This document shows, in pieces, positions 1-64,000 of a DNA stretch of 64,000 bases. Where the stretch lies: assembly GCA_937924905.1 (NCBI GenBank), contig CALDUK010000043.1, positions 1-64,000 on the forward strand. Direction: 5' to 3'. The DNA is from an uncultured Paracoccaceae bacterium (GTDB lineage: Bacteria > Pseudomonadota > Alphaproteobacteria > Rhodobacterales > Rhodobacteraceae). The notes beneath the pieces are model-generated. The model was not told the origin of the DNA and did no database searches. It saw only the letters and a list, made by a program, of their open reading frames with translations. Positions within the stretch are counted from its first letter, which is position 1, and each line of letters starts with the position of its first letter. A program made the position numbers and the translations under genes.

Positions 1-789
1 TGAAGTGGCGCCATAGCCGGTCACCTCGGCATAGATTTTGGCGCCGCGCGCTTTGGCGTGTTCCAGTTCTTCCAGCACGACCATGCCGCCGCCGCCGCCG
101 ATGACGAACCCGTCGCGGGTTTCGTCAAATGCACGCGCCGCTGTGGTGGGGGCGTCGTTGTACTTGGAGCTCATCGCACCCATCGCGTCGAACAGGCAGG
201 ACAGGGTCCAGTCCACCTCTTCGCCGCCACCGGCAAAGACGATGTCCTGTTTGCCCATCTGGATTTGTTCTGTGCCATTGCCCATGCAATGCAGCGTGGT
301 CGAGCAAGCGCTGGTGATCGAGTAGTTGATGCCTTTGATCTTGAAAGGTGTCGCAAGGCAGGCGCTGACGGTAGAGGACATGCAGCGTGTGACCATGAAA
401 GGCCCCATGCGTTTGGGCGCGCCTTTTTCGATCACGGTGTTATGCGCGGTGAAGAAATTCGAGGTCGAAGGTCCGCCCGACCCGGCCACCAGGCCGGTGC
501 GTTCATTCGAGACGTCGCTTTCGTCAAGCCCCGCATCGGCGATGGCCTGTTGCATCGCCAGAAAGGCATAGGCGGCGGTCGGCCCCATGAACCGCAGCTG
601 GCGTTTGTCGATATGATCCTCCAGCTTGATGTCCGGGATGCCCGCGATCTGACTGCGAAACCCGTGGTCGGCATAGTCCTGCTGGAAGGTAATACCCGAC
701 TTTCCGGCGCGCAGGCTTGCTTCTACCTGAGCAACAGAATTTCCAATCGGACAGACAATACCCATCCCGGTGATGACGACGCGACGCAT
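1..789 (-). CDS. fabB: 3-oxoacyl-ACP synthase I (partial, C-terminus beyond window)
   Basis: This condensing enzyme extends acyl-ACP with malonyl-ACP and, with FabA, allows unsaturated fatty acid synthesis in the cytoplasm. The visible 263 residues begin [17 protein letters not shown], a typical KAS start. The catalytic cysteine is Cys162 in [15 protein letters not shown], matching Cys163 of E. coli FabB. The glycine-rich segment [14 protein letters not shown] lies near the window edge. The His-His part of the catalytic triad should lie beyond base 1, so completeness cannot be judged. A GGAG-type ribosome site sits just upstream of the ATG. fabA is about 2.6 kb away on the same strand, so the usual fabA-fabB operon is interrupted here. 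FabF is an alternative, but the Cys environment and the nearby fabA favour FabB. Confidence 0.93.
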
Positions 790-1141
790 GGCGGCTCCCT
801 GTAATCTGGTCGCGCCTATGTAGGCCAGCCCCATAGAGAGGAGCAAGCAGGAAGAGGCAACAAGCGACACGTGGGCCACCTGCCGCATGGTGCTGCGTCT
901 TTGGCTGCAATCGCCCGTGCCGTTGATTGGTTTTGGTGAAATCGGCGATTTTTGTTGGACAGTGCCGCTTGTCCGGTTAAGTTGACGGTTAGGGAACCAG
1001 CTTTGGCGCTTTGTATTTGCGCCGGATTACGGGGCGTTTGACCCCATCACATACTGCTGGCCCTGCCACCAGCCGAGTTTTAGTGTCGCCGGTTCCGTCT
1101 TCGTGCACGGGGTCTGGAAGCGGTGACGAAGAGGAGAGGTT
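790..1141. other. Intergenic region between divergent fabB and repeat-protein gene
   Basis: About 350 bases with no convincing gene. It must hold the fabB promoter on the minus strand and the promoter of the repeat-protein gene on the plus strand. A TTGACG near 980 could be a -35 element but has no good -10 partner. A strong ribosome site, GAGGAGAGG, lies just before the ATG at 1142. No riboswitch or long hairpin was recognised. Confidence 0.5.
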
Positions 1142-2179
1142 ATGACAAAGATCATCACTCGGTACTTCGAAAGCGCCGAAACAGCCCATGCGGTCCGTCG
1201 GGATCTGGTGTTTGTAAAGCGGCTTTCGCAGCAGATCGTTCATGTCTTTGAGCAGACCGACGGGTTGGAAGAGGCGGGTGTTCTTCGGTCGACCATCGAC
1301 GCCTATCGGTCGCGTCTGGCGCAAGGTGGGGCGGTTTTGCTGGTGCAGGCCGGGTTCCGCCCTCTGGGTGTCGCACAAACAACCCGCGATATGGCCGCCA
1401 TGTCAGGTGCCGTCGATATGGGCGGTGTTGTCGAAGAGGTGACCGTCACGGAAGACGCGTCACATGCGCCCAGCATTCGCACCGATCACCCTTTGATGAT
1501 GTCGTCTTTCCGCGAGCCGGGGACAACAACGTACCATATGGCCAACTGGCCCATTCCGTTGATCAGCCGTCGTACGCCGATGAAGGCGTCCCTGATCGAG
1601 CCGCATGCGCGGATGGCGGATGTGTTCTGGCCGCTGACAGTAGATGGCAAACCGTTTACGTTTTCATTGTTTGATGACCATCAGCGGATGGCAAATTGGC
1701 CCATTCCGTTGATCAGCCGCCGCAAGCCGGGCGATCGGTTCGCATTCTCGCGTCATGCGCGGATGGCGAATTTTCCCATCCCCTTGATCAGTCGGCGCAA
1801 ACCGCGCGACCGTTTTGCATTCCCGCGTCACCAGCGGATGGCAAACTGGCCGTTCCCGCTTTTGATCAATGGCAAGACCGGGACCAATGCGTTGATGCCT
1901 GGTGCGCCGCGGATGGCAAATTTCCCTATTCCACTGCTGAGCGACCGCAAGCCCAAGGACAATTTCGCATTCCAGCGTCATGCGCGGATGGCGAATTTTC
2001 CCATCGGTTTGATCAGCCGCCGCAAGCCTATGACCGCGTCGATCTTTTCGCGTCACGCGCGGATGGCGAACTTTCCGTTGCCTTTGGTGGTGCGCGGCGC
2101 CGATCGGGTGAAGCGCGGCAAGGTAGGCGGGGCGTTCTTTTCGAACCTGTTCGGATTGCCGATGCTGGCGCGCCGCTGA
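1142..2179 (+). CDS. Unknown protein with eight 25-residue repeats
   Basis: The function is not recognised. Residues 1-105 form an N-terminal domain beginning MTKIITRYFESAETAHAV, reminiscent of YflT-like stress domains (a sequential ferredoxin-like alpha/beta pattern); this resemblance is weak. From residue 133 the protein consists of seven complete 25-residue repeats plus a shortened eighth, each starting with Met-Ala-Asn/Asp. The consensus is MAN-[WF]-PIPLISRRKP followed by xDRFAFxRHAR. The repeats are rich in Arg, Pro and aromatic residues. No signal peptide or clear membrane segment is visible. The tail is AFFSNLFGLPMLARR. The ribosome site GAGGAGAGG supports the ATG. It is the first gene of a three-gene plus-strand block inserted between fabA and fabB. 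Confidence 0.85.
   Translation: MTKIITRYFESAETAHAVRRDLVFVKRLSQQIVHVFEQTDGLEEAGVLRSTIDAYRSRLAQGGAVLLVQAGFRPLGVAQTTRDMAAMSGAVDMGGVVEEVTVTEDASHAPSIRTDHPLMMSSFREPGTTTYHMANWPIPLISRRTPMKASLIEPHARMADVFWPLTVDGKPFTFSLFDDHQRMANWPIPLISRRKPGDRFAFSRHARMANFPIPLISRRKPRDRFAFPRHQRMANWPFPLLINGKTGTNALMPGAPRMANFPIPLLSDRKPKDNFAFQRHARMANFPIGLISRRKPMTASIFSRHARMANFPLPLVVRGADRVKRGKVGGAFFSNLFGLPMLARR
1538..2100 (+). repeat. 75-bp coding tandem repeat array
   Basis: Seven full units of exactly 75 bases start at 1538, 1613, 1688, 1763, 1838, 1913 and 1988; an eighth, diverged unit starts at 2063. Each encodes 25 residues. Units differ at many synonymous and some non-synonymous positions, so the array is old and selected at protein level rather than a recent slippage product. 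Units 2 and 5 are the most diverged. Confidence 0.9.
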
Positions 2180-2281
2180 TCCGACAAACGTCACGATGAA
2201 GTGAGCGTTTTGCCTGGGATGTTCAGTCTTCGGGCAAAGCGGTGTAATGCTGGCAGTCGGTTATTGAACGGAGGCCATCGC

Positions 2282-2749
2282 ATGAGAAAACCTTGTCTGA
2301 CACGTCGGTCTTTCGTCGTCGCGGGTGCCGCCAGTTTGACTGTGCCCGCGCGCGCAGCGGGTGTTCAGCCGACACCATCCATGCGCGGTGGGGCGAACAA
2401 CTATCGCCCTGACGCGCCGATTGTTGACCGGATCGGTGGCGGTGGATTCTGGATGAGCGGCACAGTCCGGCGGGCCGGCGACGGCGCCCCGTTGTCAGGG
2501 CAACGCATTCAAATCTGGGCACATACAACCGAAGGGCACGAGCGCGACTGGCACAGCCATGGCGCGACGCTGACCGATGCGAAAGGTGAGTTTCGTCTGG
2601 AAATGCCGCAGATCGTCCCGGCCTTTGGGCAGGCTCATGGGCATCTGGCCTATGACAGCAGCGATTTCGAAACCGTCTTTTTGCGGCCCGTCATGGCAAG
2701 TTCGCAGGACACCGCGCTTGAGGCGCATTTCGTGCTGCAACCGGTCTGA
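2282..2749 (+). CDS. Tat-exported intradiol-dioxygenase-like protein
   Basis: A 155-residue protein with a twin-arginine signal (TRRSFVVAGAASLTVPARA, residues 7-25). The mature part resembles the transthyretin-like core of intradiol ring-cleavage dioxygenases: GTVRRAGDGAPLSGQRIQIW followed by TDAKGEFRLEMP. The His-x-His of the iron site appears to remain as His119 and His121 (QAHGHLAY), but the two tyrosine ligands of protocatechuate dioxygenase are not obvious. Catalysis on catechols is therefore doubtful; redox or metal binding is possible. The start at 2282 is preferred because GGAG precedes it and the Tat motif is then N-terminal. The following ferric-reductase-like gene is only 14 bases downstream, suggesting a functional pair. 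Confidence 0.75.
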   Translation: MRKPCLTRRSFVVAGAASLTVPARAAGVQPTPSMRGGANNYRPDAPIVDRIGGGGFWMSGTVRRAGDGAPLSGQRIQIWAHTTEGHERDWHSHGATLTDAKGEFRLEMPQIVPAFGQAHGHLAYDSSDFETVFLRPVMASSQDTALEAHFVLQPV

Positions 2750-2763
2750 GACGGGGTCCGCCT

Positions 2764-3360
2764 ATGCGGTTGGTGCTTTGGCTTTTGATTGTATTGGGGC
2801 TGATTGTGCCCCTGTCCCTGGCCGCAAGTAGCCCGCTTTTGGCGTGGCGCGACCCGGTTTACATCTTGGCTGGTTTCGCGGGCGTTGTCGCATTTGCTTT
2901 GATGTTGGTTCAGCCCATGCTTGCCGCAGGGTTATTGCCGGGGGTGGCGCTGGTTACAGGGTGTCGGATGCACCGCTGGGTCGGCGGTGTGATCATCCTG
3001 GGCGTGTTGATCCATGTGGGCGGGCTTTGGGTCACCAGCCCGCCGGATGTTGTGGATGCATTGCTGTTGGTTTCGCCTGCGCCGTTTTCAAATTGGGGCG
3101 TTCTGGCGTTTGCAGCGCTTGTGGGTGCGGGTGTTTTGGCTGTGTATCGCCGCCGGTTCCGGTTGGCCGTCTGGCGGGTGGGGCACAGCGCGCTTGTCAC
3201 TGTAGCTGTTCTGGGCACTGTTCTGCACGCCTGGAAGGTGGACGGGACGATGGAAATCGTTTCGAAAGCCGGGCTTTGTCTGGCCGTCATTCTGGCCTTG
3301 GGCGTTGCTATGGTGCGGTTGAAAGCCTGGCGCGCGATTTGGCGCCAGAGCTTGGGTTGA
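2764..3360 (+). CDS. Ferric-reductase-like transmembrane protein
   Basis: A 198-residue polytopic membrane protein with about six hydrophobic segments and paired histidines suited to b-type heme binding: GCRMHRWVGG and LGVLIHVGGLW, then VGHSALV and GTVLHAWKV. It matches the ferric-reductase-like transmembrane domain found in MsrQ/YedZ and NADPH-oxidase-type proteins, without FAD or NAD domains. The expected role is passing electrons across the inner membrane to a periplasmic acceptor. The preceding gene encodes a Tat-exported protein, which is the most likely partner. It is not a standard msrPQ pair, because no molybdopterin protein is present. Confidence 0.78.
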   Translation: MRLVLWLLIVLGLIVPLSLAASSPLLAWRDPVYILAGFAGVVAFALMLVQPMLAAGLLPGVALVTGCRMHRWVGGVIILGVLIHVGGLWVTSPPDVVDALLLVSPAPFSNWGVLAFAALVGAGVLAVYRRRFRLAVWRVGHSALVTVAVLGTVLHAWKVDGTMEIVSKAGLCLAVILALGVAMVRLKAWRAIWRQSLG

Positions 3361-3388
3361 ATACGTCAGTGGCCCCACGGGCTGTGCG

Positions 3389-3898
3389 TCAGCTTTCGCT
3401 GAGCGCGACTTTCATATCGGTGACGTTGTAGATGACGTCGCCATCGGCTTCGACCCGGCCATCCGCGACGCCCATGGTCAGGCGACGCGACTGCACGGCC
3501 TTTTTGAAATCGACGTAATAGGTCAGCTTTTTGCGGTCGGGCCGGACCATGCCGGTCAGTTTCACTTCGCCGACGCCAAGCGCATAGCCGCGCCCTTGCC
3601 AGCCGCGCCAGCCAAGGTTGAAGCCCGTCAATTGCCACAGACCATCCAGACCAAGGCAGCCGGGCATAATCGGGTTGCCGGGGAAGTGGCACTCGAAGAA
3701 CCAGAGGTCGGGGGTAATATCAAATTCGGCCACTACATGGCCTTTGCCATGTGCGCCGCCATCGCCGGAGATCGAGGTGATGCGATCCATCATCAGCATT
3801 GGCGGGGCCGGAAGCTGGGCATTGCCGGGGCCAAACAACTCGCCGCGCGCGCAGGCGAGAAGCCCGTCTTTGTCGAATGAGGTGGGGAATTGGCTCAT
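3389..3898 (-). CDS. fabA: 3-hydroxydecanoyl-ACP dehydratase/isomerase
   Basis: FabA dehydrates 3-hydroxydecanoyl-ACP and isomerises trans-2- to cis-3-decenoyl-ACP, the committed step of anaerobic-type unsaturated fatty acid synthesis. The 169-residue length fits the family (171 in E. coli). Active-site His71 lies in [14 protein letters not shown] and Asp85 in [13 protein letters not shown]. The upstream in-frame ATG would add 26 residues; the start at [14 protein letters not shown] matches family length and is preferred. It is divergent from irr with about 170 bases between, an arrangement common in this order. fabB normally follows directly but is displaced here by three plus-strand genes. 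Confidence 0.95.
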
Positions 3899-4065
3899 GG
3901 CTGTTGCTACGCCTTTGTCGTTTTTTGCGTCGCTGCCCCATAACAGGGGGGTGGATTGTCGCGCAAGGGGAGACAATTTTTAGCATTCCCCAAGGGTTTG
4001 GGGTTAGGCATTGTAGATCCGCAGGAAAACTCCTTATATTCAATAGCAGAGTAAGGGAAACACCG

Positions 4066-4482
4066 ATGTCCGAGAAGCATCACAACAAAGGTTCGGAATG
4101 GCTGGCGGATGCCGGCGTGCGGCCAACGCGCCAACGCGTGGCCTTGGCAACCTTGTTGGTGGGGGACGGGCAGAACCGGCATGTGACTGCGGAAAGCCTG
4201 CATGCGGCCAGTCAGAATGCCGGCGAAGCGGTGTCGCTGGCGACGGTTTACAACACACTTCGCGCGTTTTGTGATGCCGGTCTGATCAAAGAAATTACGG
4301 TCGATGGCTCGAAGAGCTATTTTGACACGCGAACAGACGACCATCCCCATTTCTATTGGGAAGACGAAGCGCGCCTGACCGATGCCCCCGCAGAAGAGCT
4401 GGAAATCCGACGTTTGCCCAAGGCGCCTGCCGGGGCCGAGATTGCCAAGGTGGATGTGGTGATCCGGCTAAGGAAGACTTGA
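4066..4482 (+). CDS. irr: Fur-family iron response regulator Irr
   Basis: Irr is the heme-responsive, Fur-superfamily transcription factor that controls iron and heme genes in alphaproteobacteria. The 138-residue protein has the winged-helix segment GVRPTRQRVALATLL and the recognition-helix region VSLATVYNTLRAF. A His-rich stretch, DDHPHFYWEDE, corresponds to the heme/metal region. The CxxC pairs of classical Fur are absent, as expected for Irr. The ATG at 4066 follows GTAAGGGA and begins MSEKHHNKGSEWLADAGVRP. It is divergent from fabA. Confidence 0.9.
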   Translation: MSEKHHNKGSEWLADAGVRPTRQRVALATLLVGDGQNRHVTAESLHAASQNAGEAVSLATVYNTLRAFCDAGLIKEITVDGSKSYFDTRTDDHPHFYWEDEARLTDAPAEELEIRRLPKAPAGAEIAKVDVVIRLRKT

Positions 4483-4666
4483 CTTAGGCCTGGGTCTGAA
4501 AAGCGGCCTTTGAACGGGTGAAAAACCGGTTTTTTGCTGGTCTGCGGCAGGTTTATCGTTTGATTGCCCTGATTTTTCCGTGACGCCACTTGGGTTTATT
4601 TCCCCCTTAATTCCCCATCCCCGTCGTGTAGGCGTGCGGGCAGAGGAAGAGGAAGGGAGATTTATT

Positions 4667-5374
4667 ATGAAAAAACCACTCGCAGAATTTATTGGTACAT
4701 TCACCTTGGTGCTTTTGGGGTGCGGTTCGGCCGTTATCGCGGGCGCCGACATTGGCCTGGCTGGCATCAGCTTTGCCTTTGGTCTGGCGCTGATGGGCAT
4801 GGCCTATGGTATCGGTCCGGTTTCAGGTTGTCACATCAACCCGGCTGTGTCGCTGGGCATGGTGGCCGCGGGCCGCATGAGTTTTGCCGAGGCCATTCCA
4901 TACATTATCGCGCAGATTGCCGGTGCGGTTGCTGCGGCGTTTATCCTGTTGATGATTGCCAGCGGCAAGGCGGACTATAGCGTTGCGGAAAACGGTCTGG
5001 GCCAAAACGGCTGGGGTGCCGGATATCTGGGTGAATACTCGATGATGTCGGCGTTTATCTTCGAAGTCGTTGCAACGTTCTTGTTCATGGTTGTTATCCT
5101 TGGTTCGACCGGTGCTGGTGCACCTGCCGCTGTGGCAGGCATTGCGATCGGCTTTACCCTGGTGGTGATCCATCTGGTTGGCATCAATGTCACCGGTGTT
5201 TCGGTGAACCCTGCACGTTCGATTGGACCGGCGCTGTTTGCTGGCACGACTGCGATTGCGCAGCTTTGGTTGTTTATCGTCGCGCCAATCATCGGTGCGG
5301 TTGCCGCCGGCGTGCTGTTTGCCAGCGGTTTGCTGGACAGCGATGCGGCAGACGTTGCGGCGTCTGACGTCTAG
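4667..5374 (+). CDS. aqpZ: Aquaporin Z (MIP family channel)
   Basis: A 235-residue inner-membrane channel with six transmembrane helices and two NPA half-helices: Asn58-Pro-Ala (GCHINPAV) and Asn181-Pro-Ala-Arg (SVNPARS). The selectivity-filter residues Phe39, His169 and Arg184 match AqpZ and point to water rather than glycerol. The fourth position, Thr183 in E. coli AqpZ, is Val178 here. The start at 4667 follows AGAGGAAGGGAGA and begins MKKPLAEFIGTF. About 180 bases separate it from irr; they include the self-complementary AAAAACCGGTTTTT at 4521-4534, which may act as the irr terminator. Confidence 0.93.
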   Translation: MKKPLAEFIGTFTLVLLGCGSAVIAGADIGLAGISFAFGLALMGMAYGIGPVSGCHINPAVSLGMVAAGRMSFAEAIPYIIAQIAGAVAAAFILLMIASGKADYSVAENGLGQNGWGAGYLGEYSMMSAFIFEVVATFLFMVVILGSTGAGAPAAVAGIAIGFTLVVIHLVGINVTGVSVNPARSIGPALFAGTTAIAQLWLFIVAPIIGAVAAGVLFASGLLDSDAADVAASDV

Positions 5375-5388
5375 GTTGATGCAACTGG

Positions 5389-5418
5389 AGTGGGGCGACC
5401 CGGCAGAGTAGCCCCACT
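5389..5418. terminator. Hairpin between convergent aqpZ and SRAP genes
   Basis: AGTGGGGC at 5389-5396 pairs perfectly with GCCCCACT at 5411-5418 around a 14-base loop. It sits between the convergent stop codons. There is no T-run, so it would be a weak intrinsic terminator or a Rho-assisted stop. Confidence 0.4.
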
Positions 5419-5430
5419 TGTCCGTCGTCG

Positions 5431-6093
5431 CTAAAGGGGTGAGATCAGATCGGGGCCTTTTGCCCGGTTTGAATTCACCCCCCGATCAACGCGATGGAAC
5501 TCCAGTGCATCGGCAGGGGCCGCACGCATCAGCGTTGCGGCCCCTTTCCCTTTTTCACCAAGCCAAAGCGCCCAGTCATCGGGTGACAGAATTACCGGCA
5601 TACGGTGGTGAATGTTGGACATTTGCTGGTTCGCGGCTGTGGTGACGATGGCGCAGGTTGTGCTGGATTGGTCGTTATGGTCCCAGTGCTGCCAGATGCC
5701 CGCGAAGGTCAGGCATGGGGTGTCGTCCTTGGGATAGATATACCAAGGCAGGCGGGTGTCGTCTTTGTCCTTGGTCCATTCAAAAAACCCTGTCGCCGGG
5801 ATCAGGCAACGGCGTTCGCGGCATGCGGCTTTGAACGCGGGCTTTTCAGCAATGGTTTCGGCGCGCGCATTGATCAAAAGCGGACCATCGGTTTCCGACT
5901 TGTACCAATGGGGCAAAAAACCCCAGCGCATGGGGCGCAGGCGGCGATAACCATCTTCGCTGGTGACTGTGTGGATCAGGTTGGTGGGGCAGATGTTATA
6001 GTTGGGCATGGCCGACAGATCATTCGACGCCGTGGCGTCAAAAAGCGCCGCCATCGCATCGTCCGGCAGGGTGAGGGCAAAGCGACCACACAT
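5431..6093 (-). CDS. SOS response-associated peptidase (SRAP/HMCES-YedK family)
   Basis: SRAP proteins form a covalent thiazolidine crosslink to abasic sites in single-stranded DNA and shield them. The N-terminus MCGRFALT supplies the catalytic Cys2, which must be exposed by removal of Met1. Further family hallmarks are the Asn in YNICPTN, LINARAET with the conserved Asn-Ala-Arg-Ala-Glu, the Glu in TGFFEW, and HHRMPVILSP with the active His. The length of 220 residues is typical. It stands alone, convergent with aqpZ. Confidence 0.93.
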   Translation of the reverse strand: MCGRFALTLPDDAMAALFDATASNDLSAMPNYNICPTNLIHTVTSEDGYRRLRPMRWGFLPHWYKSETDGPLLINARAETIAEKPAFKAACRERRCLIPATGFFEWTKDKDDTRLPWYIYPKDDTPCLTFAGIWQHWDHNDQSSTTCAIVTTAANQQMSNIHHRMPVILSPDDWALWLGEKGKGAATLMRAAPADALEFHRVDRGVNSNRAKGPDLISPL

Positions 6094-6135
6094 GTGTGCA
6101 GTTTAAGCAGCGCCCGCCGCTGAGGCCAGATAGAA

Positions 6136-6165
6136 AAGGCCACCCGGGTTTTGGGTGGCCTTCTT
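6136..6165. terminator. Bidirectional intrinsic terminator downstream of rplI
   Basis: AAGGCCACCC (6136-6145) and GGGTGGCCTT (6153-6162) form a perfect 10-base stem with a 7-base loop. Read from the minus strand it ends the rpsF-rpsR-rplI transcript; A and T runs flank both sides. Confidence 0.8.
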
Positions 6166-6197
6166 TGGGTTTTTGTCGCGAAAACGAAGCGCTTGGC

Positions 6198-6857
6198 TTA
6201 GTTTGTTTCGTCTTCTGCGGTGTCTTCGCCTGCGTCGTCCGTGTCCGAACCGGCTGAATCGTCGTCCGATCCGTCGGGCGAGCGTTCCAGTTCGTCAAGC
6301 TCGGCTGCGCCGATTTCGTCGAACAGTTCCGCGATCTCCAGTTCGGCCTGAGCTTCGTCTTCGGCGGCCTGTTCGGCGATGTTGATGCCACGCGCCTGCA
6401 GTTCGGCTTCTTCTTCCGAGCGGGCAACGTTCAACTGGATTTCCGCGTCAACTTCGGGGTGCAGCGTCACAGAAACGCTGTGCATCCCCAGTTCTTTGAT
6501 CGGCGCCATCAAGGCAACCTGCCGTTTGTCGACCGAGAACCCGGCTTCGGTGGCAGCATCTGCCGCATCGCGCGGTGTGACTGACCCGTAAAGCGAACCT
6601 GCGTCCGAGGCAGAGCGGATGACGATGAACTGCTGACCATTCAGACGTTCTGCCAGACCTTCGGCTTCGGTTTTGGTTTCCAGGTTGCGGGCTTCGAGCT
6701 GTGCCTTTTCGGCGTCGAACGCCTTGAGGTTTGTTTCGGAGGCCCAGAGCGCCTTTTTCTGCGGGAACAGATAGTTGCGTGCGTAGCCGTCCTTAACGGA
6801 GACCACGTCGCCCATCTGGCCCAGCTTTGCGACACGTTCGAGAAGGATAACTTGCAT
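6198..6857 (-). CDS. rplI: 50S ribosomal protein L9 with acidic C-terminal extension
   Basis: L9 binds 23S rRNA at the base of the L1 stalk and helps keep reading frame. The N-domain [20 protein letters not shown] with [14 protein letters not shown] is canonical, followed by the long helix and the C-domain ([17 protein letters not shown]). At 219 residues it is about 70 longer than E. coli L9. The extra tail, from about residue 150, is extremely acidic (for example [20 protein letters not shown]) and probably disordered. It is last in an operon with rpsF and rpsR, 11 bases after rpsR. Confidence 0.95.
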
Positions 6858-6868
6858 GTCAGCTCTCC

Positions 6869-7096
6869 TTATTTCACGGCGTAGGGCAGAAGGGCGAGGA
6901 ACCGGGCGCGTTTTATGGCGCGGGCAAGTTCACGCTGCTTCTTGGCCGATACGGCGGTGATGCGCGAGGGCACGATTTTGCCGCGTTCGCTGATATAGCG
7001 TTGCAGAAGCTTCGTGTCCTTGTAATCAATTTTAGGTGCATTGTCGCCCGAGAAGGGGCAGACCTTGCGGCGGCGGAAAAACGGTTTTGCAGCCAT
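6869..7096 (-). CDS. rpsR: 30S ribosomal protein S18
   Basis: S18 (75 residues) binds 16S rRNA with S6 on the small-subunit platform. The sequence [21 protein letters not shown] and the basic tail [17 protein letters not shown] are characteristic. It lies between rpsF (15 bases upstream) and rplI (11 bases downstream) in the conserved order. Confidence 0.97.
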
Positions 7097-7111
7097 TATG
7101 TGTCCCTTTCT

Positions 7112-7474
7112 CTAGCGGCGATCGTCGCGACCACGGCGACCTTCGCGTTCTTCGGATTTGCGCATCTGAATCGACGGGCCTTCTTCGTGGGCGTCAACCT
7201 TGATGGTCAGAACTCGCATCACATCTTCATGGAGACGCATCAGGCGTTCCATTTCCTGCACAGCCGGTGCGGGGCTGTCGGTTTTCAGATACGCGTAGTG
7301 ACCCTTGCGGTTCTTGTTGATTTTGTAGGCCATCGTTTTGACGCCCCAGTATTCGCTTTCAACGACTTTGCCGCCGTTGTCCGCAAGGACGGTGCCAAAA
7401 TGTTCGACAAGGCCTTCTGCTTGCGTGTTGGACAAGTCCTGACGCGCAATCATCACATGCTCGTAAAGAGGCAT
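7112..7474 (-). CDS. rpsF: 30S ribosomal protein S6
   Basis: S6 (120 residues) pairs with S18 on the 30S platform. The start MPLYEHVMIARQDLSN and the core KTMAYKINKNRKGHYAYL are typical. An in-frame upstream Met would add 21 residues not found in the family; GTGGAGCACTC before the ATG at 7472-7474 supports the shorter start. The C-terminus is a charged tail (REGRRGRDDRR). First gene of the rpsF-rpsR-rplI operon. Confidence 0.97.
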   Translation of the reverse strand: MPLYEHVMIARQDLSNTQAEGLVEHFGTVLADNGGKVVESEYWGVKTMAYKINKNRKGHYAYLKTDSPAPAVQEMERLMRLHEDVMRVLTIKVDAHEEGPSIQMRKSEEREGRRGRDDRR

Positions 7475-7637
7475 GAGTGCTCCACTTCTTTTCGGGCGCA
7501 CTTCATAGGACAGTTTCATATCGCCGCGCCTGTCCACGAGAGGCTGCGCCGGTCAAACGAATTTGCGGCGAACGGGCGGTGTATACAGGGGTTTGGTGGG
7601 GAGGCAAGGGGTAAAGCTGGGTGCACAGAGATGCAAA

Positions 7638-7903
7638 ATGTATATACATATTCGCTCTGTGAGTGAATGTGGTGAGCGGCTGGCCACCCGCGTCGCTGCG
7701 GATGCATTGGATTTGTCCGAAGAATTTTGGGACGACGCCGAGATCAAGACACCGGCGGCCAAACAGGCCGTCAGCTTGCGGGTGGACCCGAAATCCTGGA
7801 ATTTTTTAAAGCCCAGGGCAGCGGGCATTTGACCAAAATGCATGCGGTTTTGCGCAGCTATGTTGATGCGAAGACCGGCAAGGATGGGCCGCGCGAGCGC
7901 TGA
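7638..7903 (+). pseudogene. BrnA-type antitoxin remnant with a frameshift
   Basis: Two overlapping frames encode one BrnA-like antitoxin. The first frame gives MYIHIRSVSECGERLATRVA through AAKQAVSLRVDP. Adding one base near 7790 continues it as EILEFFKAQGSGHLTKMHAV and LRSYVDAKTGKDG, ending at TGA 7901-7903. The segment VSLRVDPEILEFFKAQGSG followed by HAVLRSYV is the ribbon-helix-helix DNA-binding motif of BrnA antitoxins. As written, the frame stops after LKPRAAGI. No BrnT toxin lies beside it. It reads as a decayed orphan antitoxin; a sequencing error is the alternative. Confidence 0.6.
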
Positions 7904-8035
7904 TGCGGCGCTTTTCGTTCCCAAAGCGCAACAAATTCTGTTCATTAACCGTAGCTTAGCGCATTGATGCTTGTCTCATTGTTGCCATTTTCGCCTTGTA
8001 GCTATCAGGCAGGTCACACAAGGACTGAAAGCGCA

Positions 8036-8632
8036 ATGAACGCGTTCAGCGAGATAACGAGCAACGACGATCAAGACCCCCTTCTTGAGATGATCGAGAT
8101 GCCTTGGGGGTTTCGACTGCGTCCAGCGGATATGAAGGAAAAGGCCACCGATCTGATTGTCGAGTGGGGTTTGACCCTGTTGGGTGTGTCTTTGCTTTTG
8201 TGCGCCTTTGCGCAGTGGCTGCTGCCGGGGTCGCTTTACGTCGGCAATACGCTGGTTGTGAAATTGGTGCTGACTTGCGTGCTGGGCATGCTGGGCGGTT
8301 TGGCGATATCTGTGTCGGCGCGTGGGTTTCGGCCTGAAGTGCAGGTCGATCGTACGCGCCAGGAAATCCGGTTTGTTTCGCGCAATCCGCGGGGACGCGG
8401 GCAGATCCTTGCGACCGTCGATATAGAATCCATCATCGGCGTCGGGATTACACGGTCGCTGACGACGGGCGATTGTCATTGTCTGATCTATTTGATCGAT
8501 GGGCAAAAACCACTGCGGATCGCGACTGGAACGGAAGCTGAAATTCGCATTATCCGCGAGAAGATGGACGACTATGTCACCCCGGCGCACGAACGTCTGG
8601 CCGCAAAGATGGCGGCCAAGCCTGCCGCTTAA
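8036..8632 (+). CDS. Membrane protein of unknown function
   Basis: A 198-residue protein not recognised as a named family. After a soluble N-terminal part (MNAFSEITSNDDQDPLLEMI) there are two hydrophobic segments, about residues 44-65 (GLTLLGVSLLLCAFAQWLLP) and 72-98 (LVVKLVLTCVLGMLGGLAIS). A cytoplasmic or periplasmic beta-rich domain follows, similar in pattern to PH-like domains (VQVDRTRQEIRFVSRNPRG). The start at 8036 is chosen because the upstream in-frame sequence lacks a ribosome site. It stands alone, 52 bases before the aminotransferase gene. Confidence 0.75.
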   Translation: MNAFSEITSNDDQDPLLEMIEMPWGFRLRPADMKEKATDLIVEWGLTLLGVSLLLCAFAQWLLPGSLYVGNTLVVKLVLTCVLGMLGGLAISVSARGFRPEVQVDRTRQEIRFVSRNPRGRGQILATVDIESIIGVGITRSLTTGDCHCLIYLIDGQKPLRIATGTEAEIRIIREKMDDYVTPAHERLAAKMAAKPAA

Positions 8633-8684
8633 GGTGTCTTTGCACGCTTGACGCCGCGCTGGTTCCGGCGTTCTTTCTGACACT

Positions 8685-9908
8685 ATGAAATCCTTGGACA
8701 TCAATGTCGTGCGCGGGCACTTCCCCGCGTTTTCCGAACCTTCGCTGGACGGGCAGGCGTTTTTTGAGAACGCAGGCGGCGCATATCCCTGCCGATTTGT
8801 CACCGACCGGTTAGAACGGTTCTATCGGGCACGCAAAGTGCAGCCGTATGGCCCGTTCAACGCCAGCCGTCTGGCGGGCGAGGAAATGGACGAGGCGCAA
8901 ACGCGGCTGGCCGCAATGATGGGCGTGGCGTCTGACGAGCTGAGCTTTGGGCCATCGACGACGCAAAATGTCTATGTGCTGGCGCAGGCTTTTCGGCAGT
9001 GGCTGTCGCCTGGCGATGCGATTGTCGTCAGCGAACAGGATCACGAGGCCAATGCAGGCGCATGGCGGCGATTGGCCGATGCGGGAATTGAACTTCGTGA
9101 ATGGCGGATCGACCCCGAGACCGGTCACCTTGATCCCGCAAAGCTTGAGCCTTTGCTGAACGGCGCAAAGCTGGTTGCTTTTCCGCATTGTTCGAATGTG
9201 GTGGGCGAGATCAATGATGTGGCCGCGATCACGGCAATGGCCCATGCCGCAGGTGCCGTGGTTTGCGTTGATGGGGTCAGTTACGCGCCCCACGGTTTGC
9301 CGAATGTTGGCGCGCTTGGCGCTGATATCTATTTGTTCTCGGCCTATAAAACATACGGGCCCCATCAGGGCTTGATGATTGTTCGGCGCGATCTGGGTGA
9401 GCAGCTTCCCAATCAGGGGCATTTTTTCAACGGCAACCATCTGGACAAGCGGTTTACGCCGGCAGGGCCAGACCACGCGCAGGTCGCTGCCTGCGCCGGT
9501 ATGGCGGACTATGTGGATGCATTGGCGGCGTCGTTGGGTGTGGGGTCGGACGCGCCAGAGGTGCGGGCCACCTATGTGCATGATGCGATGCGGGCGCGCG
9601 AAGAAGCGTTGCTAAAGCCGCTTTTGGCTTATGTTGCGGGGCGAAACGATATCCGGGTGATCGGGCCGTCCGATGCACGTCGCCGTGCACCGACGGTGGC
9701 GATTGCGGCCGAGCGTTCGGGCGAGGCTTTGGCGGCCGATTTGGCGAGGCATGGAATAAATGCGGGCGGGGGAGATTTTTATGCTGTCCGACCGTTGAAG
9801 GCGATGGGCGTGGACCCGTCGCACGGTGTTTTGCGGCTGAGTTTCGTGCATTACACGCACGAAGATGAGGTGGCGCGCTTAATCGCCGCTTTGGATCAGG
9901 TGCTTTGA
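8685..9908 (+). CDS. Class V aminotransferase / cysteine-desulfurase-like protein
   Basis: A 407-residue PLP-dependent enzyme of the SufS/IscS-related class V group. The PLP lysine lies in FSAYKTYGPHQG, with the upstream Asp in VCVDGVSYAPHG and the His in VSEQDHEAN. The C-terminal half ends with a domain containing GVLRLSFVHYTHEDEV. It resembles the stand-alone cysteine-desulfurase-like subfamily rather than the suf or isc operon enzymes; no iron-sulfur genes are nearby, and the active-site Cys loop of true SufS is not evident. The substrate is therefore uncertain. Confidence 0.82.
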   Translation: MKSLDINVVRGHFPAFSEPSLDGQAFFENAGGAYPCRFVTDRLERFYRARKVQPYGPFNASRLAGEEMDEAQTRLAAMMGVASDELSFGPSTTQNVYVLAQAFRQWLSPGDAIVVSEQDHEANAGAWRRLADAGIELREWRIDPETGHLDPAKLEPLLNGAKLVAFPHCSNVVGEINDVAAITAMAHAAGAVVCVDGVSYAPHGLPNVGALGADIYLFSAYKTYGPHQGLMIVRRDLGEQLPNQGHFFNGNHLDKRFTPAGPDHAQVAACAGMADYVDALAASLGVGSDAPEVRATYVHDAMRAREEALLKPLLAYVAGRNDIRVIGPSDARRRAPTVAIAAERSGEALAADLARHGINAGGGDFYAVRPLKAMGVDPSHGVLRLSFVHYTHEDEVARLIAALDQVL

Positions 9909-9995
9909 TCGTTGTGTGACCCCGCGCGGGTTTTCGGGTGCCGTTGACGCGGTGCGTTTCGGGCTAGGTACTGCCCAGCAGTAAGCGGAGGGCGC

Positions 9996-11402
9996 ATGGC
10001 ACCTGTCATTTGGTGGGTTCGGAAAGATCTGCGGATAGGCGACAACCCTGTCTTGATGGCAGCTGTTGCGGCAGGTGGTCCGGTGATCCCGGTGTTCGTG
10101 CTTGACGAGGTTTTCGAAACCTATGGAGCTTGTCCGCTGTGGCGGTTCGGGCTGGGGGTCGAGAAACTGGCCGAGGCGTTAAAGGCCAAAGGCACGCGCT
10201 TGGTTCTGCGGCGGGGCAAAGCAGAAGATGTGTTGGCCTCGCTGGTTGCGGAAACCGGTGCGACCACAGTGCGCTGGGGCCGGGCTTATGACCCCGAACA
10301 GGTCGCGCGCGATACAGCTGTGAAAACGCGGCTTGAGAAAACCGGCGTTGACGCCAAAAGCGTGGCCGGTCACTTGTTGTACGAGCCGTGGTCGGTCGAG
10401 ACCGGGGCCGGCGGATATTACCGGGTCTACACGCCGTTTTGGCGGTCAGTGAAAAACATGGATGTTCGGTCACTTGAGGCCGAGCCGGACCTGCCGGTGC
10501 CGGATGTCTGGCCCGAAGGTGACAGTCTGGACGATTGGGCGCTGGGATCTGCAATGCAGCGCGGGGCGCGGGTGGTCGGTGCCCATGTCTGCGTGGGCGA
10601 GGCTGCGGCGCGCGACCGGTTGGAGGCTTTCATTCAGACCCGGGTCGCCGATTATAAAGAGCGGCGGGATTTTCCCGGCGAGTCGGCGACGTCGATGCTT
10701 TCGGAAAACCTGGCCTGGGGCGAGATTTCGCCCGCTGCCCTTTGGCATGCGGGTGTCCGGGCTATGGAAGACGGCGGGCACGGCGCGGAACATTTTCTGA
10801 AAGAAGTGGTTTGGCGCGAGTTCGCTTATCACCTGATTTGGCACACGCCCCATATCACGTCGCAAAGCTGGCGTGCGGGGTGGGAACGATTTCCCTGGGG
10901 GGAAGAGGAGACCGACGAGGTTGTTGCCTGGAAACGGGGTCGGACTGGCGAGCCTTTTGTCGATGCCGCTATGCGCGAGATGTATGTCACGGGACAAATG
11001 CACAACCGCGCACGAATGATTGTGGCAAGCTATCTTACAAAACACTTGTTGGCGCATTGGCGGATTGGCCAGAAGTGGTTTGAAAATTGTCTGATCGATT
11101 GGGACCCGGCATCGAACGCGATGGGATGGCAATGGGCGGCTGGGTCCGGTCCAGATGCCGCGCCCTATTTCCGTGTGTTCAATCCCGCGACGCAGTTGGA
11201 CAAGTTTGACCGGGACGGGGCGTATCGCCGGGCCTGGATTGCCGAAGGCGAAGTGAGGCCCAGTGCGACGGCGCTTGCCTATTTCGAGGCTGTCCCCAAA
11301 AGCTGGGGTTTGTCGGCGGACGATTCGTACCCAGAGCGTATTGTCGATCTGGCCGAGGGACGGCAGCGCGCGCTTGCGGCCTATGCGGCGCGAGACTTTT
11401 AG
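9996..11402 (+). CDS. phrB: Deoxyribodipyrimidine photo-lyase
   Basis: A 468-residue photolyase/cryptochrome family protein that uses FAD and blue light to split UV-induced pyrimidine dimers. The N-terminal alpha/beta antenna domain starts MAPVIWWVRKDLRIGDNP. The FAD-binding helical domain contains LKEVVWREFAYHLIW, GRTGEPFVDAAMREMYVTG with MHNRARMIVASYLTK, and NCLIDWDPASNAMGWQW with the conserved Trp residues. Length and order of motifs fit class I CPD photolyases. A GCGGAGGGCGC ribosome site precedes the ATG. A hairpin terminator follows at 11441. Confidence 0.93.
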   Translation: MAPVIWWVRKDLRIGDNPVLMAAVAAGGPVIPVFVLDEVFETYGACPLWRFGLGVEKLAEALKAKGTRLVLRRGKAEDVLASLVAETGATTVRWGRAYDPEQVARDTAVKTRLEKTGVDAKSVAGHLLYEPWSVETGAGGYYRVYTPFWRSVKNMDVRSLEAEPDLPVPDVWPEGDSLDDWALGSAMQRGARVVGAHVCVGEAAARDRLEAFIQTRVADYKERRDFPGESATSMLSENLAWGEISPAALWHAGVRAMEDGGHGAEHFLKEVVWREFAYHLIWHTPHITSQSWRAGWERFPWGEEETDEVVAWKRGRTGEPFVDAAMREMYVTGQMHNRARMIVASYLTKHLLAHWRIGQKWFENCLIDWDPASNAMGWQWAAGSGPDAAPYFRVFNPATQLDKFDRDGAYRRAWIAEGEVRPSATALAYFEAVPKSWGLSADDSYPERIVDLAEGRQRALAAYAARDF

Positions 11403-11440
11403 CGACACCCGAAATCTGATTCATTTGGCATTCCATGGCA

Positions 11441-11465
11441 CAGGCCGATTGTTCGGTCTGATTTT
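11441..11465 (+). terminator. Intrinsic terminator after phrB
   Basis: CAGGCCGA (11441-11448) pairs with TCGGTCTG (11453-11460), with one G-T pair and a 4-base loop, and is followed by ATTTT. Confidence 0.65.
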
Positions 11466-11648
11466 GGTTGTTTTGATCGTCATGCCGACATTTTGTGTTA
11501 TAACTTGGGAAATCATGGTCGAATGGCAGAAATCTTCTTACCACAATATGTGGTATTTTTACGGGGAAATATCTAAATATTGACGCAACATTTCGTGATC
11601 GCTATGTTGCTCGAGTCCCCGAAGCTTAAGAATTCCAACAGATTAAGC

Positions 11649-11679
11649 TTGATTCCCATGATTTCCCATGGCACATAAT
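11649..11679 (+). promoter_or_regulatory. Candidate dcw/UpsM-like promoter
   Basis: TTGATT (11649-11654) and CATAAT (11674-11679) are 19 bases apart. The preceding CTTG is compatible with a heat-shock (RpoH-type) -35, which is known to drive the mraZ leader in Rhodobacter sphaeroides. Initiation would fall near 11686, about 240 bases before mraZ. The long spacing makes this tentative. Confidence 0.4.
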
Positions 11680-11685
11680 CTTTCA

Positions 11686-11890
11686 CCAAATGAGCGAATA
11701 TTAAAACGGGGCACCAAACGACCCCGGAACCAATAAAAAGCAGGTTTCGTACAGGCTTCGCATCATTTGACGAGATCCGGCGCGCGGGCGAGCAGACATC
11801 CCCCCCGGTGGCGCGCGCAGCTGGACATCCCGGAAACGGGACACGGGCGGCGGATCGGACACTGGCAGCAGTCCGATCCGCCGTTTCCAT
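11686..11890 (+). ncRNA. UpsM-like leader sRNA candidate upstream of mraZ
   Basis: In Rhodobacter sphaeroides the mraZ leader yields UpsM, an abundant sRNA of about 206 nt made by partial termination within the 5' leader of the dcw cluster. Here a candidate promoter lies just before 11686 and a strong hairpin ends near 11883, giving a predicted RNA of about 200 nt at the same location. Internal structure includes the CGGGG/CCCCG stem near 11705-11725 and a CCCG-GAAA-CGGG tetraloop hairpin at 11829-11840. Assignment rests on position, length and terminator, not on sequence identity, which could not be checked. Confidence 0.45.
11849..11890 (+). terminator. Strong hairpin (partial terminator) in mraZ leader
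   Basis: GGCGGATCGGAC (11849-11860) pairs perfectly with GTCCGATCCGCC (11871-11882) around a 10-base loop. GGAAACGG (11832-11839) can also pair with CCGTTTCC (11881-11888), giving an alternative longer stem. The following TTTCCATTTT is a modest T-tract, fitting partial rather than complete termination before mraZ. Confidence 0.55.
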
Positions 11891-11923
11891 TTTGGGGGGA
11901 CGAATTAGAGGGCGCCGCGCACA

Positions 11924-12421
11924 GTGGTTGGGACGTTCAGAGGCAATGGCACCCAGAAGGTGGATGGCAAGGGTCGTGTGTCGATCCTGGCTGACTATCG
12001 TCCTGCCATTCGTGCGGGCGACCCGAACTGGTCTGAAGGCAAGCTTCCGGAATTTGTGATTGTCTATGGCGGCGAGCGCCGGGAATACCTTGAGTGTTTC
12101 ACTATGGATGCAGCGATGGATATGGATGCCCGTATCGCTGCTTTGCCGCGTGGGTCGAAAGATCGGCGGCGTTTGCAGAAGCTGTTTCACGGGCAGTCGA
12201 TGAAGGCCACCGTTGACGACACGGGCCGGATTGTCCTGTCGAAGATGCTGCGTGACAAGTTGAAGATGGAAGGCGAGGCCTATTTCATCTCGGCTGGCGA
12301 CACGTTCCAGATTTGGGAGCCCAAGACCTATGCCCGGATCGAGAGCGAGGCGGATGACTTCGGCGATCTGGACGAGGGCGAGGATGAATGGGTGCTGCTT
12401 GAGCGGGCGGAGGCCGGATAG
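11924..12421 (+). CDS. mraZ: Transcriptional regulator MraZ
   Basis: MraZ (165 residues) is a double AbrB-like DNA-binding protein that represses the dcw cluster. The two SpoVT/AbrB-like modules are visible: TQKVDGKGRVSILADYRP near the start and KATVDDTGRIVLSKMLRD in the middle. The start is GTG at 11924 (GTFRGNGTQKVDGKGRV), which matches the family N-terminus. The acidic tail ADDFGDLDEGEDEW is lineage-type. It is the first gene of the dcw cluster and lies 3 bases before rsmH. Confidence 0.93.
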   Translation: MVGTFRGNGTQKVDGKGRVSILADYRPAIRAGDPNWSEGKLPEFVIVYGGERREYLECFTMDAAMDMDARIAALPRGSKDRRRLQKLFHGQSMKATVDDTGRIVLSKMLRDKLKMEGEAYFISAGDTFQIWEPKTYARIESEADDFGDLDEGEDEWVLLERAEAG

Positions 12422-12424
12422 CCT

Positions 12425-13390
12425 ATGAGTCAGCCGCATATCCCGGTTCTGCTGGATGCCATTCTGGAGGCCTGCGCGCCCATCGACGGCGTTTGGTTGG
12501 ACGGGACTTTTGGCGCGGGTGGCTATGCCAAAGGATTGCTTGAGGCCGGAGCGAAGCGTGTGATCGGGGTGGATCGTGATCCATTGGCGTTTGAGATGGC
12601 GGCCAGTTGGGCCGGCGATTACGCCGATCGGCTGGACTTGGTCGAGGGAACGTTTTCCGATCTGGATGCCTATGCAACGGGCGGTTTGGACGGGGTAGTA
12701 TTGGATCTTGGCGTGTCGTCGATGCAGCTTGATATGGCCGAGCGGGGATTTTCGTTCATGGCTGACGGGCCGCTGGACATGCGGATGAGCCAAAAAGGTG
12801 CGAGTGCAGCGGATTTGGTTGCGTCGGCCAGCGAAAGCGTGCTGGCCGATATACTGTATCACTATGGCGAGGAGCGGGCGGCAAGACCAATCGCGCGTGC
12901 CATTGTGAAAATGCGGCAGGATGCGCCGATCGAGACGACCGGGGCCCTCGTGCGGATTGTCGAAGCGGTCCTGCCGCGCCCTAAACCAGGGCAGTCGCAT
13001 CCCGCGACGCGAACCTTTCAGGCTTTGCGGATCGCGGTGAATGATGAATTTGGTCAGCTTGTTCAAGGGCTTGAAGCGGCCGAGCGTGCGCTGCGCCCGG
13101 ACGGCTGGCTGGCCGTTGTCAGCTTTCATTCGCTGGAAGACCGTGTGGTCAAACGCTTCTTTCAGGCGCGCGGTCCGTCGCGGGCCGGAAATCGGTATCA
13201 GCCAGAAACGCTGGCTGAACCGGCGCGTTTCAACGCACGGAACAAGACCATTGCACCAGGCGAGGCCGAGCTTGCCCAGAACCCGCGTGCGCGGTCGGCA
13301 AAATTGCGTGTCGGACGGCGAACCGAAGCGGCTGCCGCACCCGTCGATCGTCGGGCGCTGGGCATGCCCAAACTGGTGGAGGTGGCGTGA
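12425..13390 (+). CDS. rsmH: 16S rRNA m4C1402 methyltransferase
   Basis: RsmH (MraW) N4-methylates C1402 of 16S rRNA in the decoding centre with S-adenosylmethionine. The 321-residue sequence starts [17 protein letters not shown], contains the SAM motif [17 protein letters not shown], the signature [20 protein letters not shown], and [15 protein letters not shown] plus [16 protein letters not shown] near the C-terminus. It overlaps ftsL by 4 bases, indicating translational coupling. Confidence 0.97.
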
Positions 13391-13713
13391 AGTCGGTTCT
13401 CTATTTCCTGACCGCGTGTGTTGTGATGGCGCTGGCTGTTTGGGCCTATCGGCAGAACTATGAAACGCAAGCCGAGCTGCGCGAGGTGAAGGAACTGCGC
13501 GCGCAGATCGCCGAGTTGCGCGAACGCGCGGGCGTTTTGCGGGCGGAATGGGCCTTTCTCAATCGGCCCGAGCGGTTAATTGATCTGGCAGATATGAATT
13601 TTGACCGGCTGGGTTTGTTGCCGCTGCGGCCTGAACATTTCGGGACGATTGATACCGTGTCGTATCCGATCGAAAAGATCACAGATGTCATGGCACAGGA
13701 GATGCGCGAATGA
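13387..13713 (+). CDS. ftsL: Cell division protein FtsL
   Basis: FtsL is a small bitopic divisome protein that works with FtsB and FtsQ to activate FtsWI. The 108-residue protein has one N-terminal transmembrane segment ([17 protein letters not shown]) and a coiled-coil ([20 protein letters not shown]) followed by the short conserved patch [16 protein letters not shown]. The start is GTG at 13387, overlapping the rsmH stop. ftsI overlaps its end by 4 bases. Its identity rests on position and topology because the family is poorly conserved. Confidence 0.88.
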
Positions 13714-15482
13714 CCCGGACGCCGCTCAGACCTTTGGCGCGTATCCTGGCAGCGCGTCGCGAAGGCGAGAACCCGGATGCAATCGAGCGGGCCAATCTGG
13801 CGGCTCGCCATGAAGCGGCGCGCGATGCATCGCGCGAACGCGCCGAGGGGCGTTTGCTGGTGTTGGGAATCGTGTTTCTATGCGCATTCTCGATGGTGGG
13901 TGTGCGTATGGCGGCTTTGGCAGGTTCGGACCCGGTCGAACCGCGTGCAGCGGCAAGCGGTGCGCAAATTGTTGCGGCACGCGCGGATATCACAGACCGG
14001 AACGGACGCATTCTGGCGACCAATCTGACGACGCACTCTTTGTATGCCCAGCCGCCCCATATGATCGAACCTGAAAAGGCGGCGCGCGAACTGGCAAAGG
14101 TATTTCCAGACCTTGACGAAGCGGATTTGCTAAAGCGGTTCACAGGCGAGCGCAAGTTTCTGTGGATCAAGAAGCGGATCAGCCCCGAGCAGCAACAACA
14201 GGTGTTCGACATCGGCGAGCCGGGATTGCTGTTTGGTCCGCGCGAGATGCGCCTTTACCCGAACGGGGCCGTCGCGTCGCATGTTTTGGGCGGGGCCGGA
14301 TACGGACGCGAAGGTGTCAACAGTGCTGAACTGATTGGCGTTGCGGGCGTGGAAAAAGCGCTGGATGAGGAATTGCGTGACCCGGGTCGTGGCGATGTCC
14401 CGTTGCAATTGTCGATTGACCTGACGGTTCAGGCGGCGGTCGAACGCGTGCTGGAAGGTGGCATGCGGTTGATGAACGCCAAAGGGGCGGCGGCTATATT
14501 GATGGACGCGCATACCGGCGAGATCGTTTCACTGGCAAGCCTGCCGGACTTTGACCCGAATGACCGACCCCGCCCGGCGACCGAAGGGGATCAGGCCGAA
14601 AGCCCGTTGTTCAACCGCGCGGTACAGGGGGTGTACGAGCTTGGATCAACATTCAAGATTTTCGCCGCCGCGCAAGGCATAGATCAACGGCTGGTCAGCC
14701 AGTCCACCTGGATCGAAACCGAAGGGCCGCTGAAATGGGGAACGCATCGGATTAACGACTTGCGTGACCATGGGCCAGCCTTGACGGTTCAGGATGTGAT
14801 TGTGAAGTCCTCGAACATTGGGACAGCGCGGATTGCGATGATGATCGGGCCCGAGCGTCAACAGAATTTCCTTCGCGATTTGGGCTTTTTCAAACCCACC
14901 TCGGTTGAATTGATCGAAGCACCGGGCGCGCGGCCTTTGCTGCCCGAGAAATGGTCCGAAATTCATACAATGACCGTGTCTTACGGGCATGGCTTGTCAG
15001 CTTCGCCGATGCATCTGGCATCTGCCTATGCGACGCTTTTGAACGGCGGCTATAAGGTGACGCCCACGCTTTTGAAGCGTGACAGATTTGAACGCGGGCC
15101 ACGGGTTATTAGCGAAAATACATCGAAACAGGCGCGTGACCTGTTGCGGCGCGTCGTGACCGATGGAACGGCGGCGGCTTTTGGCGAAGTTGCGGGCTAT
15201 CGCGTTGCAGGCAAAACCGGGACGGCAGACAAGCCAAAGCCCGAGGGCGGCTATTACGAAGATAAGGTCATCGCGACCTTCGCCAGTGTTTTTCCGGCGG
15301 ATGACCCGAAGTATATTTTGGTGGTCACATTGGATGAACCGGTTGATACAACGGGCAAGAAACCGCGTCGCACCGCAGACAGAACGGCAGTTCCGGTGGC
15401 CGCTGAGGTCATTCGCCGGGCTGCGCCTCTGCTGGGGCTGGCCCCTGATGCCTCGGCCGGTGTAACACTCGCGCGGAATTAG
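13710..15482 (+). CDS. ftsI: Septal peptidoglycan transpeptidase (PBP3)
   Basis: FtsI crosslinks septal peptidoglycan and is paired with the FtsW glycosyltransferase. After a cytoplasmic stretch there is one membrane anchor (VLGIVFLCAFSMVGVRMAAL), a dimerisation/pedestal domain with ITDRNGRILATNL, and the transpeptidase domain. The active-site motifs are STFK (YELGSTFKIF), SSN (KSSNIGTARI) and KTG (AGKTGTADK). At 590 residues the length fits the family. It is coupled to ftsL by a 4-base overlap; murE follows 19 bases later. Confidence 0.96.
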   Translation: MTRTPLRPLARILAARREGENPDAIERANLAARHEAARDASRERAEGRLLVLGIVFLCAFSMVGVRMAALAGSDPVEPRAAASGAQIVAARADITDRNGRILATNLTTHSLYAQPPHMIEPEKAARELAKVFPDLDEADLLKRFTGERKFLWIKKRISPEQQQQVFDIGEPGLLFGPREMRLYPNGAVASHVLGGAGYGREGVNSAELIGVAGVEKALDEELRDPGRGDVPLQLSIDLTVQAAVERVLEGGMRLMNAKGAAAILMDAHTGEIVSLASLPDFDPNDRPRPATEGDQAESPLFNRAVQGVYELGSTFKIFAAAQGIDQRLVSQSTWIETEGPLKWGTHRINDLRDHGPALTVQDVIVKSSNIGTARIAMMIGPERQQNFLRDLGFFKPTSVELIEAPGARPLLPEKWSEIHTMTVSYGHGLSASPMHLASAYATLLNGGYKVTPTLLKRDRFERGPRVISENTSKQARDLLRRVVTDGTAAAFGEVAGYRVAGKTGTADKPKPEGGYYEDKVIATFASVFPADDPKYILVVTLDEPVDTTGKKPRRTADRTAVPVAAEVIRRAAPLLGLAPDASAGVTLARN

Positions 15483-15501
15483 ACCATCAAGAGGTGAGAG
15501 A

Positions 15502-16995
15502 GTGCAGACCCGGGCTAGGACAAAGACGCTTGCCGAATTGGGTCTGACGGTTGCCGGAGGCTCGGACGTGCGGATCACCGGGCTTTCGGTGGACAGCCGC
15601 GACGTTAAGGACGGCCATCTTTTTGCGGCGCTGCCCGGCACCAAACTGCATGGCGGGGCGTTTATAAAATATGCGCTTCGGATGAAGGCTGGCGCTGTCT
15701 TGACAGATCGGGACGGCGCCGCAATTGCGGCAGATGAACTGGATGGCAGCGGTGTGCCTGTTGTGATTGTCGAAGACCCGCGCAGTGCCCTGGCCTATTC
15801 CGCGGCGCTTTGGTTCGAAGTGCAACCCGAGGTTCAGGTGGCGGTCACGGGGACAAACGGCAAAACCTCGGTTGCGTCGTTTACCCGACAGCTTTGGGCA
15901 GAGATGGGTGCGGCGGCGGTTTCAATTGGAACAACCGGGGTCGAGGGGGCTTTTACCGCGCCATTGGCGCATACGACGCCTGAACCGGTCACCTTGCACC
16001 GGGTGCTTGCCGCAGCGGCGGATGCAGGCGTGACCCATGCAGCGATGGAAGCCTCGTCGCATGGCCTGGCGCAAAAACGGGTAGACGGCGTGCGTTTGCG
16101 CGCGGCGGGGTTCACGAACCTGACGCAGGATCATTTAGACTATCACGCCGATTTTGAGGAATATTTTTCGGCCAAATCGGGATTGTTTGACCGCGTTTTG
16201 CCCGAAGATGGCACGGCAGTCATCAATATTGATGATGACTGGGGCCCGAAAATGGCCGAACTTGCCGAGGATCGTGGGCAGGATGTGCTGACCATTGGGC
16301 GGACTTCGCAAGCGATGCTGCAAATTTTGGGCCAACGCTATGATGCGACGGGCCAAGAGGTTCGGTTTGAATGGGCCGGGCGCATTCACCAGATGCGTTT
16401 GGGCTTGATCGGGGGATTTCAGGCCGAGAATGCCTTGATGGCGGCAAGTCTTTGCATTGCGACAGGCGCCGACAGTCAAGAGGTGTTTGACACGCTGCCG
16501 ATGCTGGAAACGGTGCGGGGCCGTATGCAGTTTGCCGCGCGTCGCGACAATGGCGCGGCAGTTTTCGTGGATTACGCCCATACACCCGACGCGTTGGAGA
16601 CTGCTTTGAAGGCCATGCGCCCGCATGTTTTGGGTCGTCTCATCGTGGTCTTTGGTGCAGGCGGCGACCGCGACAAAGGTAAGCGGCCATTGATGGGCCA
16701 GGCGGCGCGGCATGCGGATGTGGTTTTTGTGACGGATGACAATCCAAGAAGCGAGGATCCTGATGTGATCCGGCGTGAAATTCTGGGCGGTATCGAAAGT
16801 GGCGAGGCGACGGAAGTCGGTGACCGGGCCGAAGCGATTTTGCGCGCGGTCGATGCCTTGGGCGCAGGCGACACGTTGTTGATTGCGGGCAAGGGCCACG
16901 AAACCGGACAGATCATTGGCGACACGGTTTTGCCCTTTGACGATGTCGAACAGGCAAGTGTCGCGGTCGCGGCACTAGACGGCAGGGGGCTATGA
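15502..16995 (+). CDS. murE: UDP-MurNAc-tripeptide ligase (meso-diaminopimelate adding)
   Basis: MurE adds meso-diaminopimelate to UDP-MurNAc-L-Ala-D-Glu. The ATP-binding loop is VTGTNGKTSVASF and the central domain includes NLTQDHLDYHADFEEYF. The C-terminal domain carries VDYAHTPDALE and the DNPRSEDP motif typical of Dap-specific MurE. Length is 497 residues. The start is GTG at 15502 behind GAGGTGAGAG. It overlaps murF by 4 bases. Confidence 0.96.
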   Translation: MQTRARTKTLAELGLTVAGGSDVRITGLSVDSRDVKDGHLFAALPGTKLHGGAFIKYALRMKAGAVLTDRDGAAIAADELDGSGVPVVIVEDPRSALAYSAALWFEVQPEVQVAVTGTNGKTSVASFTRQLWAEMGAAAVSIGTTGVEGAFTAPLAHTTPEPVTLHRVLAAAADAGVTHAAMEASSHGLAQKRVDGVRLRAAGFTNLTQDHLDYHADFEEYFSAKSGLFDRVLPEDGTAVINIDDDWGPKMAELAEDRGQDVLTIGRTSQAMLQILGQRYDATGQEVRFEWAGRIHQMRLGLIGGFQAENALMAASLCIATGADSQEVFDTLPMLETVRGRMQFAARRDNGAAVFVDYAHTPDALETALKAMRPHVLGRLIVVFGAGGDRDKGKRPLMGQAARHADVVFVTDDNPRSEDPDVIRREILGGIESGEATEVGDRAEAILRAVDALGAGDTLLIAGKGHETGQIIGDTVLPFDDVEQASVAVAALDGRGL

Positions 16996-18431
16996 CCGCG
17001 CTTTGGACAAGTGAGGCGGCGCGCGCGGCGACGTCTGGCATTTTGTACGGCCCGGACTGGCGCGCCAGTGGTGTGTCGATTGATAGCCGCACGCTAGAGC
17101 CGGGTGATCTGTTTGTTGCCTTGGCCGATATGCGCGACGGGCATGACTTTGTTGGCACAGCACTGGAGGCAGGCGCTGCGGCGGCACTGGTCACCCATCG
17201 CCCCGCTGGTGTCGCGGAAGACGCGCCGCTTTTGATTGTCAAAGATGTGCTGACTGCGCTGGAAGGTTTGGCGCGCGCGGCCCGGGCGCGGACCGGGGCA
17301 AAGGTCATTGGGGTTACGGGCTCGGCCGGTAAAACGTCGACAAAAGATTTGTTGGCGCGGGTTTTGGGCCATCAGGGCAAGACCCATGCGGCCGAGGCCA
17401 GTTACAACAACCATTGGGGCGTGCCTTTGACGCTGGCGAGGATGCCGGAAGATACGGATTTTGCGGTGATCGAGATTGGGATGAATGCGCCCGGCGAGAT
17501 TGCACCTTTGGCCAAATTGGCGCGGCTGGATGTTGCGATTGTCACGACGGTTGCGGCGGCGCATCTGGAAGCCTTTGAAAATGTCGATGGCATTGCAGTT
17601 GAAAAAGCCACAATTTTTCAGGGGCTCAAGTCGGATGGCATCGCGATTTTCAATGCCGATGTCGACACAGCGCCGATTCTGGCCGCAGAGGCGGCGCAAC
17701 ATGCGGCGCGGTTTGTCGGGTTTGGCGAACATGCAGATGCGATGCTGCGCGCCGAAAAGGTTCTGTTAAGCGACAACGCAAGCGTTGTGGAAGGCCGGTT
17801 TGCCGACGCGCCGTTTCTGTTCAAAATCGGAGCACCGGGGCGGCATTTCGCGATGAACGCTTTGGCGGTCTATGGCGCGGCGCGCCTCGTCGGGGCTGAC
17901 CCGGACATTGCAGCATGTGACATCGGCCAATGGCGCGCGCCTCCCGGACGGGGACAGCGCGAAACGCTGTTGCTGGACCGTGTCGAAGATTTTTCGATCG
18001 AACTGATTGATGATGCATTCAATGCCAACCCTGCGTCGATGGCGGCAGCGTTTGAGGTTTTGTCGGCTATTTCACCCCGCCAAGGGCAAGGGCGCATTGC
18101 GACCGGTCGGCGGATTGCAATTCTGGGTGACATGCTGGAATTGGGGCGCGATGAAGCAGACCTGCATCGTGGGCTGGCGGATCATCCTGCAATGGCGGTT
18201 ATCGCGCGGGTCGATTGCGTTGGGCCACGGATGCGCGTGCTTTATGAGGCATTGCCTGCAGAGCAACGCGGCCGGTGGGTTGAGACAGCGGAAGAGTTGG
18301 TTGACGAAGCGCACCGGCTGATTGATGCAGGCGATGTGGTCCTGGTCAAAGGATCCAAGGGGTCACGGGTAAGTCTGGTGGTGGACGCGTTGCGAAAGCT
18401 GGGCCGGGTGGCGGATAAAAGGGCAGAATGA
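16992..18431 (+). CDS. murF: UDP-MurNAc-pentapeptide synthetase
   Basis: MurF adds D-Ala-D-Ala to complete the cytoplasmic peptidoglycan precursor. The N-terminal domain contains [16 protein letters not shown]; the ATP loop is [17 protein letters not shown]; the middle domain has [16 protein letters not shown]; the C-terminal domain includes [15 protein letters not shown] and ILGDMLELG. Length 479 residues. It begins inside the end of murE (4-base overlap) and is followed almost at once by mraY. Confidence 0.96.
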
Positions 18432-18432
18432 T

Positions 18433-19518
18433 ATGCTTTACTGGATGACGGCCTTTTCGGATGGCGGTGATTTTTTCAATCTTTTCAGGTACATTACCTT
18501 CCGCGCGGGCGGCGCATTCTTTACGGCGTTGATCTTTGGTTTCTTTTTCGGACGTCCCTTGATCAATCTTTTGCGGGCCAAACAGAAATACGGCCAGCCG
18601 ATCCGGGATGATGGGCCGGAAAGCCATATTGAGACCAAGGCAGGGACCCCGACAATGGGGGGCGTGTTGATCCTTGGTGCGCTTATTACATCGTCGCTTT
18701 TATGGGCCCGGTTGGACATCGGTTATGTCTGGATGGTGCTTTTCGTGACCATTTCTTTCGGGTTGATTGGGTTTGCGGATGACTATTCAAAAATCGCCAA
18801 GAACGACAATTACTCCGGTTTGTCGGGACGCTTGCGTCTGATCATCGGCTTTGCCATTGCCGCCATTGCCGCCTTTTGGGCGACGTCGATGCACCCGGTG
18901 GGTTTGCAAAACCAATTGGCCATCCCGATTGTGTCGGGGCTTTTGAACCTTGGGCTGCTTTTTATGCCATTTGCGATGATCGTAATTGTCGGCAGTGCCA
19001 ATGCCGTCAACCTGACCGACGGGCTGGACGGTCTTGCGATTATGCCTGCGATGATTGCGGCGGGTTCACTTGGCGTTATCGCTTATGCCGTAGGGCGGAC
19101 CGATTTTACCGAATATCTGGGCATCAACTATGTGCCGGGGACAGGTGAAATCCTAATCTTTGCCGCCGCACTGATCGGTGGGGGCTTGGGCTTTCTTTGG
19201 TATAACGCGCCGCCTGCCGCTGTGTTTATGGGCGATACTGGCTCGCTTGCCCTTGGCGGCGCTTTGGGGGCGATTGCGGTGGCAACCAAGCACGAGATCG
19301 TCTTGGCGATCATTGGCGGGCTGTTCGTGGTCGAGGCGTTAAGCGTGATCATCCAAGTGGGCTACTTCAAGATGACGGGGAACCGCGTGTTTCTTATGGC
19401 CCCGATTCACCATCATTTCGAGAAAAAGGGCTGGGCCGAACCGCAGATTGTGATCCGGTTCTGGATCATTTCGCTGATCCTGGCTTTGATCGGTTTGGCG
19501 ACGCTGAAAGTGCGGTAG
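18433..19518 (+). CDS. mraY: Phospho-MurNAc-pentapeptide transferase
   Basis: MraY moves phospho-MurNAc-pentapeptide onto undecaprenyl phosphate to make lipid I in the inner membrane. The 361-residue, roughly ten-helix protein contains GTPTMGG, the aspartate motif [23 protein letters not shown], and the loop [15 protein letters not shown]. All catalytic motifs are intact. Confidence 0.97.
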
Positions 19519-19568
19519 GCTGACGGCACACGCGGAGGCTGTTCGGCCTAAAGGAAAAGGGAAGGCTT

Positions 19569-19967
19569 ATGGGATTTCTATTGCGTTGGTTGGCGGCTTT
19601 CGTGTTGCTTGTCGCGACGTATAACCCGACCGAGCTGTCCTATGTGCGCTGGGTCATGCGGAACGGCGCGGGCGAACTGCCCATCGCGGTGTTCCTTGGG
19701 CTGATCTTGCTGGTCGCCTATGTCTTGTTTTTGACGGCTTTGTTCCGTGGCATTGGAACGCTTGGAATCCTTTTGATCCTTGCCGTGACGTCGGCGCTGA
19801 TCTGGGTCTTGGCCGATTTGGGCTGGCTGTCATTGGATGACCCGACAGTAAACACCTGGCTGGCGCTTGTCGCACTTTCGCTGGTGTTGGCGGTTGGGAT
19901 GTATTGGGGCATTCTTTGGCGACGGATATCGGGCCAACTGGAAGTCGATGATGAAGGTGCGGCTTGA
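19569..19967 (+). CDS. Small four-helix membrane protein in dcw cluster (DUF6524-like)
   Basis: A 132-residue protein of unknown function with four predicted transmembrane helices. Its opening MGFLLRWLAAFVLLVATYNP and the segment ILVLADLGWLSLDDP-like region (positions 80-97) resemble a conserved bacterial family that I believe is DUF6524. The C-terminus RISGQLEVDDEGAA is cytosolic and acidic. A GGAGG site is near 19533 and AAGGGAAGG precedes the ATG. It overlaps the next gene by 4 bases, so both are translated together. Being between mraY and a MurD-like gene, it may act in the envelope; this is inference. Confidence 0.75.
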   Translation: MGFLLRWLAAFVLLVATYNPTELSYVRWVMRNGAGELPIAVFLGLILLVAYVLFLTALFRGIGTLGILLILAVTSALIWVLADLGWLSLDDPTVNTWLALVALSLVLAVGMYWGILWRRISGQLEVDDEGAA

Positions 19968-20962
19968 TCCCTGTGCGCGGCATGCCCGGGGCGCGTGTCA
20001 TTGTTTTGGGTTTGGACGCATCTGGCCAGTCGGTGGCGCGGGCGCTGGAAGCTGGCGGTGCGACGGCGTTGTGCTGGGACGACGATGAACAGACGCGCGC
20101 GAATGCCGAGGCCGAGGGGGTCGCGCTGTGCGATCTGACGCGGCGGGATGTTTGGGACGGTGTTGATCGTTTGATCATCGGCCCTGATGTTTCGCCCCTT
20201 TACCCTGAACCAAACCGTTGGGTTGCAGCGGCGATGGCAGCCGGCGTATCCGTGGACAACGCCCTTGGGCTTTTCTTCCGTTCGCTGGCAGAGCCAGAGT
20301 GGGATCGGTTTGATGTGGCGCCGCGCGTAATCGCTGTTGCCGGGTCGCGGCGTCGATCAAAAGCGGCAGCGTTCATCCATCATGGCCTGTTGACCGTGGG
20401 GCGCGAAAGCCAGCTTGCCGGTGCGGACCACAGCGGTGTCCTGGATATTGTACCGCCCGGTGATGGTGGCGCTGTCGTGGTTGAGCTGTCTGAACCCGAC
20501 ATTGCGCTGGCGCGGGCGTTGACGCCGGATATTGGCGTGTTCACGGATTTTGCGCCGCATGACACGGAACAACACGGCGGGATTGGTGGGACCTTTGCGG
20601 CGATGCGGCGGTTGTTCGCAGAAGGCGGGCCCGACCGCGCGGTGATCGCTTTGGACGATGCCGAAGGCCGGTATCTGGCCAATTCACTGGCTGAAGGCGG
20701 AGCCGATGATCGGGTGATCAAAATCTCGGCGGCGTCGAAACTGGATGGGCCGGGATGGGTGATTTTCGTGCGAAAGGGGTTTCTGGCGGAATATCGCAAG
20801 GGCCGTCAGGTGGCTTCTGTCGATCTGCGCCAGATGTCAGGCATATCTGACCCGTCTGATCAGATTTGTGCCGCGGCTGCTTTTGCCGTTTTGCGCACAA
20901 TGGGGGCCGCCCCGAAAGCGATTGAAAAGGCGTTCAGCGGTTTCGCGCGTCAATTGGGGTGA
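19964..20962 (+). CDS. Degenerate MurD-like protein lacking catalytic motifs
   Basis: The position after mraY and the overall fold suggest descent from UDP-MurNAc-L-Ala:D-Glu ligase. The N-terminal Rossmann-like domain is recognisable (VIVLGLDASGQSVARALEAG; SPDV-type region LIIGPDVSPLYPEP). The ATP loop, normally GTNGKST, reads GSRRRSK (residues 127-133). The central motif normally containing the DHLDRH-type signature reads FAPHDTEQHGG. The protein ends at residue 332 and lacks the whole C-terminal Mur domain (MurD is about 440-465 residues). Ligase activity is therefore very unlikely. The reading frame is intact and coupled to the upstream gene by a TTGA overlap, so it appears maintained. 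GTG 19973 or ATG 19982 are alternative starts. Confidence 0.75.
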   Translation: MIPVRGMPGARVIVLGLDASGQSVARALEAGGATALCWDDDEQTRANAEAEGVALCDLTRRDVWDGVDRLIIGPDVSPLYPEPNRWVAAAMAAGVSVDNALGLFFRSLAEPEWDRFDVAPRVIAVAGSRRRSKAAAFIHHGLLTVGRESQLAGADHSGVLDIVPPGDGGAVVVELSEPDIALARALTPDIGVFTDFAPHDTEQHGGIGGTFAAMRRLFAEGGPDRAVIALDDAEGRYLANSLAEGGADDRVIKISAASKLDGPGWVIFVRKGFLAEYRKGRQVASVDLRQMSGISDPSDQICAAAAFAVLRTMGAAPKAIEKAFSGFARQLG

Positions 20963-20994
20963 TACAGGTCTCAATGCGATGGATCGCGCATGAA

Positions 20995-21019
20995 AAAGGC
21001 GGGGACCGTCCCCGCCTTT
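20995..21019. terminator. Bidirectional terminator between dcw cluster and tal
   Basis: AAAGGCGGGGA (20995-21005) pairs perfectly with TCCCCGCCTTT (21009-21019) around CCG. It separates the convergent MurD-like and transaldolase genes and can stop transcription from both sides. Confidence 0.85.
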
Positions 21020-21042
21020 CGTTCTGACACGGAAAGCTGTGG

Positions 21043-21696
21043 TCAGAGAATGCTTTGACCGGTTTTCGCCCAATCCTTGAGGAACGCATCAAGACCTTTG
21101 TCCGTAAGCGGATGCTGGGCCATTTTCTTGATCACGTCCGGCGGGCAGGTTGCGACATCAGCGCCGATCTTGGCGGCGTCGCTGACATGGTTGATCGAGC
21201 GTACGCTGGCGGTCAGGATCTGCGTCTGGAAACCGTAGTTGTCGTAGATTTCGCGGATATCGGCAATCAGGTCCATACCGTCGAGGTTGATGTCGTCGAG
21301 ACGACCAACGAAAGGTGAAATGAACGTGGCACCGGCTTTTGCGGCCAGAAGGGCCTGCGTGGCCGAAAAGCAAAGCGTTACATTGACCATGTGGCCTTTG
21401 TCGGTCAGTGCCTTACACGCTTTGAGGCCGTCCCACGTTAGTGGCACTTTGACCGCAATGTTGTCGGCGATTTTCTTCAGCTCCAGCCCTTCGGCGATCA
21501 TGCCTTCGGCGTCTGTGGCGACGGTTTCGGCGCTAACCGGGCCGGGGATCATATCGCAGATCTCTTTAGTGACTTCTTTGATGTCACGTCCGGACTTCAT
21601 AATCAGCGATGGGTTGGTGGTGACACCATCGACCATGCCGAGGTCTTTCAACTCGCGGATTGCATCGGTGTCGGCGGTATCGACGAAGAACTTCAT
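21043..21696 (-). CDS. tal: Transaldolase (short, FSA/TalC-type)
   Basis: A 217-residue TIM-barrel aldolase of the transaldolase subfamily 3 / fructose-6-phosphate aldolase group. The start [16 protein letters not shown] is typical, and the Schiff-base lysine lies in [12 protein letters not shown]. Other conserved parts are [10 protein letters not shown] and [10 protein letters not shown]. Upstream in-frame Met codons would add about 120 residues unlike the family, so the start at 21694-21696 is used. The pentose phosphate transaldolase role is likely; fructose-6-phosphate aldolase activity cannot be excluded. Divergent from priA. Confidence 0.93.
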
Positions 21697-21807
21697 GGGG
21701 TTTCCTAGCACTGAGGGTAACAATTGCGCTTCAGATAGCGCAAACGGTCCTGTTTCTGAACCCCCCAAATGGCTGTCGGGGGCTTTCGGTTCGGGGCGTG
21801 AAGCCTT

Positions 21808-24012
21808 ATGGCAGGCGCCATGCTGAGGCATTTCAACGAAGATGATCTGATTTCGGTTCTGACGACCCAGCCGTTGGACCGGGCGCTGGACTATCGCGCC
21901 CCCGAAGGCGGGTGTTTTGAAGGCGCGTTTGTCGAAGTGCCTCTGGGTCCGCGCAGGGTTTTGGGGGTTGTCTGGGGCGAAGGGGAAGGCGGGTATGACC
22001 TTTCCAAGGTGCGGCCGGTCCTCCGGGTTTTGGATGCAGTGCCGATGCGCCAAGAAATGAATCTGTTTCTGCGTCGGGCGGCAGAATACACGCTGACGCC
22101 GATGCCCGCGATGCTTCGCCTTGCGACGCGGTCGCCGGGTCTGGGTGATCCGACGTCGATGCGGGTGATCTATCGGCGCGGAAGCGTCGATGCGCCTGAT
22201 CGGTGGACCGATGCAAGACGCAAGGTGGTCGACGTCTTAGACGAATTCGGCGGGCTGTCATTCACGCTGAAGGAACTGGCCGAAATGGCGGGCGTTTCGT
22301 CGGGCGTGGTGAAAGGACTAGTCACGCAAGGTGTCGTGGCCGAAGAAGCAAGCCCGCGTGATCTGCCCTATCCACGACTGGACCCGGGTAAATCGTCTGT
22401 TGATTTGACGGACGAACAATCGGTGGCGGTGCAGGCCTTGCGCGAACGCGTGCTGTCCGGCGGCTATGGCACCACGTTGCTGAAAGGGGTGACAGGGTCG
22501 GGGAAAACCGAGGTTTATCTAGAGGCCGTCGCGGCTTGTCTGGACGAGGGTCGGCAGGCCTTGGTTTTGTTGCCAGAAATCGCGCTGACGTCCGAGTTTC
22601 TGAACCGGGTCGAAGACCGGTTTGGCGCGCGCCCGGCCGAATGGCATTCAGGCGTGACAATGACCGAGAGACGCCGCGCCTGGAAAATGGTGTCAGAAGG
22701 GGCGGCATCGCTGGTGGTTGGTGCGCGCTCGGCCTTGTTTCTGCCGTTCCAGAAGCTGGGTTTGATCGTGGTCGATGAAGAACATGACACGTCGTACAAG
22801 CAGGAAGATGGAGTTTTGTATAACGCGCGCGACATGGCGGTTCTGCGGGCGTCGCTTGCTGATGCGCAGGTCGTTCTGGCCAGCGCGACGCCATCGTTGG
22901 AAAGCTGGGCGAATGTGGAAGCGGGTAAATATCACCGGGTCGAATTGACCTCGCGTTTTGGGGCTGCGGTAATGCCCGAGATGCGGGCGATTGATATGCG
23001 CGCCGAAACCTTGCCAGCCAGCCGATGGGTGTCCGACACGCTGGCGGCTGCGGTCAGGCGGCGCATCGAAGACGGCGAGCAGTCGCTTTTGTTCCTGAAC
23101 CGCCGGGGGTATGCACCGGTGACGATTTGCCGGGCCTGCGGGCACCAGGTTGGTTGCGATCATTGCGATGCGCGGATGGTCGAGCATCGGTTTCAAAAAC
23201 GCCTGATGTGCCATCAATGCGGGGAAACGAAACCATTGCCGGCGGTATGCCCGTCATGTGAAGCGGAAGACCGGTTGGCCCCTGTTGGGCCTGGGGTCGA
23301 ACGTTTGGCGGAAGAAGTGTCGGCCCTTTTCCCTGGCGCGAACACAGCAATTTTGTCGTCGGATTTGTTCGGCTCGGCACGCGCTTTGAAAGCTCAAATC
23401 GAAGATATCGCGGCAGGTGGTGCGGACATTATTATAGGGACGCAGATTGTCGCCAAAGGGCATAATTTTCCGCATCTTACGCTGGTGGGTGTGATCGATG
23501 CGGACTTGGGATTGCAAGGCTCGGATTTACGGGCCGCGGAACGGACGTTTCAATTGATGCGCCAGGTGGCCGGGCGTGCCGGGCGGGCAGACAAGCCGGG
23601 GACAGCACTTTTGCAGACCTTTCAGCCCGAACATCCCGTGATCCGTGCGATCCTGTCCGGCGAAGAAGAGGCGTTCTGGACCGCCGAGGCGTCCGAACGC
23701 AAGACCGCTGGCGTCCCGCCATATGGGCGTATGGCCGGGATCGTTTTGTCATCACCCGATGTCCAAGACGTGTTCGACGTTGGCAAGGCACTTGCCGCCC
23801 GCACTGGCCCGTTGCGTCAAATCGGAGCCGAGGTGTTCGGGCCCGCCGCCGCACCGATTGCGCGGGTGCGGGGGCGGCATCGCGTCCGGTTGCTGGTAAA
23901 GGCCGCGAAGACTGCGCCTTTGCAACAGGCGATTGCGTCTTGGGTGGCGCAAGTCAAGCTGCCGGCCAATCTGCGGTTGTCGGTCGATATCGACCCGCAG
24001 AGCTTTCTGTAA
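21808..24012 (+). CDS. priA: Primosomal replication helicase PriA
   Basis: PriA restarts stalled replication forks by recognising branched DNA and loading the primosome. The 734-residue protein has the 3'-DNA-binding domain, Walker A ([14 protein letters not shown]), DEEH box ([13 protein letters not shown]), a zinc-binding insert with paired cysteines ([27 protein letters not shown]) and motif VI-like [13 protein letters not shown]. The start could also be the second Met (21820), which matches [14 protein letters not shown]. Divergent from tal. Confidence 0.96.
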
Positions 24013-24085
24013 AGACCATTTGAACTGCGCGGGTCAGGCTATGTGTTCCCTTCCCATCCTTGTCAGATGAGCGTAAGCGAAATGC

Positions 24086-25324
24086 ATGGGAACCTTAGAT
24101 CTCTCTGCGGCGCATTCGCTGCCGGTCTGGAGGCGGCCTGTGGCCTTGCTGGTGCTGATGGCGATGGCGATGCCTTTGGCGTTCGCGACGTGGTCGGCGC
24201 TTTTGAACAACTTTGTGATTGAACGCGCCGGTTTCACAGGCGTCGAAATTGGTTGGCTGCACACTGTTCGCGAAATTCCGGGCTTTTTGTCTTTCGCTGT
24301 CATCTTCCTGTTGTTTGTGATGCGCGAGCAGCTTTTGGGGGTGCTGTCGTTGATCACGCTGGGTGTTGCGACAGCAGTGACGGCTTGGTTTCCGACGTTT
24401 GGCGGACTTTTGTTTATGACGTTCATTTCTTCGATCGGGTTCCACTATTTCGAAACGGTGAACCAGTCTTTGCAGCTTCAATGGATTCCAAAAGACCGGG
24501 CGCCGCAGGTGATCGGCTGGCTGGTTGCCGTGGGCTCGGGCGCATCGCTTGTGTCGTATGGCGCGCTTGTCGCGACTTGGGATGTGTTCAATCTGTCCTA
24601 CAACACAGTCTACATGATCGCGGGTGGGTCGTGCACGTTGATTGCGCTGTATTGCTGGGTGGCGTTCCCCAATTTTCAAGGGACGCCGCAATTGAAAAAG
24701 ATGGTGCTGCGACGGCGCTATTGGCTGTATTACGCATTGCAATTCATGAGCGGTGCGCGGCGTCAGATTTTTCTGGTCTTCGCGGCGTTTATGATGGTCG
24801 AACGTTTCGGGTTCGAAGTGCACGAACTGACGGCGCTGTTTTTGATCAATTTTGTTGCGAACATGTTGTTCGCGCCTCTGATGGGCATGGCGTTGGGGCG
24901 GTTTGGCGAACGCAAGGTCTTGGTCTTTGAGTATGTTGGTCTGATCCTCGTTTTTCTGGCCTATGGAGGGATCTATTACTTTGGTTGGGGCGTCGTTCTA
25001 GCGGCTTGTCTGTATGTGTTGGATCATTTGTTTTTCGCATTGGCTTTTGCGATGAAGACTTACTTTCAAAAGATCGCCGATCCGCAGGATATTGCGCCCA
25101 CAGCGGCGGTGGCGTTTACCATTAACCACATCGCAGCGGTCTTTCTTCCTGCGCTTCTTGGGTATCTTTGGATTGTGTCACCAGGGGCTGTTTTTGGATT
25201 GGCAGCCTCGATGGCGGGCGTATCTTTGGCGTTGGCGCTTTTGATCCCACGACACCCGACACCAGGACACGAGACCGTGTTTTCACGCGCTGCCCGGTTG
25301 CGGCGGAGTAGAAGCGGGCCTTGA
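24086..25324 (+). CDS. MFS transporter
   Basis: A 412-residue integral membrane protein with about twelve hydrophobic segments in the major facilitator pattern. The N-terminal half contains [19 protein letters not shown], and the loop after helix 2 has [10 protein letters not shown]. The central cytoplasmic loop includes [15 protein letters not shown]. The C-terminal half has [16 protein letters not shown], the counterpart of motif A. No substrate clue is visible from its neighbours priA and msrA. The basic C-terminus ([13 protein letters not shown]) is cytosolic. Confidence 0.85.
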
Positions 25325-25364
25325 TCCGCCCTATATTCGTAAGACACACGCAAAGGAGTGCAGA

Positions 25365-26024
25365 ATGGTCTTTGGCATCTTGTCCCGAAAGTACAACATG
25401 ATCAGCGCATCAGAGGCTTTGCCGGGTCGGCCTGCGCCCATTCCAACGGCCGAGACGCATTTTCTGAACGGTCGGCCGCTGACACTGGACGTGCCGGATG
25501 GGCACGAGGTGGCCGTCTTTGGTATGGGGTGTTTTTGGGGCGTCGAACGGATGTTCTGGAAACTGGACGGGGTTTTTCTGACGATGGTGGGTTATGCGGC
25601 GGGCTTTACCGAAAACCCAACTTATCAGGAAGTCTGCACAGGCCAGACCGGCCACAATGAAGTCGTGCGCGTGGTCTATGACCCGGCTGTGATCGGCTAT
25701 GATGCTTTGCTTAAGATATTTTGGGAAGGGCATGACCCGACCCAGGGTATGCGGCAAGGCAATGACACGGGGACGCAGTATCGGTCGGGCATATACTGGA
25801 CGACCGATGCGCAGCGTGCGGTCGCAGAGGCGTCAAAACTGGCGTTTGCCAAAGGGTTGAAGGCTGCGGGCTCTGGCGCGATTACGACCGAGATTCTGCC
25901 AGCGCCCGAGTTTTACTTTGCCGAGGATTACCACCAGCAGTATCTGGCGAAGAACCCGAACGGGTATTGCGGGCTGGGGGGAACGGGCGTGACCTGCCCC
26001 GTCGGCGTCAGCGTCTCAGGCTGA
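25365..26024 (+). CDS. msrA: Peptide-methionine (S)-S-oxide reductase
   Basis: MsrA reduces methionine-S-sulfoxide in proteins. The catalytic cysteine is in [14 protein letters not shown] and the substrate region [18 protein letters not shown] follows. QYRSGIYW is conserved, and the resolving cysteine is probably in [14 protein letters not shown] at the C-terminus. Length is 219 residues. A clear AAAGGAG site precedes the ATG. No signal peptide is visible, so it is cytoplasmic. Confidence 0.96.
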
Positions 26025-26069
26025 GGAACAGCGGTTGAATTGTAAGCGCGTTCGCTGTAGCGCGCGCTT

Positions 26070-26954
26070 ATGACGACATGGACTGCATTGACGACGCTTG
26101 CCGACAAAACCCGGGCCGAAACTTTGGGCGCGGCCTTGGAGGTTCTGGAACCCGAACCAACGGGCGTTGGTGTTTTCGAGGTCGAGGACGGATCAAACAC
26201 CTGGGAAGTCGGTGGTTATTTTGTTGATCCACCCGATGAAGTCGGTTTGGCCTTGCTGGCCGTCGCGCACGGGGCGGCAGAATTTGTAATCTCGGAAGTG
26301 CCCGACACCGATTGGGTGGCGCATGTTCGCCGTGAATTGCAGCCGGTCGAAGCGGGTCGGTTTTTTGTTTATGGCAGCCACGACGCCGATAAAGTGCCAG
26401 AAGCCAAACTTTCGCTTTTGATCGAAGCGTCGATGGCGTTTGGAACCGGTCATCATGGGACAACACTGGGCTGTTTGAGGGCCTTGGACCGTTTGATTGA
26501 AACCGGATTTCAACCCGCCAGCGTTGCAGATATCGGATGTGGCACGGGTGTTCTGGCCATGGCCGCCGCACAGGTTTGGGACGTGCCGGTCGTGGCGTCT
26601 GACATTGATATTGTGGCGGTCGAAGTTGCCGAGGCAAATCTTGTGGCCAATGGTTTGAAGGGCAGGGTGCGCGCAATTGTTGCGCCGGGGTTTGATGATC
26701 CGGGTCTTGAGGGGCCGTTTGATCTGATCTTTGCCAATATCCTGAAAGGCCCGCTGATAGAACTTGCAGGCCCCATGGCGGGCGCGTCTAGCGACAAAAC
26801 TATGGTTATTTTGAGCGGAATCCTACATGAACAGGCTGACGATGTAATCGCGCATTATCTCGGCCATGGCTTCAATTTGGCGCATAGGGACCAGATTGTT
26901 GACTGGACGACGCTTACTCTGTCGCGGAAACACCCGATTTCCAACGAATTCTAG
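26070..26954 (+). CDS. prmA: Ribosomal protein L11 methyltransferase
   Basis: PrmA trimethylates L11. The 294-residue protein has an N-terminal substrate domain followed by the methyltransferase domain: MAFGTGHHGTTLGCLRAL, the SAM loop VADIGCGTGVLAMAA, the acidic residue in VASDIDIVAVE, and FANILKGPLIEL in place of the NPPY-type motif. It lies 45 bases after msrA and may be cotranscribed. Confidence 0.9.
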   Translation: MTTWTALTTLADKTRAETLGAALEVLEPEPTGVGVFEVEDGSNTWEVGGYFVDPPDEVGLALLAVAHGAAEFVISEVPDTDWVAHVRRELQPVEAGRFFVYGSHDADKVPEAKLSLLIEASMAFGTGHHGTTLGCLRALDRLIETGFQPASVADIGCGTGVLAMAAAQVWDVPVVASDIDIVAVEVAEANLVANGLKGRVRAIVAPGFDDPGLEGPFDLIFANILKGPLIELAGPMAGASSDKTMVILSGILHEQADDVIAHYLGHGFNLAHRDQIVDWTTLTLSRKHPISNEF

Positions 26955-27044
26955 GCAATCTTCGAGAAGTAGCCATAATGAAGACACAAACAGCGCTATG
27001 TTGTTTTGTCGTTCGTTTTGTTCACTTGCCATGGAGCTTTTCCC

Positions 27045-27389
27045 ATGTCTGCTTCGCAATTTGATGAATTTGATCGCCGCATGCGGCGGATCAACCGCCG
27101 CCACACGCAGCTTTCGCAGGGCTATGTCACCTCGATCAACGGGGACGGCCTTGTGGTTGCAAAACCCAAACGCAAGATGCGGCGCGGGACGCTGCGAAGT
27201 CTGGCGATCTTGGTCATTATGATGATGATTTTCAAAGCCGTGCTTCACGCCAACTTGGGCGCCGCGGAATATGATGCGCGTGTCGCGTCATTCGCGAACG
27301 GGTCTGTCTTTGAGAAGGTCGGGGCCTGGGTGATGGTGTCTGATCCACTGACAGAAATGATGTCAGTTCGGATCGCACGCTATCTCTAA
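27045..27389 (+). CDS. Small membrane-associated protein of unknown function
   Basis: A 114-residue protein not recognised. The N-terminus is highly basic (MSASQFDEFDRRMRRINRRH) and predicted helical, followed by a beta-like patch (GYVTSINGDGLVVAKPKRKM). One hydrophobic segment (SLAILVIMMMIFKAVLHANL, about residues 50-69) suggests a membrane anchor. The ATG at 27045 has GGAGC upstream and is preferred over a longer in-frame start. A terminator follows at once. Confidence 0.7.
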   Translation: MSASQFDEFDRRMRRINRRHTQLSQGYVTSINGDGLVVAKPKRKMRRGTLRSLAILVIMMMIFKAVLHANLGAAEYDARVASFANGSVFEKVGAWVMVSDPLTEMMSVRIARYL

Positions 27390-27408
27390 TTTCTAAGTCT
27401 TGCAAAAA

Positions 27409-27430
27409 AGGCCGCGCACCTGCGCGGCCT
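27409..27430. terminator. Bidirectional terminator
   Basis: AGGCCGCGCA (27409-27418) pairs perfectly with TGCGCGGCCT (27421-27430) around CC, with A-rich sequence upstream and ATTCG downstream. It lies between convergent genes. Confidence 0.75.
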
Positions 27431-27447
27431 ATTCGTTTGGATTGGCC

Positions 27448-27651
27448 TTAAAAGCCGCGGCGACCGATGGTGTCAACATCACCGCGCGACAGACCGATGT
27501 CGGACAATTCATGAGCCGACAATTGTGACAGGACATTCCGCGTACGCCGCGCGTTATTCCACGCAGTAAGCCGGTTCACGAATGTACCAAGCGGGATCGC
27601 GGGGCGCAGGGCCAGACGGGTCGGCTGGGGTCGATCAAAAGTGTAGGCCAT
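27448..27651 (-). CDS. DUF1127 domain protein
   Basis: A 67-residue protein with the DUF1127 signature: TRNVLSQLSAHELSDIGLSR followed by GDVDTIGRRGF. Members of this alphaproteobacterial family are small arginine-rich proteins; some are induced under stress and the domain can bind RNA. AAAGGAACCGCACC precedes the ATG on the minus strand. It is monocistronic with its own terminator. Confidence 0.9.
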   Translation of the reverse strand: MAYTFDRPQPTRLALRPAIPLGTFVNRLTAWNNARRTRNVLSQLSAHELSDIGLSRGDVDTIGRRGF

Positions 27652-28041
27652 GGTGCGGTTCCTTTACACAAAACGGCTTGCAATCAGCGCGCACCTAAAG
27701 TGGTCAGTGCAGTCTCACAAGTGCAATTGCATCATGCCTGATATGCGATTTTCGCATGTCACATTTTGCGCATAACAGTTTGATATATTGCGTTAAATCG
27801 TCACCGCATGCGTGTCGCAATCAATGCTTTGAGTGACGCTTTTGCGCATCCCGGAAGGCCTTCGTTGTCACTTTGCGGCGGTCGTTTGATGGCGCAAAGA
27901 AAAGGCAGACTTTGCAAATTCCGTAAGGTTTGCCGATGTGCGATGACAGGCTGCTCTGGGCGCATGACTTCAAAGCCCCTTGGAAGATGTTCGCGTTTCG
28001 TGCTAATCTTGACGAAACAGAAAAAGAGCAAGGCAGGGTAT
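27652..28041. other. Intergenic region between DUF1127 gene and ruvC
   Basis: About 390 bases without a supported gene; an in-frame extension upstream of ruvC exists but lacks family similarity. It holds a 10-base palindrome TGCAATTGCA (27722-27731) and an inverted repeat ATGCGA/TCGCAT (27743-27757) next to an AT-rich stretch near 27760-27800. These could be operators for the DUF1127 promoter on the minus strand. A ribosome site GGCAGGGTAT lies before ruvC. Confidence 0.45.
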
Positions 28042-28533
28042 ATGCGGGTAATGGGGCTGGACCCTGGGTTGCGGGCGATGGGGTGGGGCGTGATTGACGT
28101 TTCAGGCTCGCGTTTGCGCCATGTCGCAAATGGTATTTGCCGGACCTCGACAGGGCCGCTTGGCGCGCGATTGGCCATGCTTTTTGAAGAATTGACGGTT
28201 GTCTGGAAAACCTATGCACCGGATACAGCCGCAGTCGAGCAGACCTTTGTAAACCGGGACGGTGCGGCGACGCTGAAACTTGGGCAGGCTCGGGGCATTG
28301 CCATGCTGGTGCCCGCCAGGGCTGGTATTGTCGTTGGTGAATACGCCCCCAATGCGGTGAAAAAGGCGGTGGTCGGGGTTGGTCACGCGGACAAAGCGCA
28401 GGTCGATCATATGGTTCGGATGCAATTGCCCGGAGCCGAGATTGCCGGGCCGGATGCGGCGGATGCCCTGGCGGTTGCGATTTGCCACGCGCATATTGCT
28501 CAGACCAACGCGCGGCTTGGGGTACAGGCATGA
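28042..28533 (+). CDS. ruvC: Holliday junction resolvase RuvC
   Basis: RuvC cuts four-way junctions symmetrically. The 163-residue protein shows the RNase H-like acidic residues: Asp7 in [13 protein letters not shown], Glu in [11 protein letters not shown], and the C-terminal pair in [12 protein letters not shown] and [14 protein letters not shown]. The ATG at 28042 gives the family length; longer in-frame starts add residues without similarity. It overlaps ruvA by 4 bases. Confidence 0.96.
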
Positions 28534-29159
28534 TCGGCAAGCTGTCCGGCCGGGTCGCGTATCGCGGCGAAGACCACATTTTGATTGACGTCGGTGGGGT
28601 TGGATATCTTGTCTATGTCAGCGACCGCACGTTGTCGGGTTTGCCGGGGTCGGGCGAAGTCGTGTCGTTGTACACTGATTTGCTGGTGCGCGAAGATTTG
28701 TTGCAGCTGTTCGGCTTTCCGACCTTGGTGGAAAAAGAATGGCACCGGTTGCTGATAAGCGTGCAGGGGATCGGGGCCAAAGCCTCGATGGCGATTTTGA
28801 GCGCTTTGGGGCCGGATGCATTGGCGCAAGCAATCGCCCTTGGCGACTGGGCGTCTGTGAAAGTGGCGCAGGGCGTCGGGCCGAAGATTGCGCAACGTGT
28901 AGTGAACGAGCTGAAAGGCAAAGCGCCCGCGATGATGGCGATGCCGGGCGAGACGTTGAGTGAGGTCATCGAAGGCGCGCCTGCGCCCGTTGTTGCGCCA
29001 GCAAACACTGTGCAGTCAGACGCTTTGTCGGCGCTGGGCAATCTTGGATACGCGCCAAGCGAGGCGGCGGCGGCTGTGGCAGAAGCGGCGCGGGATGCAC
29101 CCGAAGCGGACTCGTCAGGTTTGATCCGCGCCGCCCTGAAACGTCTGGCCCCTGCATGA
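28530..29159 (+). CDS. ruvA: Holliday junction branch-migration protein RuvA
   Basis: RuvA binds the junction and recruits RuvB. The 209-residue protein starts [16 protein letters not shown] with an OB fold, then two helix-hairpin-helix motifs ([28 protein letters not shown]) and a flexible linker to domain III ([19 protein letters not shown]), which contacts RuvB. It overlaps both ruvC and ruvB by 4 bases, so the three are translationally coupled. Confidence 0.97.
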
Positions 29160-30178
29160 GCGACCCCGATCCGACCCTTCGACCTGAACGACGCCCCGAA
29201 GATGCGGATCGCGCGATGCGCCCGCAGACCTTGGACGCGTTTACCGGCCAAGCCGAAGCGCGGGCAAATTTGCGGGTATTCATCGAAAGCGCGCGGCAGC
29301 GCGGCGAGGCGATGGATCATGCATTGTTCCACGGCCCGCCCGGGCTGGGAAAGACCACGCTGGCGCAAATTGTGTCGCGCGAACTTGGTGTGAATTTTCG
29401 CATGACCAGCGGGCCGGTTCTGGCCAAGGCGGGGGATCTGGCGGCGATCCTGACCAACCTGGAAGCGCGCGACGTTCTTTTCATTGATGAAATTCACCGG
29501 TTGAACCCGGTCGTGGAAGAAGTGCTTTATCCTGCACTGGAAGATTTTGAGCTGGATCTTGTGATTGGCGAAGGTCCGGCGGCCCGGACGGTACGCATTG
29601 AATTGCAGCCGTTCACTTTGGTCGGTGCGACCACGCGGCTTGGGCTTTTGACAACGCCTTTGCGGGACCGGTTCGGCATTCCCGTGCGCTTGCAGTTTTA
29701 CACAGAAGACGAATTGTTCGAGATCGTTCATCGTGGCGCGCGATTGATGGGTGTGCCCGCTGACGACGATGGGTGTCGCGAGATTGCGCGACGCGCGCGC
29801 GGCACCCCGCGGATTGCGGGGCGATTGCTGCGGCGGGTTGTGGACTTTGCACTGGTCGAAGGCGACGGGCAGTTGACGCAAGACCTAGCCGATAGCGCGT
29901 TGACGCGATTGGGCGTGGATGTGTTGGGGTTGGACGGGGCGGACCGACGCTATTTGACCCTGATTGCAGAACACTATCAGGGCGGCCCCGTGGGGGTGGA
30001 AACGTTGTCTGCCGCCCTGTCCGAGGCGCGGGATGCCATCGAAGAAGTGATCGAGCCTTATTTGTTGCAACAGGGCCTCATTCAACGCACACCGCGCGGG
30101 CGGATGTTGGCGGCGCGGGCCTGGGCGCACCTGGGCTTGCCTGCGCCAAGTGCGCCGGATCAAGGGCGGCTTTTATAG
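29156..30178 (+). CDS. ruvB: Holliday junction DNA helicase RuvB
   Basis: RuvB is the AAA+ hexameric motor for branch migration. Walker A is [11 protein letters not shown], Walker B is [11 protein letters not shown], and sensor 1 lies in [20 protein letters not shown] with the arginine finger region. The C-terminal winged helix includes [12 protein letters not shown]. Length 340 residues. It closes the ruvCAB operon; one more unknown gene follows 15 bases later. Confidence 0.97.
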
Positions 30179-30193
30179 GGCTGGGGCAAAATC

Positions 30194-30823
30194 ATGGATC
30201 ATGCGTTTGTCGAACGTCAGTTTACACGTTTAGACGGGTCTTATCTGTTCGCCAGATGGGGAAGGCCGATTGCGCCTGTTGTGTTCGGTGTCGACGACAA
30301 AACGCTTGAGATCGTCAAAGGCGCGGTCGAAGCGGTGGTCGTGCTGGCCGGTCACAGAATGACCGAAATGGACCCCGAGCTTGGGGTCAATCTGCTTTTC
30401 TTTTTCATCCGCGATTGGGATGAGCTGAGCGCAACGCCGGACCTGGACCGTTTGGTGCCCGAATTGCCGGAGCTAATTGTGCGATTGAAGGCGGCCGAGG
30501 CAAATCAATACCGGGCGTTCCGGTTTGACGAGGGTGGGGCCATCAAGGCGGCATTTGTGTTTGTGCGCATGGACAATGCGCTTGCCATCGTCCCTGCTGA
30601 AGATCTGGCACTTGCGCAGGTAGCGCAAACAATTTTGTTATGGTCCGACGCGGCTTTCACGGACACAGGACCGCTGGCCGAAGTGGGTGGAAATGTCATT
30701 CTTAACCCGGATGTCGCCGCTATCATCAGGGCTGGATATGATCCGACCTTGCCAGCCGTGGCGCAGGACCCCAGCCATGCATTGCGGCTGGCTGCGCGTA
30801 TCAGCATGGCGAACCCGGTCTGA
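30194..30823 (+). CDS. Unknown protein downstream of ruvB
   Basis: A 209-residue cytoplasmic protein of no recognised family. It begins MDHAFVERQFTRLDGSYLFA and has an alternating alpha/beta pattern without signal peptide or membrane segments. Acidic residues are plentiful (for example MTEMDPELGVNLLFFFIRDW). It sits 15 bases behind ruvB on the same strand and converges on aroA with 3 bases between stops. A link to recombination is possible only from position. Confidence 0.7.
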   Translation: MDHAFVERQFTRLDGSYLFARWGRPIAPVVFGVDDKTLEIVKGAVEAVVVLAGHRMTEMDPELGVNLLFFFIRDWDELSATPDLDRLVPELPELIVRLKAAEANQYRAFRFDEGGAIKAAFVFVRMDNALAIVPAEDLALAQVAQTILLWSDAAFTDTGPLAEVGGNVILNPDVAAIIRAGYDPTLPAVAQDPSHALRLAARISMANPV

Positions 30824-30826
30824 GCG

Positions 30827-32179
30827 TTAGCCGTTCACGGCGCGGAAGCTGGCACCGAGTTGTTCCATAAGTGTTCGGAATACGGGAAAGGACGTGGCGA
30901 TGGGCGATGCGTCGTCAATCGTGACGCCGTCAGTCGATGCCATCCCGAGGCAAAGAAAGCTCATCGCGATGCGGTGATCGAGATGGGTCTTAACCTGCTG
31001 GCCGCCTTTGATACTGCCAGGTCCGTCGCCGACGACAGACCACCAGTCTTCGCCGTCTTCGACTGCGATGCCATTTGCCCGCAGCCCAACCGCCATCGCA
31101 TCAATGCGGTCGCTTTCCTTGACGCGCAGTTCTTTGACGCCGCGCATCATGGTGGTTCCTTTTGCGTTGGCTGCAACGACGGAAAGAACTGGGTATTCGT
31201 CAATCATGGAAGCGGCGCGTTCGGGTGGTACGTCGATCCCTTGCATATCAGGTGAAAAGCGGGCGCGCAGGTCGGCGACGGGTTCACCGGATTCTTCGCG
31301 CAGGTTTTCATAAGTCAGGTTCGCCCCCATATCGCGAAGCGTTTCGAACAGGCCAGCGCGGGTCGGGTTGAGGCCAATGTTTGGAACCAAAACGTCCGAA
31401 CCTTCGACGATCAACGCGGCGCAGACCGGGAAGGCAGCCGAGGACGGGTCGCGAGGGACATCGATGCTTTGGGGTTTAAGCTCGGGCTGGCCGTTCAGAA
31501 TGACAACGCGGCCGTCTTTCGTGTCTTCGACCGACAGTTCCGCACCAAAGCCACGCAACATGCGTTCGGTATGGTCGCGGGTGGCTTCAGGTTCGATCAC
31601 ACTCGTTTGGCCGGGCGCGTTCAGACCGGCAAGAAGGACGGCGGACTTCACCTGGGCCGAAGGCACGGGCAGCGTATAGCTGACCGGGATTGGATCGCGC
31701 GCACCGATCACCGTCATCGGAAGCCGACCTTTTGCGCGGCCAATCGCCTGGGTGCCAAAGCCTGCAAGCGGATCGGTGATGCGGGCCATGGGACGCGACC
31801 GAAGCGACGCGTCGCCCGTGAAAGTTGCGGTGATCGCTGTGGTCGCCATCGCGCCCATGATCAACCGGACGCCCGTGCCGGCGTTTCCGCAATCGATAAC
31901 GTCTTCGGGTTCTGTAAAGCCGCCGGTTCCGACGCCGTGTACGGACCATTCACCGTCGTCGCTGCGCGATACCTCGGCCCCGAAGGCACGCATTGCATCG
32001 GCCGTTGCCAAAACGTCGTCGCCTTCAAGCAGGCCCCGAATGCGGGTTTCGCCCACCGACAATGCGCCCAAGATCAATGACCGGTGCGAGATTGATTTGT
32101 CCCCGGGGACATGTGCCTCGCCTTTCAGCGCGGTTGCTTTACGTGCCATTAACGGTGTGGCTGGTCCGTGTCCCGACAT
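30827..32179 (-). CDS. aroA: EPSP synthase (3-phosphoshikimate 1-carboxyvinyltransferase)
   Basis: AroA condenses shikimate-3-phosphate with phosphoenolpyruvate in the shikimate pathway. The 450-residue protein resembles the class II enzymes of alphaproteobacteria: [52 protein letters not shown] and [11 protein letters not shown]. The PEP-loop motif reads GNAGTG; the Agrobacterium CP4 enzyme has Ala at the second Gly position. It converges on the gene after ruvB. Confidence 0.95.
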
Positions 32180-32243
32180 GTCATCCTGTCCCTTAGTTAC
32201 GGGTCTGTTAGCGCACCGACCGGTGGCCGTCTATGCCGGGATC

Positions 32244-32957
32244 TCAAAGCTTGGGTGATTTTCGAAACGTCAGATAGTGCGGTGTTCGGCCCTCGCGCAG
32301 CGCTTTTTGTTCATAGCGTGTGGACAGCCAATCACCCCAAGGCTTGCGCCAGTCATTTGGATGTTCGGCCAGCCAGTGAAACCCGGCTTTTGGCACCTCT
32401 TCCAACGCCTGGCGAACATAGTCGGGGATATCGGTCGCGATGCGAAACTGGGCGCCGTCAACCAGCTTGTCGGCAAGTGGTGTCAAATGTTCATCGGTGA
32501 CAAACCGGCGTCGATGGTGGCGGGCTTTCGGCCATGGGTCGGGATAGAGCAGAAAGGCCTTTGCAACAGAGCCTGTCGGCAGCACATCCATCAAATCGCG
32601 GGCGTCACCGGGATGGACGCGGATGTTGCTCAATCCAGATTTTTTGATTTTGCCCAGAAGTGTCGCGACGCCGTTGACGTAGGGCTCGCAGCCGATGAAG
32701 CCGATGTCCGGGTTTTGCGCGGCTTGATGCACGATATGTTCGCCACTGCCAAAGCCGATTTCCAGCCAAACAGGTTTGCCTTCGAACACTTCGTTTGGGT
32801 CCAATGGCGTACGATCGGGGTTTTCATCCGGAGTGACGTTGGTCAGGCCAAGATGCACAAGGTCTTCCAGATACCGCTTTTGGGCAGGCTTCAGCGCCTT
32901 GCCACGGATGCGGCCATAAAAATTACGATGTGCACGTTTTGAAGGGTCCGAAGCCAT
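32244..32957 (-). CDS. trmB: tRNA (guanine-N7)-methyltransferase
   Basis: TrmB makes m7G46 in tRNA variable loops. The 237-residue protein has the SAM motif WLEIGFGSGEHI, FIGCEPYVNGVATL, and the signature YPDPWPKARHHRRRFV. The start at MASDPSKRAHRNFYGRIRG matches the family; longer in-frame extension is not supported. Divergent from the phosphoesterase gene, with 75 bases between. Confidence 0.95.
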   Translation of the reverse strand: MASDPSKRAHRNFYGRIRGKALKPAQKRYLEDLVHLGLTNVTPDENPDRTPLDPNEVFEGKPVWLEIGFGSGEHIVHQAAQNPDIGFIGCEPYVNGVATLLGKIKKSGLSNIRVHPGDARDLMDVLPTGSVAKAFLLYPDPWPKARHHRRRFVTDEHLTPLADKLVDGAQFRIATDIPDYVRQALEEVPKAGFHWLAEHPNDWRKPWGDWLSTRYEQKALREGRTPHYLTFRKSPKL

Positions 32958-33032
32958 GGGCGCGGCTGTCGCAGGACTGATCTGCAAGGTCAAGTCTTGC
33001 CAGTGTGTTCTTTTGCAGGATAGGAACGAAGC

Positions 33033-33692
33033 ATGAACTCTGTCGACTTCGCGTTTCAAGATGAGCAGTTGACCGCCTGCCGGTCGGGGGCCCTTTTTTG
33101 GGCCGCGAAACAGCTGTTGGTGGTGTCGGATTTGCATTTGGGCAAGTCTGAGCGAATTGCGCGGCGTGGCGGGGCTTTGCTGCCTCCTTATGACACGGTC
33201 GAAACACTGGCGCGGTTGTCATCTGATGTCGAAGCCCTGGCCCCGAAAACAGTTATATGTCTTGGCGACAGTTTCGATGATCTTGATGCGTCGTTAAGCC
33301 TGTCGGACGAGGCGCGCGACACGGTCGCCCGGCTACAGGCTGGGCGTCGGTGGCTTTGGTTGGAAGGCAATCACGACCCGGGCCCGGTCAACCTGGGCGG
33401 GGAACATGTGGCGCGTTTCACCTGCGGGCCGCTGACGTTCAGGCATATTGCTGTGCCAGAAGAACCGTTGGGCGAGGTTTCGGGCCACTATCACCCGAAG
33501 GCGCGGGTTCGGCACATGTCGCGCCCTTGTTTTATGGCGGATGTAAACCGGCTGATCCTACCCGCGTATGGCAGCTATACCGGCGGCCTTGATTGGATGA
33601 CGCCGGTATTGCGTGATTTGTTCGCGCCAAAAGCGATTGCTTATCTGACTGGGCGACAGGTTTTGGCGGTTCCGGTTCCAAAATCCGCGTAA
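33033..33692 (+). CDS. pdeM: PdeM-type metallophosphoesterase
   Basis: A 219-residue calcineurin-like phosphoesterase. The metal-binding blocks are VVSDLHLGKSERI, CLGDSFDDLD, LEGNHDPGP and SGHYHPKARV. The sequence fits the ligase-associated DNA-damage-response endonuclease group (PdeM), which usually accompanies an ATP-dependent DNA ligase, an exonuclease and a helicase. None of these partners is adjacent in this window, so the assignment rests on sequence pattern. It converges on the PanE-like gene with 8 bases between stops. Confidence 0.8.
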   Translation: MNSVDFAFQDEQLTACRSGALFWAAKQLLVVSDLHLGKSERIARRGGALLPPYDTVETLARLSSDVEALAPKTVICLGDSFDDLDASLSLSDEARDTVARLQAGRRWLWLEGNHDPGPVNLGGEHVARFTCGPLTFRHIAVPEEPLGEVSGHYHPKARVRHMSRPCFMADVNRLILPAYGSYTGGLDWMTPVLRDLFAPKAIAYLTGRQVLAVPVPKSA

Positions 33693-33700
33693 GGCCGCGT

Positions 33701-34753
33701 CTAGGCGACCTCGCGCCGGTTTTCGGCCAGACGGGCGTTCACTGTATTGACGGTTTCATGCACGGCGGGTGCGATGATACCAAGTTGATCGGCGATCAGC
33801 GACACCAACAGGTCAACGCGTTCGATTTGTTCTGAACCGCTGTCGATGGCGCGCGCGGCCGACGATGGTTTTAGCAAGCCTTCGGCAGCTTTCGCATATT
33901 TCTCGAATGGGACCTGGCTATCGGGTTCAGCGCCGAGCTGAACGACCATTTGTGTGACAGTGGCATAGATCGACTTTGCCGTTTCAACGTCACCCAGCAC
34001 AGCTTCGCGGATGGGGCGGACACCGTTGCGCATGACGCAGCGATAGTTGCCGGTCAGCAGCATGGCCCATTTCGCAAACGGCACATAAAGCGAATCGAAA
34101 ACGCGCAGTTTTACGGGCACTTCTTTGCCATCAACGCGAATGGCGTCGATGTCTTCTTCCAACTCGCGCAGGATGTCTGTGTGGCGCGGGTCTTCGAATG
34201 GCGCCGACTTGAAGTTGGTGGGCAGGCCGACGTGCAGCACATTCGGCTTTTCTTCGGGCGGGCGGAAGGCCTGCGGGTCGGGGCTGCACAGCGTCACGTT
34301 GCCCGGTGTGAACTTGCGCCAGCCTTCAAGGTTGTTGAATGCGCTGGCAAGGCGGTCGGCGTCTAGACCCGGAATGCGTTTCAGATAGGGCAGCGGTGGC
34401 ATGTTCATAATCGACATGGCCGGCACGCCAGCGTCTGCGATGGCGTCCATCAGGTTGCGAATGTCTTCGCTGCCATATTGCGGTTCTGACATGGCCAGAC
34501 ACACGAGGTCATAGTCTGACGGCGTCACATCTTTCGGAGCTTTGGCGTTTAAATGGCCGCTGAAGTCACCGGACCGAAAAGCACGGTGGGTGTCTTCGCC
34601 GCGCAATTTGATCCGCACTTCGGTGCCTTCTGCGTTGATCAGGTCGGCTGTCTTTTGGCGACATACAAGGGTGACGTCGTGACCAGCCATTAAGAGTTTC
34701 GTGCCCAAGAGCGATCCGTAGGAAGCCCCAAGTATCAGAATTTTACGCGACAT
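33701..34753 (-). CDS. PanE/ApbA-family reductase, candidate oxalyl-CoA reductase
   Basis: A 350-residue member of the ketopantoate reductase family. The Rossmann motif is ILGASYGSLLGTKLLMAGHD rather than the usual GAGAIG form. The catalytic-type Lys and Asn appear in FAKWAMLLTGNYRC. A pantothenate role is possible, but PanE2 of Methylobacterium extorquens, of the same family, is known to reduce oxalyl-CoA to glyoxylate. The oxc-frc operon lies upstream on the same strand, which makes an oxalyl-CoA reductase role attractive; this is inference. The start at 34751-34753 follows CGGAGAGAACG. It has its own upstream inverted repeat at 34847-34878. Confidence 0.7.
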   Translation of the reverse strand: MSRKILILGASYGSLLGTKLLMAGHDVTLVCRQKTADLINAEGTEVRIKLRGEDTHRAFRSGDFSGHLNAKAPKDVTPSDYDLVCLAMSEPQYGSEDIRNLMDAIADAGVPAMSIMNMPPLPYLKRIPGLDADRLASAFNNLEGWRKFTPGNVTLCSPDPQAFRPPEEKPNVLHVGLPTNFKSAPFEDPRHTDILRELEEDIDAIRVDGKEVPVKLRVFDSLYVPFAKWAMLLTGNYRCVMRNGVRPIREAVLGDVETAKSIYATVTQMVVQLGAEPDSQVPFEKYAKAAEGLLKPSSAARAIDSGSEQIERVDLLVSLIADQLGIIAPAVHETVNTVNARLAENRREVA

Positions 34754-34846
34754 AATCGTTCTCTCCGAAAGCAATAATTGTAAGTTAATTGCGTTTCGAA
34801 AAAAGTCCAAGATTATTTCGACCGTAGCGTCAACTTTTCGCACGCG

Positions 34847-34878
34847 CAGAATTCTGCACACCATTGTACACAATTCTG
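34847..34878. promoter_or_regulatory. Candidate operator upstream of the PanE-like gene
   Basis: CAGAATTCTGCACA (34847-34860) and TGTACACAATTCTG (34865-34878) are complementary at 12 of 14 positions around CCAT. A smaller palindrome ATTGT-AC-ACAAT (34863-34874) resembles sites of GntR/FCD regulators. It lies about 95 bases before the ATG, between the gene and tctA, and could allow independent control of the reductase. Confidence 0.45.
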
Positions 34879-34917
34879 GCGTCCAAAAGTATTGTTTAAG
34901 CCGCTGATATTGTTTGG

Positions 34918-36435
34918 TTAATTCTCGCTTGGCTCGGCTGTTCTGCGGCGCATCATCCGTTGGATCAATGGATAAGACATCAGCAAAATTGCAAGAATGA
35001 TACAGGTCAGCGAAATCGGGCGTGTGATAAAGGTCGTCACGTCCCCCTGACTAGATATCAGCGATTGGCGAAGTGACCGTTCGGCAAGCGGCCCCAGCAC
35101 GATGGCCAGAACGGCGGGCGCAACCGGATAGTTCAGTTTTCGCAAAAGATAACCGCCCACTCCCAGAATCAACATGATCCAGGTGTCGAACATTCTGTCG
35201 GTGGTAGCAAAAACCCCAAGGACACAAAGCACAAAAATGATCGGGGTCAGCAAAGTGAACGGCATGGCAAGGACGCGAATGAACACCGGGATCAGCGCGA
35301 TGTTCAGCAAAACGGTCGCGAAATTGGCGACATACATGGACCCGATCAGCCCCCAAACGAAGTCCGGGCTTTCCTGAAAGAGCAACGGTCCAGGCCGCAG
35401 GCCCCAGATAATCATTCCGCCTAGAAGAATCGCCGTGGTGGGCGAGCCGGGGATGCCCAGCGTGATCATGGGTAGCATCGATCCCGTCGAAGCCGCGTTA
35501 TTGGCTGCTTCTGGTGCAGCGACGCCCGAGATGTTGCCTTTGCCGAAGCTTTCAGGGTCTTTTGAGAAGGTTTTGGAAAGACCATAACTCATCAATGAGG
35601 CAGGCGTAGCGCCAGCGGCAGGCAAGGTGCCGACGAAGAAGCCCAAGAAGGAGCCGACCCAGGTGGAGTTGATGTATTCTTTGATCTGGCCAAAGTTCTC
35701 TTTCATACGCGCCCAGGTGATGGTCACGTTATGCATCTGAACCTTGCCTTTGGTGCTTTCCAGCGTCCAAAGCATCTCGCCAATCCCGTAGATCCCGATC
35801 GCCAGAACCAGAAAGCCGATACCGCGCTGGAATTCGACCATGTCGAAGAAGATCATGCGGGGCTGGCCGCTGATGATGTCAAAGCCGATTGCGGCCATGA
35901 CAAGCCCAAGCAGGATTGAAAAGATGGTCTTTGGGATGTCGTCGCCGCCAAGGCCAATGAAGGTGGCGAAGGCCAGCAACATAAGCGCAAATTCTTCCTG
36001 CGGTCCGAATTTAAGGGCAAAGGCCGCCAAGGGTGGTGCGAAGAGCGTGAACAGAATGATTGATACCGTGCCGCCGATAAAACTGGCGATTGCAGCGGCC
36101 ATCAAAGCTTTGTCAGCTTTACCGGCCTGTGCCATGGGGCGTCCGTCGAACACGGTGGCAACGGCCGTCGACGCCCCCGGGATACCAAGCGTGATCGATG
36201 ATATCGCGCCACCGTACATTGCCCCGTAATAAAGCGCGGCCAGAAAAATGATCGCAGCAGTGGGGGGGACAAGAAAGGTCACCGGCAAGAGGATCGCGAC
36301 GCCATTGACCGAGCCGAGGCCGGGCATACAGCCCACCAACAGGCCCGCAAGGCATCCGGCGAAAATCATGAAAAGGTTCAGCGGCTCGAATGCTTGAAGC
36401 AGGCCACCGGCGAGTGAGACTAGGATCGTTTCCAT
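34918..36435 (-). CDS. tctA: Tripartite tricarboxylate transporter, large permease TctA
   Basis: TctA is the large membrane subunit of TTT carriers, which import carboxylates with the help of a periplasmic binding protein. The 505-residue polytopic protein contains MPGLGSVNGVAILLPVTF, the GIPGASTAVATV signature and its repeat ITLGIPGSPTTAILLGGMI, and LPAAGATPASLMSYGL. The substrate cannot be read from the sequence; the oxalate gene context suggests oxalate or a related dicarboxylate. It follows tctB by 15 bases. Confidence 0.93.
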   Translation of the reverse strand: METILVSLAGGLLQAFEPLNLFMIFAGCLAGLLVGCMPGLGSVNGVAILLPVTFLVPPTAAIIFLAALYYGAMYGGAISSITLGIPGASTAVATVFDGRPMAQAGKADKALMAAAIASFIGGTVSIILFTLFAPPLAAFALKFGPQEEFALMLLAFATFIGLGGDDIPKTIFSILLGLVMAAIGFDIISGQPRMIFFDMVEFQRGIGFLVLAIGIYGIGEMLWTLESTKGKVQMHNVTITWARMKENFGQIKEYINSTWVGSFLGFFVGTLPAAGATPASLMSYGLSKTFSKDPESFGKGNISGVAAPEAANNAASTGSMLPMITLGIPGSPTTAILLGGMIIWGLRPGPLLFQESPDFVWGLIGSMYVANFATVLLNIALIPVFIRVLAMPFTLLTPIIFVLCVLGVFATTDRMFDTWIMLILGVGGYLLRKLNYPVAPAVLAIVLGPLAERSLRQSLISSQGDVTTFITRPISLTCIILAILLMSYPLIQRMMRRRTAEPSEN

Positions 36436-36450
36436 CTGAGGGGCCTCTCG

Positions 36451-36975
36451 TCAGAAATATTGCCAGCGGAAATTGTCGAGCCAAAGGAAGCCTTCTTCGA
36501 AAATCGGCCAGCCTTTTGGCAAGTATTTTGTCAAAGCGACCTCGAACAGAAGATAGACGAAGATTGGGGTGCCTATGACGAAAGCCATCGTGGTGCCCCA
36601 ACTGTGCCGGCCGAGGAACCGAACATAGAACAGCATAAACGCCATCAGCGACAGATAGGTGCCAATGATCGTCATCAGGAGGAGGAGAACCAAAATTGAA
36701 ACCGCGGAAACGACGACAAGGAACATGGTTTCGCGCGCAATATAGGGTTCAAGTGACTGGCTTTCGGGTGTCTTACCCTGAAACCAGCGAATGATCGTGG
36801 CAAGTGACGCCAAGGCCATACCCAGAGAAAGCCAGAATGGCCAAACACCGGCACCGGGACCGCGTCCATCGACCCAGTCGATACGAAGTCCGTCCGACCA
36901 GACATTCCACATCAGCCCAAGCGACACCAAAAGTGTCGCGAAACCCATCAAGAGCTCGGCCGTTCTGGTTGTCAT
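36451..36975 (-). CDS. tctB: Tripartite tricarboxylate transporter, small permease TctB
   Basis: A 174-residue membrane protein with four predicted helices, typical of TctB subunits. It starts MTTRTAELLMGFATLLVSLG; GGGAGGGGAAAGC before the ATG supports this start. The conserved segment DGRGPGAGVWPFWLSLGM is present in helix 2 and its approach. It lies between tctC and tctA in the usual order. Confidence 0.9.
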   Translation of the reverse strand: MTTRTAELLMGFATLLVSLGLMWNVWSDGLRIDWVDGRGPGAGVWPFWLSLGMALASLATIIRWFQGKTPESQSLEPYIARETMFLVVVSAVSILVLLLLMTIIGTYLSLMAFMLFYVRFLGRHSWGTTMAFVIGTPIFVYLLFEVALTKYLPKGWPIFEEGFLWLDNFRWQYF

Positions 36976-37061
36976 GCTTTCCCCTCCCACATGTGTGACC
37001 GCAGTGTTGCGGCCGGTATTCTTAGGTGTCAGCGGAGCCCGAAGGCTCCGCCAACCTATTG

Positions 37062-38045
37062 TTATTCGCCTGTGATGGCGGCTGCGCCGACCTGTTCGAT
37101 AAGGTTCTGGTGCGCCACAACTTGCGTTGCGTGGAATTCACCCAGATCGCCACCGTTCAGGAAATTGTCGCAGGTCAGACCGTCTGAGGTGCAGAAGTCC
37201 TGCCATTCCTGGCTGTTGAACAGTTCGGAGAACAGGTTTGTGTACCATTCGACCGCTTCGGCGCTCATGCCCGGAGGGCCATTGACCGAACGCTGCATGT
37301 AGTACTCGATATCCACACCCAGTTCTTTGGCCGTAGGCACGTCCGGGAACGCTTCCATACGCTCGCCCGTGAACTGGACCAAAGGCTTCGAGTTTCCAGC
37401 CCGGAAAAACTCCATCTGTTCGGACGGGTTGTTCACAGTTGAATCGATCTGGTTGCCAACAAGGTTCTTCGCAACGGTGCCACCGCCCGGGAACGGGATA
37501 TAGGTGACCTCATACTCAAACGCGGCTTCCATCATCGCGGTCAGAACGCTGTCTTCCTGACCTGAACCGGTGCCTCCGACTTTCCAGTCGAGCCCGGCCG
37601 CTTTGACCGTTTCGACATAGCTGTCGAGATCGGTGATGTCGTCGCGGTCGGTGTTTACCCACAACAGGAACGTGTCCATTGCCATCAGGCCAATTGGCGT
37701 GAATTCGGTTACATCAACGCCCAGTTCGCTTTGGATGATCGGTGTTGTGTAAAAGCTGTTCAGCGTCATCATCACAGTATGATCGTCGCCAGCTTTGTCT
37801 TGCAGATAGCGCAATGCTTCTGCGCCCGAGCCGCCCGGCTTGTTGATTGGAATGAAGGGGCGCGGGCTGAGGTCTTTTTTCTCGATCAAGCCCTGAAGCA
37901 AGCGGGCAATCTGGTCGGCGCCGCCGCCGGTACCGGCCATAATGATAAATTCCACCGGTTTACGTGGCTGCCATTCCGCTAGTGCGGCTGGTGCAGTCAC
38001 TGCAAGCGCGGCTGCGCTGAAAGTCAAAGTCTTCAAGATCGACAT
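37062..38045 (-). CDS. tctC: Tripartite tricarboxylate transporter, periplasmic binding protein TctC
   Basis: A 327-residue secreted binding protein (Bug family). Residues 1-23 are a signal peptide ending TAPAALA. The ligand-binding start KPVEFIIMAGTGGGADQIAR matches the Bug pattern of a phosphate-like glycine loop, and PFIPINKPGGSGAEALRYL is the second conserved block. It lies first in tctCBA. A 116-base gap separates it from the upstream usp gene and includes a hairpin AAGGAAA/TTTCCTT at 38103-38121, so it may have its own promoter. Confidence 0.92.
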   Translation of the reverse strand: MSILKTLTFSAAALAVTAPAALAEWQPRKPVEFIIMAGTGGGADQIARLLQGLIEKKDLSPRPFIPINKPGGSGAEALRYLQDKAGDDHTVMMTLNSFYTTPIIQSELGVDVTEFTPIGLMAMDTFLLWVNTDRDDITDLDSYVETVKAAGLDWKVGGTGSGQEDSVLTAMMEAAFEYEVTYIPFPGGGTVAKNLVGNQIDSTVNNPSEQMEFFRAGNSKPLVQFTGERMEAFPDVPTAKELGVDIEYYMQRSVNGPPGMSAEAVEWYTNLFSELFNSQEWQDFCTSDGLTCDNFLNGGDLGEFHATQVVAHQNLIEQVGAAAITGE

Positions 38046-38161
38046 GGATGGGTCCTCCCAATGTTACTTCCACCACGCTCGACATTAGAGCTTCTTGCCT
38101 TCAAGGAAACATATTTTCCTTTTTTGCTTATTTCTAGCAATTTTATTTCGTTTTTCGTGCC

Positions 38162-39028
38162 TCAGTGTACCAAAACAATCGGAAAATCAGATTCTTTTAC
38201 AACGGCCTGACTGTTGCCGCCGAAGAGAGACTCGCGTTCGTAGCTGTCGTGATAAGCTCCCATGATCAACAGACCCGCACCGGCTTCTTTCGTCTCGGCA
38301 AGAAGCTGAGTGCCGGCATTCTTCCCTGTGACAGTGAATTTGCGGATTGTTGATGGGATTTCACGTAGTTCGAGATGTCGTTGCAATTGTTCGGGCGTGG
38401 CTGCGTGATCGGACACGCCCGAACTCAGTATCGTCACGGATTTGGCATGTGCAATGATCGGTGCCGCGAGTGCGACGGCACGGGTTGCTTCCAAAGACCC
38501 GTTCCAGCCAATGCATACATGATCTGTGAACGTGTCAGCCACATTGTCATTGTGAGGACACATCATAACGGGTCGGCCTGACGAAAACAGGGCCGATTTC
38601 AAAGTGTTGAACCCAAGGTTCATGTTCGGGTCCGGTTGCGGAACGCAAATCAGATCGGCAAGGCGTCCGTAGTATTTTACGGCATCAGCCTGCTTGCCGT
38701 CATAGTCGATAAACCGTGTCGTCGCCTTTCCCGGGACGTGATCCTGTTCGGCCAAATCGAACTGGCCTGCAAGATCGCGGAATTCTTGCAAAAGCTGTTC
38801 TTCCGTTGCGTTCGCGTTTTGGGACACCGCCGCTTCGATTTGGTCGCGCACGATCTTTGGGATGACCACACCGTAGGACATAAGGTCTTGCGTGCGCAGC
38901 CGACAGTGCACAACCCGCAGGCGCGCTGTGTGTTTCCGGGCCAAAATAGCGGCATGCTTCATCGCGTTGTCGCCTTTGCCGTCGCCCCGGACGGGCAGCA
39001 GGATGGAGTGAAGGCGCGAGAGTGGCAC
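38162..39028 (-). CDS. Tandem universal stress protein
   Basis: A 288-residue cytoplasmic protein made of two UspA-like halves. The C-terminal half shows VCIGWNGSLEATRAVALA, LLIMGAYHDSYERESLFGG and SDFPIVLVH, matching the ATP-binding G-2x-G-9x-G(S/T) pattern in modified form. The N-terminal half starts PLSRLHSILLPVRGDGKGDN. The start is GTG at 39026-39028, preceded by GGAGG that overlaps the stop of the formyltransferase gene, so it is coupled to that operon. Its role in the oxalate block is unknown; acid or formate stress is a guess. Confidence 0.85.
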   Translation of the reverse strand: MPLSRLHSILLPVRGDGKGDNAMKHAAILARKHTARLRVVHCRLRTQDLMSYGVVIPKIVRDQIEAAVSQNANATEEQLLQEFRDLAGQFDLAEQDHVPGKATTRFIDYDGKQADAVKYYGRLADLICVPQPDPNMNLGFNTLKSALFSSGRPVMMCPHNDNVADTFTDHVCIGWNGSLEATRAVALAAPIIAHAKSVTILSSGVSDHAATPEQLQRHLELREIPSTIRKFTVTGKNAGTQLLAETKEAGAGLLIMGAYHDSYERESLFGGNSQAVVKESDFPIVLVH

Positions 39029-39033
39029 TGACG

Positions 39034-39951
39034 TTATCCTCCGAGCTCGTCGCCGACGGACAACCCTGCATCGGATGCCCATTCGGATGCAGAAATTTTG
39101 CCGCCGCCCTCGGGCCTGACCCGCTTCACCAGAATCCGCCCGCCCACAGATTGAACCTCGATCCCATCATCAGTGATCGCGCGAATCCGACCTGAAATGC
39201 CGTCACCGGGCACTCTGGCACTGTCGAATATGCCCAGTTTCGAGCCCTTGTACGTGGTCCATGCACCCGGGGCGGGGTTCGTGCCGCGGATCAGATTGTA
39301 CGCCTGCGCGACGGGGCCGTGCCAATTGACCTGCGAATGCCGGGATGTGCAGCGGCGTTCATAGGTGGCTTTGGTTTCATCCGGTGAAAGTCTTGGTGGC
39401 TTCCCGCCCCGAAAATGGTCAACAACTTTCAAAACGCTGTCGACGGCGGGCGGATAGATCTTTTTGAAGTAGAGATCGATCACCGTGTCGTCTGGCCCAA
39501 TCTCGCATTCCCATTGCATCAGACTGTCTCCTTCATCGAGACCATCAGACGGATAGAACCATGAAAAGCCGGACTTGGTGTCGCCCATGATGATGGGCCA
39601 GTTGACCGCGCTTGGGCCGCGATACTTGGGCAGAACAGACGGATGAAAGCAGATTGATCCGTGGGTTGGTGTGTCGCGCGCTGCTTCGGGGACGAACACA
39701 TTAACGAAGGCCATCACCATCAAATCTGCATTGTACCCGGCAAGCGTGCTGAGCGTGGCGGGATCGTCAAAGTTGGCCGGCTGTTCGACGGGCAGACCCT
39801 GTTCAAGCGCGTATTCCTTGATCGGGTCCAACGGTTTGCCGTCGCGGTCGGGTTCGCAATAGACCGCGACCAGCTCGTCCGTGCCGGCGTCGATGAGTTT
39901 GGCAAGCACGTCCTTGCCAAAGGCCTGTTGGCCCATAACGATGAGGCGCAT
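39034..39951 (-). CDS. Formyltransferase-fold protein like the hydrolase domain of 10-formyl-THF dehydrogenase
   Basis: A 305-residue formyltransferase-fold protein. It resembles the N-terminal domain of ALDH1L1 (10-formyltetrahydrofolate dehydrogenase) more than Fmt: HGSICFHPSVLPKYRGPSAV, DGLDEGDSLMQWECE and NLIRGTNPAPGAWTTYKG. His103 and Asp139 have the same 36-residue spacing as catalytic His106 and Asp142 of ALDH1L1. The C-terminal domain resembles the Fmt C-domain. Lying directly behind frc and oxc, it may pass the formyl group between CoA or formate and tetrahydrofolate, or hydrolyse formyl-THF; this is inference. A canonical fmt gene would be next to def, which is not here. GGAGGGAGGCG precedes the ATG. 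Confidence 0.75.
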   Translation of the reverse strand: MRLIVMGQQAFGKDVLAKLIDAGTDELVAVYCEPDRDGKPLDPIKEYALEQGLPVEQPANFDDPATLSTLAGYNADLMVMAFVNVFVPEAARDTPTHGSICFHPSVLPKYRGPSAVNWPIIMGDTKSGFSWFYPSDGLDEGDSLMQWECEIGPDDTVIDLYFKKIYPPAVDSVLKVVDHFRGGKPPRLSPDETKATYERRCTSRHSQVNWHGPVAQAYNLIRGTNPAPGAWTTYKGSKLGIFDSARVPGDGISGRIRAITDDGIEVQSVGGRILVKRVRPEGGGKISASEWASDAGLSVGDELGG

Positions 39952-40025
39952 TCGCCTCCCTCCCTTTTTGTTCCCGCTGCGTTTTTTTCGCAGTCGGGTG
40001 GCCGCGCATGATTGCGCAGCCGACT

Positions 40026-41300
40026 TTATTCGGCGGCCATCGGTTTTGGTTCGCCCACAGCACCGCTTTCTATGACCTCTTGCAGTGTATCACCGCTGTA
40101 CCCCAGAACGTCTGTCAAAACTTCGACAGTGTGTTCACCTAGAAGCGGCGAGCGTTCGACCTCGACTGGTGAATCGCTTAGTTTGATCGGACACCCGACG
40201 CTGACATAGGTGCCGCGTTCCGGGTGTTCGACATCGACAATCGTGCCGGTTGCCCGAAGCCCGTCGTCCTCCATCAACTCTTTTGTCGAAAGAATTGGGC
40301 CGACCGGAATGTTAAGCGGGTTGCAGATTTCCATAACCTCGAATTTGGTTTTGGTTTTGGTCCAGGCTTCGACGGCTTCAAAAATCTCGTTCAGCTTATC
40401 AAGGCGTTCTGGCGGCGTTGCATAACCTTCGGCCGTTTTCCATTCGGGCCTGCCGATGACATCGCAGACGTTTTCCCACACAGCGGCCTGAGTGATGAAA
40501 TATGTGTAGGCGTTTGGATCGGTTTCCCATCCTTTGCACTTCAGGATCCGGCCCGGCTGACCGCCACCTGAATCGTTGCCAGCCCTGGGGGTTGCATCTC
40601 CAAACGGGACGCCTTCGCCGAATTGGCTGTATTCTTTGAGGGGGCCGGACGCCAAACGTTGCTGATCGCGCAGTTTGACGCGGGTGAGGTTCAGTACCCC
40701 GTCTTGCATTGCAGCGCTGACTTTCTGACCGCGGCCTGATTTTTCGCGATGGAACAAGGCCGTGACGATCCCCAGGCAAAGATGCAGACCCGTGCCGCTG
40801 TCGCCGATTTGCGCGCCTGTCACTGTGGGCGGACCATCCAGAAACCCAGTGGTTGAAGCCGCGCCGCCGGCGCATTGGGCCACGTTTTCGTAAACCTTGC
40901 AGTCTTCATACTTGCCCGGGCCAAAGCCCTTGATCGAGGCAAGGATCATGCGGGGGTTGATTTCCTGAATGCGTTCCCAGGTGAAGCCCATCCGATCCAG
41001 CGCGCCGGGCGCGAAGTTTTCGACCATAACGTCGCATTCTTCGATCAGCCGGGTCAGAACCTGTTTACCGGTTTCGTTCTTCGAATTCAGCTCGATCGAC
41101 CGCTTGTTGTGATTGAGCATCGTAAAATAAAGACTGTCGGCCCCCGGCACATCGATCAATTGTTTGCGTGTTGCGTCGCCGACGCCCGGACGTTCGACTT
41201 TAATCACATCTGCGCCGAACCATGCCAGCAGCTGTGTGCAGGTCGGACCGGATTGCACGTGGGTAAAGTCGAGAACCTTGATACCTTCGAGAGCTTTCAT
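40026..41300 (-). CDS. frc: Formyl-CoA:oxalate CoA-transferase
   Basis: Frc moves CoA from formyl-CoA to oxalate, giving oxalyl-CoA and formate. The 424-residue class III CoA-transferase closely resembles Oxalobacter [32 protein letters not shown], and the catalytic aspartate Asp167 in [13 protein letters not shown]. The substrate-specific loop [18 protein letters not shown] and SPLLGEHT near the end support Frc rather than carnitine or racemase relatives. It lies 12 bases after oxc. Confidence 0.93.
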
Positions 41301-41312
41301 GCTGTCCCTCTG

Positions 41313-43076
41313 TTAACTTTGCGCTTGAGGATAGCGCGCCTGCGCCACCACGGAAGACGGATTGAGATTGCCGATATTGCCGCTTTCTTTGCCAGCGGCT
41401 GGGTCAATTGCGGCGTTGATCAGGGTTGGACGACCTGACTCAAAGGCGGCGAGAATGGCCTGCTTCAGCTCGTCGGGTGACGTGACGGTGCTGCCGTCAC
41501 CACCGAAGGCTTGCATCATCAGGTCGTATCGTGCGTCTTTGACAAAGACAGTGGTGGCAGGGTCGTCACCTGTGCCCCAGTTTTCGCCATCGCCACGGTA
41601 AATGCCGTTGTTGTTGAAGACAACGATACAGACCGGCAGGTTGTACCGGCAGATGGTTTCAACTTCCATTCCGCAGAAGCCAAATGCGCTATCGCCTTCG
41701 ACGGCAAGCACCTGTTTGCCGGTTTCGATTGCGGCGGCTATAGCTGCCCCCATGCCGATGCCCATAACGCCCCAGGTGCCAACATCGATGCGGTGACGGG
41801 GCTTGTGGACATTTACGATAGAGCGGCACAAATCCAGCGTGTTCGCGCCTTCGTTTACCAAAATGGTGTCTGGGGCGTCGGTGATTGCGTCTTTGATCAC
41901 ACCAAGTGCTGCATGATAATCCATTGGATTATTGTTGTTTTTCAGCCGCGACGCCATTTTCGCCATGTTGCCTTCGGCTTTCTCGCGAACTTGTTCCAGC
42001 CATGCTTTTGGTGGCGCAATATCTTCGCCGTCCATCGCGGCTGTCAACGCTTCGGCGCAAGCACCCGCATGGCCAACCAATGGCGCTGCGATTTCAACGT
42101 TCGAATCCATTTCTTCGGCTTCGACGTCGATCTGAATAAAGCGTTTGCCGCCCGGTTCGCCCCACTGCTTGCCTTTGCCGTGCGACAAAAGCCAGTTGAT
42201 GCGCGCTCCGACCATAATTACCGCGTCCGCGTCTTTCAGCACAAGAGATCGGGCCGCGCTTGCGCATTGCGGGTGCGTGTCAGGCAAAAGCCCTTTCGCC
42301 ATCGACATGGGCAGGAATGGATAGCCCGATTTTTCCACCAAGGCGCGGATCGCGTCGTCCGACTGGTCGTATGCAGCGCCTTTGCCCAAAACGATCAATG
42401 GGCGTTCAGCAGATTTCAAAACGTCAATCGCACGCGCCACGGCATCGGGGGCCGGGGATTGCCGGGGGGCCGGGTCGATGACCTTGACCAGGCTTTTCTG
42501 ACCTTCTTCGGCGTCCATGATCTGGCCCAGCATTGCGCCCGGGATATCCAGATACACCCCGCCGGGACGCCCGCTGACCGCCGAACGGATCGCGCGGGCC
42601 ACGGCGATGCCGATGTCTTGCGCATAGGTCAGGCGATAGGCCGCCTTGCAAAACGGCTTTGCCATCGCAAGTTGATCCATCTCTTCGTAATCGCCTTGCG
42701 CAAGGTCAACGATTTCGCGTTCGGACGAACCCGAAATAAGGATCATGGGCCAACAATTGGTTGTTGCGTTCGCAAGCGCTGTCAGGCCGTTCATGAATCC
42801 CGGCGCGCTGACCGTCATGCAGACCCCTGGCATTTTGGTCAAAAACCCGGCCACGCTTGCTGCATAGCCCGCATGTTGTTCGTGTCGGAAGGAAATGACC
42901 CGCATGTCCTGCGCTTGCGCGTAACGCCCAAGATCGGTGATCGGGATACCGGGCACGTTATATACAGTCTCAATGCCGTTTAGCTTGAGCGCATCAATCA
43001 AAAGGTGAAAACCGTCTGTCAGAGTTTCCGGTGCGGTTTTCGCCCGTTCGCTTAGCTGTGTGTCTTCGTACCCCAT
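41313..43076 (-). CDS. oxc: Oxalyl-CoA decarboxylase
   Basis: Oxc is a thiamine-diphosphate enzyme that converts oxalyl-CoA to formyl-CoA and CO2. The 587-residue sequence contains the cofactor-activating Glu in SFRHEQHAGYAAS, the strongly Oxc-like ATTNCWPMILISGSSERE, LDIPGAMLGQ, and the ThDP/Mg motif EGDSAFGFCGMEVETICRYN ending with the NNNGIYRG loop that carries the active Tyr. Two ATGs 12 bases apart are possible; the second, at 43074-43076, has GGAGAAG upstream and is preferred. It lies 39 bases after the regulator gene. Confidence 0.93.
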   Translation of the reverse strand: MGYEDTQLSERAKTAPETLTDGFHLLIDALKLNGIETVYNVPGIPITDLGRYAQAQDMRVISFRHEQHAGYAASVAGFLTKMPGVCMTVSAPGFMNGLTALANATTNCWPMILISGSSEREIVDLAQGDYEEMDQLAMAKPFCKAAYRLTYAQDIGIAVARAIRSAVSGRPGGVYLDIPGAMLGQIMDAEEGQKSLVKVIDPAPRQSPAPDAVARAIDVLKSAERPLIVLGKGAAYDQSDDAIRALVEKSGYPFLPMSMAKGLLPDTHPQCASAARSLVLKDADAVIMVGARINWLLSHGKGKQWGEPGGKRFIQIDVEAEEMDSNVEIAAPLVGHAGACAEALTAAMDGEDIAPPKAWLEQVREKAEGNMAKMASRLKNNNNPMDYHAALGVIKDAITDAPDTILVNEGANTLDLCRSIVNVHKPRHRIDVGTWGVMGIGMGAAIAAAIETGKQVLAVEGDSAFGFCGMEVETICRYNLPVCIVVFNNNGIYRGDGENWGTGDDPATTVFVKDARYDLMMQAFGGDGSTVTSPDELKQAILAAFESGRPTLINAAIDPAAGKESGNIGNLNPSSVVAQARYPQAQS

Positions 43077-43115
43077 TCGCTTCTCCATTTTAGGCGGCGA
43101 GGTTGTGCATTCCGA

Positions 43116-43817
43116 TCATTTCATTTTTGACGTTTTGGCCGTCAAATCCAGTGTATTCCAAGTCCGGCGCACGTGCTGATGAAGTCGCATCGTGTGTTCA
43201 CGCACCAGTTGTGCGGCCAGATCGCCGTCGCGCGCTTCGATGGCTTCGATGATTTCGGCGTGGTCAACGACCGAGCGCTGTACGCGGTTGCCTTCTTTCA
43301 TGGCGCGCAGCCGTACGGCCTGCATATGCATGAACAAACCATCGGCCATCCGGGCCAGAAGAGCACATTTCGAGATCTCGAGAATGCGTTGGTGAAACCG
43401 AATGTTGTCGTCCGAGTATTCGGATATCCGGATTTCGGGCCCGCCATCGTCATATTTGGCAGCAATGCGACGCAGCCCGCCAATTTCCTTGTCGGTCGCC
43501 TGTTCAGTCGCAAGACGGGCCGCCATGCTTTCCAGCGCGGCCCATGCGACGATCATCTCCAGGATTTCTTCCAGGCTCTTGCGCAGGACAAACACGCCCT
43601 TACGTGGCAGAACCTCGACCAGGCTGTCGCGTTCCAATCTTGCAATGGCTTCCCGAAGCGGAGTTCTGGAAATGCCCAACTGATCGGCAAGCGTGCGTTC
43701 GTCCAGCCTTAATTCGGTTTCATCATCATAAATATCAAGCCGTGTGATCGCGTCTTTGAGCTTGTCATAGACGTGATCCTTCAGGGTGAAATTCGTTGTG
43801 ATAGGCGTGAGTTGCAT
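43116..43817 (-). CDS. GntR/FCD-family regulator of the oxalate operon
   Basis: A 233-residue regulator. The winged helix-turn-helix reads LRLDERTLADQLGISRTPLR then EAIARLERDSLVEVLPRKGV. The C-terminal FCD domain has the metal/ligand histidines in DDNIRFHQRIL, DHAEIIEAIEARD and VREHTMRLHQHV. It is the first gene of the oxc-frc operon and is divergent from the CoA ligase genes. Two TGGTATACCA palindromes lie between, making autoregulation and control of both directions likely. The start MQLTPITTNFTLKD is chosen over a longer in-frame start that would overlap the operator. Confidence 0.9.
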   Translation of the reverse strand: MQLTPITTNFTLKDHVYDKLKDAITRLDIYDDETELRLDERTLADQLGISRTPLREAIARLERDSLVEVLPRKGVFVLRKSLEEILEMIVAWAALESMAARLATEQATDKEIGGLRRIAAKYDDGGPEIRISEYSDDNIRFHQRILEISKCALLARMADGLFMHMQAVRLRAMKEGNRVQRSVVDHAEIIEAIEARDGDLAAQLVREHTMRLHQHVRRTWNTLDLTAKTSKMK

Positions 43818-43843
43818 GCGCGCTGACGTGCTGTTCCCGATTC

Positions 43844-43853
43844 TGGTATACCA
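43844..43853. promoter_or_regulatory. GntR/FCD operator, copy 1
   Basis: A perfect 10-base palindrome TGGTATACCA, 27 bases before the regulator's start codon. FCD-type GntR proteins often bind palindromes of this kind. The position fits repression of the regulator-oxc-frc operon. Confidence 0.7.
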
Positions 43854-43994
43854 TACACAAGCATGGCCATCCGGCAAATTATTTTATCAATTGCCGATGT
43901 GACACGTGTGGTGCAGCCTGTGTTTGCGTAATTTCTTGAACATAGTTTTGTTTGCGTGCGTCTCTTGCGCAGAACGTTGACCGACATTGGTTCG

Positions 43995-44004
43995 TGGTAT
44001 ACCA
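43995..44004. promoter_or_regulatory. GntR/FCD operator, copy 2
   Basis: A second perfect TGGTATACCA, 32 bases before the start of the SucC-like gene and 151 bases from copy 1. It fits control of the divergent CoA ligase genes and possibly looping with copy 1. Confidence 0.7.
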
Positions 44005-44036
44005 GAAAATATGACCCAAAGCGCGTGGAGGCCCGT

Positions 44037-45182
44037 GTGAATCTGCAAGAACACATCGCGAAAGAGCTGCTGTCGCAATATGGCATTCCCTGTCCAAAGG
44101 GACGTTTGGCAAAAACTGCAAGCTCGGCCGAAGATAGCTGCGCGCTTATCCAAGCTAAGAAATATGTTGTGAAAGCTCAGATCGCAGCGGGCGGGCGCGG
44201 TTTGGCGGGCGGTGTGCGATTTGCGGCAACGCCATCCGCCGTGCACGATGAAGCCGAACGGATGTTGAACTCCCGTTTGGTCACAGACCAAACGCGGGCT
44301 GAGGGCGAAGTTGTTCATACGGTTTACGTCGAGGCAGCACACGACCTTTCGGCTCAGTACTTCGTTGCTTTTGTCCTTGATGCAGCAACAGGATTTCCGA
44401 TGCTGCTTGCATCTGCCAATGGTGGCATCGCTTTTGAAGAACGCGCACGCATGGACCCAGACGCCGTTGCAGCGCATGTTCTGGATGAACAATCTGATAT
44501 CGACGGGTTTCTGAAAACAGTCGGCATAGAAGATGGTGGAGCCGTGGATGCGGTAAAGGCGGCGGCGCGGGCGTTTGAAGAAAACGACATGGTGCTTCTT
44601 GAGATAAACCCGTTTGCCAAGACGGCGAATGGCGATTGGTTGGCCATTGACGCCAAGATCGCATTGGACCCGGCTGCAGCGTTCCGGCATCCCGAGTTTG
44701 ACCGACTGTATTCAAACGCGGGTCAAAGCGCCCAGGAAAGCGAAGCGCAGCAGAACAACATAAATTTTGTCCGCCTTGATGGTGATATCGGAGTCGTCGT
44801 CAACGGCGCTGGCCTCGGCCTTGCGACCAATGATTTGATCGTTGACGCGGGCGGCGAACCCGCAAACTTTATGGACATTCGGACGACAGCCACAAGTTTT
44901 GATATCGCGCGGGGGGTTGAGCTGTTGCTTGCCGATCCGGGCGTGAAAGCCTTGCTGTTGAATGTGCACGGGGGTGGCATGACGGTGTGCGACACAGTCG
45001 CTGAAGGTGTCGCGTTTGCCTATTCGCGGAACAATCGCAACGTGCCTTGCATTGCCCGATTGGCTGGGACCAATGCTGATTGGGGCGAACGGATCTTGAT
45101 GGACCGGAAAGTGCCGGTTGACGTTTGTAACGATATGAAAACCGCCGTTCAGCGCGCCGTGTCTCGTGTGGGGGAAGCGTGA
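44037..45182 (+). CDS. SucC-like ADP-forming acyl-CoA ligase, beta subunit
   Basis: A 381-residue ATP-grasp protein related to succinyl-CoA synthetase and malate-CoA ligase beta subunits. It starts NLQEHIAKELLSQYGIPCPKG and contains VVKAQIAAGGRGLAGGVRF, LLEINPFAKTANGDWLAIDAK and NGAGLGLATNDLIVDAGGEP. The block NIFAGI of SucC is replaced by NVHGGGMTVCD, so the acid may differ from succinate. The start is GTG at 44037 behind GGAGG. The TCA-cycle sucCD pair would sit near mdh or sucAB, which are absent. The substrate could be oxalate, formate, malate or a related acid. Confidence 0.82.
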   Translation: MNLQEHIAKELLSQYGIPCPKGRLAKTASSAEDSCALIQAKKYVVKAQIAAGGRGLAGGVRFAATPSAVHDEAERMLNSRLVTDQTRAEGEVVHTVYVEAAHDLSAQYFVAFVLDAATGFPMLLASANGGIAFEERARMDPDAVAAHVLDEQSDIDGFLKTVGIEDGGAVDAVKAAARAFEENDMVLLEINPFAKTANGDWLAIDAKIALDPAAAFRHPEFDRLYSNAGQSAQESEAQQNNINFVRLDGDIGVVVNGAGLGLATNDLIVDAGGEPANFMDIRTTATSFDIARGVELLLADPGVKALLLNVHGGGMTVCDTVAEGVAFAYSRNNRNVPCIARLAGTNADWGERILMDRKVPVDVCNDMKTAVQRAVSRVGEA

Positions 45183-46057
45183 TGTCGATCTTGGTCAATC
45201 AAGAAACAAAAGTTATCGTTCAGGGCATAACAGGTCGCGCAGGAACGTTTTACGCAGATCAAGCCATCCGGTATGGATCGACCTATGTTGGCGGTGTCCG
45301 GCCGGGGCGGGGCGGCAACAAACATCTTGGGTTGCCTGTTTTTCATGACGTGGCCGAAGCGGTGGATAACACGGGCGCCAATGCCAGCCTGGTTGTCGTA
45401 CCCGCGCCTTTTACGGCCGACGCCATGATCGAGGCGATAGACGCGAAACTTGATGTGGTTGTGTGTATCACCGAACGCGTACCGCAGCATGACATGGCGC
45501 GCGTGAAGCGGGCCTTAAGTGGTTCAAAAACGGTTTTGATCGGTCCCAACAGTCAAGGTATTTTGACGCCGGGGCAGTGCAAAATTGGCGTCATGCCCAC
45601 AAAAGACGCTCGCCCCGGTCGGATCGGCATTGCGTCGCGGTCTGCATCTTTAACCTCGGAAATTCTAGCAAACTGTTCTGCAGCTGATTGGGGACAATCC
45701 ACCACGGTTGGTGTCGGCGGGGACGTTTTGCATGGTCTTGGCTTTGTCGAATGTCTGAAACTATTTCGCGATGATCCGGAAACCGAATGTGTTGTTCTGA
45801 TTGGTGAAATCGGTGGCCGCGAAGAAGAACTTGCCGCCGAGTATCTGGCGTCAACGGATTATGAAAAACCTGTTGTGGCGCTAGTGGTTGGTCGGCATGC
45901 GCCTTTGGGACAACGGATGGGCCATGCTGGCACCCTGTCCCAATTTGGCGCCGCATCAGCTGGCCAGAAGATTGCCCTGCTGGCAGGGGCGGGCGCGATC
46001 ATCGCGTCGGATGCGGGCGATGTTGTGCATCAGGTAAAAGCGGCACTTGGTGGCTGA
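45182..46057 (+). CDS. SucD-like ADP-forming acyl-CoA ligase, alpha subunit
   Basis: A 291-residue CoA-binding and phosphohistidine subunit. VIVQGITGRAGTFYADQ is the CoA loop, GPNSQGILTPGQCKIG and IASRSASLTSEI follow the SucD pattern, and His248 in RMGHAGTLSQFGAASA is the expected phospho-accepting residue. The ATG overlaps the TGA of the beta subunit, as in sucCD operons. It is divergent from the regulator and converges on the dehydrogenase gene with 5 bases between. Confidence 0.85.
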   Translation: MSILVNQETKVIVQGITGRAGTFYADQAIRYGSTYVGGVRPGRGGNKHLGLPVFHDVAEAVDNTGANASLVVVPAPFTADAMIEAIDAKLDVVVCITERVPQHDMARVKRALSGSKTVLIGPNSQGILTPGQCKIGVMPTKDARPGRIGIASRSASLTSEILANCSAADWGQSTTVGVGGDVLHGLGFVECLKLFRDDPETECVVLIGEIGGREEELAAEYLASTDYEKPVVALVVGRHAPLGQRMGHAGTLSQFGAASAGQKIALLAGAGAIIASDAGDVVHQVKAALGG

Positions 46058-46062
46058 GGCTT

Positions 46063-47154
46063 TTAAATACCTGCCAACACTTCTTTGACTACGGCTTTCG
46101 TCCCCATGTCGCCGCCAAACTCCATCGGCCTTAGGCGATTGTCGGCAAAGCCATTTTCGACCGCTGTTTCGATCAAAGCGGCTGCATCGGCATAACCGGG
46201 GACACTTGCGCGTTCCGAAAGGTAATCAAGCATAAGCGCGGCAGACAGGATAGCAGCCAAGGGATTTGCGCGATTTTGGCCCATTATATCCGGGGCCGAG
46301 CCATGCGCAGGTTGGAACAGTCCGTGATGGTCCCCGATTTCTGCGCAGGCCGCCATACCCATGCCACCGACAAGCCCACCGGCTAGATCGGAAAGAATGT
46401 CGCCGAACATGTTTTCCATGACCAATACATCAAAGTCCCAAGGCTTGCGTACAAGGTCTAGCGCTTGCGCGTCCACATAGTTGTAGCCAGTCGTGATGTC
46501 TGGAAACTCGGGCCGTATTTCGTCAAAAATTTTGCGGAAGAATGCCATTGAAGCAAAGACATTTGCCTTGTCGACACAGGTCACAGCACCGGGTTTGCCG
46601 CGCTCTTTTCGCCGTGTGGCAAGCCGAAAGGCAAAACGGTGCAGGCGTTCACTGATATCCCGGGTGATCCGCAAAGTGTCACGGACTTCCGTGTCACCTC
46701 GAATGTCGGACCGTCCATGAGCGGCGGCGGAATAAAACAGCCCTTCGGTTGACTCCCGTAGGATCACCAGATCAATCCCGGCAGCGCGGGGGTCGGCCAA
46801 CCTCTGCGGTGCGTTGGGATAGGCTTTGACCGGTCGGACGCCCGCATAAAGCCCGAATATGTCACGAATTCGAAGGTGTGGGCTGATCTCGGTCCCATCG
46901 TCATGCCGGACAGATGGCAAGCCTATAGCCCCTAGAAATATTGCATCCGCCGCGCCCGCGCGTTTTTCGCCACCAGGTTCAATATCGCGTCCGGTGTCTT
47001 TGAAATATCCGGCCCCCGCCAGGATCTGATCATAGTGAATTTCTGGCAGGCCCACCTGTGCCACAGCGCGATTTGCCACCGCGATTGCGGCCTCTGCGAC
47101 GTCGATGCCGATGCCATCCCCTTTTATAAGCGCGACGCTAAGGCGGTTCGTCAT
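46063..47154 (-). CDS. Isopropylmalate/tartrate/malate-type decarboxylating dehydrogenase
   Basis: A 363-residue member of the isocitrate/isopropylmalate dehydrogenase family. [13 protein letters not shown] opens the fold; the substrate loop [19 protein letters not shown] with the catalytic Lys, [20 protein letters not shown] and [20 protein letters not shown] complete the site, and [19 protein letters not shown] is the NAD-loop signature. No leuCD is near, so LeuB is unlikely; tartrate or D-malate dehydrogenase is more plausible in a dicarboxylate gene block. Substrate specificity cannot be settled by eye. Confidence 0.82.
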
Positions 47155-47391
47155 AAGATACCTGTCTTCCCATCCGTTTGGTGCATGTTTCGTTCAAATT
47201 GCCGCTTTCGGAAATGCGGCGCGACTACGCAGGGTTTGGGCAAGCCGGCCCATGGATTTCAGGCCAAAATCCAACTCAAACCCTCAAACCGACAACTTAT
47301 GATCACAAAAAAGTCCCAAAAGGCACTTTTACATTACTTGGTTCTTACCGAGTTGGCTTGTTTCCAAAGTGAAGCGCATTGGGGTGGTGCA

Positions 47392-49785
47392 ATGCAAGGC
47401 AACGAGGTCGTAGACCTGTTAAAATATCGGGATGTTGACGCGGAATCAGACGGTTCCGCGCAGGGCGAGCCGCAATATCTTGCGGCCGGGACCGAGCTAC
47501 TTCTGGGTCAATACAAAATTGATGGCTATCTGAATTGCGGCGGTTTTGGCATTACCTATTTTGCTCAGGACAGTCTGCAACGCCGTGTCGTCATCAAGGA
47601 ATGTTTCCCAAGCGAGCTTGTCTATCGCACGGGCGCGGCGATGGCGCCGCGAAGTGCAAAGTTCAAAAACGACGTCGCTGCGATCGTCCACCACTTCGTT
47701 CGTGAAGCGCATCGTTTGGCCAATGTCCGGCACGACAATATTGTTCACGTCCATCAGATCTTTGAAGAAAACGACACCGCCTATATGGCGATGGACTATG
47801 TCGACGGTCCTGATCTTCTGGATGTTCTCGAAGGCAGCGCGACCCGTTTTTCGCCCAATGCGGTGCAAGACCTGACGCGCAAAATGCTGTGCGCGATCAA
47901 GTTTGTGCATGATCACGGCATGCTGCATCGCGACATTTCGCCTGACAACATTCTGATTGATACACGCGGTGAACCCGTTCTCATCGATTTTGGCGCGGCG
48001 CGAGAACATGCGCAGAAAAATCACAAGGCGATGTCGAAACTGAAATTCGTCAAGGACGGGTATTCGCCGCAGGAATTTTATATCTCGGGCAGTGAACAAG
48101 GCCCGTGGAGCGACCTGTATTCGTTCGCAGCCACGATCTATCATGTCATTGCCGGATATGCGCCGGCCGAAGCGCAGGTCCGGCTTGCAGCTTTGGCCGC
48201 CAAAGACCCTGATCCATACGAGCCATTGGCATCGCGCATAAGCGGCTATCCGGCCAGATTTTTGAAGGCCATTGATATGGCGCTGAATGTCATTCCTGAT
48301 CAGCGCATTCAGACTGCGGATGATTGGCTTGCAATCTTACCTGCGGCTTCTTCCAAACCGAACCCCATGACCGTGAAGCCAAAGTCGGCGCTGGTCGACC
48401 ACATGTCGGTTGCAGCCGCCATGCATTATACCCCCAAATCGAAAGTGGCGTTGCTTGTGGCAGGCGTGGCGGTTTTGCTGGTTGGTGGCGGCATTTTCCT
48501 TTTGCCATCCGGTGGGGCGCCAGAAGGTGAGTTTGCTGCAAATAGCCTTGTCGAACCACCGTCTGTGGTCACCGGTCAGGAAACGACAGCCGATGGTGCC
48601 AGCGGCGAAAACCCAGCGTTTGCAAACGAGCCTGTCCAGCGACCCGCCGAAGATGTGTTAACCCCCAGCCTAGACGTCGATACGTTGGCCTTGACCGTCC
48701 CAAAGCCGGTAACGTCGCCAGATGTGCGACCGGCGCCCAGACCGTTGCTGCCGATTGAATTGGGCCAGTCTTTCCCGACGCCCGCCACGGATGCGCCAGT
48801 GGATCTGACGCTGGACCAACCCGTCCCGACTTTCGAAGCAGCGGGACTGTCGCTCACCGTTCCGGGTGAGGTTGCAACCTTCGTGCCATTTGCGGCCCCA
48901 GTGCCGCCAGCGCGTACAGAAATGATTGTGGCCCTGCCTGAAATTGAAGTGCCGGCGCCCGTCAAACTGCAAGTGGAGTCTTTGCCCGGCAAGTTGGCGG
49001 TGCCGATCAATATCGGCTCGCTTGAAGCAACACCACTAGTCGGCGAGCCGTCCGCGACCGGCTTGGCTGCAATTGTTCCGGTAGAACGTCATGCATCTTT
49101 GGCAGAGCTTGCCGCGCCTACACCAGACACAAGCGTTTCAGCGGACATAAACCCGCCTGCGGCCTATGTGCCCAAAGGGTCGATCCTGGATCAGCAAGTT
49201 GCCTATTCGCATTGGGACGTCCAAATGCCATTTGAAAGCGTCGCAGAACGCGTGCGGTCTGCGGACACGATCACAATCACAGACGTCAGCGAAACCGCCG
49301 ATTTGTCTGTGTCAGGCGAATGGATCGCTGAAGGCGTCGTTATCTATTCTTTCAATGGCGAACGCCTGATCGAAAACACCCCCTTGTCCGTTCACGTTCT
49401 AAAAGCAATGACCGTGGACCCCGACGGGTTTGCCCGGTCAACCGTCCGGTACCGCGACCCGTCGAAAGGTGTTCTCGATCGTGCGTTGCTGGCCGTGCCG
49501 GTTTTTCGCGAAACGGGTTTGAAAGATGGAACCGTTTTGCGAAGTCGTCAGGTCGGTGACGCCTGGGTGGTCGAAGTCGCGTCGGTTGGTCCAAACTCGG
49601 GCGGGCTTGTTGCGGGCGATTTTCTGAAGTCCGAAGCGACGACCGGCATAGAAATAAATGACCACGAAGCCATCGGGCGCATCCTTGATGCGCTCCGCGC
49701 GAACGCCGCGCCAAGTGCGAATTTCACGGTTTTGCGCAACGGGTCACGTCAACAAGCCGAATGGCGGTTGGCACGCGGAGAATAA
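47392..49785 (+). CDS. Membrane-anchored Ser/Thr protein kinase
   Basis: A 797-residue protein with an N-terminal kinase domain (about residues 38-305). The glycine loop is LNCGGFGITYFA, the ATP lysine is Lys69 in VVIKECFP, the catalytic loop HRDISPDN is at 179-186 (Ser where many kinases have Lys), and DFG is at 199-201. A single transmembrane segment lies at about 352-373 (VALLVAGVAVLLVGGGIFLL). A long Pro/Ala-rich periplasmic linker (about 380-590) leads to a C-terminal domain whose end has a PDZ-like pattern. The start at 47392 is chosen because longer frames overlap the dehydrogenase gene. Two LysM-binding-protein genes follow. Confidence 0.85.
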   Translation: MQGNEVVDLLKYRDVDAESDGSAQGEPQYLAAGTELLLGQYKIDGYLNCGGFGITYFAQDSLQRRVVIKECFPSELVYRTGAAMAPRSAKFKNDVAAIVHHFVREAHRLANVRHDNIVHVHQIFEENDTAYMAMDYVDGPDLLDVLEGSATRFSPNAVQDLTRKMLCAIKFVHDHGMLHRDISPDNILIDTRGEPVLIDFGAAREHAQKNHKAMSKLKFVKDGYSPQEFYISGSEQGPWSDLYSFAATIYHVIAGYAPAEAQVRLAALAAKDPDPYEPLASRISGYPARFLKAIDMALNVIPDQRIQTADDWLAILPAASSKPNPMTVKPKSALVDHMSVAAAMHYTPKSKVALLVAGVAVLLVGGGIFLLPSGGAPEGEFAANSLVEPPSVVTGQETTADGASGENPAFANEPVQRPAEDVLTPSLDVDTLALTVPKPVTSPDVRPAPRPLLPIELGQSFPTPATDAPVDLTLDQPVPTFEAAGLSLTVPGEVATFVPFAAPVPPARTEMIVALPEIEVPAPVKLQVESLPGKLAVPINIGSLEATPLVGEPSATGLAAIVPVERHASLAELAAPTPDTSVSADINPPAAYVPKGSILDQQVAYSHWDVQMPFESVAERVRSADTITITDVSETADLSVSGEWIAEGVVIYSFNGERLIENTPLSVHVLKAMTVDPDGFARSTVRYRDPSKGVLDRALLAVPVFRETGLKDGTVLRSRQVGDAWVVEVASVGPNSGGLVAGDFLKSEATTGIEINDHEAIGRILDALRANAAPSANFTVLRNGSRQQAEWRLARGE

Positions 49786-49852
49786 TTTGGCCCGTGTTAA
49801 GGGCTTTTGGCGAGTGCAGCAGTTTTATAAAGAAAACAAAAGGATACAGGCA

Positions 49853-50902
49853 ATGCAACGATTTGCAGCAGCGGTGTTCATATTTCTGACGTCGCTATTC
49901 TTTGGCCCCGAAACCGCCAATGCCCAAGACGCCTGCGAACTTTATCGGGTCAAACGCGGCGATACGCTGCGCGAGATCGCGAAAGCCGCGTATGGCGACA
50001 AGAACTTTCGTCGGGTGTGGAACGCAAACCGAGCCGAGATTGGGCGAAACCCTAATGTGATAACGGTGGGTATCGTTCTGAGGCTTCCGTGCCTTGATGG
50101 CAGTATGCCGGAACGGGACCGTGGCGCGAACACGACCGCGACAGGTACAGGCGATGTCACCTTTGTCACGGCAAACGGGTATCTGCCATACACAGATGAA
50201 AGTTTGCCCAAAAGCGGGCTTTTTACTCATCTGGTTGCAAACGCGATGGTCCGCGGCGCGCCGGACACATCGTTCGACATTGTCTTTGTCAATGACTGGG
50301 CGGCGCATGTCGAAACGCTTTTGCCGCGACAGGCGTTTGACGCCAGTTTCCCGTGGACACGCCCAGGCTGCGAAACACAGGGCATGATGACCGACGCGGA
50401 ACTCTATGCCTGCCAGAATTTCGTCTATAGCGACCCATTCTACGAAATCGTGGACGGTTTCTTTGCGCGCACCGGGTCAGGGTTCGAAAAAATCATTTCG
50501 TTCTCGGACCTGACAGGCAGCCGCATCTGTCGGCCAGAAGGCTATCCGACCGGCCATCTTGAAGAGCAAGGTCTGATGACGGCGGATGTCACGCTTTTGC
50601 AGCCGACCAGCGTATCGCGGTGTTTCGAACTGTTGATGTCGGGCAAGGCCGATCTGGTGGCGCTGGACACGCGAGCAGGCGAGCGTGCCGTCAGTGACAT
50701 GGGGCTGGAAGGACAGGTGTCTGAAAACCCGCATCTGTTTGCCATCCAACCGTTGCGCATCGCGCTTCACAAATCCAACCCGAAATCCGCGCAACTGATC
50801 TCGGACCTCAATACCGGTCTGCGGATCATGCTGGAAAGCGGCGAATGGTCGGCCATCGTATCGGACGCTCTGAAAGAGCAAACCGCCGCCATGATGAACT
50901 GA
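49853..50902 (+). CDS. Secreted LysM plus solute-binding-like protein, copy 1
   Basis: A 349-residue exported protein. Residues 1-24 are a signal peptide ending TANA. A LysM domain at about 30-79 (YRVKRGDTLREIAKAAYGDK and NPNVITVGIVLRLPC) should bind peptidoglycan. The rest resembles family 3 periplasmic solute-binding proteins, with DIVFVNDWAAHVETLLPR and RICRPEGYPTGHLEEQGL. The LysM is bracketed by two cysteines that may pair. It follows the kinase by 67 bases and is paralogous to the next gene. Confidence 0.8.
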   Translation: MQRFAAAVFIFLTSLFFGPETANAQDACELYRVKRGDTLREIAKAAYGDKNFRRVWNANRAEIGRNPNVITVGIVLRLPCLDGSMPERDRGANTTATGTGDVTFVTANGYLPYTDESLPKSGLFTHLVANAMVRGAPDTSFDIVFVNDWAAHVETLLPRQAFDASFPWTRPGCETQGMMTDAELYACQNFVYSDPFYEIVDGFFARTGSGFEKIISFSDLTGSRICRPEGYPTGHLEEQGLMTADVTLLQPTSVSRCFELLMSGKADLVALDTRAGERAVSDMGLEGQVSENPHLFAIQPLRIALHKSNPKSAQLISDLNTGLRIMLESGEWSAIVSDALKEQTAAMMN

Positions 50903-50913
50903 AGGAGAGAGCC

Positions 50914-52101
50914 ATGAAGATGATTTCCCTTACTTCGACGAACACAAAAGACCGGGGCACCGGCACATCCCAGAAATTGATTGAGAGAGTGAGCAGAACC
51001 ATGTTGAAACCATTGACCAAAATGCTGGTGGCCCTTCCGTTGGCACTGTCGACGTTGACGACACTACCAACCGACGCCGCCGCGCAAGAAGCCTGTACCA
51101 GTTACACTGTCCAGCCGGGCGACACGCTGGGCAGTATTGCGGACGCGGCGTATGGATCGTTTGACTATCAAACGATCTTCAACGCGAACCGGAACCAGAT
51201 TACCAACCCAAACACGCTGGAAAAGGGCGTTGTGCTGCAGCTGCCTTGTGAAGACGGCAGTCTGCCCGGCGGCGCCTCTGCGCAACAAATCATTGCCCAA
51301 GCTGAAACCGACGCACAATCGCGCGCGGCGGGTGCAAACAGCTTTGAGCCACCGATCAAAGTTGTTTCGGCAAATGGCTGGGCCCCGTTTGTGGGTGAAA
51401 ACTTCACCGATGGCGGGATGTTGGTGCGCATCGCCACAACAGCTCTGAACCGGGGCGGGAACAGCCGCGACTACAATGTCAGCTTCGTCGATGACTGGGG
51501 CGCGCATCTTTCGACACTTCTGCCGCTTGGTGCGTTTGATGTGTCGATCGCATGGTACATGCCGGATTGTTCGAAGATTGACCTTCTGTCCGAAGGTATG
51601 GCCAAGCGTTGTACTGAACTGGATGCGTCACTTCCTGTTTATGAATCGGTCGTTGGCTTTTTCACAATGCCTGGCAACGAATATGAAGGTGTTCGGAACT
51701 ATGCCGATTTTGCGGGCGCGCGCATCTGTCGCCCGGAAGGATGGTTTACCTTTGATCTTGAAGAGCAAGGCCTGATCGAACCTGTTGTCACCATGGTTGC
51801 ACCGAAGTCTGTCGAAGACTGCTTTGAGAAAATGGCGGCTGGTGAGGTTGATGTTGTTCCGCTTGAGATCGAAAGCGTTGCAAGTGCTGCAAGTGCTTTG
51901 GGGATCGACGCAGAGATCGTTCAGAACCCTTATCTGACCAACCTTTTGAGCATGAGCTTTGTTACCCACAAGACCAATCCGCGCGGGCGCGTCTATATCG
52001 CTATGCTGAACCGCGGGATCACCGAGATGCGCGAATCCGGTGAATGGTATGCGATTATCTCGGATTCTCTGGCCGAGTTTAACAATATGAAAACCAACTG
52101 A
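50914..52101 (+). CDS. Secreted LysM plus solute-binding-like protein, copy 2
   Basis: A 395-residue paralogue of the preceding protein. The LysM domain reads YTVQPGDTLGSIADAAYGSF and continues NPNTLEKGVVLQLPCEDGSL. The binding-like domain has NVSFVDDWGAHLSTLLPLGA and RICRPEGWFTFDLEEQGLIE, aligned with copy 1. A signal peptide begins at Met30 (MLKPLTKMLVALPLALS); a strong GGAGAG site supports 50914, but the ATG at 51001 is a realistic alternative that puts the signal peptide at the N-terminus. A terminator follows at 52122. Confidence 0.8.
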   Translation: MKMISLTSTNTKDRGTGTSQKLIERVSRTMLKPLTKMLVALPLALSTLTTLPTDAAAQEACTSYTVQPGDTLGSIADAAYGSFDYQTIFNANRNQITNPNTLEKGVVLQLPCEDGSLPGGASAQQIIAQAETDAQSRAAGANSFEPPIKVVSANGWAPFVGENFTDGGMLVRIATTALNRGGNSRDYNVSFVDDWGAHLSTLLPLGAFDVSIAWYMPDCSKIDLLSEGMAKRCTELDASLPVYESVVGFFTMPGNEYEGVRNYADFAGARICRPEGWFTFDLEEQGLIEPVVTMVAPKSVEDCFEKMAAGEVDVVPLEIESVASAASALGIDAEIVQNPYLTNLLSMSFVTHKTNPRGRVYIAMLNRGITEMRESGEWYAIISDSLAEFNNMKTN

Positions 52102-52121
52102 TCCCAGTTGAAATATTGCGC

Positions 52122-52152
52122 AAAGGTCCCGGCAATGTCCGGGCCCTTTTTC
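52122..52152 (+). terminator. Intrinsic terminator after the kinase-LysM block
   Basis: AAAGGTCCCGG (52122-52132) pairs with CCGGGCCCTTT (52139-52149) with one mismatch and a six-base loop; the T-run continues to 52151. Confidence 0.8.
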
Positions 52153-52489
52153 TTTTGTGCTGGCGGTTATGTGGCGGTGGGTGCAGTCACGAACGAACTG
52201 GTCTCGGGTCCGCGCGGCGGAAAACTACGTCAATTCAGCCAATTTCTCGTGTTTTTGAGCTTTTTGCTCTGCACCGGTCAACTGCGCTCAAATGGTAATC
52301 CCCCCGAAATTTAGGGGGGATTACCAGGCCAGTCTGTCTTGGATTCGGCACCAAGTGCGGAAAGGAGCCCTTTGCTGCGTATGCAATTCCTAAAAAAGCG
52401 GCCGAAAATGCAGACATTCAAGTTACAGATTGACAGCGTTGGTGTTACCTTTCAAAAATATCCAACATTTTTAATTTCGCGGAACAATA
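52153..52489. other. Intergenic region before the second GntR gene
   Basis: About 340 bases with short open frames that have no recognisable similarity. It contains a perfect 13-base inverted repeat (listed separately) and a more AT-rich stretch at 52420-52490 that should hold the promoter of the GntR gene. No copy of TGGTATACCA was found. Confidence 0.45.
52293..52326. repeat. Perfect 13-base inverted repeat
   Basis: TGGTAATCCCCCC (52293-52305) and GGGGGGATTACCA (52314-52326) are fully complementary around an 8-base loop GAAATTTA. No T-run follows, so it is not a standard terminator. It could be a remnant formed by two abutting insertion-sequence ends, a protein-binding site, or a structured RNA element. 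Confidence 0.6.
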
Positions 52490-53158
52490 ATGATCTTCTC
52501 CAGTAAACCTTCGGACGACGGGACGATTGTTGAACTTTTGGCCTCAACGCTGCGTCGAGACATTGCATTTGGCACTCTTCTTCCGGATCAGAAACTGAAG
52601 ATCGAAGAATTGCGCCGCCGGTATGGCGGTTCGAACCATTCGATGCGGGAGACGTTGCGCATTCTGTCGACCGAAGGGCTGGTAGAGGCAACCGCACAGC
52701 GCGGGTTTCGCGTGACGTCGGCGACCGAGGACGACCTGCGCGACATTCAACTTGTTCGGGTCGAGATTGAGCGCGTTGCCTTGGCCCGCGCTATTGAGAA
52801 CGGAGACGTGGCTTGGGAGGGCAGGGTGATTGCGGCGCATCACGCACTGCGGCGGGCCGAAACGGCCGTGATTGACGCGCCAGACGATCTGACGGCGCTG
52901 GAATGGGACGAAGCCTGCAGGGCTTTTGCCCAAGCTTCGATCGCGGCGTGCCAATCGCCTCGTATGATTGATTTGCACCGCAAGTTCTTCGATCAAAGCC
53001 GCCGGTTCCGGCTGGCACAAATGCGCGAGGGTAAACTGGATTGGACAGCGCGCAAGCAGCGTCAGGATAAGTTGCTTGAAGCCATTCTTGCTAAAGATAA
53101 AGGCGCAGCAAGCGCCCTGTTACAACAAGACATCGAGGCAGAGCTGAAGACAAAATAA
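52490..53158 (+). CDS. GntR-family regulator (FCD-type) beside an ABC importer
   Basis: A 222-residue regulator with the winged helix LKIEELRRRYGGSNHSMRET and LRILSTEGLVEATAQRGFRV. The C-terminal FCD-like domain includes VRVEIERVALARAIENGD. It precedes an SsuA/NMT1-type ABC operon by 21 bases on the same strand and probably controls it in response to the imported ligand. The ligand is unknown. Confidence 0.88.
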   Translation: MIFSSKPSDDGTIVELLASTLRRDIAFGTLLPDQKLKIEELRRRYGGSNHSMRETLRILSTEGLVEATAQRGFRVTSATEDDLRDIQLVRVEIERVALARAIENGDVAWEGRVIAAHHALRRAETAVIDAPDDLTALEWDEACRAFAQASIAACQSPRMIDLHRKFFDQSRRFRLAQMREGKLDWTARKQRQDKLLEAILAKDKGAASALLQQDIEAELKTK

Positions 53159-53179
53159 GTGATCAAAGGGAGGAAGATC

Positions 53180-54193
53180 ATGACACACCTAAACCGCCGT
53201 AAGGCACTGGCCCTGTTGGGTGGAACCGTCGCTGTGTCTGGGCTTGCTGCCCCGGCCATTGCCGGGAACGCAAAAATCAAAGTGGGCGCTTTGCGCTTCA
53301 CCTCGCATTCGGGCAACTTTATCGCGCTTGAGCGCGGTTACTTTGCGGATGCCGGCCTTGACGTTGAATTTGAGTTTTTCCAGGCCGCGCAGCCCATGGC
53401 CGTGGCCGTCGCCTCGGGCGATGTGGATTATGCCGTGACTGCAATGTCGGGCGGGTTGATCAGCCTGGCTCAGAAAGGCGCGATCAAAGTGATCGGCGGC
53501 GCATTGAGCGAAGAAGCGGGAATAGACGGGCAGAAGTTTCTTGCTTCGGATTCAGCATTTCAGGCGGGTGTAAAAACGCCAAAAGACTTGGCCGGTAAGA
53601 AGTTCGCCGTGACGCAAGCCGGGTCGTCATTCCACTACATGGGCGCGAAGATGGCGCTGGCCGAAGGCATTGAGATGTCGTTCACGCCGCTCCAGAAGGT
53701 GGGAGCAATTATCGGTGCGATGAAGTCGGGCCAGGTTGACGGGTGGTCGATTGTGCCGCACATCGCCAAGCCTTTGGCCGGTTCGGGCGCGGTTCATATC
53801 ATCGGCAACGTTGCGGACTACATCCCTGATTATCAGGTGACCACCGTCTTCACCTCGGCCAAAAATGCGGCTGATGAGCGTGGCCAGACCGAGAGCTTCC
53901 TTGCTGGTTTCTCAAAAGGTGTGGATGATTATGCCGCTGCGATGATTGATCTGACCGCGGATCAGGACGCAATGGTGGATCTAATCCACCAGTACGTCTA
54001 CACGGATCGCCCGCGCGAGAAGGCTGCACCTTCGATCATCAACGGCACGATGCGCCTGAACAAGGGCGCGGCTTTGAATATCGCATCTATTCAAGACCAA
54101 CTTAGCTGGTTCCAATCCGAAGGGCTGGTGGACGCCGATATCACCCTTGATCAGGTGGTGGATCAATCGTTCGTCGACATTCTCGGTGCATAA
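53180..54193 (+). CDS. ABC transporter periplasmic binding protein (NMT1/SsuA-like)
   Basis: A 337-residue exported binding protein. The N-terminus MTHLNRRKALALLGGTVAVS carries a Tat-like or Sec signal that ends near APAIAG. The core has SGNFIALERGYFADAGLDVE and ASGDVDYAVTAMSGGLISLA, the pattern of the NMT1/THI5 and SsuA/TauA group, whose ligands include sulfonates, taurine, nitrate and pyrimidines. AGGGAGGAAGATC precedes the ATG. The ATP-binding and permease subunits follow. Confidence 0.87.
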   Translation: MTHLNRRKALALLGGTVAVSGLAAPAIAGNAKIKVGALRFTSHSGNFIALERGYFADAGLDVEFEFFQAAQPMAVAVASGDVDYAVTAMSGGLISLAQKGAIKVIGGALSEEAGIDGQKFLASDSAFQAGVKTPKDLAGKKFAVTQAGSSFHYMGAKMALAEGIEMSFTPLQKVGAIIGAMKSGQVDGWSIVPHIAKPLAGSGAVHIIGNVADYIPDYQVTTVFTSAKNAADERGQTESFLAGFSKGVDDYAAAMIDLTADQDAMVDLIHQYVYTDRPREKAAPSIINGTMRLNKGAALNIASIQDQLSWFQSEGLVDADITLDQVVDQSFVDILGA

Positions 54194-54240
54194 TCCTGCA
54201 ATCAGGGGCCGGCCACGGTCGGCCCCGTTGGTATAATTCC

Positions 54241-55008
54241 ATGGATATCCGGCTCGATAACATCACTCATTCCTACGATGACTTTGAGATCATGCGTGAC
54301 ATCTCGCTGGATATTCCCAGTGGGCAGATCGTGTGTATCGTGGGGCCATCGGGCTGTGGGAAATCCACGCTTTTGCGCATTATCGGCGGGTTGGAACGGC
54401 CCTCTAGCGGAGCGGCTTTGCAATTGGGGGAGCCGCCGGCAGGTTGCCTTAACCCTCTGACATACATCTTTCAGGATTTTGCCCTGCTGCCATGGCGCAG
54501 TGTGGCGGGGAATGTGTCGCTGGTGCTGGAAGACCACGGCATCAAAGATGCAAAAGCGCAGGCCATTATCGATGACGTGTTGGCACGTACGAAGCTAGCG
54601 GATTTTTCCAAAGCGTTGCCAAAACAATTATCGGGGGGGATGAAACAACGCGTGGCCATCGCCCGCGCCTTAGCGGTAAACCCGGCAGTGATGCTGATGG
54701 ACGAACCGCTTTCGGCGCTCGACAGCCAGACGCGCGAACTTTTGATGGATGATCTGGTGGATCTCTGGACGCGTCAACCGTTTACAGCCATCTATGTCAC
54801 GCACAATCTTGCTGAGGCCGTGCGGCTTGGGCACCGCGTTGTGGTTCTGTCGCGCCGGCCCGGACAAATCCGCGAGGTTGTCGACATCGACAAGCCGTTG
54901 GCCGAACGCGCATTTGGCGATGCCGATTTAGACTCCCATCAAAAGCATCTGTGGCAGTTGATGCGCGACGAAGCGCGGGCTGCGGATGCGGAACTGATCA
55001 ATGTCTGA
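54241..55008 (+). CDS. ABC transporter ATP-binding protein (SsuB/TauB-like)
   Basis: A 255-residue ATPase. Walker A is VGPSGCGKSTLLRIIGG, the Q-loop is TYIFQDFALLPWR, the signature is QLSGGMKQRVAIARAL, Walker B is VMLMDEPLSALD and the switch His is in IYVTHNLAEA. It fits the nitrate/sulfonate/taurine importer subfamily. It overlaps the permease gene by 8 bases. Confidence 0.94.
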   Translation: MDIRLDNITHSYDDFEIMRDISLDIPSGQIVCIVGPSGCGKSTLLRIIGGLERPSSGAALQLGEPPAGCLNPLTYIFQDFALLPWRSVAGNVSLVLEDHGIKDAKAQAIIDDVLARTKLADFSKALPKQLSGGMKQRVAIARALAVNPAVMLMDEPLSALDSQTRELLMDDLVDLWTRQPFTAIYVTHNLAEAVRLGHRVVVLSRRPGQIREVVDIDKPLAERAFGDADLDSHQKHLWQLMRDEARAADAELINV

Positions 55009-55795
55009 CACCGGAAAATCAGTCGTCTTTCGCGGCGGCGGCTTCGCCCCTAAATCGCGCCGATGGGTCGGGTTAGCGGTTTTCGTCGGGTTGATTGCAA
55101 TCGCGGAATGGGGCACACGGTCGGGCTGGATCTCGGCTCTGACCATGCCCAAGCCTTCGGACGTGTTGGAAACCTTCCGCGAACTTTACGACAGCGGATT
55201 GTTGTTCAAACATCTTGGCCCGTCGCTGTCGCGTCTTGTCGTTGGAGCAACCATCGGAGTGAGCGTCGGGATCAGCGTCGGCGTCTTGATCGCGTTGTTC
55301 TCATATATACGGTCCGGCTTGGTCCCGCTTGTTGCTGCGATCTTCCCTATCCCGAAGATCGCTTTGCTGCCGCTTTTCGTCATTTGGTTTGGTATTGGCG
55401 AAGGATCGAAATACGCACTGATTGCCTTTGGCACATTCACCCCGACGGTTGTGGCAACATATGGTGCTGTCGACAATGTGGACCGAACGCTGATCCGCAT
55501 GGGTCAAAGCTTTGGGCTGTCTTGGTGGTCGATTGTCAGAAAGATTGTTCTGCCGGGTGCCATGCCCGGAATTTTGTCCGGCTTACGCATAAGCCTTGCC
55601 ATCGCAATCATCCTGCTGGTCGCCGCGGAAATGCTTGGGGCAGAGTTCGGCATTGGCGCTTACATCCTAGAAGCAGGTTCGCTCTATGATCTCGAGCGTC
55701 TATTCGCAGGCGTCGTCATCCTTTCGCTGCTGGGCGTCATCGTAAGTTCGCTCATTGGGTTGGTTGAACTCTGGCTACTAGACTGGCGCACATAG
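55001..55795 (+). CDS. ABC transporter permease (SsuC/TauC-like)
   Basis: A 264-residue permease with about six transmembrane helices. The coupling-helix (EAA) loop reads SFGLSWWSIVRKIVLPGAMP followed by GILSGLRISLAIA. It completes the importer with the two preceding genes. The end of the gene lies only about 55 bases from the left end of an IS3 remnant. Confidence 0.93.
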   Translation: MSDTGKSVVFRGGGFAPKSRRWVGLAVFVGLIAIAEWGTRSGWISALTMPKPSDVLETFRELYDSGLLFKHLGPSLSRLVVGATIGVSVGISVGVLIALFSYIRSGLVPLVAAIFPIPKIALLPLFVIWFGIGEGSKYALIAFGTFTPTVVATYGAVDNVDRTLIRMGQSFGLSWWSIVRKIVLPGAMPGILSGLRISLAIAIILLVAAEMLGAEFGIGAYILEAGSLYDLERLFAGVVILSLLGVIVSSLIGLVELWLLDWRT

Positions 55796-55850
55796 TAAAC
55801 GGAAAAGCTCAAAGGTCATCCTTCGGCAGCTTTTTCAGTCCGCACTACAG

Positions 55851-56620
55851 ATGATCCTCCCCCACTGAAGTGGTCCTCCGCTATGTTTAGGAAAACGGAG
55901 GAAACACATGGCCAACAAGAGACCGAATCCCGAAGAGATTGTCACAAAGTTGCGACGGGTTGAGGTCCTGACGGGCCAAGGGATGACGCGTCTGGATGCG
56001 GTCCGTCAGATTGGTGTGACTGAACAGACGTTTTACCGCTGGAAGAAGAAGGACGGTGGAATGGGCACGGTTCAATTGAAAGAACTGAAGCGTCTGCAAA
56101 AAGAAAACGAACGGCTGCGCAAAGTCGTTTCTGATCTGACGCTTGATAGGCTGATCCTTGCGGAAGCTGCGAAGGGAAACTTTTAAGCCCCGCTCGCCGC
56201 CGTGCTTGCATTGATCCTGTTCGTGCCGAGCTGAGGGTCTCAGAACGTCGCGCTTGCCGTGTTTTGCGGCAGCATCGATCCACGCGGCGGCAGATGCCAG
56301 TTGGTCGCGCTGATGAAGAACGGTTGGTGGCCGACATGATCGGGCTGACCCCGCAATATAGCCGCTACGGCTATCGTCGGATAGCAACGCTGCTGCGAGA
56401 TGCAGGTTGGCATGTGAATGACAAGCGCGTCGAAAGATCGTGGCGACGAGAGGGGCTGAAAGTGCCAATGAAACAACCAAAGAAAGGGCAGCTCTGGCTT
56501 AATGATGGGTCCTGCGTTCGACTACGACCACAGCGTCGCAATCATGTTTGGAGCTATCACTTCGTGCATTGCCGGACTGACGATGGGAAAGCGTTCCGCA
56601 CGTTGAACATCATTGAACCC
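55851..56620 (+). mobile_element. Truncated IS3-family (IS407-like) insertion sequence
   Basis: The left part of an IS3-family element is present. It starts near TGATCCTCCCCCACTGAAG at about 55851, followed by the leader ending GGAGGAAACAC before orfA. orfA is intact; orfB, in the -1 frame, is cut after about 145 residues near 56620, before most of the DDE core. No matching right inverted repeat (GTCCACTTCAGT-type complement) was found downstream. The copy cannot transpose by itself. Confidence 0.8.
55908..56186 (+). CDS. IS3-family transposase OrfA
   Basis: A 92-residue helix-turn-helix protein: NPEEIVTKLRRVEVLTGQGM, then EQTFYRWKKKDGGMGTVQLK and a leucine-zipper-like stretch ELKRLQKENERLRKVVSDL. 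This is the DNA-binding half of an IS3 transposase. It appears complete, although its orfB partner is broken. Confidence 0.9.
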   Translation: MANKRPNPEEIVTKLRRVEVLTGQGMTRLDAVRQIGVTEQTFYRWKKKDGGMGTVQLKELKRLQKENERLRKVVSDLTLDRLILAEAAKGNF

Positions 56621-56701
56621 CGCAAAACGCTCTCTGAGACTATTGGCAGAATTTGTCTGAAATCGGTGGGTGTCATCAGTCTCTGGATGCGCATACCCTA
56701 G
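56186..56701 (+). pseudogene. IS3-family transposase OrfB, truncated
   Basis: The frame -1 to orfA reads SPARRRACIDPVRAELRVSE, then RYGYRRIATLLRDAGWHVND and KRVERSWRREGLKVPMKQPK, the HTH_21 part of OrfB. The first DDE aspartate, expected in a WSYDFV-type motif, is His here (VWSYHFVHCRTDDG). Similarity ends at FRTLNIIEP near 56620; the final 27 residues are unrelated. The remaining DDE residues are missing, so it is inactive. Confidence 0.85.
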
Positions 56702-56703
56702 CT

Positions 56704-56728
56704 AGCCCCCGGAATTGCGGGGCTTTTT
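56704..56728 (+). terminator. Intrinsic terminator after the IS remnant
   Basis: AGCCCC (56704-56709) pairs with GGGGCT (56719-56724) and is followed by TTTT. It faces the plus strand and would stop transcripts from the ABC operon or IS before they run antisense into tRNA-Ser. Confidence 0.6.
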
Positions 56729-56766
56729 CGGCTACGTTGGAAAACAACTGCTGAGACATGATTGCG

Positions 56767-56856
56767 TGGCGGAGAGACAGGGATTCGAACCCTGGGTAGG
56801 CTTGCACCCACAACGGTTTTCGAGACCGCCCCGTTCGACCACTCCGGCACCTCTCC
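56767..56856 (-). tRNA. tRNA-Ser (anticodon CGA)
   Basis: Read on the minus strand, the acceptor GGAGAGG pairs with TCTCTCC, the anticodon loop is CTCGAAA giving anticodon CGA (codon UCG), a long variable arm typical of serine follows, and the T-arm is CAGGGTTCGAATCCCTG. The discriminator is G and the CCA end is encoded (56767-56769). A possible promoter (TTGCGC, 17 bases, TATTCG) lies upstream on the minus strand. Confidence 0.95.
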
Positions 56857-56983
56857 GCGGGGGTCTGAAGGCGCCGAATACGGCAGGTGCGTCTGCGGCG
56901 CAAGCGTTTTTCCAAGGCCTTTAATGCGTGTTGCCTTTGAATTCCGCGGTTTGGAACTCTAGGTTGGGGTTAGGAGGTACCAA

Positions 56984-57793
56984 ATGGTCCGAATACTGAT
57001 TTTTCTGTGCGTTCTCCCGTCCTGGGGCTGGTCTGCCACCTCGGCTGAACTTGACCGTTTGCATGCGGCTTTGGACAGCCGCGCCTTGATGGATATCCTG
57101 TCCGAAGAAGGGATCGCGCAATCTGAAGACTTGCGAAGTGATATGTTTCCCGGCCGCGGTGGGGCAGGGTGGACCGTTTCGGTGCGGCAAATCTATGACC
57201 CCGAACGTCTTTTCAGCACGTTTCGAAAAGCATTTGACGCGGAAATGGCTGAAGCCGCGATAGATGAGCTTTTGGCGTTCTACAACACAGACACAGGCGC
57301 GCATATTGCGGATCTTGAGGTGGACGCCCGTCGTGCGATTATGTCGGAAGAAGTCGAAGACGCCGCAAAGCGCGCTTACGAGAATTTGCTGGAAACCGGA
57401 ACCGAACGGCTTGCGTTGCTAGAGGAATTCGCCGACGTGAACGGTCTGATTGATCGCAATGTCGCTGGGGCGCTGAATTCAAACTTGCAGTTTTTCAAAG
57501 GCTTGGCGTCAGTCGGGTCCTTTGAGATGACTGAAAACGACATGTTGTCAGAAGTCTGGAGCCAGGAACAAAGCATTCGCGAAGACACCGAGCAATGGGT
57601 CTTTGGCTATATGACGTTTGCGTATGAGACCGTATCCAGCGCCGAGCTGCGCACCTATATCGACATGACGGCAACCCGGCAGGGGCGCGCCCTAAATCGG
57701 GCCTTGTTCGCAGGGTTTGATGCGGTCTTTCAGGGAGTGTCTTACCGGCTGGGCGAGGCCACAGCACAGTTTTCGATGGGCGACGAGCTTTGA
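56984..57793 (+). CDS. Exported DUF2059-like protein
   Basis: A 269-residue protein with an N-terminal signal peptide (MVRILIFLCVLPSWGWSATS). The mature part is helical and acidic. The segment EAAIDELLAFYNTDTGAHIA resembles the DUF2059 core found in periplasmic proteins of unknown function, and the second half (SSAELRTYIDMTATRQGRAL) looks like a diverged repeat of it. GGAGG precedes the ATG. No functional neighbour is apparent. Confidence 0.75.
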   Translation: MVRILIFLCVLPSWGWSATSAELDRLHAALDSRALMDILSEEGIAQSEDLRSDMFPGRGGAGWTVSVRQIYDPERLFSTFRKAFDAEMAEAAIDELLAFYNTDTGAHIADLEVDARRAIMSEEVEDAAKRAYENLLETGTERLALLEEFADVNGLIDRNVAGALNSNLQFFKGLASVGSFEMTENDMLSEVWSQEQSIREDTEQWVFGYMTFAYETVSSAELRTYIDMTATRQGRALNRALFAGFDAVFQGVSYRLGEATAQFSMGDEL

Positions 57794-57861
57794 CCCCGCT
57801 GTGAAGCGAGGTCATTGACGAAAAGCCACCAATCAGTCGTTTGGGCTGCTAAAGCTGCGAC

Positions 57862-58161
57862 TTATCCTTGCCGCGCGGATAGAACGCGTGCGATGGACGA
57901 ATCTGTGCTGTCTTCCGCCCACTCATCCTTTGGCTTTGCCTTTTCAGCCGGCGTTGCAACCACTTCTTTGATCTGCGAAGTTGGCTTTGTTTTCGGCTCT
58001 GCGGCTTTTGCAGGCCGGCCGATCAGTTCCTGACCAAATTCAACAAAGCTTTCCAGATCACCAATCATTTCTTCCAGCTCGACAATTTCGGCTTTCTTCT
58101 TGGTGATTTCGGCCTGGTATTCGGATTTGCGCCTTTTTGCGATGTCCAATGCGTCCGTCAT
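57862..58161 (-). CDS. Small coiled-coil protein
   Basis: A 99-residue protein of unknown function. The first half is a strongly predicted coiled coil (AKRRKSEYQAEITKKKAEIV then ELEEMIGDLESFVEFGQELI); the second half is a low-complexity Lys/Pro/Ala tail. The ATG at 58159-58161 with GAGGAG upstream is preferred over an in-frame start five codons earlier. No signal peptide. Confidence 0.7.
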   Translation of the reverse strand: MTDALDIAKRRKSEYQAEITKKKAEIVELEEMIGDLESFVEFGQELIGRPAKAAEPKTKPTSQIKEVVATPAEKAKPKDEWAEDSTDSSIARVLSARQG

Positions 58162-58364
58162 ATTTTTACTCCTCACAATGCCTTTTGTGGCGGGCCTTCT
58201 GGCTAACCTGTGCGGCAGAAAAAACTCGGAACTTGGGTGCGCCGAAGACCAGAATGAGGCTATTGTGTGGTTGCCGCATACGGCGCTGATCTGATGCGCG
58301 CGCCGTGGGGAAGGCGGTCTGGCAGGCGCAAAGTTTGGGCTGCGAACAAAAACCCCAATTCGCT

Positions 58365-58393
58365 TGACTTATAATGGTAATCTAAGGATAAGC
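58365..58393 (+). promoter_or_regulatory. Candidate rplU promoter
   Basis: TTGACT (58365-58370) and GATAAG (58388-58393) are separated by 17 bases. The -35 is close to consensus; the -10 is weak. Initiation would fall near 58400, at the base of the hairpin that follows, giving a leader of about 125 bases. Confidence 0.4.
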
Positions 58394-58402
58394 CCGTTGC
58401 TG

Positions 58403-58423
58403 GCGGACGGGGTCCGCCTTTTC
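58403..58423 (+). promoter_or_regulatory. Hairpin with T-run in the rplU leader
   Basis: GGCGGAC (58403-58409) pairs with GTCCGCC (58413-58419) around GGG and is followed by TTTT. No plus-strand gene ends upstream, so it may be an attenuator or a 5' stabilising stem of the rplU-rpmA transcript. Confidence 0.45.
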
Positions 58424-58526
58424 ATGTTTTGACTTGCCCATTCACAGGGCGCGCAGTTCGAGGCGGTGAAAGCCGAAACGCCGGAATTCCGGGGCCATAG
58501 AACGCGGGATAATGGAAGGAAAACAA

Positions 58527-59255
58527 ATGTTTGCAGTCATGAAGACTGGTGGCAAGCAGTACCGCGTTCAAGCGGGCGACATCTTGCGCGTGGAAAAGCT
58601 TGCTGCAGATGCTGGCGAAACGGTCCAGTTCAACGAGATTCTGATGGTCGGATCGACAGTTGGCACGCCAGTTGTCAAAGGTGCGGCCGTTCAGGCCGAG
58701 GTCGTCGACCAGATCAAGGGCGACAAGGTTATTCACTTTGTAAAGCGCCGCCGCAAACATTCGTCGAAGCGGACCAAAGGTCATCGGCAGCAATTGACGC
58801 TTTTGAAGATCACAGACGTGTTGGAAAAAGGCGGCGACAAGACAGGTGTGAAGGCCGCGATTGGCGCAGGCGGTGTTGCCGCAGTGGCCGTGGCAGCAGC
58901 TGCGAAACCAGCCAAGAAAGCAGCCCCGAAGGCCGAAGCGAAAAAGGCCGAACCAAAGGCAGCTGCACCCAACAAGGCAGCTGCACCCAAGAAGGAAGCC
59001 CCAAAGAAGGAAGCCCCAAAGAAGGCCGCACCGAAAAAGGCTGGAGCGGGGGCAGACGATCTTAAGCGAATTTCAGGCGTCGGGCCCGCACTTGAGAAAA
59101 AACTTCACGGCTTTGGCGTGACGACGTTCGCCCAGATCGCAGCCTGGACGCCGGAAGACATCACAGATTTCGACGACAAACTGTCGTTCAAAGGCCGGAT
59201 CGAACGGGACAATTGGCTTGAACAAGCCGCCCAGTTCGACGCTGAGAAGGAGTAA
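58527..59255 (+). CDS. rplU: 50S ribosomal protein L21 with HhH tail
   Basis: Residues 1-103 are ribosomal protein L21 ([19 protein letters not shown] and [20 protein letters not shown]). E. coli L21 is 103 residues; this protein has 242. Residues 105-175 form an Ala/Lys/Pro-rich linker, and residues 178-242 form a helix-hairpin-helix-like domain ([20 protein letters not shown]) with a [20 protein letters not shown] end, a domain also seen as stand-alone HhH modules in alphaproteobacteria. The ATG at 58527 has GGAAGGA upstream. rpmA follows 6 bases later. Confidence 0.95.
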
Positions 59256-59261
59256 GACGAG

Positions 59262-59531
59262 ATGGCACATAAAAAAGCAGGTGGCTCAAGTCGGAACGGC
59301 CGCGATTCAGCGGGCCGTCGCCTTGGCGTGAAAAAGTTCGGTGGTCAGGAAGTGATCCCTGGCAATATCATCGTGCGCCAGCGCGGCACCAAATGGTGGC
59401 CGGGCGAGGGCGTTGGAATGGGCAAGGATCACACGATTTTTGCAACTTCCGGTGGCCGCGTGACCTTCCACAAGGGTCTGAAAGGCCGCACGTTCATTTC
59501 GGTGCTTCCAGAAGCGGTGGCTGCCGAATAA
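59262..59531 (+). CDS. rpmA: 50S ribosomal protein L27
   Basis: L27 (89 residues) reaches the peptidyl-transferase centre with its N-terminus. The sequence [20 protein letters not shown] and [20 protein letters not shown] is canonical. No N-terminal cleavage motif of the Firmicutes type is present. It is coupled to rplU and followed by a strong terminator. Confidence 0.97.
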
Positions 59532-59553
59532 CCGATCCCGATTTTCGTAGTTT

Positions 59554-59592
59554 GAAAGGGTCGGTAGAAAATACCGGCCCTTTCGCTTTTTT
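59554..59592 (+). terminator. Intrinsic terminator after rpmA
   Basis: GAAAGGGTCGGTA (59554-59566) pairs with TACCGGCCCTTTC (59572-59584) with one G-T pair, followed by GCTTTTTT. Confidence 0.85.
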
Positions 59593-59680
59593 GGTCTCGA
59601 TTGTGTCACGATCCTGACATTTCCATATGGAAAACGTCCGCACGCAAATTCGGGAACGCACGAGGCAAAGGAGGCGCCCC

Positions 59681-60220
59681 GTGAAGATAGACATGATAGT
59701 TAACCAGCCGGTGATGGAAACCGAGCGTCTCATTCTGCGGCCTTTGCGCCGTTTGGATGCAGGCTTGCTGAACCAGTATGGTTCAGACGAACGGGTCGCG
59801 CATATGACCCGGACCATTCCGCATCCAATGCCACCGGGCGCAACGGACGGCATGATTGCCCGCGCGCTGGCGGATGACCGGCAAGAAGACGTCTGGGTTA
59901 TGGACGGCTCGCCCAAAGGCATGGCGGATCTGATGGGGTTGATTTCGCTGGAACGCATGGACCGCGACCAATCTGAAATCAGTTATTGGGTGGCCCCGGC
60001 GTTCTGGAACGCGGGCTTCGCACAAGAAGCGGTCACAGCGCTTGTCACAGCGAACCCGCTGAACAACAAAACCATTTTTGCAAGTGTCTTTCAGGACAAT
60101 CCGGTATCGGCACGCGTGTTGACCAATACTGGCTTTGAATATCTTGGCGATGCCGAAGCTTTCTCTGTCGCGCGCAACGCTATTGTCCCGACGTGGACGT
60201 ATATCAAACGATACGGGTGA
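59681..60220 (+). CDS. GNAT-family N-acetyltransferase
   Basis: A 179-residue acetyltransferase of the RimJ/RimL-like type. It starts with GTG at 59681 behind AAAGGAGG and soon shows METERLILRPLRRLDAGLL. The acetyl-CoA region is ISYWVAPAFWNAGFAQEAVT and the C-terminal motif VFQDNPVSARVLTNTGFEYL. The substrate is unknown; ribosomal proteins are possible in this context. It is the first gene of a group running into obgE. Confidence 0.88.
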   Translation: MKIDMIVNQPVMETERLILRPLRRLDAGLLNQYGSDERVAHMTRTIPHPMPPGATDGMIARALADDRQEDVWVMDGSPKGMADLMGLISLERMDRDQSEISYWVAPAFWNAGFAQEAVTALVTANPLNNKTIFASVFQDNPVSARVLTNTGFEYLGDAEAFSVARNAIVPTWTYIKRYG

Positions 60221-60224
60221 TCTA

Positions 60225-62619
<2,395 letters not shown>

Positions 62620-62692
62620 CTATGGTGATGCTGTGTGTGACTTTTTCGCGGTCAATGATATACGTACAAAACAAGCAAAGAAGCAGGTTCTT

Positions 62693-63958
62693 ATGAAAGA
62701 CGGGCTGGATATCCAATCAATGATGGCCGATATCGGCGCGCGCGCCAAAGCGGCTTCGGCGGAACTGGCCTTTGCGACCCCGGCTGACAAGACCGCAGCT
62801 TTGCATGCCGCCGCCGCCGCTGTTTCAGCGCGTCGGACCGAGATCATTGCCGAAAACGAAAAAGACATGGCTTTCGGTCGCGAAAAAGGTCTGAGTGATG
62901 CCATGCTCGATCGGTTGATGCTGGATGACGCGCGCATCGACGGCATTTGCACAAGCCTTCGAAGCGTTGCGGATCAGAATGACCCTGTTGGTGCCGTTAT
63001 TGCGGAATGGGATCAGCCATCGGGCCTGCACATCAAACGTGTGCGGACGCCGTTGGGTGTCGTCGGCGTCATTTACGAAAGTCGACCCAACGTAACAGCG
63101 GATGCCGGAGCGCTTTGTTTGAAGGCGGGCAACGCCGTTATTTTGCGTGGCGGCTCTGAGAGTTTTCACTCGTCGGGTGCCATTCTGGCTTGTCTTGTTG
63201 AGGGACTAAAAGCGGTCGGCTTGCCCGAAGATGCCATTCAGCGCGTTCCGACGCGCGACCGCGAGGCTGTCAGCGAGATGCTGACAATGACCGACCACAT
63301 CGACGTGATCGTGCCACGGGGCGGAAAAGGATTGGTGGGTCTTGTTCAGCGCGAAGCACGCGTACCGGTTTTTGCGCATCTGGAAGGGATTGTGCATGTC
63401 TATCTCGACAAAGCGGCTGATCCTGAAAAAGCGCTTAAGATTGTATTGAACGCCAAGACGCGGCGGACCGGCATTTGTGGGTCAGCAGAGTGTTTGCTGA
63501 TCCACCGGGATGTGGTCGACACTTTGGGCCATGGCACCATTCGGGCCCTGATCGACAAAGGTGTCGAGGTGCGGGGTGACGCGTCCCTTCAGGCAATAGA
63601 AGGGGTTGTTCCGGCAACCGATGATGATTGGGGGCACGAATTTCTAGATATGATCATCGCGGCAAAAGTGGTCGAGGATACCGATGGGGCAATTGCACAT
63701 ATTCGTCAGTTTGGCTCGGACCATACCGATTGCATCGTGACCGAAGACGACGATGCTGCGGCGCGCTTTTTTGAGCGTTTGGACAGTGCGATCCTGATGC
63801 GGAACGCGTCAACCCAGTTTGCAGATGGGGGTGAGTTTGGAATGGGCGCGGAAATTGGCATTGCCACCGGCAAAATGCATGCGCGTGGCCCGGTGGGGGC
63901 GGAACAGCTGACCAGTTTCAAGTACATCGTTGTGGGGAACGGAACTGTCAGAAGCTGA
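62693..63958 (+). CDS. proA: Gamma-glutamyl phosphate reductase
   Basis: ProA reduces gamma-glutamyl phosphate to glutamate semialdehyde with NADPH. The 421-residue protein of the aldehyde dehydrogenase fold has [40 protein letters not shown] and the catalytic cysteine in [14 protein letters not shown]. The ATG at 62693 gives the family length; an in-frame GTG 20 codons upstream is not needed. It lies 73 bases after proB. Confidence 0.96.
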
Positions 63959-64000
63959 CAGATATTGAGTTGCCGTTCGTCGCGGTTTTGATTTTGCAAT

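Follow-up and report, generated by a model that had tools for sequence, protein, structure and literature searches.

The window, a 64,000 nucleotide stretch of DNA from an uncultured Rhodobacteraceae bacterium (genome of 2.98 Mb, 94% complete), carries at 47392-52101 three open reading frames on the plus strand: a kinase and then two proteins, A and B, which each join a LysM domain to a solute-binding protein (SBP) domain and are referred to here as LysM-SBPs. This arrangement, a Ser/Thr transmembrane kinase followed by two LysM-solute-binding proteins, had been put forward in the original prediction and was borne out by the open reading frames, Pfam searches, a family profile and Foldseek. 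Upstream, the unit is bordered by a dehydrogenase gene that runs divergently from it (46063-47154, minus strand), and it ends in a rho-independent terminator-like hairpin (52128..52150, plus strand) with a stem at 52128-52143 followed by a T run. The intergenic gaps are 67 nt between the kinase and A and either 11 or 98 nt between A and B, according to the start codon assigned to B; the ribosome-binding site is better for a start at 50914, and the signal peptide agrees with a start at 51001. No FHA gene and no PP2C gene stand beside the three genes in the window. Directly 3' of the module, at 52490-55795, lie genes for a GntR/FCD regulator, an NMT1-type SBP and an ABC transporter, and what by eye appears to be the remnant of an IS3-type transposase gene is found at 55887-56701.

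The kinase (47392..49785, plus strand, 797 aa) has a cytoplasmic kinase domain at approximately residues 38-330 (47503..48381), which was matched by Pfam Pkinase with an E value of 1.6e-31. The catalytic motifs GGFGIT, VIKE, HRDISPDN, DFGAAR and GYSPQE could all be located, and with its Gly loop, Lys, HRD and DFG present the protein reads, from its sequence, as a Hanks-type Ser/Thr kinase. Past a single TM helix (residues 352-370, 48445..48501, mean hydropathy 2.69), the long periplasmic part that had been predicted is indeed there and can be refined into two portions. The first is a disordered, Pro/Ala-rich linker of 231 residues (48502..49194, 16% Pro), the length of which ranges from 72 to 259 residues across 64 relatives; the second is a folded domain (KinC, 49195..49782) which begins at residue 602 and is predicted to be a DegP/RseP-like tandem PDZ, with two PDZ folds in series. 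The conserved C-terminal region of about 195 residues was modeled by AlphaFold with a pLDDT of 96.4 (the model spans 49174-49782). A profile built from this region in 44 relatives matched the PDZ domains of DegP/DegQ (best E 7e-4), the nearest folds found by Foldseek were the PDZ pairs of DegP and RseP, and in VIA-align both halves of KinC were covered by DegP PDZ1-PDZ2 (3cs0) over 170 residues at 3.5 A, Z 8.2. Like the PASTA kinases (PknB, PrkC, StkP), the protein has one TM helix and an external portion directed towards the wall. However, no PASTA match was obtained by Pfam (E<=0.1), and the score against NF033483 (PknB/Stk1) was 113.6 bits, below the cut-off of 450. Since the external part is a linker and a predicted PDZ pair with no PASTA repeats, a PASTA kinase was rejected, in agreement with the difference in design that had been proposed, and contact with the wall would go via partner proteins.

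LysM-SBP A (49853..50902, plus strand, 349 aa) and LysM-SBP B (51001..52101, plus strand, alternative start 50914) are predicted to be secreted, with Sec-type signal peptides read by eye as ANA-QDAC in A and AAA-QEAC in B, the hyphen marking the cleavage site. Their LysM domains, which would bind the GlcNAc glycan of peptidoglycan, lie at 49943..50089 in A (Pfam E 0.003) and 51103..51246 in B (E 2.6e-6), and the SBP domains at 50150..50899 and 51343..52098, respectively. Pfam run on the single sequences of A and B called no SBP domain and would mislead if taken alone; the SBP identity was established from the family profile and the structure match. SBP_bac_3 (PF00497) was matched in 25 of 49 members of the LysM-SBP family, the family profile found amino-acid SBPs (E 3.7e-6), and an AF2 model of B covering both domains (pLDDT 91.5) led Foldseek to Arg- and Gln-binding proteins (E about 1e-13, best 1.4e-13). 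On this modeling, A and B appear to be divergent family-3 amino-acid-type SBPs with a two-lobed fold. Six Cys residues are invariant in 207 of 207 aligned LysM-SBPs, which suggests three disulfides. Transferrin-like PDB matches of the SBP profiles were set aside, as they reflect the common SBP-like fold. The BvgS-type histidine kinases, found as a structural match by Foldseek, also use the SBP_3 (Venus flytrap) fold in signaling, but there it is fused to a histidine kinase and has no wall anchor, unlike A and B.

In family-3 SBPs an Arg holds the ligand carboxylate, and Arg and Asp together hold the amino-acid ligand. The solute-binding-like domain of the original prediction can be assigned to family 3 (SBP_bac_3), with the qualification that in the window's genome the ligand Arg is kept by B and lost by A: when mapped by profile alignment, B has Arg with Glu at the Asp position, and A has Ala and Asp. 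By the same alignment the Arg is retained in 72/77 A and 63/90 B proteins, with losses from A in the window's lineage (to Ala) and from B in the Tabrizicola lineage (to Met), and at each of the 76 loci that encode A as well as B, one or both of the two have it. As this pattern amounts to few evolutionary events, it is no more than suggestive. The C-termini of the two proteins are mostly Gly, Asn or Gln. The usual ligands of PDZ domains are hydrophobic C-termini, so capture of the C-terminal tail of A or B by the PDZ pair is not favored.

A check of co-occurrence had been proposed along with the original prediction, and the genes are not separated in most relatives. Scanning genome contigs with B as the query recovered 79 loci, a selection by B likeness that favors linked loci. 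A kinase gene precedes the LysM-SBP genes in the same orientation in 76 of them; of the rest, one contig starts at A and two loci are without a kinase. The order kinase-A-B repeats across dozens of genomes in which the flanks differ, and the association is thus not due to chance. Genes for an FHA protein and a PP2C phosphatase occur in 47 of the 79 loci and a dynamin-like GTPase gene in 40, so that the usual module is larger than three genes. The order in Ruegeria is GTPases-kinase-FHA-PP2C-A-B and that in Defluviimonas and Leisingera kinase-A-B-FHA-PP2C-GTPases, while Tabrizicola and the window have kinase-A-B alone. The family-3 SBP fold might also suggest that A and B serve as solute receptors for an orphan ABC transporter of amino acids, their link to the kinase being accidental. 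This explanation is very improbable, as no conserved permease or ATPase gene was found next to the A-B pair in any surveyed locus, the window's own ABC genes, located beyond 53159, go with the NMT1-type SBP in a separate unit behind the terminator, and wall anchoring would be odd for a shuttle.

In a second survey, an even sample of 198 genomes of the family, the KinC kinase was found in 17 (E<=1e-15) and a LysM-SBP in 30 (E<=1e-30); the LysM-SBP was kinase-linked in 9 of these 30, with one link inferred across a contig break. No KinC was found outside the Rhodobacteraceae in 385 genomes of the class (E<=1e-12). The notion of kinase and LysM-SBPs as one module holds for the conserved set, but LysM-SBP fusions also occur away from kinases in many Rhodobacteraceae and by genus are commoner in that form (of the 30 genomes with matches, about 21). 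At L122, L123, L124, L141 and L142, LysM-SBPs belonging to another clade are likewise arranged as tandem pairs, without a kinase in the vicinity. In the trees the kinase-linked A and B proteins form two separate, old clades (SH-aLRT 97 and 99), and the LysM-SBPs away from kinases branch outside both; the exception is the LysM-SBP of L116, which is kinase-linked and groups with the unlinked ones. The kinases of LysM loci likewise form a clade (97), apart from FHA-only kinases. Two members of this clade, from L129 and L130 (the latter of the same genus as the window's genome), are without an SBP neighbor, probably owing to gene loss, with gaps in the MAGs also possible. A subfamily of DctP-type SBPs (56% identical) also adjoins KinC kinases, at L131 5813-6874 and L116 2524-3543.

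Sister kinases that have no LysM-SBP usually lie near a gene for a PBP_like_2-OmpA protein, which was found at eight loci (L128, L131, L132, L134, L135, L143, L150 and also L116) and as a disrupted copy in L136. The OmpA wall-binding motif is retained in six of the seven copies inspected, L132 giving no match, and a PBP_like_2-OmpA gene is absent from all of the LysM loci L006-L084. Genomes carry from 0 to 6 such genes, and chance would place one within 12 kb of the kinase in approximately 1-3% of cases per genome. The window's own genome has a second kinase locus of this kind (L128, G000:C34:3000-20000, about 2641-10104, minus strand), with a KinC kinase, FHA, PP2C, a GTPase and PBP_like_2-OmpA and with no LysM-SBP. 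Judged from sequence, one kinase type is paired with two unrelated SBP families on two wall anchors, which supports sensing from SBP to kinase; we consider this dual pairing the strongest evidence in support of the SBP as the sensor of the kinase.

Alternatively, the LysM-SBPs may be outputs: the kinase pathway would set how much of them is made or secreted, hence their co-transcription with the kinase, and on the wall they would act as scavengers or have a structural role. This would fit the presence of the kinase, A and B in one transcription unit with one terminator, as well as the wide occurrence of LysM-SBPs without a kinase, which implies some kinase-independent use. Nonetheless, we find it rather unlikely: a Ser/Thr kinase would not readily be expected to control transcription of the operon that encodes it, the swap to a structurally unrelated wall-anchored SBP at the sister kinases is easier to understand as a change of sensor, and the folded periplasmic domain of the kinase needs a partner. 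It could also be proposed that the tandem PDZ senses peptides that are misfolded or derive from the wall, in the manner of DegS and RseP, with A and B acting as modulators or being neutral neighbors. The PDZ pair does resemble the DegP, DegS and RseP sensors, and the L129 and L130 kinases stand alone, but the linkage of kinase and SBP twins is old and clade-wide and the sister kinases are linked in parallel to PBP_like_2-OmpA, so that we hold this possibility to be improbable.

The reading that we favor, with moderate confidence, is that the kinase, A and B form a periplasm-to-cytoplasm signaling unit in which the SBPs sense, the PDZ pair of the kinase reads, and FHA, PP2C and the GTPases act downstream. 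As the gene set is kept together across many Rhodobacterales, it probably lets the wall compartment report a small molecule to the kinase. A and B would be secreted and held on peptidoglycan by LysM, and their family-3 cleft may bind a small amino-acid-like solute. We infer that the tandem PDZ, reaching the wall on its long flexible linker, would contact the SBPs and read their open versus closed (ligand-bound) state, and that the signal would then pass inward through the single TM helix and alter the activity of the kinase. In the cytoplasm, the conserved KT(T/R)xLGF of the FHA protein could serve as a phospho-Thr switch that the PP2C phosphatase would reset, with the dynamin-like GTPases as possible membrane effectors. 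The genes for this proposed downstream arm adjoin the module in most relatives; FHA and PP2C are absent at the window locus and present at the second kinase locus of the same genome, and the output of the window locus would thus have to act in trans. Gene order and its conservation, the predicted folds, the Arg and Asp/Glu pattern and the clade structure are consistent with this mechanism, while the absence of the ligand Arg from A in the window's lineage, the L129 and L130 kinases with no SBP neighbor and the often kinase-free LysM-SBPs argue against it. An envelope-sensing role, as first suggested, appears to be the best reading and is strengthened by the second wall-anchored SBP type of the sister kinases, although FHA, PP2C and dynamin-like GTPases have to be added to the module as it was then described. 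More tentatively, and with rather less confidence, a general Rhodobacteraceae design may be envisaged, in which peptidoglycan-tethered receptors (LysM-SBP_3 twins or PBP_like_2-OmpA) are read by one tandem-PDZ Ser/Thr kinase type, such that sensing of a small molecule at the wall would set both an FHA phospho-switch and membrane-remodeling dynamin-like GTPases.

Control of a Ser/Thr kinase by an external family-3 SBP, as proposed here, has a parallel in the actinobacterial GlnH-GlnX-PknG-OdhI/GarA pathway, in which an SBP_3 regulates PknG (PMC6069109, PMC9769921). Furthermore, the FHA proteins of the module share R.KT(T/R)xLGF ahead of the FHA domain, which may parallel the ETTS motif that is phosphorylated on Thr ahead of the FHA domain in GarA and OdhI (PMC8546545); by this analogy the FHA protein would be a substrate here. 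However, GlnH is a lipoprotein that is not anchored to the wall, whereas the SBPs described here are twins, LysM-anchored, and have no lipobox Cys at the cleavage site: in their AxA-Q(D/E)AC signal peptides the Cys, three residues past cleavage, is the invariant LysM Cys, and identity with a lipoprotein GlnH was rejected on this ground. Relay to the soluble PknG is the task of GlnX, a membrane protein in its own right; the kinase described here has its own TM helix and carries a PDZ pair at its end, and in the loci read no GlnX-like gene was found among the genes or next to them. The dynamin-like GTPases linked to the module and the different phylum also set it apart. The module may work like GlnH-GlnX-PknG but is not a member of that pathway, because it has no lipobox, no GlnX, a membrane PDZ kinase and wall anchors.

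Streptomyces coelicolor likewise has a Ser/Thr kinase whose presumed sensor is a family-3-like SBP, listed in 2005 as a fusion of the kinase to a solute-binding domain of the Glu/Gln type (PMC1262709); here the SBP is separate and wall-anchored. A membrane kinase, a PP2C and an FHA protein are encoded together in the T6SS PpkA-PppA-Fha system, as in the loci of the window's relatives, but here there are SBP partners instead and, unlike in that system, no vWA domain was found. A T6SS threonine phosphorylation kinase was rejected, since the VipA/TssB sheath gene (PF05591) was not found in the window's 94% complete genome. No description of LysM with SBP_bac_3, of PDZ with a Hanks kinase or of FHA/PP2C/dynamin sets was met in a literature search that covered few subscription journals. 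The compact gene set supplies candidates for the sensor (the wall-anchored SBPs), the receptor domain (the PDZ pair) and the output (FHA, PP2C and GTPases), the same kinase type being paired with two independent types of sensor, and its presence in culturable Ruegeria, Leisingera and Tabrizicola makes it accessible to experiment. The dynamin-like GTPases (L022 922-2205, L011 14212-16314, L125 1640-3679 and their relatives) adjoin kinase, FHA and PP2C genes and often number two or three per locus.
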